Of a stretch of DNA of 36,267 nucleotides, positions 1-36,267 are shown piece after piece. Numbering within the stretch: the first letter of the stretch is position 1; every line of letters starts with the position of its first letter. Position numbers and translations under genes: made by a program. The DNA comes from Candidatus Venteria ishoeyi (GTDB lineage Bacteria; Pseudomonadota; Gammaproteobacteria; Beggiatoales; Beggiatoaceae): assembly GCF_030378065.1 (NCBI RefSeq), contig NZ_JAUCGJ010000047.1, positions 1 through 36,267 of the forward strand. Reading direction: 5' to 3'. The notes beneath the pieces are model-generated. The model was given only the letters and a program-made list of their open reading frames with translations. It did no database searches and was not told the DNA's origin.

Positions 1-108
1 GATGATAAATTTATTTTTCTAGCGGCTGGATTATGGAACTTCAATCTGGAATGTAGAGGGTAATTCATAGGGTAAACGGGCATGGGGCGGGAGTTTTTTT
101 AATTTAGG

Positions 109-669
109 TTATTTGGCAACATCTCTAGTAACTTTAAGCATGTATGGGTAATTTGGGTTGTCATACTTATAAGAACTCAATGTATTAGTCAGCTTTTTAC
201 TGATATGCTCCATTAGTTCTAATTTAGATAAATCAAATTTATTAGCTAAAGATAATTCAGATAGTTCTGGGTATTTTTTATCTATTGAATAAGTAGTATT
301 CCAATTAAATTTATCGGATTCAGGTTCATTTTCTGTAACTACAAACATCTCGTAAGTATTATCAATCGCTGTTTGTTCTGATAACTTAAATTCAAGTCCC
401 GTTAATTCAGAGGTTGCGGCAATAGAAAAATAATTTTTTGACTTTAAGGCAGCCCATTCCAATCCTCCCCTCAAAGGTGGAATTACTTCATTGCCTTCCA
501 AGGCCGTTCTCAGGTCTAACCCATTCGCTATTCTTTTTAAAAATTCCAAAGCATCCAGTGCATTAGACTTACCACTGGCATTTGAGCCAATTAATATTGT
601 CAATGGGTCAATATACAGGGTTGCGTCCTCAAAACTTTTCCAGTTTTGAAGACGAATTTCTTTAATCAT
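109..669 (-). CDS. Truncated AAA/SMC-like ATPase (N-terminal part only)
   Basis: The 186-residue product begins like RecF/SMC-type AAA ATPases of the AAA_15/AAA_21 kind: a beta strand with an LQNWKSF-like motif, then a Walker A loop GSNASGKSN at about residues 28-36, then DALEFL. These are typically cytoplasmic ATPases of restriction, toxin-antitoxin or defence-like modules, but no function can be assigned here. Family members are usually roughly twice this length, and the signature, Walker B and C-terminal ATPase lobe are absent, so the gene is probably a fragment. A stop follows residue 186, and the remaining 108 bases of the window show no continuation that I could recognise. The start is 17 bases after the gcvR stop with only a weak GAGA upstream. 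It could be a remnant of an accessory gene next to a core gene. Confidence 0.6.
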   Translation of the reverse strand: MIKEIRLQNWKSFEDATLYIDPLTILIGSNASGKSNALDALEFLKRIANGLDLRTALEGNEVIPPLRGGLEWAALKSKNYFSIAATSELTGLEFKLSEQTAIDNTYEMFVVTENEPESDKFNWNTTYSIDKKYPELSELSLANKFDLSKLELMEHISKKLTNTLSSYKYDNPNYPYMLKVTRDVAK

Positions 670-686
670 TAGTCTCTATATTCAAC

Positions 687-1214
687 TTATTTAATCGGTG
701 CCAGCATGGCATCCAGATTTAATTCATCACATAAATCCATAAATTCACCCCGTAAGCTGCCTATGGATAAATCAGCCGGTATGCTGATATTCATCTGCAT
801 GGCAAACATCGGTGCGCCTGTGTGCGCGGCAGCGTAATTACTGGTTTGCAGGTTTTCGATATTAATCTGGCGACTGGAAAAAAAGCCGGAAATATCACGC
901 ACAATGCCGGGGTGATCCATCGCCACCACTTCCACTTCGTAAGCAATCATCTGACGCTTGAATTCGCGTTGCTCGGTTCTTTTACTGGTGAGTAATAAAC
1001 CCATTTGTGACTGTAACTTGGGTAATTGCGCTTCAAGTTTTGCCACCGCGCCCCAATTGCCTGAGAGTAATAAAATAATAGCAAACTCTCCGCCCAGCAC
1101 ACTCATTCGGCTTTCGCTGACATTGCAGCCACAATCGGCAACCGCCTGGGTTAATTCATCAACAATCCCTGGGCGATCATCGCCTAAGGCAGAAATTACG
1201 AGCAGGTTTTGCAT
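687..1214 (-). CDS. gcvR: GcvR-like tandem ACT-domain regulator
   Basis: The 175-residue protein has two ACT domains. One lies at about residues 4-75, with a DDRPGIVDEL motif; the second is at about 92-165, with a DHPGIVRDIS motif. The length and the paired motifs match the glycine cleavage system repressor GcvR, which in enterobacteria binds glycine and antagonises the activator GcvA by direct protein contact. It is cytoplasmic and has no DNA-binding domain. Its first 19 bases overlap the 3' end of the upstream cyclase gene, so translation is probably coupled. No gcvA or gcvTHP genes are in the window. An uncharacterised amino-acid-sensing ACT protein is the alternative. The assignment rests on domain layout, not on any regulatory site. 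Confidence 0.8.
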   Translation of the reverse strand: MQNLLVISALGDDRPGIVDELTQAVADCGCNVSESRMSVLGGEFAIILLLSGNWGAVAKLEAQLPKLQSQMGLLLTSKRTEQREFKRQMIAYEVEVVAMDHPGIVRDISGFFSSRQINIENLQTSNYAAAHTGAPMFAMQMNISIPADLSIGSLRGEFMDLCDELNLDAMLAPIK

Positions 1215-3175
1215 AGTTTACCCTCAACAAAATACATATTCATTTCCCCTTTGCCTTTGACGCCAACTAAACCACGTGGCTTAATTTTAAATTCATCTTT
1301 TACTAAGTGATAAGTGCTTTCTGAGATGTTAATGTGCATGGGTTCTGAATTGGACTCCATGCGCGATGCGGTGTTAATAGAATCACCAAATACATCATAA
1401 ATATATTTTTTAACGCCAACCACGCCACCAACCACCTTGCCGCTATGGATACCAATCCTGATTTCCCAATGTACTTTTGCGGTTTTATTGCGCTCATGCA
1501 TGTATTGCATGATTTCCAATGCCGAATTCACAATATTTTTGGCATGATCAGGATTGGCTGTGGGCATACCACTGACACATAAATACGCATCACCAATGGT
1601 TTTAACGCGCTCACCATTATTTTTTTCAATAATGGTATCAAAATTTGTAAAAATATCGCTGAGTTCGGCGATGAGATACTTAGGTTCCAGCTTTGCAGAT
1701 TGGGTGGTAAAACCGACAATATCTGAGAAATAAACTGTGACATTATCAAAAGATTCCGGTTCAGTTTTTCCGGTTTCTTTTAAGTCATCTGCTACCCTCT
1801 TAGGCAGAATATTCAATAAAAGTTTGTCTGACTTTTCTTTTTCCAGTTGAATGACATCATTAGCTGATTTAAGCTTTAGTTTTGATTTTTTTTCAAATCG
1901 ATAGCGGTTATATAACACAAAGGCCAGTATAAAAATCAAAGCCAGACCACCCAGCAGGGAATTTCTTTGCAGGGCTTGACGATCCAGGGCCAGTGATTGA
2001 ATTTGATTGTCTTTTTTTAATATCTCTATTTCCTGTTGTTGTTTTTCGACGCGGTATTTGGTTTGCAATTTTGAAATCTCTTCCTGACTTTCATTATTAA
2101 AGATTTCATCTTTGACTTGAGCTGCCAGTTTGTAATAATCCAGACCGACCAGGTAATTACCCTGCGCGATATAAACATCGGAGAACAGTTCATAGTTTTC
2201 CCGAATCAGATCTTTATAGTCTCCCTCTCTTGCAAATTTTAAAGCGTAGGTCAGGGTTTTAATGGCTTCCGGGTAGTCTTTCAAATGTAAATACAGTTTG
2301 CCAATATTATTGGAAATATTGGCAATTTCATAGTTGTTACCCTGTTGCTTATCTTGTGATTTACGAATTTTTAATGCACGTTTCAGATAATCCAGTGCAT
2401 CCTGGTAATTTTTCAGATCAATATAAATAAAGCCAATATTGTTCAACGATTTGGCAACACCCGCTTGATCACCAATGGATTCCCGCAGTTTCAGCGAACG
2501 CTGATAATACTCCAGGGCTTGCTCATATTGCGCTGAAAAATAATGAATAATACCGATATTGCTGTAAGATTCGGCTTCACCTTTCTGATCCTGGATGGTG
2601 GTACGAATTTTCAACGCACGGTGATGGTATTCCAGGGCTGTGTCATAACGCTTGAGCAGATCGTTAATAATACCGATATTATGCAGGCTGTTAGCAATAC
2701 CTCGCTGGTCTTTTAATTGCTCATAGGTGCGCAGCGCATTAAGGCAAAATTTAATGGCTTGATCATAATCACCTAAACGCCAGTAAATAATACCCAGGTT
2801 GAGTTCACTATTTGCCAGCGATGCGGGGGTATTTTCATTTTTCCAGGCTTGCACCGCTTGTTGATAATGCGGGAAAGCAGTTTGGTAATCGCCTTTCCTC
2901 ATATAAATTGCACCCATAATATCGCCAAGCCGTGCCTGTACCTGATTATTTTTCAGGCTACGATTTAAAGCTTCGACCTGTTGCGCTTGCTTTAAGGCTT
3001 GTACAGGATCAGTTTCCTGTACCTCTTGTGCTTTTTGCAATAGATCTAATAATGCCTGGATTCCAGTTTCCGGTTTTTCAGGGTTTGCAGTATGATTGCT
3101 ATTAGCAAAAACACTGGATACCAAAAATAACAAACTCAACAACAGAAAGTGGCGCATCCATAATGTTTTATTCAT
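1196..3175 (-). CDS. Membrane class III adenylate cyclase with periplasmic-side TPR domain
   Basis: This 659-residue protein starts with a signal peptide (about 1-25, ending VFA). Tandem TPR repeats follow at about 75-355, with recurrent NIGIIY- and ALEYY-type helices, then a coiled coil at 365-400 and one membrane helix at about 406-423. The C-terminal class III nucleotidyl cyclase domain spans about 470-650. Metal-binding Asp485 (FSDIVGF) and Asp529 (GDAYL) are present. Lys525 and Asp594 are the pair associated with ATP rather than GTP, and Asn601 and Arg605 (NTASR) are the transition-state residues. It should therefore make cAMP in the cytoplasm under control of an exported TPR sensor. It is the first gene of a group with gcvR, and the two overlap by 19 bases. 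The TPR ligand is unknown. Confidence 0.85.
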   Translation of the reverse strand: MNKTLWMRHFLLLSLLFLVSSVFANSNHTANPEKPETGIQALLDLLQKAQEVQETDPVQALKQAQQVEALNRSLKNNQVQARLGDIMGAIYMRKGDYQTAFPHYQQAVQAWKNENTPASLANSELNLGIIYWRLGDYDQAIKFCLNALRTYEQLKDQRGIANSLHNIGIINDLLKRYDTALEYHHRALKIRTTIQDQKGEAESYSNIGIIHYFSAQYEQALEYYQRSLKLRESIGDQAGVAKSLNNIGFIYIDLKNYQDALDYLKRALKIRKSQDKQQGNNYEIANISNNIGKLYLHLKDYPEAIKTLTYALKFAREGDYKDLIRENYELFSDVYIAQGNYLVGLDYYKLAAQVKDEIFNNESQEEISKLQTKYRVEKQQQEIEILKKDNQIQSLALDRQALQRNSLLGGLALIFILAFVLYNRYRFEKKSKLKLKSANDVIQLEKEKSDKLLLNILPKRVADDLKETGKTEPESFDNVTVYFSDIVGFTTQSAKLEPKYLIAELSDIFTNFDTIIEKNNGERVKTIGDAYLCVSGMPTANPDHAKNIVNSALEIMQYMHERNKTAKVHWEIRIGIHSGKVVGGVVGVKKYIYDVFGDSINTASRMESNSEPMHINISESTYHLVKDEFKIKPRGLVGVKGKGEMNMYFVEGKLCKTCS

Positions 3176-3298
3176 ATGGGGTATTTAACCTGAATTTAGT
3201 ATAAGCTACAGCTTTACCGAAGATTGTACACTTCCCCAATATGAAATCACAACTTTTAGCAATGATGTCTACAATCATAAAGGATTAATGCCAGACTC

Positions 3299-4330
3299 AT
3301 GGACGCACCTATCCGGCGCAAAAAAAATACCCGCCGCCCAGCGCGTAAATCCGCCCCGACACCTGGCAGACGCAAAACGCCCGGTATTTTTCGCAGTCGT
3401 TTAAGACCACTTGATGCCTGGTTGCTGCACCATCTGCATGTATTGGTATTCAGTCTGGGGCAACTCAGCCGCACACCTTTTCCTACCCTGATGACCGCAG
3501 CAGTGATTGGCATCGCTCTGGCGCTGCCCAGTGGTTTATATTTGTTATTGGATAATGCCCGCCAGCTCAGCCAAAGCTGGGATGATACTGTGCGTATTTC
3601 AGTTTTTTTAAATATTGATGTCTCCGATGTACAGGCACAACAATTGGCAACAAAGCTGCAACAGCGCTCGGAGATACAGCAGGTACAAGTCATCAGTCGC
3701 GCCAAGGCACTGGCGGAATACCAGCAGCTTTCCGGTTTCAGTAAAGCCCTGGAAACGCTGGATGGTAACCCTTTACCCGCCGTTCTAGTGGTGCAACCAC
3801 AACTGAACCCAGAGTTGGGCGCAAGCCAGAATTCGCAGGTTTTGCTGGCGCTATTACAAGCGTTGCCGGAGGTGGATATTGCCCAGTTTGATATGCGCTG
3901 GTTAAAACGTTTGCTGGCGATTATGGAAATTATCCACCGTAGCGTACTGGTGCTGGCGGCTTTGCTGGGTCTGGCGGTTTTGCTCATCACCGGTAATACC
4001 ATTCGCCTGTCAATCCAGAATCGCCGCCAGGAAATTGAGATCAATAAATTATTTGGCGCAACCGATGCTTTTATTCGTCGCCCATTTTTATATGCCGGTT
4101 TATGGTATGGTTTATTTGGTGCTGTAATCGCCTGGAGTTTGGTGCAACTGGCATTTGCCCTGCTGCAAAATCCGGTGCAGAAACTCAGTGTGTTATATCA
4201 AAGTCATTATCAATTAAGTGTTTTCAGTTATCAGGATGTCTTTTTATTATTGGCAACAGGCGTTGTGCTGGGTCTGGCAGGCGCGTGGCTGGCTGTCAGT
4301 CGGCATTTACAGGAAATTCAGCCACGTTAA
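3299..4330 (+). CDS. ftsX: Cell division protein FtsX
   Basis: The 343-residue protein has a basic N-terminal cytoplasmic tail of about 50 residues, a first membrane helix at about 62-84, an extracytoplasmic domain to about 205, and three further helices near 215-235, 264-288 and 313-334. This is the FtsX topology. The NRRQEIEINKLFGATDAFIRRPF segment around 241-263 is characteristic of the FtsX/MacB-like permease fold. FtsX pairs with the ATPase FtsE at the septum to activate cell wall hydrolases. No ftsE or ftsY lies upstream; a divergent cyclase gene is there instead. AAAGGA at 3279-3284 is 14 bases from this ATG. A closer ATG at 3288 is out of frame and opens only a 38-codon ORF. Confidence 0.9.
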   Translation: MDAPIRRKKNTRRPARKSAPTPGRRKTPGIFRSRLRPLDAWLLHHLHVLVFSLGQLSRTPFPTLMTAAVIGIALALPSGLYLLLDNARQLSQSWDDTVRISVFLNIDVSDVQAQQLATKLQQRSEIQQVQVISRAKALAEYQQLSGFSKALETLDGNPLPAVLVVQPQLNPELGASQNSQVLLALLQALPEVDIAQFDMRWLKRLLAIMEIIHRSVLVLAALLGLAVLLITGNTIRLSIQNRRQEIEINKLFGATDAFIRRPFLYAGLWYGLFGAVIAWSLVQLAFALLQNPVQKLSVLYQSHYQLSVFSYQDVFLLLATGVVLGLAGAWLAVSRHLQEIQPR

Positions 4331-4349
4331 TCCTATGACATAAAAATTT

Positions 4350-4355
4350 TATAAT
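4350..4355 (+). promoter_or_regulatory. Possible -10 box upstream of the glycosyltransferase
   Basis: A perfect TATAAT lies in the 127-base gap after ftsX, about 100 bases before the glycosyltransferase start. The matching -35 position (4327-4332, TTAATC) is poor and falls inside the end of ftsX. It is a plausible weak promoter that would separate the two genes transcriptionally, but the match could be chance in an A/T-rich gap. Confidence 0.25.
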
Positions 4356-4457
4356 ACCCGCAGATTGGATAACTTAATCAAAAAATTAGCATGAGGGGAA
4401 GCAGCTTTTAGCGTCTTTGGCGTTGAATGAAGCTTACACCGAATTCAGGTTGATATC

Positions 4458-6902
4458 ATGTGGACTTCGCTTAAACAAAAATTTCCCCGTTTATTTGCCA
4501 AGCCGATTGTTGCAAACAATAACAAGCAGCACTTAAAGGCCCTGAACCACTGGATTCCAGCGGTCATTTTACCGGGTAGACAAACTGTTGCCACGGCCAG
4601 CGGCAGTCATCCTATTCCTTTACGGGAAGCGGTTTGTTTGTGTTGGCAATTGATCCCGCTGCAAAATAAAGTCACCCGTATCCATCTGCGCTTTGGTACT
4701 TATGGACGTCAGAATACTTGCCATTTATTGTTGCGCATTAATGGCAAGCCGGTACTACGCTTTTCCTGCGCACATATTCTGGACAACGATTACACTGAGG
4801 TTTTATTTCCGCGCCCATTTTTCTGCATGGCGGGGCAGTTGCTTAATTTTGAACTCAGCACGCCGGATGCCAGCCCTGAAAATCATCTGGCGTTGTGGTG
4901 TACGCCCAAGCCTGCGGTTTATGCCGCAGGTGCCTTGCTGGATCGGGAACAGGGCTTATGCGCGACTAACAGCACCTGGGGCGATACGCCCATCGCATTA
5001 TTGCCTGGGGTGTTCATCCGCACCCGCTGGATGCCGGAAAAAGGGGTGATCATGGCGCTGCGTCTGCGTTTTGGTACCTATGGACGCATCAATGACTGCC
5101 AGATTAGTGTGCAAATCGGTCATGTTCAGATCCAAGTGGATGGCAAAACCCTGGAGGATAATGCCTGGTTTACGATTGAATTGCCTGAGCCGCTGGTCTG
5201 CGCCCCTGGCAAGCCAGTTGATATTGTGGTGTATTGCGCTGATGCCAATCTGGCGCAACAACGGGTGGTGGCCTTGTGGTGTGTACGCCAACCACCTGCA
5301 TTTGCTGATGTTGATGAGTTTAAGGCTATCGTTTTACCCGAGGTGAAAAAACCAAAAATCAGTGTATTATTGCCACTGCGCGGTTGGAATACGGATATTT
5401 ACCATTGCTTGCGTAGTCTGTTAAGCCCATTGGAAAACAGCCAGAACCCCGCCATTGAAATTCTGCTGATTAAACAAGCTAATCCCCATCCGGGTATTGC
5501 ACATTTGCTGTCTTGTTTACAAGGGCATGTGCAATTACTGGAAGTGCCGGAACAAGACAGCCTGATTGCAGCTTGGCAGATTGCAGCGGAACACGCTAAA
5601 GGTGAAATGCTGTTATTGATGCAGCCTGCGGCGCAATGGCTGGAAAACAGCTTCAGTGCTTTGCTGGAAACTGCCCAGCAATACCCGGAGGCAGCGCTGA
5701 TTTGCCCGAAATTATTAAACCGTAATGGTTATTTATACAGTAATGGTGGGCAGTTATTACAAGATGCCAGCATATTTCAGATGGAATCATGCGAGGATGC
5801 TACCCATCCTGATTACAATCAGCCACGCCGCGTACAGGCCTGTGAAGCCGATGCAATTTTGTTACGTGCTGCCGATTGGCGGCAGCTTGGTGGACTGGAC
5901 AGCCATTATGCTTGCGCCAGTTACGCGGTACAGGATTTGCTCATGCGTCTGGCAAAACAAGGCAGGCACAGCCGCTATTGCCCCTCTGCTGAACTGGTTT
6001 TACGCCAGCCCCTGCGCCAGCAGGAAAAAGACTGTGATAAAGACCGCCAGTATTTTCAACAACACTGGACAGCACTTCTAAATGGACAACCGCAGCCACT
6101 GCGGCTGCTGGCATTGCAGCAACGCCTGCAACTGCCCATGGAATACAGCCCGCAGGTGAGCATTATTATTCCCGTGTATAACAAGGTGCTTTATACTTTT
6201 AATTGCCTGCTCAGCCTGATTGAATGTGACCCGGAAATTCGCAAGGAAGTGATTTTAATTGATAACGCCTCCAGTGATGAAACCCGTTTGTTGTGTGAAA
6301 ATCTGCAAGGTGCTTTCAAGATAATTCATAATGCAGAGAACAAAGGTTTTGTTGAAGCCTGCAATCAAGGTGCGGCGCAGGCAAAAGGTGAATATCTGGT
6401 ATTTCTGAATAACGACACCCAGGTACGCCCCGGCTGGCTGGCAGCACTGCTGGCAGGGCAGCAACAGGATAATGTCGGCATTACCGGTGCCAAGCTGCTC
6501 TATCCTGATGGGCGTTTGCAGGAAGCGGGGGGACGGGTATTTAAAGATGGCAGCGCGCAGAATTATGGGCGTGCGCAAGACCCGGAAAATCCGGAATACA
6601 ACCAGGATAGACAGGTGGATTATTGCTCTGGCGCAGCATTAATGATCAGCCGCAGCCTTTGGAAACAACTGGGCGGATTTGATACCCGCTACATTCCGGC
6701 CTATTATGAAGATACGGATTTATGTTTTTCCGCGCGCGCCGCCGGGTATCAGGTGTTGTATTGCCACCGCGCGGAGGTGATTCATTATGAAGGCGTAACT
6801 GCGGGTACAGACACGGCAACAGGCTATAAGAAATGGCAGGCCATTAACCAGCAGAAATTCCGTAAAAAATGGGCTGCATCGGAAACTTTGCTGAGTAATT
6901 AA
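4458..6902 (+). CDS. Two-domain family 2 glycosyltransferase with duplicated N-terminal domain
   Basis: The 814-residue cytoplasmic protein has four parts. Two related N-terminal beta-rich modules (about 73-150 and 197-280) share an RFGTYGR motif and a closing ALWC motif. A first GT-A-like domain (about 299-518) starts ISVLLPL but lacks a recognisable DxD. A second, canonical GT2 domain (about 565-790) starts VSIIIPVYN and has NND at 651-653 in the metal-binding position, a GFVEACNQG loop and YYEDTDLC at 749-756. It should transfer a sugar from a nucleotide donor during surface polysaccharide or O-antigen-like synthesis. The acceptor is unknown. The upstream SD is weak. No other glycan genes are adjacent, although an exosortase locus, a system often linked to exopolysaccharide, converges on it. 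Confidence 0.82.
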   Translation: MWTSLKQKFPRLFAKPIVANNNKQHLKALNHWIPAVILPGRQTVATASGSHPIPLREAVCLCWQLIPLQNKVTRIHLRFGTYGRQNTCHLLLRINGKPVLRFSCAHILDNDYTEVLFPRPFFCMAGQLLNFELSTPDASPENHLALWCTPKPAVYAAGALLDREQGLCATNSTWGDTPIALLPGVFIRTRWMPEKGVIMALRLRFGTYGRINDCQISVQIGHVQIQVDGKTLEDNAWFTIELPEPLVCAPGKPVDIVVYCADANLAQQRVVALWCVRQPPAFADVDEFKAIVLPEVKKPKISVLLPLRGWNTDIYHCLRSLLSPLENSQNPAIEILLIKQANPHPGIAHLLSCLQGHVQLLEVPEQDSLIAAWQIAAEHAKGEMLLLMQPAAQWLENSFSALLETAQQYPEAALICPKLLNRNGYLYSNGGQLLQDASIFQMESCEDATHPDYNQPRRVQACEADAILLRAADWRQLGGLDSHYACASYAVQDLLMRLAKQGRHSRYCPSAELVLRQPLRQQEKDCDKDRQYFQQHWTALLNGQPQPLRLLALQQRLQLPMEYSPQVSIIIPVYNKVLYTFNCLLSLIECDPEIRKEVILIDNASSDETRLLCENLQGAFKIIHNAENKGFVEACNQGAAQAKGEYLVFLNNDTQVRPGWLAALLAGQQQDNVGITGAKLLYPDGRLQEAGGRVFKDGSAQNYGRAQDPENPEYNQDRQVDYCSGAALMISRSLWKQLGGFDTRYIPAYYEDTDLCFSARAAGYQVLYCHRAEVIHYEGVTAGTDTATGYKKWQAINQQKFRKKWAASETLLSN

Positions 6903-6919
6903 CGAATATTATACAATAG

Positions 6920-6954
6920 TTTACGGTTTACGGTTTACGGTTTACGGTTTACGG
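6920..6954. repeat. Five tandem copies of TTTACGG
   Basis: Five perfect head-to-tail copies of the heptamer TTTACGG run from 6920 to 6954, followed by TTTT. They sit between the stop codons of two convergent genes, 18 bases after the glycosyltransferase and 32 bases before the EpsI-like gene end. This is a short tandemly repeated repetitive element of the heptanucleotide type. Copy number would be expected to vary by slippage, but in an intergenic position it cannot shift a reading frame. Confidence 0.9.
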
Positions 6955-6985
6955 TTTTAGTAAAATTCTTAATCCTAAGAGAGAT

Positions 6986-7510
6986 TCATGCTCCACCCCA
7001 GCGCACTTCTGTCACTGCCCACCAGGGGCCTTGGCTGTGTCCTAACAACGCAGCCCAATACCAGGCTGACACATCCGTCCACATCTGGCCCTGCTGGTCG
7101 CGGATTTGTTCACGCACATGGATAACTTCCTCGTCCTTTTGTGCCTGAAACGCACCCCATAAACCACCTTGCGGACTTTGGTACAAAGGCTGGTGATTAA
7201 TCACATAAGTGCTGCCGCGATAACAGACTGCCGCTGAATGCAGTTTGCGGCTGGGCGCGTGAATCCAACGTAAAATAATGGCTTGTTCCCCCACTTGAAA
7301 TTTAGCGATACGTCCGGGGAAACCACTGTTAAACAAATGCTCTTGCGCAGATAGCGGCAGGGGCTGTAAAACCTGATTTTGATAAGTATCGGGCCAGCCG
7401 GGGAAAGCTGCTGTACTGGCTTGGGTAACGGCATGTTGTCGGGGCAATGCAGGTAATAAAGCAATGCTCAGGCATAAACCGATAAATAATAATAGTGGCA
7501 GACTTTTCAA
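6986..7510 (-). CDS. EpsI-like exosortase-associated protein
   Basis: The 174-residue protein has one N-terminal membrane anchor or signal segment (about 4-22) and a small extracytoplasmic domain. HSAAVCYRG at 91-99 resembles the HSP-CLPG motif of EpsI proteins that accompany exosortases. EpsI homologues are often fused to or encoded next to the exosortase and are thought to act with it outside the inner membrane. The start codon is TTG, in a TTGA overlap with the stop of the exosortase gene, preceded by GAGGA about nine bases away. This places it last in the three-gene unit. The family link rests on the short motif and the gene context, so an exosortase-system protein of unknown role is the safer wording. 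Confidence 0.65.
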   Translation of the reverse strand: MKSLPLLLFIGLCLSIALLPALPRQHAVTQASTAAFPGWPDTYQNQVLQPLPLSAQEHLFNSGFPGRIAKFQVGEQAIILRWIHAPSRKLHSAAVCYRGSTYVINHQPLYQSPQGGLWGAFQAQKDEEVIHVREQIRDQQGQMWTDVSAWYWAALLGHSQGPWWAVTEVRWGGA

Positions 7511-8334
7511 GGTGTTAAATCCTCGGCAAGTCGGCTGCCTGTATGTTTCTCGCCATACCAGAACAACAGCAAAGCCATCAATATAAAAACAATCACCCCA
7601 ACACCTTCATGCAACCACGGGAAAAAGGCAGGCATTAAGCCCGTTTCCAAATAAAACAGGCTGCTGGCGCGCAACATATTACCCAGCAATACCAAAACCA
7701 GACTTAAACCCAGCAGTAATAAGCTTTGCCGGGTGTTCAGCCGGTAAAAACATATTAATGCGCAGGCCAGATAACTACTGGCCCACAGCATTTTGATACC
7801 GCTGCACGGCGCGTCAATGGCAACGGCATAATGCGCCAGATGCAGATATACGCCATCTTGCCAGACGGGTAAACCGCTTAGTGTGAGCAGGCCGCTGGCA
7901 CCGCTGGCAACCAACCAGCGCAGCGGATAACCAAAATAAAATTGTAGACTGGGAATCACCGGCAGAGCAAGGAACACCAGGCCGAATAAACCCAGGTGCC
8001 AGGGTTTGCCAAAGCGCCATAAGCTCAGGGTGCTGACCACAGATAGCATGGCAAAACCAGCGTGTAGCAATGGAAAACCGGGAAAATACAGTGATACTAA
8101 TAGATACAACAGCATCCATAGGATAGGCCAGAATAACCCCCATTGAGTCTGTTTGTATTTCCTGGTCTGCCCCGTACTAAAAAATAAAGCAGTGGTGAGC
8201 GCCAACAGGCCCCATAAGGCTTCGGGGTCGTTGCCAGCGCGCCCTATATACCACAGCCAGACTGACCAGAACGCGCCCAGTTGCAGGAGAATTAAGCGGA
8301 TAAGTGTCGTCTGCGCCATAACATAAGCAACCAT
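7507..8334 (-). CDS. Exosortase/archaeosortase family transpeptidase
   Basis: This is a polytopic membrane protein of 275 residues with about seven or eight hydrophobic helices. The three exosortase active-site residues are all visible: Cys177 in DAPCSGIKML, Arg222 in GNMLRASSLFYLE and His242 in WLHEGVG. Exosortases cleave C-terminal PEP-CTERM-type signals and transfer the substrate to a cell-envelope acceptor. The gene overlaps the upstream VIT/vWA gene, whose product carries a matching tail, so that protein is the obvious substrate. No clear SD precedes either ATG. The start could be at 8334 or five codons later at 8319, leaving an overlap of 43 or 28 bases. It may be a dedicated, single-substrate exosortase rather than a genome-wide EpsH. 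Confidence 0.88.
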   Translation of the reverse strand: MVAYVMAQTTLIRLILLQLGAFWSVWLWYIGRAGNDPEALWGLLALTTALFFSTGQTRKYKQTQWGLFWPILWMLLYLLVSLYFPGFPLLHAGFAMLSVVSTLSLWRFGKPWHLGLFGLVFLALPVIPSLQFYFGYPLRWLVASGASGLLTLSGLPVWQDGVYLHLAHYAVAIDAPCSGIKMLWASSYLACALICFYRLNTRQSLLLLGLSLVLVLLGNMLRASSLFYLETGLMPAFFPWLHEGVGVIVFILMALLLFWYGEKHTGSRLAEDLTP

Positions 8335-10619
8335 AACAACAACACGATACCCAGCAAAATGACCAGTTCCGGTTCTGGCACTGAAGGCACTTTGGTGGCA
8401 TCCACCGGTTTAAGCTTGGCATCTTCATATTGCTGGGCATTTTCCAGCACCACCGCCCCGGAAATTGGTGTCACCAGTTGGTAAGTGCTGGCTAAAGTCA
8501 GTGCAGCCGAGCCTTTGGGTTGTTCAAGTATGCGTTGATAAGCCCATAAACGCGCCAGATGAAAGCTGCCCTGGATACGATGTTTGGCTGCTGCCGGGGC
8601 TTGTTCCTGCTGCTGCCAAGTCCAGCTTAAGGCGGTTTTATGAGACCAGGTTTGGATAAAATTGCTTAAATCCTGCCTGACATCGCCCCATTGCGCTATC
8701 TTGCGCAGGTTTGTTGCGTGTTTTACCGCACTGAGTAGTTTATTATCCCCAATGCCCATCTGATATTCATACAGATTGACCTGAGTATTTGCCTTTAAGG
8801 CAGTTACCAGACTTTGCGGCGTATTGAGCAGATGCGGAATTGGTCCATGCAGCCACAAGACAGCACCCGTCGGATATTGTTTGGCCCATTTTAATGCCGC
8901 TTCCAGTGCTGCTACATTGTCACGACCACCGATAATATCCAAATCCGCTAACCAATCATCCAGGCCGTCAGCGCTGGATAAATTTTCTGCTATTTGTAAC
9001 TGATCCCCGGCAAAAAAACCACGCAGGTGGATAGTTGAAGGTAATGTTTTCAACGCTTGGCGCAGGCTGGGTAAATAAGATGCCATGCCACCTGAGCCAT
9101 CCACAACTATGGCTAAATGCTGGGGTATGGTGACGGCCTGTTGTTGCAGCTTATGTAACACAAACCGGGTGTTGCCCTGAGTCCGTTCATCTTCTGCCCA
9201 GGCTTGGGTAATAAGCGGATTACGTGGTATTTTTAAGACCTGAATCTGCGCTATGCTGGTGGCAGGGAATGTGGCATTAAGACTGGTTTTTGTGTTTTTA
9301 CTGACCTGCCAGGTTTCCGGTACGCTTGCCATTGCCCGGTCAGTGCTGAGATTAAGTTCAAGCTTGTGCTGCGACAGGAAAAAGTTACGCGCCTGCATAT
9401 AAGGTAAACGTAAGTGGGCTTGACTGGCCTCAGTCACAACCAAGGGTACGCTGATACCGATACGCACTTTCATTTCCTGCTGCGGAGGTACGGGAAAACA
9501 CTGCATTAAAATCTGATCCGGCGCAATGTGTGAGACTAACAGCGGATCACGGTTGCGTTGTACCACTTTCTGATACGCTTGCCGGACTTTCTCACTGCCT
9601 GCAAAAGCTGCCTCACGCGGTTCGCCATTAACCCACAATGTCACCCGTGATACCACTGCGCCAGGGGGCAAATGAATTTCTGCACGGGCTTCCTGATTGC
9701 GGTTGGTCTTGTTTTCAAAAATAAAAGACCATTCCAGATAGGCTTCACCGGCATCCGCATTTACCTTACCAGACATCTTTGTGGTATTGAGTTTTAAGCC
9801 TTTAATACGCCCGCCAATGGTGCTGCTGCCCGCATGTTGATCCCAGTTGCTAAAGCCGCGCGGGCGCATGGTATTGGCGTCAAAGGCTTTACCCGTCACC
9901 CGGAAATACAAGGCCGCACGTTCCTGATAAGACAAGCGGGGCGCGCTGTGCGATACCCAACCCAGTGGATCAATGGCGAGACCATCCATCATGGAAACCG
10001 GATTAAGCAATTTATCCGCGCCCATGTGACGTAATAGAGCAATGCTTCTGGCACGTTGCGCATCCGAACTGGAAAGAGACACTGCTTGTTTTACATGATA
10101 TTGCGTCCACCAGGTCGGCGCATACAAGCCTGCATAAATCAACAACACCAGCACCAGACCCAAACGCAAACCGGGTAAGGTCCACCCGGATTTAATGCCT
10201 TGGTGCTGGCGTAAGGTCTTAACGCAGAGCAATGTTGTCCATAAACCAAAAAGTGGTGCAAGTACCAGAAAACCAATGCCATAAAAAAGAATTGCAATGA
10301 CCCCAAACGGCATAATAGGAAGAAAGGTAATGCTATAAAGCAGGCAGGAGCCTAAGCTGATACCCAGCAACATGCTTAAGTTACGCAACTGATTGGGCGA
10401 GATAATAAGCTCAGGTTTTTTCATTTCCAGCGCCATCACCAGGAGGTTGGCAAACGGCACACAGGCAATCAGCGCAATATGAATAAAATAGCGCCAGGAA
10501 TCCAGTTGATTATAGGTCAGTACTTGCCAATGCCTGTCCATGAGCAAAGCAATAATTGGCAATAATATGCCGAACAGAGAAATAAAAAATACAGAAAACT
10601 GCTTTTTCTTAGTTGTCAT
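8292..10619 (-). CDS. VIT/vWA-domain membrane protein with PEP-CTERM-like tail
   Basis: I chose the ATG at 10619 because GGAG lies seven bases upstream. The longer frame to 10691 would be translated through a palindromic repeat. The 775-residue product has about five N-terminal membrane helices (to about residue 170), a VIT domain (about 260-395), and a von Willebrand A domain (about 500-660) whose MIDAS begins VVDGSGGM, a departure from DxSxS. Its C-terminus has a VPEPE motif, a hydrophobic helix and a basic end (WRRRH). That tail is an exosortase recognition signal of the PEP-CTERM type. Similar VIT proteins paired with their own exosortase are known in the XrtN and XrtK systems. The likely role is a large envelope protein anchored or processed by the adjacent exosortase; its function is unknown. 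Confidence 0.82.
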   Translation of the reverse strand: MTTKKKQFSVFFISLFGILLPIIALLMDRHWQVLTYNQLDSWRYFIHIALIACVPFANLLVMALEMKKPELIISPNQLRNLSMLLGISLGSCLLYSITFLPIMPFGVIAILFYGIGFLVLAPLFGLWTTLLCVKTLRQHQGIKSGWTLPGLRLGLVLVLLIYAGLYAPTWWTQYHVKQAVSLSSSDAQRARSIALLRHMGADKLLNPVSMMDGLAIDPLGWVSHSAPRLSYQERAALYFRVTGKAFDANTMRPRGFSNWDQHAGSSTIGGRIKGLKLNTTKMSGKVNADAGEAYLEWSFIFENKTNRNQEARAEIHLPPGAVVSRVTLWVNGEPREAAFAGSEKVRQAYQKVVQRNRDPLLVSHIAPDQILMQCFPVPPQQEMKVRIGISVPLVVTEASQAHLRLPYMQARNFFLSQHKLELNLSTDRAMASVPETWQVSKNTKTSLNATFPATSIAQIQVLKIPRNPLITQAWAEDERTQGNTRFVLHKLQQQAVTIPQHLAIVVDGSGGMASYLPSLRQALKTLPSTIHLRGFFAGDQLQIAENLSSADGLDDWLADLDIIGGRDNVAALEAALKWAKQYPTGAVLWLHGPIPHLLNTPQSLVTALKANTQVNLYEYQMGIGDNKLLSAVKHATNLRKIAQWGDVRQDLSNFIQTWSHKTALSWTWQQQEQAPAAAKHRIQGSFHLARLWAYQRILEQPKGSAALTLASTYQLVTPISGAVVLENAQQYEDAKLKPVDATKVPSVPEPELVILLGIVLLLWLLMLWRRRHLSA

Positions 10620-10639
10620 AAATATCTCCAGCCTGTCAT

Positions 10640-10673
10640 AGACCTGACAGGTTTTTAAAAACCTCTCAGGTCT
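10640..10673. repeat. 34-bp near-perfect palindrome
   Basis: The arms AGACCTGACAGGTTTTT and AAAAACCTCTCAGGTCT are reverse complements apart from one position. The palindrome lies between the RND pump gene and the VIT gene, 21 bases before the chosen VIT start. It could form a strong hairpin in the transcript. It resembles small mobile palindromic (REP-like) units more than an operator, but it could also attenuate read-through from the pump gene. Confidence 0.75.
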
Positions 10674-10730
10674 TCGCTTTGGTAACGCCATTCGAAGCTA
10701 ATTTTCAAAGTCGTGATAGGCGCAAGCATT

Positions 10731-13700
10731 TTATTTCTCATTATCCTCCGCTTCCGGGCAAAAGGAATCACGGGCAGTAATACAACCCAGCGGCACCACC
10801 AGCAAGGTCAGTGAAGTGGCGACAATCGGCCCGAATAGCAAAGAAATTGCCATGCCTTGAAAAATGGGATCAAATAAAATTGCAAATGCACCTGCCATCA
10901 TCGTCAAATCCGTTACCCAGATGGGCCGCATACGAATTTGTCCAGCTTTAATCACGGCTTTTTTCACTGGCGTGCCGCGATAGATTTCATTTTTAGCAAA
11001 ATCCACCAGTAATATGGAATTACGCACTTCGATACCCGCCAGAGCGATAAAACCAATCATTGAAGTAGCGGTGAATTCGGCATCCAGCAGCCAGTGACCG
11101 GGGATAATGCCAATCAACGTCAGTGGAATCGGGGCCATGATAATCGCAGGCTGAATAAAGTTACGAAACTCCAGCACTAATAAGGCATAAATCAGCACCA
11201 GCGCAGCGGCAAAAGCCAGCCCCATATCACGGAAGGTTTCATAAGTTACCACCCATTCGCCACTCCATTCAAACGCACTCTGGTTATTATCTGGCGGTGG
11301 CCCGGTGAGTGTGCCGGATATACCCTGGATTTCATCAGGCGTTTGATAGGTTTTCAGTTTTTCCTCCACCGCTAACATGCCGTAAATCGGCGCACCCAGA
11401 CGGCCTTCCATTTCACCGATTACATATTCCACCGGACGCAGGTCTTTATGATAAATCACTGCATCTTCCGGGCGCGGCATAAAGTGTCCCAGTTCCGATA
11501 AGGGCACGGTCTCGCCATTGGTGGCGGGAATGGGCAGGCTGCCGATGCGGCTCAGTTGTCCACGCAAACCCAGCGGCACCTGAATCACCAGATATACCGG
11601 CTCCTGGGTTACGCCGCGTTTAATATCACCGAGCTGATAACCGCCCATTGCCATCGCAATATTGCGGTTAATCGTTTCCACGGAAATACCCCGGCGCACG
11701 GCTTTTTCAATATCCACCTCAAAATGCCAAATGTCGTGTGGAGCCTGCATATAATCATCCACATCCACCAGATTGGGCACCTGCTCAAATATGCCCACCA
11801 TATCCTGCGCCACCTGACGGCGGGTTTTGTCATCAGGGCCGTAAATTTCAGCAACCATGGTTTGTAATACGGGCGGCCCCGGCGGCATTTCTACCACGGC
11901 AATGCGCGCCTGGGTATCGGCAATCAAGTCTTGTAATTGCGCGCGCGCTACTGCTGCAATTTTGTGGCTGCTGCGCGCGCGTTCGTCTTTATCTTGCAAC
12001 ATCACTTGTATATCGGCGTGCCAGGCTTCACCGCGCTGGTAATAATGCCGCACCATGCCATTAAAATTAAACGGCGAGGCGGTGCCGACATAGGTTTGCA
12101 GCGCAGTGACCTCAGGAATTTCCCGCAGCTTGCGCGCCAGTTTGTGCGTCAGATTGGCTGTCACCGACAAGGCCGTGCCTTCCGGCATATTAATCAGCAC
12201 GTTAAATTCCGGTTTATTATCAAACGGCAGCATTTTGACGGTGACGGCCTGGGTATAAAACATCACGCAGGCCAGGAAAAAACTGACTACAATCAGGATT
12301 AAAAAAATCCAGCCGTGCAGACGCCGCCGTACCAAAGGCACAATCAAGGGGCGATAAAACTTACCAATTTTTTTCTGAATCTTTTGCTCATGTTGCTCAG
12401 CATGATACAAGGCCTGTAATTTCGGGCGCAGGCGCATGGAAAACCAGGGTGTGAATACAAATGCAGCTAACAGGGAAAATACCATCGCCACCGAGCCTAA
12501 CAAAGGAATTGGCAACATGTATGGCCCCATCATGCCGCTGACAAACCCCATAGGCAGCAAGGCGGCGAGCACGGTTAAGGTGGCGATAATGGTGGGGTTG
12601 CCGACTTCGCGCACGGCATCCACCGCCGTGGCGCGGTCGGTTTTACCTTCCTGCAACCAGCGCCGGAAAATGTTTTCTACCACTACTGTGGCATCATCCA
12701 CCAGAATGCCGATGGCAAAAATCAGTGCAAACAAACTGACGCGGTTAATGGTGTAGCCCAGCACCCAGGTACACCAGATGGTAATTAAAATGACCACGGG
12801 AATCACAATAATCACCACCAGCGCCGGACGCCCGCCAATTGTAATCCAGCACAGCAGACTCACGGCAAATGCCGCGCCCAGCAAGGCTGCCAGCAATTCA
12901 TTGACCTTATCATTGGCGGTTTTGCCATAATCACGGGTGACGTGAACTTGCACATTCGCGGGAATCAAACGGCCTTTTAAGGATTCCACCTTATCCAGTA
13001 GATCACGCGCCACCCGCACCCCGTTACTGCCTTCTTTTTTAGCAATGGCAATGGTCACAGCCGCTGCGCCATCGGCAATTTCCAGCCCGTCAGCAAGCTG
13101 GTGTGACTGTCCCGTGAAAAATGAGACCATTTGCGTGGTTTCCGCAGGCCCATCCATAACCTTGGCGACATCACGCACATACACCGGCACCCCGCGATGG
13201 GTGCCTATCACCAAATTTTTGACGGCTTGTGCATTACGTAAAAAAGTACCGGTAGTGACCTTAAACACCTGGTTGCCGCTCTCCAGACTGCCTGCACCTT
13301 GTTCATTATTGGCGCTGCGTATGGTCTGGGCGATTTGATCCAAACCGATGCCAAACCCGGTTAAACGCGCTGGCAACACTTCAATACGAACCTGGCGCTG
13401 ATGCCCCCCCACCACAAAACCCGCACCAGTATTAGGCACTTCTTTTAAACGATGCAACAGATTATGCGCCAAGGTGCGTAGCGCCATATCCTGAATTTGC
13501 TGCGACCATAAGGTCAAGGTGACAACTGGTACATCATCAATGCCTTTGGGTTTCACTAGCGGCATGGATACGCCGGGCGGCATTTTATCGAGATTGGACT
13601 GGAGCTTGTCATGGACTTTAACGATGGAAGGGCGCAGTGCTTCACCCACCACAAAGCGCACCGTCACCATGCCCTGCTCACGCTGTGAGGCTGAATACAC

Positions 13701-14027
13701 ATGTTTAACGCCGGGAATTTCACTCATCAAACGTTCTAGCGGCTCCACTGCCAGACTGTTTACCTGCTCAGCAGAAGCCCCCGGATATTGCAATAAAATA
13801 TCAATCATCGGTACAGAAATTTCCGGGTCTTCCTGACGCGGGGTAAACAGCAGGCCGATCATGCCGATAAACAGGGTGGTCAACAATAACAACGGAGAAA
13901 GTGGTGAGTCGATAAAAAAATCTGCAACTGCGCCCGCCATGCCTAGCGGTACTTTCTGTACGGGGGGAATAGGCGGGTGTGACAGTGCCGGACGGCGGGA
14001 TTCATGGTGGCTGGGTTTATCTGTCAT
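10731..14027 (-). CDS. RND-family efflux permease (HAE1/AcrB-like)
   Basis: The 1098-residue inner-membrane protein has RND architecture: a first helix near 50, a large periplasmic loop, a helix bundle, a second periplasmic loop, and a final bundle. The helix-4 proton relay pair is present in ILVDDATVVVENIF at about 443-446, and the early periplasmic PGASAEQVNSLAVEPLE motif is conserved. It should use the proton gradient to pump substrates from the periplasm with an adaptor (MFP) and an outer-membrane channel. Neither partner is adjacent: upstream is a divergent ABC gene and downstream the VIT gene. AGGGGA stands six bases before the ATG. The N-terminus has an unusually long soluble stretch of about 40 residues rich in Pro and His. 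The substrate cannot be inferred. Confidence 0.88.
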   Translation of the reverse strand: MTDKPSHHESRRPALSHPPIPPVQKVPLGMAGAVADFFIDSPLSPLLLLTTLFIGMIGLLFTPRQEDPEISVPMIDILLQYPGASAEQVNSLAVEPLERLMSEIPGVKHVYSASQREQGMVTVRFVVGEALRPSIVKVHDKLQSNLDKMPPGVSMPLVKPKGIDDVPVVTLTLWSQQIQDMALRTLAHNLLHRLKEVPNTGAGFVVGGHQRQVRIEVLPARLTGFGIGLDQIAQTIRSANNEQGAGSLESGNQVFKVTTGTFLRNAQAVKNLVIGTHRGVPVYVRDVAKVMDGPAETTQMVSFFTGQSHQLADGLEIADGAAAVTIAIAKKEGSNGVRVARDLLDKVESLKGRLIPANVQVHVTRDYGKTANDKVNELLAALLGAAFAVSLLCWITIGGRPALVVIIVIPVVILITIWCTWVLGYTINRVSLFALIFAIGILVDDATVVVENIFRRWLQEGKTDRATAVDAVREVGNPTIIATLTVLAALLPMGFVSGMMGPYMLPIPLLGSVAMVFSLLAAFVFTPWFSMRLRPKLQALYHAEQHEQKIQKKIGKFYRPLIVPLVRRRLHGWIFLILIVVSFFLACVMFYTQAVTVKMLPFDNKPEFNVLINMPEGTALSVTANLTHKLARKLREIPEVTALQTYVGTASPFNFNGMVRHYYQRGEAWHADIQVMLQDKDERARSSHKIAAVARAQLQDLIADTQARIAVVEMPPGPPVLQTMVAEIYGPDDKTRRQVAQDMVGIFEQVPNLVDVDDYMQAPHDIWHFEVDIEKAVRRGISVETINRNIAMAMGGYQLGDIKRGVTQEPVYLVIQVPLGLRGQLSRIGSLPIPATNGETVPLSELGHFMPRPEDAVIYHKDLRPVEYVIGEMEGRLGAPIYGMLAVEEKLKTYQTPDEIQGISGTLTGPPPDNNQSAFEWSGEWVVTYETFRDMGLAFAAALVLIYALLVLEFRNFIQPAIIMAPIPLTLIGIIPGHWLLDAEFTATSMIGFIALAGIEVRNSILLVDFAKNEIYRGTPVKKAVIKAGQIRMRPIWVTDLTMMAGAFAILFDPIFQGMAISLLFGPIVATSLTLLVVPLGCITARDSFCPEAEDNEK

Positions 14028-14367
14028 GGGTTTTCCCCTGCAATTTTAATGAGCTTGAAATCTGCTTTCATAACTGGCTAGTGCAAGAAAAGATTGCATT
14101 ATGGCAACGCCTGGTTAATTAAAGTTAAAGCTAGATAGACAATGAGTATAACGAATAAATTGCCCAAGTAACAAAATTGACAACAAGTACATGAAAATTT
14201 GTAGGCAGTACAGGAAAAATAACCCAGTTTTCTACCGGCCTATTTTAGGTGGTTTTATATGTCAAACACCCTCTTACAAGAAGTGTAATACTCAAGTATG
14301 ATAATACTTAAAGATGAAAATAGTTTTTTGCGAAATTAGTGCAAAAATTTGAAGGTAAATACCTGTT
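14028..14367. other. Divergent intergenic region (RND pump / ABC transporter)
   Basis: This 340-base A/T-rich gap has no ORF that looks coding and should contain promoters for both flanking genes. Visible features are the AAGTAT inverted repeat listed separately, a GATAAT -10-like hexamer at 14300-14305 overlapping it, and a weak stem (CCT/AGG within ACC/GGT) near 14234-14253 followed by T residues. No confident -35/-10 pair was found. Confidence 0.5.
14294..14309. promoter_or_regulatory. Perfect inverted repeat AAGTAT-N4-ATACTT
   Basis: The two six-base arms are exact reverse complements separated by GATA, about 60 bases before the ABC ATPase start. The repeat overlaps a GATAAT -10-like hexamer (14300-14305). 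A related half-site, AATACT, lies just upstream at 14287-14292. The position and symmetry suit an operator for a small dimeric repressor, but no regulator gene is adjacent. Confidence 0.35.
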
Positions 14368-15303
14368 ATGTCCATTGTATCCATTTCCAACCTGTCCAAA
14401 ACTTATGCCGATGGTTTTCAGGCATTAAAAAATGTCGACCTGGAAATACGGCGTGGCGAAATACTCGCCTTGTTGGGGCCGAACGGCGCGGGTAAGACCA
14501 CGCTGATTTCAATTATATGCGGCATTGTCAACGCCAGCAGTGGGGCGGTGACGGTGGACGGCTACGACAGCGTGAAAGATTATCGCATCACCCGCGAGCT
14601 TATCGGCCTGGTGCCTCAGGAACTGGCTTTAGGCGCTTTTGAAAAGGTGTGGGACAGCTTGTGTTTCAGCCGTGGCCTGTTTGCCAAAAAGCCTGACCCG
14701 GCTTACCTTGAGAAGGTACTCAAAGACCTGGCCTTATGGGATAAGCGAAAGGCCATACTGATGGAATTGTCCGGCGGCATGAAACGCCGGGTGCTCATTG
14801 CCAAAGCCTTGGTGCATGAGCCACGGGTGTTGTTTCTGGACGAACCCACGGCAGGTGTAGACGTGGAATTACGCAAGGATATGTGGGCACTGGTTGAACA
14901 ATTACGCCAAGCGGGCGTAACCATTATCCTCACCACGCATTACATCGAAGAAGCTGAAGCCATCGCTGACCGGGTCGGGGTTATCAACCGGGGTGAATTG
15001 TTGTTGGTGGATGACAAACACGCGCTGATGCATAAGCTGGGCAAACGTCAACTGGAAATTGAACTGGTATCGCCTGTTGCTGCGCTGCCTGCTTCTCTAG
15101 CGGACTTCTCACTGGAAATTTCACGGGACGGGAATATACTCACCTATACCTATGATCCACATAAAGCGGATACCGGTATCGACAAATTGATGAAAACTAT
15201 CGCCACCGCCGGTTTCACCATCAAAGACATGAACACGGTGAAAAGCTCATTGGAGGACATTTTCGTCAATCTTATCAAGGGGAATGGAGAGGACGCAGCA
15301 TGA
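14368..15303 (+). CDS. yadG: ABC-2 type transporter ATP-binding protein (YadG-like)
   Basis: The 311-residue ATPase has all ABC landmarks: Walker [10 protein letters not shown] (37-45), Q-loop Gln84, signature LSGGMKRR (134-141), Walker B VLFLDEP (154-160) and switch His191. Length and layout match E. coli YadG, the ATPase of a YadG/YadH exporter of unknown substrate in the ABC-2 (drug, polysaccharide, lipid) group. GAAGG is 12 bases before the ATG. Its last four bases (ATGA) overlap the start of the permease gene, so the two are made together. The assignment to YadG rather than another ABC-2 ATPase rests on size, pairing and general sequence feel. Confidence 0.82.
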
Positions 15304-16061
15304 ATATTTACGCTATCCGGGTGATTTATAAATACGAAATGAAACGTGCTTTTGAGACCTTGGGACAAAGTTTTGCTTCGCCGGTGCTCTCCACAGTGTT
15401 GTACTTTGTCGTATTTGGCTCCGCTATCGGTTCCCGCATTGATGCCGTGGGTGAAGTCTCCTACGGCCTGTTCATCGTGCCGGGTCTAATCATGCTGGCA
15501 ATTTTGACGCAGAGCGTTGCCAATGCCTCGTTTGGCATATTTTTTCCACGTTTCACGGGGCAAATCTATGAAGTGCTGTCAGCACCGATTTCCTTCATTG
15601 AGATCATCATTGGCTATGTGGGCGCAGCAGCTACCAAGTCTTTGTTGATCGCAATCATTATTCTGCTAACAGCCAGTTTTTTTGTTGAAATACACATCGC
15701 CCACCCGGTGTGGATGCTGGCCTTTCTGCTCTTGACCTGCATTTCCTTCAGCCTGTTCGGTTTTATTATCGGCCTGTGGGCAAAAGACTTCGAAAACCTG
15801 CAAATCATTCCACTATTGGTGATTACCCCGCTGGTATTTTTAGGCGGCAGTTTTTATTCCATCAATATGCTGCCTCCGTTCTGGCAGACTGTGAGCCTGT
15901 TCAACCCGGTAGTCTATTTAATCAGCGGCTTTCGCTGGAGCTTTTTCGAAGCTGCTGATGTCAGCGTCGGTTTGAGCCTATTTGTTGTTGTGCTATTTCT
16001 AACAGCTTGCCTGCTGATTGTGTGGTGGATGTTTAAGACGGGTTATCGGTTGAAGCAGTGA
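15300..16061 (+). CDS. yadH: ABC-2 type transporter permease (YadH-like)
   Basis: The 253-residue integral membrane protein has about six hydrophobic helices. It includes the conserved ABC-2 segment near residues 180-215 ([14 protein letters not shown], then [13 protein letters not shown]), typical of the YadH/NodJ family. It would form the channel driven by the preceding ATPase, probably as a homodimer. It starts in an ATGA overlap with the ATPase stop. It ends 82 bases before the convergent diguanylate cyclase gene. I saw no clear hairpin terminator in that gap. The substrate is unknown. Confidence 0.82.
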
Positions 16062-16143
16062 TAGGGCTATGGCATCTTACCACCCTTATTGCAACTGCCT
16101 ACAAGCGTTCAATGAGTGCTTATATTTCCACTGAGTTGTACCA

Positions 16144-17073
16144 TCAGATTGGAGAATCTGTCTGTACCTGGTTACGTCCCTTTTCTTTTGCCTGATACAG
16201 GGCCAGATCTGCCGCCATTAGCAGTTCCTCCAGACTGGCTTTAGGGGTTTCTTGTGAATGCGTTGCCACGCCAATGCTGATGGTCACCATCGGAGCGGTA
16301 TCAGAATACTCGTGAGGTATATTCGCCTCTGCAACCGCTGCCCGTAGCTGCTCTGCCATCTGCATGGTGCCTGGGGCATCTGTGTTCGGCAACAGAGCCA
16401 CAAATTCCTCGCCTCCGTAACGGGCGAAAAAATCTAACGGCCTCCTCAGTTTCTTGTTCATTGCTTCGGTAATGTGTTTCAGGCATTCATCTCCAGCGCC
16501 ATATCCGTAGTTGTCATTGTAGTGCTTGAAATGATCAACATTCATCATCAACACGGGCAAAGGATGCCCACTGCGCAAGGCGTGCTTCCACTCCCGTTGT
16601 AGTTCTTTGTCAAAAGATCGGCGATTGGGGATATTTGTCAGGCTGTCCAGCAGGGAAAGTTTTTCCAGTATCTCGGTCTTGAGCTTGAGGTTCATGTGGT
16701 TTCGTATTCTGACTCGAACAACGGTAGGCTGGAATGGCTTGGAAATGTAATCCACTGCTCCCAGGTTAAAACCATATTCCTCATCTTCGACTGATTTTTT
16801 GACCGTCACAAAAATCACCGGAATATCACGTATCTGCTTATTAGCCTTAAGTCTGCGGCAGACCTCATATCCGTCCATTTCTGGCATGACGATATCCAGC
16901 AAGATTAGATCCGGTGGATTTTTTCCGTATGTGATTTCCAATGCTTTGGCACCGTTGGTTGCCGCCTGAACTTCGTATTCTTTTTGAAGAATATTGGCCA
17001 ATACATGGATATTTTCCGGTTGATCATCAATGATGAGAATGCGACCTGTCTTCTGAGGTTTAATGGTATTCAT
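16144..17073 (-). CDS. Response-regulator diguanylate cyclase (REC-GGDEF)
   Basis: This 309-residue cytoplasmic protein has an N-terminal receiver domain (about 11-127) with acidic pair Asp16/Asp17, phosphoacceptor Asp60 ([13 protein letters not shown]), Thr90 and Lys112. A GGDEF domain follows (about 140-305). The active site reads GGEEF at 220-224, an accepted functional variant. The product-inhibition I-site RxxD (RPLD, 211-214) stands at the proper five-residue spacing. Phosphorylation should drive dimerisation and synthesis of c-di-GMP from GTP. It is the last gene of the kinase operon, begins in an ATGA overlap with the propeller kinase, and has a strong G-rich SD. That makes it the likely output of the three upstream hybrid kinases through their HPt domains. 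Confidence 0.92.
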
Positions 17074-20000
17074 TGCAGTTCCCCCCCTACTTTAGTGGAT
17101 AGTTTCATTAATAAGGAAATTGCGTCATCATATTTGAAATTATTTACATGCTCCCCGAATTCATTTGGTATATTTCCTCCCACGCTATCCCTGAGATAGC
17201 TTACCACGGTGTTCAGTAGCTCCTGATTTACAACTTCATTTTCACGCAGTGCTATGAGGATCGCTTGCATGGCAGCCGCGCCGTGTTCTGGGTTCACTTC
17301 CAGAGTGGCATCAGGAAGCGGGGGCAAATCTGCCAGCCCGGTTTTCACCTCAGCGATGGTTCGCTGCAATTCTTTGCGCATATCGGCGGTTATTTCTGTG
17401 CCATCCTGTAAAGCCTGATAAACAGTAGCAACAACTTCAGACAGATGCACGGCCCCAAAGGTCGCCGCCAATCCTTTGAGTGTATGTATTTTCCGGTATG
17501 TCTCCTCCGTATTCTCTCTGTCCAGGATCTCCATAATGTCAGAAAAGGCACCATCCAGTTGTTCTTTAAAACGCAAGAGCATTCTATGATAAAAATCTGC
17601 GTTATGATTTGCTTGCTCAAGCCCCTTTTGCAGATCAAACCCTTTTAGAGATTCAGGGAGGCGTGAATTCAAGTCGTCAGTCCTGGACTGGATTGTTTTT
17701 CCTTTGCGCTGTAAGTAACGACACATGATGGTGTAGAGTTTACCGCAGTCAATGGGTTTGGCAATATGAGCATTGGCTCCGGCATCGTGTGATTTTGTGC
17801 GATCACTATCCATGACTGCCGCAGATAGGGCAATGATCGGCAGGTCGGCATGTTCCTTGCGGATACGACGGGTTGCTTCAAATCCATCCATCACCGGCAT
17901 CTGTAAATCCATCAAGATTATATCAAACTGTTGTTGGGTGAGCTTGTTCAGAGCTTCCTGACCGTTATTGGCAATCACCACCTCAACACCTGTCTGTGCA
18001 AGCATATTCAGGGCAACATCCTGATTCAGGCGGTTGTCTTCCACCAGCAGAACGGTGTAATCTGCCAGGACAGGGATCTCAACAGCATTTGTCTCAGTAG
18101 ACCAATCTGCTTTTTTTAATTCCGGTGTACCCACAGGAAGGATTAGTTCAAAGAAAAATGTGCTGCCTTCTCCCAACGTGGATTCAACCTCAAGCGTGCC
18201 ACCCATGCGTTCTACCAGCCTGCTGCTGATGACCAGTCCCAGACCGGTGCCACCATATTTTCGAGTGGTGGAGGTATCGGCTTGAGAAAATGCGCAAAAC
18301 AGAGAGTCAATCTGTTCCTTACTCAAGCCAATGCCGGTATCTTGCACCGCAAAACGGATACTGACTGCATCACTCTGTGCCTGTGCTTGTGATGAATTGC
18401 CCTGTACCACAGACAGTTTGACAAACCCTTGTTCCGTAAACTTAATCGCATTACTCAAAAGGTTGGTAAGCACCTGCCCTAACCTGTGGGAGTCGCCAAC
18501 CAGAGTTAGGGGAAGATCGGGAGATAGATAAATAAACAGCTCAATGTGTTGATCCTCAACAGCTGTTCCAAATATGGATTTCATCTGCCCGAGCAGATCA
18601 TTGGTATAAAAATTGTGCAGATCCAGTTCTAGTTTACCGGCCTCAATCTTGGATAAATCCAGTATATCATTGATAACACCAAGAAGCAGATGAGACGAGT
18701 TATGAACTGTATTGATGTACTCTTTTTGTTTATCATTTAGATTTGTTCGCATCAGCATTTGGCTCATGCCGATCACTGCGTTCATGGGCGTGCGAATTTC
18801 ATGACTCATATTGGCGAGGAATTCGCTTTTGGCATGGCTGGCGGCTTCGGCGGTTTTACGGGATTCTTCCGCAATATGGTTTGCCTGCTGTAATTCTATC
18901 GTCCGCTGAGCCACCTGTCTTTCCAATTGATGGTTTCTTTTGTGAACCCTCTGAACTTTTGCACGTACTATCCAGAAGAACAGGATAGCCATCAGTATAA
19001 GCATTGTGCCTCTGAACCATACTGTTTCCCACCAGGGCGGCAGAATCAGAATATTGATCGAATGTCCCTCTTCATTCCACACCCCATTATTATTTGATGC
19101 TTTGACATGAAAGCTGTAACGACCGGGGTCTAAGTTCGTATATGTCACCTTGCAATGTTCGCTATCTGTCTGCGTAAAATCCCGATCAAAGCCTTCCATC
19201 ATATAGGCGTATTGATTTTTACGTGAATTTCTATAGTTCAAAGCAACAAATTCAAGACTGAATGTAGACTGATTATGCCTTAGCGTAATGGATTGAGCGT
19301 GATGAATATGCCTGGCTAACGGAGACTCTTCACCCACCGGAATCGGCTGATTAAACAGTAGAGCATTTGTAAAAACAACCTTTGGAATGTGCGGGTTGTC
19401 AGTAAGTTCATTGGGGTGAAAGATATTGAAGCCGTTTGTGCCTCCAAAAAATAGTTCACCTGCCTCATTTTTATGGGCTGAGTGCATCAGAAAATGATTA
19501 CTTTGTAAGCCATCCCGCTGGTCATAGTTTCTAAATGTTGTCATCTGTGAATTAAACCGTGACAAGCCCTTATCTGTACTGATCCAGAGTTGCCCCTGAT
19601 CATCTTCTGCCATAGCCACAACATGATTAGATGCTAAACCATCCTTCTTGTTGTAGTGTGTAAAGCTCTGAGTATTTTCGTCATATCTATTCAGGCCATC
19701 AGCCGTCCCTATCCAGACAATATTTTGGCTGTCTTCATAGATCATTTGAATCATATTATTACTCAAACTTTTTGGATCATTTCTATTGTAGGTAAAATTG
19801 GTAAACTGTTCGGTTTCCGGGTTAAAACGACTTAATCCAGCTTCAGTCCCTACCCAAACCAAGCCTTTGGAATCGACACTGACCGTCAACGACCAGTTGG
19901 AGACGATTCCATCAGGATTGCTCTCATCATAGTGATAGTGCGTAAATGTTTCCTTGCCAATATCAAATTTATCCAGACCTGACAGATAGTCAGCAATCCA

Positions 20001-21443
20001 GATAACATCTCTTTTCCTGTCCACAACCAGATCATAAATAGCGTGGTTGGAACGCTTATTTGGGTTCTGTGAATCAAATCCATAGCGCACAAATGTTTCC
20101 TGTTCAGGATTAAATTTGTTGAGTCCCGTTCCATGTGTGCCAAACCACATATCCCCGCGTATATCCTGGCTGATAGCCCATATATCATTACCGCTGATAC
20201 TGGTTGGATCATCGGCATCATGCAGGTAATGGGCAAAGCTGCGGCGTGTTTTATCAAGGTGATTAAGCCCGCCATCGGTTCCTATCCACACCGAGCCATT
20301 GCGATCTTGATAGATGCTGCGTACTCTGGAATCACTCAAATCATGGGGATTGTTGGGATCATTCTGGTAGTGCGTGAACTGATGTTCTCCAGGGTCGAAT
20401 TTGTCAATACCGCCAAAGGTAGCTACCCAGATGGTACCAGTGCTGTCTTCCTCAATCCCCATGATAGTATCATTGATAAGACTGTACGGATCTTGAGGAT
20501 CATGCCGATACTGTGTGAATATTTTTGATTCAGGATCAAAACAATTTAATCCGCCTCCAAACGTCCCCAGCCACAGCATCCCATCACCATTTTCATGCAT
20601 CACCGTCACGGTGTTGATACTCAGACTCTGAGGATTTGTAGCATCATGTTGATAGCTGGTAAATGTTTCTGTGTCTGGATGAAACTGGTTTAATCCTGCT
20701 TCCGATGCGATCCAGATACGTTCACGGTTGTCGATGTACACCCCCCATAAATTGTCATGGCTCAGACTGGTGGGGTCGCCATTACTGTGCCTATAACGGG
20801 TAAATGTCTCAGTATTTGGATCAAATCGATTCAAACCACCGCCATAAGTTGATATCCACAATATACCCTGAGCATCTTCACTTACTCTGGAGACCATATT
20901 GTGACTCAAACTATTCAGATTCTGTGGCTCATGATGATAGCGGGTGAAGACTTCTGTCTTTGGATTGAATTTGCTCAAGCCACCAGCAGTGGCTGCCCAT
21001 ACCAGACCTTTTCGGTCTACAAACAGCGACCAGACATTATCACTCCCCAGGCTGCGGGGATCAGCTTTGTCATGATAATAATTACTAAACTTGCCAGAGA
21101 CAGGATCATATTTGCTGATACCATCGCCCCAGGTTGCAATCCACAATACACCGGATGGGTCTTCATCGATCCAATGTGCAAAATTACCGCTTATGCTGTT
21201 CGGTTCTTCTGAATCATGAAAGAACGGTTTTATGTGCATACCGTCATATTGATTGAGACCATGCTTGGTACCGAACCACATAAATCCTTGCATGTCCTGG
21301 ATAACAAACAGTCCTTCATGATGTGAAAGCCCATCCTCAACGGTAATATGACTGAATTTGATCTTATTAACATCTTGAGCATAGACGTTCAGTGGCAACA
21401 CCAGGTGAATCAGCATAGCGATGAACATAATGATGTTCTTCAC
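17070..21443 (-). CDS. Double-propeller hybrid histidine kinase with HPt
   Basis: The 1457-residue membrane sensor starts with a signal peptide (1-22). Fourteen Reg_prop blades (about 30-680, units of the form GxxWIGTxxGLxxFD) form two seven-bladed propellers, followed by a Y_Y_Y domain (about 735-800) and one membrane helix (about 808-827). In the cytoplasm are HisKA with His881 ([10 protein letters not shown]), HATPase (about 985-1105), REC with Asp1179, and HPt with His1320 (KIHTLKG), then a conserved tail. The periplasmic part matches hybrid two-component sensors best known from Bacteroidetes glycan sensing, but here HPt replaces the AraC output domain. The start is GTG, in a GTGA overlap with the upstream kinase, with AGAGGG about seven bases before it. 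The ligand is unknown. Confidence 0.92.
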
Positions 21444-24400
21444 AGTTTTCCCTCTATTTTGGTGGTCAATTCTACTAATAAGGTAACTGCCACGTCATAT
21501 TCAAACTTGTTCACCAGATTCCCGAATTCATCTGCTGCATTTGCGCCCACAGTATCTTTGAGATAGCTAATCACAGTGTTCAGTAGCTCCTGGTTTATAA
21601 CTTCATTTCTACGCAGTGCTACGAGGGTTTCCTGTATGGCAGCCGCGCCCTGTTCCGGTTCCACTTCCAGGGTAATATCAGGAAGCGGGGGCAAATCTGC
21701 CAGTCCGGCTTTCACCTCAGCGATGGCTCGCCGCAATTCTTTGTGCATATCGGTGGTTATTTCTGTGCCATCCTCTAAAGCCTGATAAACAGTAGCAACT
21801 GCTTCAGACAGATGCATGGCCCCAACGGTCGCCGTCAGTCCTTTGAGTGTATGTATTTTCCGGTATGTGTCCTCTGTATTCTCCCCCTCTAAGCGTTCTA
21901 CAATATCTACAAATGTCTCATTCAGTTGTTTAAGAAAACGAAAGAGCATCCTGTGATAAAAATCTGCATTATAATTCACTCGCTCAAGCCCCTTTTGCAG
22001 ATCAAACCCCTTTAAAGATTCTGGGAGGGCAGAGGCTGAAGCCGAATCATCAGTTTTGGATTGAACCACTTTCCCACTACTATGTAAGTAATGGCGCATA
22101 ATAGTGTAGAGTTCATTACAGTCAATAGGCTTGGCAAGATGGGCATTGACTCCTGCCTCGTATGATTTTCTGCGGTCATCGTCCATAACAGCCGCTGATA
22201 AGGCAATAATCGGCGATTTGTAATGATCTTGGCGAATACGACGGGTCGCTTCAAATCCATCCATTACTGGCATCTGCAAATCCATCAAGATTAAGTCAAA
22301 CTCTTGCTTTTTCAGTATTTCCAATGCTTCCTGGCCATTATTGGCGATAACAACTTCAATCCCTGTATCCTCAAGCATATTCAGGGCGACATCCTGATTT
22401 ATGCGGTTGTCTTCTACCAAAAGAACAGTGTAATCCGTCAAAACTGGAATATCTATGTCATTTGTCTTGACTGATATAGCTGTACCCTTGGCTTCGGAGA
22501 CAGCATTAAATAGATCTGAGGCAGTCACGGGCTTGGAAAGAAATGCATCAAATTTAGGACAATCAGTTGGTAGGTCATCCTGTTTATAAGCACTGATAAT
22601 AAACATGGATGTATGGCGTATATCCACTTCGCCAGCTTCCTGCATCTCATCCAGTTTTTTGATCATACTGGGACCATCATATTCTCCGGGCATTTTCCAA
22701 TCCAGCAAAATACAATCAAAGGGTTCACCAGCGTGTTCAGCAGCCTTTATAGCTTCAAGTGCCGCAGTTCCACTCTCGGCTTCTGTCACCACAACCTGTA
22801 CGCTTTCCAGTATATCTCGCAAGATATGGCGTGCTGTGGGATGATCATCAATCACCAGGACAGTGTGCAGTTCCAATGTAGACCAATCTGCTTTTTTTAC
22901 CTCCGGCGTACCCACAGGAAGCTTCAGTTCAAAGAAAAAACTGCTGCCTTCTCCAAGTGTGGACTCAACCTCAAGCGAGCCACCCATGTGTTCTATCAGT
23001 CTGCTGCTGATAACCAGTCCCAAACCAGTGCCACCATATTTTCGAGTAGTGGATGTATCAGCTTGAGAAAATGCATTAAACAATGAGCCAATCTGCTCTT
23101 CACTCAGACCAATGCCAGTATCCTGCACCTCAAAACGGATGCTGACCTTCTCCTGTATCTGTGCTTCAGAAGTATTGACCTGGGTCACGGACAGTTCAAC
23201 AAATCCTTTTTGGGTGAACTTGATCGCATTACTCAACAGATTAGTCAGCACTTGCCCTAAACGGAGGGCATCACCAACCAATGTATGGGGAAGATCAGCC
23301 GCTACATGGAAAAACAGCTCGATCTGCTGATCTCCGGCAGCCGTTCCAAACAGAGATTTCATTTGGGCCAGCAAATCATCTATTTGAAAATTGTGCAGGT
23401 CTAATTCTAGCTTGTTTGCCTCGATCTTAGAGAAATCCAAAATATCGTTAATAATTCCAAGAAGTAGGTGAGACGAGCTATGAACTGTATTAACGTAGTC
23501 TTTCTGTTTGTCATTTAGATCTGTTCGCATCAGCATTTGAGTCATGCCGATCACGGCGTTCATGGGGGTGCGGATTTCATGGCTCATATTGGCAAGAAAT
23601 TCAGTTTTGGCCTGGTTAGCAGTTTCGGCTTCCTTCTTAGCTTGTTGTAATGCCTTCTCCGCCTGCTTGCGAACAGTAATATCACGGCTAATACCGAGGA
23701 TGCCAAGCATCTCACCATTTGGCCCCCAATAAGGTGTTTTCAAAGTATCCAGTAATATTTTTTTGCCATCAGGATATGTGTTCCACTCATCATTGTGACG
23801 TGTTTCACGCCTTTCCAGCATGAGTTTGTCATGTTTTCGGAAAAAGTCAGCAGTTTCTTTATCAAACAGATCATAATCTGTTTTGTTTACAATCTCTTCT
23901 TTGGGTCTACCGAGAAGCTCGGCAAATGGTGGATTACAGCCAAGATAGACTCCATCTGTATCTTTATAGAAAATAATATCAGGTATCGAATCCAACAAGG
24001 AGGAGATTAAACCACTTTGTCGTTTAATCTCTTCTTCTGCCTGCTTGCGAACGGTAATATCACGACTAATACCGAGAATACCAAGTATCTCACCATTTGG
24101 CCCCCAATAAGGCGTTTTCAAAGTATCTATTAATACTTTCTTACCATCAGGGTAGGTGACCCACTCATCATTGTTACGTGTTTCACGCCTTTCCAGCATG
24201 AGTTTGTCATTTTTACGGAATAAGTCAGCAATTTCTTTATCAAACAGCTCATAATCTGTTTTGTTTATAATCTCTTCTTTGGGTCTGCCGATAAGCTCGG
24301 CAAATGGTGGATTACAGCCAAGATAGACGCCATCCATATCTTTATAGAAAATAATATCAGGTATCGAATCCAGCAAGGAGGAGATTAAGCCGCTTTGTCG

Positions 24401-27400
24401 TTTAATCTCCTCTTCTGCCTGCTTGCGCTCCGTAATATCAATGGCGGTAGTAAAATTATACTGCTTGCCCTGTAGTTCAATAATCTCTGCCGATAACAGC
24501 ACATCTATGGGCATACCATCTTTGGTATAAATAATTGCTTCTGCATTATTTAATATTCCCGTTTCTTTCAGCTCGGTTATCGCCTCTTCTCTAAAGTTAG
24601 TATTCATTTGTATCAACTCTGAGGCTCGCTCGCCAATGGTTTCTTGCAGAGTAAAACCAAGTTTGTCACAAAAAGTCTGGTTGACTTCAATGAATTTGCC
24701 GCTTTCTAACTCACTCAAACCGACAATAGCCGGGTTCTTATGAAATGCTTTGACAAATTTTTCTTCAGAAATAGCTAGGGCGGACACATCTTTGCTAACG
24801 CCAAAAAGAGCCTGTTTACCATTCCATATTCCACTTGTTACCCGTGTTTCAACGGGGATCAACTCGCCACTTTTTGTTTGCAGGGGAACAGGACAGTGGA
24901 TATCTTCACCCTGAATCATTTTAGCTACAATATATGCGGCTTCTTGATGGCGGTCTTTGGGGTGTACAAACAACACCGGCTGACCGGTTAGTTCTTCGGT
25001 GGAATAGCCCAGTCGTTTACTGACCGTTTCATTGGAGAGTTTAATATTGCCCTGCTCATCCAGAATAAAGAGAAAGTCATCAACGGTATCGAAAAAGGTG
25101 CGGAAGTTCATTTCACTTTGCTGCAAAGCTTGTTCAGTTTGCCTGCGGTCGGTGATGTCAATTGCAACCCCATCAAAAATATTCTCATTGTTCGATAATC
25201 GGCGTGGAGAAGAATTGAGAAGAAGCCATTTTATTTTTCCTGAAGGAAGTTTGAATCGAACTTCGGATTTGAAAGCCCTCATATTTTCAATAGCTTCATT
25301 CTCTTGTTTGATAACCAAACAAGCATCCTCTTCGGATATTTGTCCGTAAAGCTGCGATACATCTCTCAGGACATCAGCCGCAGGAATTTCATGGACTTTC
25401 TCAACACCTTCGCTAACATAAGTAAAGCGTCTTGTTTGATTATTAACATCTATCAATACCTGATAGACATAACCAGCAGGCAGGTTGTCACTAAGCAAGC
25501 GGAGCCTTTCTTTGCTTTCTCGCAGATCCTCTTCCACCTGCTTGCGCTCGGTTATGTCAATCGCAATTTCCAGCCTGACAAGTCTCCCGTTCGGCCAGCG
25601 TATTGCTTGATCTCTCAATTGATACCAGTGCTGAGTGATAGTATTTTGAAATTCCCATACATATGGCCCTTTAGGTTCCCCATTTGCGTCAAGTAGTCGA
25701 TCATTAGTACAAAAATCGCAAGGTGTCATTTGTCCTTTTTGTACCACACGAAAACATTTCTCACCTATCGCATTTCCAAACAATTCATTAAATGATTTAT
25801 TTGAAAATAATAGCTCATAGGTTTTCATATCTGCCACATAAACGATGGCATCCATTGCATCCATAGCTGTTTGAAAACGAAGGTATTCTGAGTGCAATTG
25901 CCTTTGTGATCGGTTTGCTGCGATAAACAGCCCTAAATCATGGGCAATGCTGCCTAGGAAATTTTGCTCTACCGAACCCCATGTTGTTGCAGATATACAA
26001 TTATCGAAACCGATAAATCCGATAAGTTCTTTCTCTGCCATAATTGGAATCAAAAGAATCGCCTTGATACCCTGTGGTTCAAAAAGTTGTTTCTCATCTG
26101 GAGGAAAATCTTCAATTATCCCACTAATGATATCACCCTGGGTTAATGTTACATACAACCGTTCATACAATTGAATCTTAAAATTTTGAAGTTCGGGATT
26201 ATTGATTTCCGGTGTGATCCCCTCGGCACAATACTCCGCTTTCTGGCTCATTAGAACTTTGCTGTTTTCATCTGTATGAGTGATGAAAATGTATGCTCGG
26301 CTCGCTAACGCAGCAAGACCGATAATATCGACCACCTGATGAAATATATCTTCTGATTCGGATGCAAGCAGAATTTCTTTAATATGATTCAGTGCAGATA
26401 GATAACTTTCTCGCTGGCGTAATTTTTCCTCTGCTTGTTTATGTTCAATAATCTGCCCCAGACGTTCAGCTAGAGCGTTGAGCAATAATTGTTCTTCGTA
26501 TAGGAATGCCTTATTATCACTACTGACCGTCTTCGCTTCTATAATACCCACTTCCAGGCAGCCAAACAGTTGACTGTACACGTGAACATCGGCTGCTTGT
26601 TGCCAAGATGTTACCTGAAAATTCTCAGTTTTGTATTCTTGACCAGCACACACAAGTCTGGCACAGGTAATATCTGGGTCTTGCCAAGAGGGAGGAATAA
26701 TATCAACAACACCTTGTAAAATACTGCTGAGAGAACTATTGGTAGTTTCAAGTAGTTGTGACAACCCATACAGACAATTTAATTCTTTGACCCGTTCGCT
26801 AAGTGCATAGGTTTTCTCCTGTAGTGCCTTCTCCGCCAGCTTGCGTTTGGTAATATCCAAGGTGTATTCTATCATCTGAACTAGCTCACCTGTTTCATTA
26901 AGAATAGGAAAACCATGGATTTCGACTTCTCTTTGATTGCCGTTTTGATCGTGGTGAATATGTTCTATAACAACCGCTTTTTTGGTTTTCTTCAATTCTT
27001 GCAGGGGGCAGCTATGCTCAGTGCTTTGACAGAAAGAAGTCTGTTTATGAGTCATTGCATAACAGGTATTTGCATCAGCACTGCCCAACGCTCGGGCGTG
27101 TGAGTTGGCAAGAACGATGCTGTAGTCATCTGCATTGATGACATAGAAAGGATGATCCAAGGATTCTATGACATTGTTCAAAAATTTATTTTGTCGCCTG
27201 ATTTTTTCCTCACCCTGCTCGCGCTCGGTGATCTCCTTACGCAAATCAATAGTACGCTTTTCGACAAGTTCTTCCAGATGTTCCTGGTATTTTTGTAGTT
27301 CATTCTCAGCCTTTTTGCGTTCGGTGATGTCTTGCACCAATGCCACAAAGTAATCAACAGAGCCATCGTCCTTACGAATAGCATTCGCCGAGATGTCTGC

Positions 27401-29266
27401 ATAGATAATACTGCCATTACAGTGGATAAAACGTTTTTCCAGAGAATAACCATCGATTTCTCCATTTAATACTCGATTAAATTGGGTTGTATCAGCCTCC
27501 ATGTCATCAGGGTGGGTTAGCCCAATCCAGGTTTGCTGCGAAAATTCCTGACGAGAATAACCGAACAGATTGCACAGTGTATCGTTAAACTCAAGCCAAC
27601 CCTTTTCCAGTGACGTAATCGCCATACCCACCAGGCCCAGTTCAAAATATTTTCGAAAACGCTCTTCACTCCCGCGAAACGCCTCCTCTGCGTGCCTGCG
27701 CTCGGTGATGTCAGTGAATACGGTTGCAAATTGACCATGTCGGGGGCAGTAGACAAGCACCTCAAAATACTTACCAATCTCTTGAGAATAATTCTCAATT
27801 CGAGCAGGAATTCCAGTCAAGGCAACCTTGCCGCAGGTATCAATCCAGTAAGATTCTGTTCGGGGTAGAATTTGGAGTACCGTTTTTCCAACGATGTCTG
27901 TTGCCATCAACCCCGTCATCTCTTCAAAAGCCGGGTTTACCTCCAGGAAACGGTAATCATAAGGTTTGTCGGTCTCATCACAAATGATTTCATGCAGAGC
28001 AAAACCATTGAGCATTGTGTTGATCAGTGTGCGATAGCGTTCTTTGCTTTCGTGCAGGGTATCCTCGACCTGCCTGCGCTCGGTAATGTCGGAATGAATA
28101 CCAAGAAAACGTACCGGTTTCTGCCCATCATCCCACTCGACTACTTTGCCCAGAGATCGAATCCACATCCAGCTATCATCTTTACGCTTGAAGCGAAACT
28201 CAACATCATACTGTGGGATTGTTCCAACAAGATATTGCTCAATCGCTTTATGGCAATGCGCTAGATCATCGGGATGAACATGAAGTTCCCATTCCTCAAA
28301 ACAGCTCTTAAATTCCTGCGGTTCATACCCTGCCATTGTGTAATAGCGATCATCAAAAATTATTTTGGAATCCTTCATATACCAATCCCAAATTCCATCA
28401 TTTGCTACCGACATGGCTAGAGCGAGCTGCTCTTCACTCCTGCACAGTTCCTCCGTGTGTTGCTTTAGTTCATAGCGCATCCGGTCGAAGGAAGAAGAGA
28501 GGGATTGTAATTCTTGAGTACCGGAAGACGGAAGCGGGGTTCCCGGATCGCCTGAAGCCATTCGGTCAGCGGCGGCAGTCAGTTCGGTTATGGGGGAAAT
28601 TATGCGGCGCGAAAAAATAAAGGCCACCGGAAAAGTAATACACATAACCACAAACCAGATTGCAAGCGCGGTCAGCAAGGATTGATGAACAAGGGCATCA
28701 TATTCAGCTAACTGAATACTAGCACCGAACATATAAGTGCGACCCTGAGCATCTTTTCGGGGAACAAGGACATGCCTACCTGTCCCCCACTCATTATGAA
28801 AAGAGGAGAAGGCGGGCTTCATTTGTGAACCCATAGCCGGTGCAAAAGCCTGAGGGTCTCGATGAGTCTCAAAAAAAGATGCGCTGGGTGAGGTGACATC
28901 ATTGACATCTGAATGGGTGGCTGAAGTAAAAACCAGGCGATCATCCTCCAGATGCAGAACGCTCCATAGGTACTGAAGACCGAGCCTGCGGCACAGGTCG
29001 TCATTGCGCTCGACAATATGACTGAATTGCTCCTCGGATACCGATGATGAATCGTCTATTTGGTCGTGATAATTCTGCCCCAAAATTTCACGCGACATTT
29101 CCGCTGCCATAAGTAGCTTGCTGTCAGTCGCTTCCATCACATCCGTGGATCGGTAATAAGCCATAATCGCTGCAAAAATGACTGATACCGCAAAGGTATT
29201 TATAATTATGACCATCATCCAGACGAACAGGATACTGCGGGGAGGACTTTTGGGTTTACTATTCAT
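21440..29266 (-). CDS. Giant hybrid histidine kinase, about 10 PAS and 2 GAF domains
   Basis: The 2608-residue sensor has membrane helices at about 13-36 and 197-220 around an extracytoplasmic domain, then HAMP (to about 272). Four PAS domains follow (about 278-808), then two GAF domains (about 835-945 and 965-1120) and six more PAS (about 1128-1868). The last two PAS are a near-identical tandem duplication. The transmitter has His1896, HATPase (about 2000-2115), REC1 with Asp2189, REC2 with Asp2329 and HPt with His2472. PAS4 and PAS5 carry clustered cysteines. It should integrate many redox, ligand or light-type signals into one phosphorelay. Its ATG overlaps the stop of the broken diguanylate cyclase by ATGA, with AAGGA about ten bases upstream. 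Confidence 0.92.
23657..24412 (-). repeat. Tandem in-frame duplication of a PAS-coding unit (2 x 378 bp)
   Basis: Two adjacent 126-codon units (residues 1619-1744 and 1745-1870 of the 2608-residue kinase) encode almost the same PAS domain plus linker. They share [14 protein letters not shown], the [13 protein letters not shown] pocket region and [11 protein letters not shown]. Differences are scattered conservative substitutions such as M/T, I/L and N/H. The unit boundary falls in the coiled linker between PAS domains, consistent with unequal crossing-over that keeps the heptad phase. Confidence 0.92.
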
Positions 29267-29473
29267 GTTATTAGTTCCTTTTGAGGCAACTTTGCCTGTA
29301 TCTGATTAAGCCCCTTTGCCTTTGCCTTTGCCTGATAAAGAGCCTGATCTGCTGCCATCAGAAGTTCATTCATATTGGTTTTAGGGTTGTCTTGTGAATG
29401 CGTTGCTACGCCAATGCTGATGATCAGCATCGGAGCGGTATCAGAATGCTCGTGGGATATGTTCGCTGCCCTT

Positions 29474-29645
29474 AGGAGTGAGAATTTTATAACTTCAGCA
29501 ACCTGGCTGGTCTTTTTCTCCATTTTCTGCGTTGTGCCTGTTTGGACTTAGGCAGTTACATAGCTTGCTATGCGCCTGTTTTCACGCCTTGAAAATGAAT
29601 AAAAATCCTGTGCCCAGTTCCTGCACTTATTTCATTCTCACTCCT
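29474..29645. mobile_element. MITE-like element, copy 1 (172 bp)
   Basis: The unit begins AGGAGTGAGAAT and ends with its exact reverse complement ATTCTCACTCCT. Imperfect inversion continues inward for about 20 more bases. It is flanked by TA when the terminal inverted repeat is read as GGAGTGAGAAT. It carries no transposase and contains a central stem CATAGC-TT-GCTATG (29559-29572). TA flanks and small size fit a non-autonomous relative of IS630/Tc1-type elements. It lies inside the broken diguanylate cyclase gene. Confidence 0.75.
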
Positions 29646-29646
29646 T

Positions 29647-29818
29647 AGGAGCGAGAATTTTATAACTTCAGCAACCTGGCTGGTCTTTTTCTCCATTTTC
29701 TGCGTTGTGCCTGTTTGGACTTAGGCAGTTACATAGCTTGCTATGCGCCTGTTTTCACGCCTTGAAAATGAATAAAAATCCTGTGCCCAGTTCCTGCACT
29801 TATTTCATCCTCACTCCT
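29647..29818. mobile_element. MITE-like element, copy 2 (172 bp)
   Basis: This is a direct repeat of copy 1 with a 173-base period, separated by a single T. By eye the two copies differ at two positions: AGGAGCGAG instead of AGGAGTGAG at the left end, and ATCCTC instead of ATTCTC at the right end. Both changes lie in the terminal repeats. The right flank resumes diguanylate cyclase coding sequence at about 29822 after a TA. Confidence 0.75.
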
Positions 29819-29970
29819 ATTGTCTGAAATTATCAATATCAATCATCAACAAAGGCAAAGGATAGCCACTGTATATGGCGTGGCTCCACTCCCTTTGCAA
29901 ACCTCCGTCAAAAGCATAGCGATTTGGGATATGATGAGGGCAGGAGCTTTTTTCTGACATTCGCTGGTGT

Positions 29971-32900
29971 TCATTGTAGTTTTTCTCCTGTTTTAGCAGA
30001 CAGTTTCATTAATAAGGCAACTGCGGCATCATATTCGAGCTTGTGCACAAACTTCCCAAATTCATCTGCTGTATTTGTTCCCACAGTGTTCTTGAGATAG
30101 CTTAGCACTGTGTTCAGCAGCTTCTGGTTTACAACTTCATTTTTACGCAGCATTGTGAAGATTGTTTGCATGGCAACCACACCCTGTTCCGAATCCACTT
30201 CCAAAGTAATATCAGGAAGCGGGGGCAGGCTCGCCAGTCCGGTTTTCACCTCATCCATAGTCTGCTGGAATTTTTTGCGCATGTCAGCGGTTATTTCTGT
30301 GCCATCAAGTAAAGCCTGGTGAATAGTAGTTATTGCTTCAGCCAGATGCGTGGCCCCGAAGGTCGCTGCCAGTCCTTTGAGTGTATGTGTTTTCCGGTGT
30401 AGAACTTCCGTATTCTCCACGTCCAGGCTATCCATAATGTCAGAAAATTTACTATCAAGTTGTTCCTGAAAATGAAATAACATCCTATGATAAAAATCTG
30501 CATTATGATTTGCTCGCTCAAGCCCCTTTTGCAGATCAAACCCCTTCAGAGATTCGGGAAGAGCTGAAGCCGAGCTGTCAGTTTGGGATTGAACCATTTT
30601 CCCGTTGCTTTGTAAGTAACGGCACATGATGGTGTAGAGTTCGCCGCAGTCAATGGGTTTGGCAAGATGAGCATTGGCTCCGGCCTTGTATGATTTTGCA
30701 CGTTCAGCATCCATGACAGCCGCAGACAGGGCAATAATTGGCAGGTCGGCATGATCCTGGCGAATCCGACGGGTCGCTTCAAATCCATCCATCACCGGCA
30801 TCTGTAAATCCATCAAGATCATATCAAACTGTTGCTGTGTGAGTCTGTCCAAGGCTTCTTGGCCGTTATTGGCAATAACAACTTCAACGCCTGTATCTGC
30901 AAGCATATTTAGGGCAACATCCTGGTTCAGACGGTTGTCTTCCACCAGCAGCACAGCGTAATCTGTCAAGACTGGAATGTCGATGGCATGTGTTTCTACT
31001 GAAACCATTGGCCCATAGCCTCTGGCTTCGGATATGGCAGTAAACAGATTTGAGGTGGTCACCGGCTTGGAAAGAAATGCGTCAAATTTGGGGCAATCAG
31101 CCGGTAGCTCATCTTGTTTGTAGGCACTGACAATACACATGGATGTATGGCGTATATCCATGTCATCAGCTTCCTGTATCTCATTGAGTACTCTGATCAC
31201 GCCCGGGCTGTCAAATTCTCCGGGCATTTTCCAATCCAGCAAAATACAATCAAAGGGTTCTCCAGCCTGAACAGCGGCCTTGACAGCATCAATCGCTGCG
31301 GCTCCACTCTCGGCTTCTGTCACCACAACCTGTACGCTTTCCAGTATATCCCGCAGGATACGGCGTGCTGTGGGATGATTGTCAACTACCAGGACCGAGT
31401 GCAGGTTCAGTGTAGACCAATCTGTTTTTGATAAATCCGGCATCCCCACAGGAAGTGTCAGTTCAAAGAAAAACTTGCTACCTTCTCCAAGTATGGATTC
31501 AACCTCAAGCGTACCGCCCATGTGTTCTATCAGTCTGCTGCTGATGACCAGTCCCAAACCGGTGCCACCGTATTTTCGTGTGGTGGACGTATCGGCTTGA
31601 GAAAATGCGTGAAACAGTGTATCAAGCTGCTCTTTACTCAGACCGATACCGGTATCCCGTACCTCAAAATGGATACTGACCTCTTCGCCCTGCACCAAAG
31701 CATCAGGTTCTAAAGAATCCTTCCGCGCCTGTGCTTCAGAGTTGTTTACCCGTGTCACAGATAATTCGACGAGTCCTTGTTGGGTAAACTTTATCGCATT
31801 ACCCAAAAGATTGGTAAGCACCTGCCCCAGACGGAGATCGTCGCCAACCAGCGCATCGGGAAGCTCAGGGGATAGATGAAAAAACAGATCAATGTGTTGA
31901 TCTCCGGCAGCCGTTCCAAACAGGGATTTCATCTGATTGAGCAGTTTATCTGTGTGAAAATTGTGCGGATCTAATTCCAGCTTGCCGGCTTCAATCTTGG
32001 AGAAATCCAGGATATCATTAATAATTCCAAGCAGCAGATGAGACGAGTTATGTACCATATTGACATACTCTTTCTGCTTCTCATTCAGGGGCGTTCGCAT
32101 CAGCATTTGGCTCATGCCGATCACTGCGTTCATGGGGGTGCGGATTTCATGACTCATATTGGCAAGAAATTCGCTCTTAGTTTGGCTGGCGGCTTCGGCT
32201 TCCTTCTTTGCTTGTTGCAATGCCTCATTCGCCTGTTTGTGCTCGGTGATGTCTTGAATAACCTCCAGTTTACAGCGTGTGCTGTCAATATCGGTATAAG
32301 GTACGGCGATAATGTCAAAGGTTCTACCATCAGTCATTGTAGGCTGATAATGTGTCGTTTTCCCCTCGTCAATTACCCTGGGTAGCTGGCAATATGTGCA
32401 GGGCGACTCACGACCACTCATATCCCGGTAACAGATCTTGCCCACAACATCGCCAAAAGCCTCAATCATTGGTGCATTCATGAATCGCACCCGATACTCG
32501 TCATCAACGACAAAGAGTAAAATACCTGCCCCACTGATGGCGTCCAACAGAGTGCGCTGCCACTCATCACTCACCCGCAGCGCCTCTTCCATCTGTTTGC
32601 GCTCGGTAATATCAACTATTATTCCATCAAGGAAGCGAACTTTACCTTGTTCATCGAATATGCCTTGCCCCTTCTCATAGCACCAACAGATGTCTCCATC
32701 AGCACCAATAATACGATATTCAAGGGTGTAATACTCTTTCCCGGTAATTTTTTCCAGGATAAACATTTCCACTATGTGTTTGTCTTCAGGATGAATTATT
32801 GAAGCCCAACTTCGAACAGCATTGTTCAGAAAATCGCTTGCCGGATACCCGCTGAGTATCTCTGCTTCGCTGCTGATAAATTCCATAGTCCAGTACTCAT

Positions 32901-35163
32901 CGCATTGACACCGGTAACTTACACATGGCATGTTCACAACAAGAGAACGATATCTTTCTTCACTTTCTTGCAGGGCTTTTTCGGTCTGCTTGCGCTCGGT
33001 CACGTCCTGAACTGTACCTACCAGCAAGATAGTCTTTCCTGTTTCGTCGGTCACTGCCTCACCGATGGTATGAATCGTCTTTTCAGTGCCGTCTTTATAG
33101 AGTAAACGATGTTTGATATTCCAATTTTCTCCATATTCTATCCCTCTCCTGATACAAGAAAGATCATATTCCCTGTCATCTGGATGGACGACAGCGGCAA
33201 ATGCATCAAGTGTGGTTTCCTCCCGGCTGAGACCAAAAATCCGAAACAATTCATCGGAGCCTTCTATCTCTTGAGTCTCGGGATCAAGCTTCCAATGGCC
33301 TATATGGGCGATTGTCTGGGCTTCTTTAAGATAGTGTTCACTTTCTCGCAGCATCTCTTCCGTCTGCTTGCGCTCGGTAATGTCGTGGTTGCTACCGCGT
33401 TGGCCCAGGGAACATCCATCAGGACTCTGTACTGGCTGACAAACGTGGCCGATCCAACGTTGTTCGCCGTTGCGGGTGACAATACGAAAGTCTATGGGAA
33501 GTATCTCGCCTGTCTCTAGTGCTGTGTGCGTGTGGTCTGCGAACAGACTTCGGTCATCGGGGTGGATAATGCTCTGGAGCAGAGCTGGATTTTGGATGAA
33601 CTCGTCAGCACGATATCCGGTGATCCGCTCGCACGATGGCGAAACATAGACATAGTTTCCGGCGGGGTCAATCCAATACTCCCAATTGTAGGTAAAATCG
33701 GCCACAGTACGGAACTGTTCTTTACTTTTTTGTAATTTTTCTTTCGCCTGCTTGTGCTCGCTGATCTCCTTGTGCAAATCAATGGTACGCTCTTTGACGA
33801 TATCTTCCAGATGTTCCCGGTATTTTCGCAGTTCATCCTCGGCGTGCCTGCGTTCGGTGATGTCAGTGAACACAGTCGCAAACTGCCCCTGTTGGGGGCA
33901 GTAGATAAGCATCTCAAAATATCGATCAAACTCTTGAGCGTAGTTCTCGATTCGGGCAGGATTCCCGGTCAAGGCAACCTTGCCACAGGTATCAATCCAG
34001 TAAGATTCTGTTTGGGGTAGAATTTGGAACACCGTTTTTCCAACGATGTCTATTGCCCTTAGCCCCGTCATCTCTTCAAAAGCCGGGTTTACCTCCAGGA
34101 AACGGTAATCATAAGGTTTGTCGGCTTTGTCGCAAATGATTTCGGACAGAGCAAAACCGTTGAGCATTGTGTTGATAAGCGTGCGATAGCGTTCTTCGCT
34201 TTCATGCAGGGTATCTATCACCTTCTTGCGTTCTGGAATAACACGGATTTCTTTAATGAACAATATCAGTGAAATACCAATTAAAACTATCAAGGGAATA
34301 CCGAAAATAAGGATTTCCGGATGTTCCTCAACAAATTGTGTCAACGGTAGCTGGGGAGAAGAAAAAACAATAACTTTCCATTCACTCTTTTCAATTGAAC
34401 TCATCTGATAAAGATAGTTGCGGGATAGCAAAGAAATGGTCTCAGGTGAGTGATGCTCAGCAAGTTTCTGGTTGGGAGCCAGTGTCTGTAATGGTTTTCC
34501 AATGGTATGAGCGAAATCTTTCGAGGTGAAAAGGATGGTTTGATCACGTCCAATAATGACGACTGTGTGTGCTTGTTCCTTGCTGAGCTTTTCCCATAGA
34601 TTTTGTAACTCTTGAAACCTTAGCGATACTCCGATGATACCATCGAACTTACTTGCTGAATTCAATAGAGAGATGCTGACTCCCGTGACCAGTAAACCGG
34701 ATAGTGGGCCCTTATGCGGCTCCATAATATATTCGGGTTTCCCCTGGGAAAGTTCTCGGAAGAAATCCAGGTTTGCCACCAGCCCCGGTTGATTCAAGGG
34801 CATTCCTGAGCAAAAAAAAGCGCCATTTTTATCCACAGCGGCATAATTAACCACATTGGGGGAGTCAGCATTCAGCCTCCCAAACACCTGGTTGCAAACC
34901 TCTGTTTTTTGTTGGGTGATAAAGGGCGTTCGTGACAGCGTTTCAAGCGTAGTTATATACTTTTCAAAATAATATTCTGTCTCATATTGTATTTTATCAC
35001 TGACCTTGACAATCTCGGTTGCCAAATACGTTGACTTTTGATAATAAGAATGGATGAGATAGGCCAGGAAAAAAAATGTGATTCCTATAATCAGGATTCC
35101 TGCTGCCCATAGAAAAACCTTCTCTTCCCCAAAAATGGGTGCCTTTTTAATTTTAGATTTCAT
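29971..35163 (-). CDS. Cache/PAS hybrid histidine kinase with two REC domains and HPt
   Basis: The 1730-residue sensor has membrane helices at about 17-38 and 283-303 enclosing a double-Cache-like extracytoplasmic domain (about 45-280). Five PAS domains follow (about 321-440, 481-598, 608-724, 736-855, 866-974). The transmitter has His1005 ([10 protein letters not shown]), HATPase (about 1105-1240), REC1 with Asp1310, REC2 with Asp1452, and HPt with His1593, then the same tail as the other two kinases. In REC1 one residue of the acidic pair is Asn (VDNHP), so metal binding there may be weakened. The fifth PAS contains a C-x10-CxxC cluster. It is the first gene of the operon, with GAGAAG close to the ATG. 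Its stop overlaps the remnant diguanylate cyclase start by ATGA. Confidence 0.92.
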   Translation of the reverse strand: MKSKIKKAPIFGEEKVFLWAAGILIIGITFFFLAYLIHSYYQKSTYLATEIVKVSDKIQYETEYYFEKYITTLETLSRTPFITQQKTEVCNQVFGRLNADSPNVVNYAAVDKNGAFFCSGMPLNQPGLVANLDFFRELSQGKPEYIMEPHKGPLSGLLVTGVSISLLNSASKFDGIIGVSLRFQELQNLWEKLSKEQAHTVVIIGRDQTILFTSKDFAHTIGKPLQTLAPNQKLAEHHSPETISLLSRNYLYQMSSIEKSEWKVIVFSSPQLPLTQFVEEHPEILIFGIPLIVLIGISLILFIKEIRVIPERKKVIDTLHESEERYRTLINTMLNGFALSEIICDKADKPYDYRFLEVNPAFEEMTGLRAIDIVGKTVFQILPQTESYWIDTCGKVALTGNPARIENYAQEFDRYFEMLIYCPQQGQFATVFTDITERRHAEDELRKYREHLEDIVKERTIDLHKEISEHKQAKEKLQKSKEQFRTVADFTYNWEYWIDPAGNYVYVSPSCERITGYRADEFIQNPALLQSIIHPDDRSLFADHTHTALETGEILPIDFRIVTRNGEQRWIGHVCQPVQSPDGCSLGQRGSNHDITERKQTEEMLRESEHYLKEAQTIAHIGHWKLDPETQEIEGSDELFRIFGLSREETTLDAFAAVVHPDDREYDLSCIRRGIEYGENWNIKHRLLYKDGTEKTIHTIGEAVTDETGKTILLVGTVQDVTERKQTEKALQESEERYRSLVVNMPCVSYRCQCDEYWTMEFISSEAEILSGYPASDFLNNAVRSWASIIHPEDKHIVEMFILEKITGKEYYTLEYRIIGADGDICWCYEKGQGIFDEQGKVRFLDGIIVDITERKQMEEALRVSDEWQRTLLDAISGAGILLFVVDDEYRVRFMNAPMIEAFGDVVGKICYRDMSGRESPCTYCQLPRVIDEGKTTHYQPTMTDGRTFDIIAVPYTDIDSTRCKLEVIQDITEHKQANEALQQAKKEAEAASQTKSEFLANMSHEIRTPMNAVIGMSQMLMRTPLNEKQKEYVNMVHNSSHLLLGIINDILDFSKIEAGKLELDPHNFHTDKLLNQMKSLFGTAAGDQHIDLFFHLSPELPDALVGDDLRLGQVLTNLLGNAIKFTQQGLVELSVTRVNNSEAQARKDSLEPDALVQGEEVSIHFEVRDTGIGLSKEQLDTLFHAFSQADTSTTRKYGGTGLGLVISSRLIEHMGGTLEVESILGEGSKFFFELTLPVGMPDLSKTDWSTLNLHSVLVVDNHPTARRILRDILESVQVVVTEAESGAAAIDAVKAAVQAGEPFDCILLDWKMPGEFDSPGVIRVLNEIQEADDMDIRHTSMCIVSAYKQDELPADCPKFDAFLSKPVTTSNLFTAISEARGYGPMVSVETHAIDIPVLTDYAVLLVEDNRLNQDVALNMLADTGVEVVIANNGQEALDRLTQQQFDMILMDLQMPVMDGFEATRRIRQDHADLPIIALSAAVMDAERAKSYKAGANAHLAKPIDCGELYTIMCRYLQSNGKMVQSQTDSSASALPESLKGFDLQKGLERANHNADFYHRMLFHFQEQLDSKFSDIMDSLDVENTEVLHRKTHTLKGLAATFGATHLAEAITTIHQALLDGTEITADMRKKFQQTMDEVKTGLASLPPLPDITLEVDSEQGVVAMQTIFTMLRKNEVVNQKLLNTVLSYLKNTVGTNTADEFGKFVHKLEYDAAVALLMKLSAKTGEKLQ

Positions 35164-35222
35164 TTCTTCTCACTGTCTGCTGTGTAGCGTGTTCCATTGC
35201 CGACTATCGTGGTAAAACCACT

Positions 35223-35335
35223 TAGGAGACTGTCCAAGAGTAGTAAAGCCAGTGATTCTGTTAAATTTAACCTATTATTTATCAATGACTTAAAAAGCCA
35301 GTTTTTTAAAAACTGAGTTCTCGGACAGGCTTCTA
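35223..35335. mobile_element. TA-flanked MITE-like element (109 bp)
   Basis: Between two TA dinucleotides (35223-35224 and 35334-35335) the sequence starts GGAGACTGTCCAAGAG and ends with the inverse of GAAGCCTGTCCGAGAA. This is a terminal inverted repeat of about 14 bases with three mismatches around a shared CTGTCC core. An internal A/T-rich palindrome (CAGTTTTT/AAAAACTG) lies near the right end. There is no coding capacity for a transposase. Its termini differ from the 172-bp elements, so it is a separate family. It starts about 60 bases upstream of the first kinase start codon. Confidence 0.65.
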
Positions 35336-35618
35336 GTAGCACTCCCTTTTATTAAATCATAGCCGCAGTAAGGGTTGTATTTTTTATGAAGGCTTCTATG
35401 TATTTGAGTGAAGTTAAATAAAATCTTGACTCTCTATCAGCGCTCTTTTATGCTCACTGAGCTTAGAAGCAGCGGGTAAATTTTACACCTTACTCTGCCT
35501 TCACTCATGAGGTTTTAGCAACAGCTTCTTAAGGGATGGCCCTGCAATAACTGTTTCTATTTTTTCTGTCATCCATCTCCCTTGTGACAAGAGTTATATA
35601 CTATCGTTATGCGATCCT

Positions 35619-35643
35619 TAGCGTACCTTGGAAAGGTGCGCTA
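35619..35643. repeat. 11-bp stem hairpin in the leader of the Cache gene
   Basis: The arms TAGCGTACCTT and AAGGTGCGCTA pair over 11 positions (one G-T wobble) around a GGA loop, ending 80 bases before the Cache start codon. It lacks a T-run, so it is not a typical terminator. It may be a REP-like palindromic unit or an RNA structure in the 5' leader. I compared it with c-di-GMP riboswitch motifs and saw no match. Confidence 0.6.
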
Positions 35644-35723
35644 TGACGGCACAATCTTCGGGAGTTTATTGTTGGATGGTTTTTTAGCTGTTAGCAACTA
35701 TTTTAGATAATGAGGATATCAAT

Positions 35724-36191
35724 ATGAAGAAAACTTATGTTTTGCTGAGTTCTGCACTACTGGCTTTAGGCTTGAATTCAGCTACTTGGGCGGCAACTGC
35801 TGATATGGCCACCCCGGATGAAGCAAAAGCCTTGAGTGAAAAGGCGGCAGCCGCAGTGAATGATACTGGCAAAGAAAAAGCCTTTGCCGCTTTTGCCGAC
35901 AATAAAGCAGGTTTTCTGGAAAAAGATCTCTATGTATTTTGTATGGATATGCAAGGGGTTATGCTCTCCCATGCCAAGAAACCTCAACTGGTTGGTAAAA
36001 ACTTGCTTGAGTTCAACAAATATGGTGATTTTTTATTCAAGAGCATGATCAAGACTGCAAAATCTGAAACCGCTGCTGGCTGGGTTGATTACAAATGGCC
36101 TTACCCAGGCAGTGAAGAGATTCGTGACAAAACCAGCTATGTTGTTACCAATAAAGAAGGGTTTTTCTGTGGTGTTGGCGCTTATAAATAA
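35724..36191 (+). CDS. Secreted single-Cache-domain protein
   Basis: The 155-residue protein has a clear signal peptide (1-23, ending TWA). The remainder is a single Cache domain (sCache_2 type), recognisable from FCMDMQGVMLSHAKKPQLVGKN, then a WVDYKWPYPG segment and a closing KEGFFCGVGAYK. Such domains bind small ligands such as carboxylates, usually as the periplasmic part of chemoreceptors or kinases. Here the domain is a separate periplasmic protein with no membrane anchor or output. It may deliver ligand to a partner receptor. The two cysteines (in FCMD and FFCG) could form a disulfide. The start is supported by GAGGA about eight bases upstream. The next ORF begins 33 bases downstream and could be that receptor. 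Confidence 0.88.
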   Translation: MKKTYVLLSSALLALGLNSATWAATADMATPDEAKALSEKAAAAVNDTGKEKAFAAFADNKAGFLEKDLYVFCMDMQGVMLSHAKKPQLVGKNLLEFNKYGDFLFKSMIKTAKSETAAGWVDYKWPYPGSEEIRDKTSYVVTNKEGFFCGVGAYK

Positions 36192-36223
36192 GCCGCTTAG
36201 ACCAGTGATTAAAAGATAGATTT

Positions 36224-36267
36224 ATGCTTTCTTTTAAACCTGGAAGTATTTTCAGTATTTTTCTGGA
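36224..36267 (+). CDS. Start of a downstream gene, possibly a membrane chemoreceptor or sensor (partial)
   Basis: An ATG 33 bases after the Cache gene, preceded by AAGATAG, opens a frame that runs off the window after 14 codons (MLSFKPGSIFSIFL). The short basic-then-hydrophobic start resembles the N-termini of some methyl-accepting chemotaxis proteins. The adjacent periplasmic Cache protein would fit such a partner. Fourteen residues are too few for a firm call. Confidence 0.3.
   Translation, partial: MLSFKPGSIFSIFL

Follow-up and report, generated by a model that had tools for sequence, protein, structure and literature searches.

The window, a 36,267-nucleotide stretch of DNA from Candidatus Venteria ishoeyi (contig NZ_JAUCGJ010000047.1), encodes a putative dedicated exosortase system in which one enzyme of the XrtQ branch would process one neighbouring VIT/vWA protein, leaving the VIT-vWA platform in the inner membrane with its C-terminal end freed or tethered. 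We assign this reading a probability of roughly 0.7. It builds on features evident in the sequence, namely the gene set, the catalytic residues, the topology signals, a unique enzyme, a unique scoring tail and a separate exosortase branch.

Organization of the Module

The ORF map places the three genes of the module, encoding a VIT/vWA protein, an exosortase and an EpsI-like protein, at window positions 6986-10619 on the minus strand (Table 1), in an assembly that is 98.8% complete and divided into 115 contigs. As described in the initial annotation, the genes overlap end to end; the stop of the VIT gene and the start of the exosortase gene (ATG 8334) share 43 nt, and the exosortase stop and the TTG start of the EpsI-like gene share 4 nt. 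The likely start of the VIT gene is ATG 10619, which has a GGAGA sequence a few bases upstream and gives a protein of 775 aa, while an alternative ATG further upstream at 10691 would give 799 aa. Promoter and terminator scans returned values within the range of shuffled sequences (9 vs. 10.7 and 13 vs. 10.6). A palindromic repeat found genome-wide separates the VIT gene from an RND permease gene. The permease gene lies upstream on the same strand but was rejected as a module member, as the ORF maps of the eight other loci with the module show no comparably large frame ahead of the VIT gene (contig ends limit this comparison for L048).

Table 1. Features of the exosortase module and its flank in the window.
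Feature	Position	Strand	Evidence
VIT/vWA membrane protein, 775 aa, presumed single substrate	8292..10619	-	PF08487, AlphaFold match to inter-alpha-inhibitor heavy chain 1, full-length relatives
Membrane domain of five predicted helices, residues 1-180, N-terminus probably inside	10080..10619	-	Hydropathy, model helices, K/R distribution
VIT domain, residues 295-387	9459..9737	-	PF08487
vWA fold, ~residues 495-663, MIDAS altered (D507 conserved; Thr position replaced; H591 in place of Asp)	8631..9137	-	Alignment, model, structure comparison
C-terminal sorting tail VPSVPEP, membrane helix, WRRRHLSA	8295..8390	-	TIGR02595, relatives
Exosortase, XrtQ branch, 275 aa	7507..8334	-	PF09721, NF012182, tree, residues
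Exosortase catalytic codons	Cys177 7804-7806, Arg222 7669-7671, His242 7609-7611	-	
EpsI-like protein, 174 aa	6986..7510	-	NF033770 partial match, alignment, model
Palindromic repeat, flanking feature outside module	10641..10672	.	

The module is also present at eight other loci, among which the gene overlap with one substrate is repeated, and an EpsI-like protein is adjacent to or fused with the exosortase in seven of the nine. One of these loci, L048, is a contig of 3.5 kb whose exosortase is cut; a PF09721 search of the MAG it belongs to found no exosortase, and the contig may be contamination from an organism close to that of the window.

The VIT/vWA Protein

The VIT domain is matched by PF08487 (47.2-47.3 bits, cut-off 26.5), whereas the Pfam profile scan gave no vWA match for the vWA domain. 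The AlphaFold model of the protein (pLDDT 89.5) matches human inter-alpha-inhibitor heavy chain 1, which has the same VIT and vWA folds (E 2e-19), and a second structure comparison aligned the two with Z 16.7 over 426 residues (rmsd 7.8). The vWA fold is further supported by the matches listed in this comparison, which are mostly vWA chains (Z 13.8-16.7).

Five N-terminal helices are predicted by hydropathy and are also seen as helices in the AlphaFold model. Lysine and arginine residues occur in the N-terminal segment, the 2-3 loop, the 4-5 loop and the C-terminal tail, with two more in the TM1-2 loop and four in the segment after TM5, a distribution from which the N-terminus is probably inside. 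The helices had been called unusual in the initial annotation; their number stands, but they recur in most full-length VIT relatives, mainly of Verrucomicrobiota without an adjacent exosortase, and are present in the VIT partner of XrtO.

The predicted C-terminal tail follows the pattern VPSVPEP, helix, RRR and scores 21.0 bits against TIGR02595 in a six-frame search (cut-off 16), 14.8 bits in a whole-protein scan, and is missed by a PF07589 search. By score, this is a borderline PEP-CTERM, backed by conservation in relatives. PEP is missing from the last 60 residues in 9 of 50 VIT rows, several of them because frames or contigs are cut.

The vWA metal-binding site (MIDAS) is altered, as previously proposed from the DGSGG motif, although the change falls mainly on the later Thr and Asp positions and is a property of the family, which departs from the vWA metal-ligand set of Asp-x-Ser-x-Ser, Thr and Asp. 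Among the 50 rows used for both the VIT tree and these counts (each at least 600 aa and at least 240 bits), with column equivalence set by alignment and motif order, the first Asp (D507) is found in 50/50, the first Ser in 35/49, the second Ser in 10/48 and Thr in 2/48; the position of the later Asp (H591 in the window) is His in 45/46 rows and Ser in one. The lost MIDAS residues and a TIGR02595 score near the cut-off could be taken as signs of a decaying pair with a degenerate vWA site, a weak tail and an enzyme no longer needed. We consider this very improbable, as the three overlapping frames are all open and the catalytic residues are kept; the family-wide nature of the change, with D507 invariant and His nearly so, points to an old design rather than decay.

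The Exosortase, Its Branch and Its Substrate Range

The exosortase matches the superfamily profile PF09721 with 105.8 bits (cut-off 25.7), and the residues Cys177, Arg222 and His242 named in the initial annotation were verified in its sequence. In 39 aligned exosortases, Cys is conserved in 38 (one gap), Arg in 37 (two gaps) and His in 36 (two gaps, one Glu). Against the XrtQ profile NF012182 the enzyme scores 123.5 bits, below the cut-off of 270, and seven other module exosortases score 147.2, 139.5, 173.4, 84.6, 40.0, 151.1 and 151.0 bits, the cut L048 enzyme being left out. Scores of 50.1 bits for XrtN, 15.5 for XrtK, 39.5 for XrtO (cut-off 250) and 57.8 for XrtT (NF033770, cut-off 250) rule out assignment to any of these four types.

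Phylogenetic analysis places the nine module rows, XrtQ and a Roseibacillus enzyme (L119) in one branch of 11 rows (support 97/95) that excludes the second exosortases of those genomes, and a constraint of the module rows and XrtQ to one group was not rejected (p-AU 0.613). The Roseibacillus enzyme, labelled 'general' before its neighbours were examined and later placed in this branch, adjoins a PEP-tailed, TIGR03788-like VIT/vWA protein. Three XrtT enzymes from the same bacterial class (L088, L090 and L092; 488-620 bits) form the sister branch, with support of 92/92 for both together; the tree took in no enzymes of the XrtT genomes G384, G389 and G408 discussed below. Two module rows, L063 and L079, lie on long branches in both the exosortase and VIT trees.

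The EpsI-like protein has an N-terminal signal or anchor helix and, by alignment, a conserved R-x-L-H-x(4)-C motif. Its partial match to NF033770 (36.8 bits over profile positions 295-446, cut-off 250) indicates a resemblance to the C-terminal part of XrtT, while the EpsI family profile TIGR02914 (cut-off 42.8) gave no match at E up to 0.1; in contrast, the EpsI part of XrtD and XrtA of genomes G159, G311 and G301 does match TIGR02914 (92.9-152.4 bits). Foldseek returned nothing below E 0.12 for its model (pLDDT 90.6). A second structure comparison listed PsbP, Mog1, DcrB and SciW among others at Z ~5-6, below the level treated as safe and of interest as a lead only.

The PF09721 search found a single exosortase in the window genome, and the six-frame search found a single tail above the TIGR02595 cut-off, that of the VIT protein itself. 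The next-best hit scores 13.8 bits and falls in a frame that we interpret as an anion permease; there were two hits at E up to 1 and three at E up to 10. A genome-wide count of PEP-CTERM proteins, named earlier as a possible refutation of a one-enzyme, one-substrate pair, thus revealed no other tail above the cut-off. The pairing is upheld at this profile sensitivity only, since the window tail is a borderline case and divergent tails can escape a profile of 24 positions. The same short reach of the profiles, together with the escape of the window tail from PF07589, leaves room for a generalist that sits beside one substrate by chance and also serves proteins whose tails go unrecognized. This is unlikely, given the tail count, the recurring gene overlap with one substrate, and the exosortase content of related genomes. 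Seven other module or XrtQ genomes (G159, G301, G311 and G370-G373) have several tail hits each (4-12 at E up to 1, own VIT tails included), and all have two exosortases, pairing an enzyme of the module/XrtQ branch with a second one from elsewhere in the tree. Those outside the branch that were scored include XrtD (G159, G311) and XrtA (G301), above their cut-offs, 'generalist' as applied to these second enzymes being our own label. The Desulfomonile carrier of the module (G369) has one exosortase and one tail, the only tail hit at E up to 1.

Relatives, Proposed Mechanism and Significance

Most relatives of the VIT protein stand alone; of the 34 VIT loci flanked by 1.5 kb on each side, 29 have no exosortase within 1.5 kb of the VIT gene, indicating that such substrates do not need a dedicated neighbour everywhere. 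L079 counts as non-adjacent in this survey because its best-scoring VIT gene differs from the exosortase-adjacent one. The seven main module VIT proteins, tested as one clade with the long rows L063 and L079 left out, were not rejected (p-AU 0.699), and both trees pair L059 (L007) with L055. In the free VIT tree, no starred set contains the window protein; the rows closest to it by path include lone proteins of Verrucomicrobiota, and the lone VIT protein L060 falls among the module proteins.

VIT proteins beside exosortases occur in the same bacterial family as pairs of XrtT with a TIGR03788-like protein and of XrtO with TIGR02921, and XrtQ likewise adjoins a TIGR03788-like protein (G311). The XrtQ system is close to the window module in its exosortase branch, its EpsI-like domain and its neighbouring VIT/vWA protein with a P-E-P tail, but its exosortase is fused to the EpsI-like domain and its partner (TIGR03788, 405.5 bits, cut-off 551.65) is without the five-helix domain and matches Pfam vWA. 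XrtT systems (G384, G389 and G408) also set one exosortase beside one VIT/vWA PEP protein, and the C-terminal part of XrtT is homologous to the window EpsI-like protein; however, their partners are without the five-helix domain. The XrtO system (G420) shares an adjacent exosortase and VIT protein, N-terminal helices and a PEP tail, but the window protein scores only 28.2 bits against TIGR02921, the integral PEP-CTERM VIT protein (cut-off 200). A resemblance to XrtN and XrtK pairs, suggested in the initial annotation, applies to the substrate but not to the enzyme, which groups with XrtQ: the VIT protein is clearly related to the XrtN partner TIGR04477 (108 bits, cut-off 250) and to MSEP-CTERM TIGR04286 (59.9 bits, cut-off 150), which we take to be the partner family of XrtK. 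The TIGR04286 match spans residues 30 to 405 of the 799-aa frame and so includes the N-terminal helices. No NCBIfam cut-off was reached by the VIT protein in the whole-protein scan. The separate subtype proposed earlier is plausible. Among the papers searched, none joins 'exosortase' with 'VIT domain' or names more than one of 'exosortase', XrtN, XrtK, XrtQ, XrtT and XrtO. The pairing itself is already a known kind, of which the window module is a new, unnamed variant.

From these features we infer the cut, its nucleophile, a helper role, a biological purpose and any covalent product as follows. Five N-terminal helices would insert the VIT/vWA protein with its N-terminus inside, placing the VIT-vWA platform in the periplasm, and the VPSVPEP...RRR signal would lie on a sixth helix at the C-terminus. 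Cleavage near PEP by Cys177 of the adjacent exosortase would form a thioester acyl-enzyme, which water, a lipid or a sugar would then resolve as nucleophile; PMC7157517 proposes a thioester scheme with an amine nucleophile for archaeosortase A. The EpsI-like protein may assist the exosortase in the periplasm. Since the five helices remain, processing would not release the protein, but would free or covalently tether the C-terminal end of a platform remaining in the inner membrane. As these helices make a new anchor unnecessary, the exosortase might instead be purely a protease, removing the C-terminal helix as a maturation or assembly switch without covalent attachment. This seems improbable, as archaeosortase A, a member of the superfamily, couples cleavage to lipidation according to PMC7157517.

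A more speculative version, which we regard as a long shot, draws on the analogy with heavy chain 1. According to PMC7170535, the C-terminal pro-domain of heavy chain 1 is removed upon covalent joining to a polysaccharide chain, and heavy chain 1 has a working metal site, a difference from the window protein with its altered MIDAS. By analogy, the exosortase could remove the C-terminal propeptide and join the new C-terminus to an envelope glycan or lipid, so that a protein rooted by five helices would become a fixed membrane-polymer link, a bacterial counterpart of heavy-chain transfer. To our knowledge, heavy chain 1 has neither an exosortase nor membrane helices. If this analogy is true, the recurrent pairing of VIT/vWA proteins with dedicated tail enzymes (the XrtQ branch, XrtT and XrtO and, going by the names of families, also XrtN and the marine sortases) would represent one ancient linking function with interchangeable enzymes.

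Under the preferred reading of a dedicated pair, this bacterium seems to devote its exosortase to one neighbouring envelope protein, and such pairing with the same kind of protein seems to have arisen several times. The XrtQ branch, XrtT and XrtO are three exosortase types that neighbour a VIT-domain protein here, and XrtN joins them by the name of its partner family, which raises the question of why VIT proteins so often have a private tail-processing enzyme. An exosortase typically acts on several PEP-CTERM proteins, a breadth that makes its chemistry difficult to investigate; one exosortase and one recognizable substrate, encoded end to end, would offer a minimal system for finding the cleavage site, the nucleophile and the product.

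Organization of the module and its surroundings

The initial annotation described an exosortase module in the window, and this observation is confirmed by three minus-strand frames overlapping end to end, a VIT domain match (47.2 bits) in the first protein, a PF09721 match well over its cut-off of 25.7 bits in the second, and exosortase residues Cys177, Arg222 and His242 at their annotated positions. Consecutive genes share 43 nt where the VIT gene ends and the exosortase gene begins, and 4 nt at the junction of the exosortase and EpsI-like genes. If every gene is taken from its earliest possible start, comparable overlaps occur at loci L006, L055 and L031, as does a VIT/exosortase overlap at L030, while module locus L059 has a 336-nt gap instead.

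Coordinates of the module genes and of features noted in the window and compared loci (L numbers)
Feature	Sequence	Position	Strand	Details
VIT/vWA protein gene	window	8292-10619	minus	775 aa, ATG at 10619, GGAGA just upstream
Exosortase gene	window	7507-8334	minus	275 aa, PF09721 105.8 bits
EpsI-like gene	window	6986-7510	minus	174 aa, TTG start
RND permease gene	window	10731-14027	minus	111 nt upstream of VIT gene
Near-perfect palindrome	window	10641-10672		16 + 16 bases
Hybrid sensor kinase, receiver-GGDEF protein, 2608-aa frame	window	16144-29266	same for all three	kinase of 1457 aa
Tandem VIT genes	L079	5598-13837		three, ahead of one exosortase-EpsI fusion
VIT and EpsI-like genes	L066	4411-6992		EpsI-like gene directly after VIT gene
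CreB/CreC-like two-component genes	L096; L059; L097	12034-14414; 5271-7714; 1960-5363		by module or XrtQ
Near-TIGR03788 proteins with PEP tail	L097; L139; L165	5466-7532; 4509-6503; 2651-4711		adjacent exosortase
XrtO-TIGR02921 or XrtT-TIGR03788-like pair	L164	4510-8802		window's bacterial family

The EpsI-like protein adjoins or is fused to the exosortase in 7 of 9 module loci; its gene was not found in the L063 locus, and the L048 locus is cut. No match to TIGR02914, the general EpsI family, was obtained at E up to 0.1, and an R-x-L-H-x(4)-C motif is nearly invariant in 12 EpsI-like rows. The EpsI-like protein is modelled with confidence (pLDDT 90.6) but has no significant solved-structure match; PsbP, Mog1, DcrB and SciW come up repeatedly with weak scores (Z about 5-6), which is a lead only. 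No exosortase was found on the L066 contig.

No membrane fusion protein was seen among the scanned neighbours of the RND permease gene. The palindrome between the permease and VIT genes is a genome-wide palindromic repeat, its half-site having 49 genome copies at up to one mismatch versus 0 for the reversed control. The hybrid sensor kinase carries a Reg_prop propeller and HisKA, receiver and Hpt domains. The CreB/CreC-like genes adjoining the module in G301 and G159 have best family matches below cut-offs, those adjoining XrtQ in genome G311 are above them, and none adjoin the window module.

One exosortase and one probable substrate

The window genome encodes one exosortase and one VIT domain over cut-off. 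In a six-frame search TIGR02595 identifies a single tail over cut-off, that of the VIT protein (21.0 bits, cut-off 16; 14.8 bits when the whole protein is scanned), followed by matches of 13.8 bits within a 444-aa membrane protein interpreted as an anion permease and of 11.3 bits in a frame of 32 aa. With PF07589 no tail in this genome passes the cut-off, and the VIT tail is missed too. The same one-to-one picture is seen in G369, a Desulfomonile genome with the same module. Tail matches at E up to 1, VIT tails included, number two in the window genome and one in G369, compared with 12, 5, 6, 8, 9, 5 and 4 in the two-exosortase genomes G159, G301, G311, G370, G371, G372 and G373, and 12 to 94 in eight genomes reached via lone-VIT loci (G374-G381; one to six exosortases), although such matches may include noise, as 7 of the 14 control genomes give them too (2 of them over cut-off). 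G382 has neither an exosortase nor a tail match at this threshold. With a single exosortase and a single tail over the TIGR02595 cut-off, the core interpretation of a self-contained module was right.

The enzyme type suggested initially, akin to XrtN or XrtK, was not: in a tree of 39 exosortase sequences, a single branch (97/95) unites the nine module enzymes with XrtQ of G311 and with L119, an enzyme from Roseibacillus, and XrtT is the nearest branch outside it (92/92 for both together). The placement of L063 and L079 is unsure because of their long branches. The second exosortases of module genomes lie outside this branch; of the five scored, those of G159 and G311 are XrtD (568.8 and 588.0 bits, cut-off 400), that of G301 is XrtA (218.5 bits, cut-off 208), and those of G370 and G372 fall under every Xrt subtype cut-off. 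XrtQ and L119, the two non-module members, each adjoin a PEP-tailed VIT/vWA protein similar to the marine sortase target family TIGR03788 (405.5 and 400.1 bits, cut-off 551.65), and therefore, within this sample, the branch is linked to VIT/vWA proteins. Two layouts occur within it: a Pfam-recognised vWA without the five-helix domain (XrtQ, L119), and the five-helix domain with a changed vWA site (the module). The module pairs a five-helix VIT family that has no name of its own, the putative substrates, with dedicated exosortases of the XrtQ branch, a new form of an already known arrangement.

The VIT protein and its possible processing

As modelled by AlphaFold (alignment of 41 rows, pLDDT 89.5), the VIT protein starts with five long helices, continues with a beta-rich VIT region and a vWA fold, and ends in a C-terminal helix. 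The solved structure that Foldseek ranks first, human inter-alpha-inhibitor heavy chain 1 (E 2e-19; Z 16.7 over 426 residues, rmsd 7.8), has the same fold. Basic residues occur in the N-terminal segment, in loops 2 and 4 and in the C-terminal tail, a distribution that fits a predicted N-inside topology with VIT-vWA periplasmic and the PEP motif facing the periplasm; two more in loop 1 and four beyond helix 5 weaken this slightly. Without its tail the protein would therefore stay in the membrane, held by its five helices, in agreement with the initial annotation.

Contrary to what had been proposed, the helices themselves are not unusual. A three-sequence profile search recovered 54 VIT loci in named genomes, mostly Verrucomicrobiota, with the remainder in Gammaproteobacteria, Desulfomonile and Desulfonema MAGs, Phycisphaerae, Armatimonadota and a few others. 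By hydropathy, most full-length relatives have several N-terminal helices, mostly three to five and a few fewer, and they carry a VPxxPEP-helix-basic tail; PEP lies in the last 60 residues of 41/50 VIT rows, 40 with terminal basic residues as well. TIGR02921, the XrtO partner in G420 (split over two frames), has five such helices in its first frame and two starting the second, and none were found in the TIGR03788-like partners of XrtT and XrtQ.

The altered vWA site is, by the alignment, common to the whole family of this VIT protein. The first MIDAS Asp is invariant in 50 rows (D531 in the 799-aa frame, D507 in the 775-aa frame), and D567, adjoining the MIDAS Thr position, is kept in 42/48. 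Of 48 rows, 14 have His at the Thr position itself, 13 have Gln and just 2 retain Thr, and the later Asp is His in 45/46, inside a W[IL]H[GA]xQP motif. Compared with the heavy chain 1 ligands Asp298, Ser300, Ser302 and Asp403 listed in PMC7170535, these residues indicate that the family has given up or re-made its metal site.

In the best-supported scheme, the exosortase would form a thioester with the VIT substrate at or near PEP, letting the tail go. The thioester may be resolved by an amine or another nucleophile, by analogy with the amine resolution in a model proposed for archaeosortase A, as outlined in PMC7157517. Export would not be the purpose, because five helices remain. One option is that the C-terminal end of the platform formed by VIT and vWA could be attached to a lipid or glycan of the envelope; the other is that freeing this end could switch the platform on. 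PMC7170535 describes loss of the heavy chain C-terminal pro-domain upon covalent attachment to polysaccharide, a parallel that makes the attachment a testable, unproven idea.

Distribution of VIT-exosortase pairs

Among the 34 of 54 VIT loci with at least 1.5 kb of flank on each side, an exosortase lies within 1.5 kb of the VIT gene in five. In the VIT tree the adjacent loci fall close together (3 changes versus a shuffled mean of 8.5). The free tree places the window row in no starred set, but constraining the seven main module rows to a single group gives a higher-scoring tree, which is not rejected (p-AU 0.699). This pattern fits an inherited module; other VIT proteins presumably depend on exosortases encoded at distant sites in the genome.

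In the window's bacterial family, 16 of 42 genomes have an exosortase, and the full-length module VIT protein was found in the window's genome only, the best other match being 46.2 bits and covering only a portion of the profile. Among the sampled genomes of the class, 3 of 369 contain a full-length relative (the window's, G301 and G159). Other family members carry different pairs: XrtT (560-650 bits, cut-off 250) beside a PEP-tailed TIGR03788-like VIT/vWA protein (469-510 bits, below the cut-off of 551.65) in G384, G389 and G408, and XrtO (423 bits, cut-off 250) beside TIGR02921 (617 bits, cut-off 200) in G420. In G407 such a TIGR03788-like VIT protein (478 bits) is encoded close to an exosortase frame of 430 aa, and G413 and G417 look broken. 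PEP-CTERM pairs of the XrtO or XrtT kind also occur at L165, L166, L167 and L169. The PEP-tailed TIGR03788-like proteins are apparently the same passenger with a sortase signal exchanged for an exosortase signal. With the XrtO and XrtT pairs and the window's module, three VIT-exosortase pair types exist in one bacterial family, and the module is therefore rare among its kin yet one of several parallel solutions.
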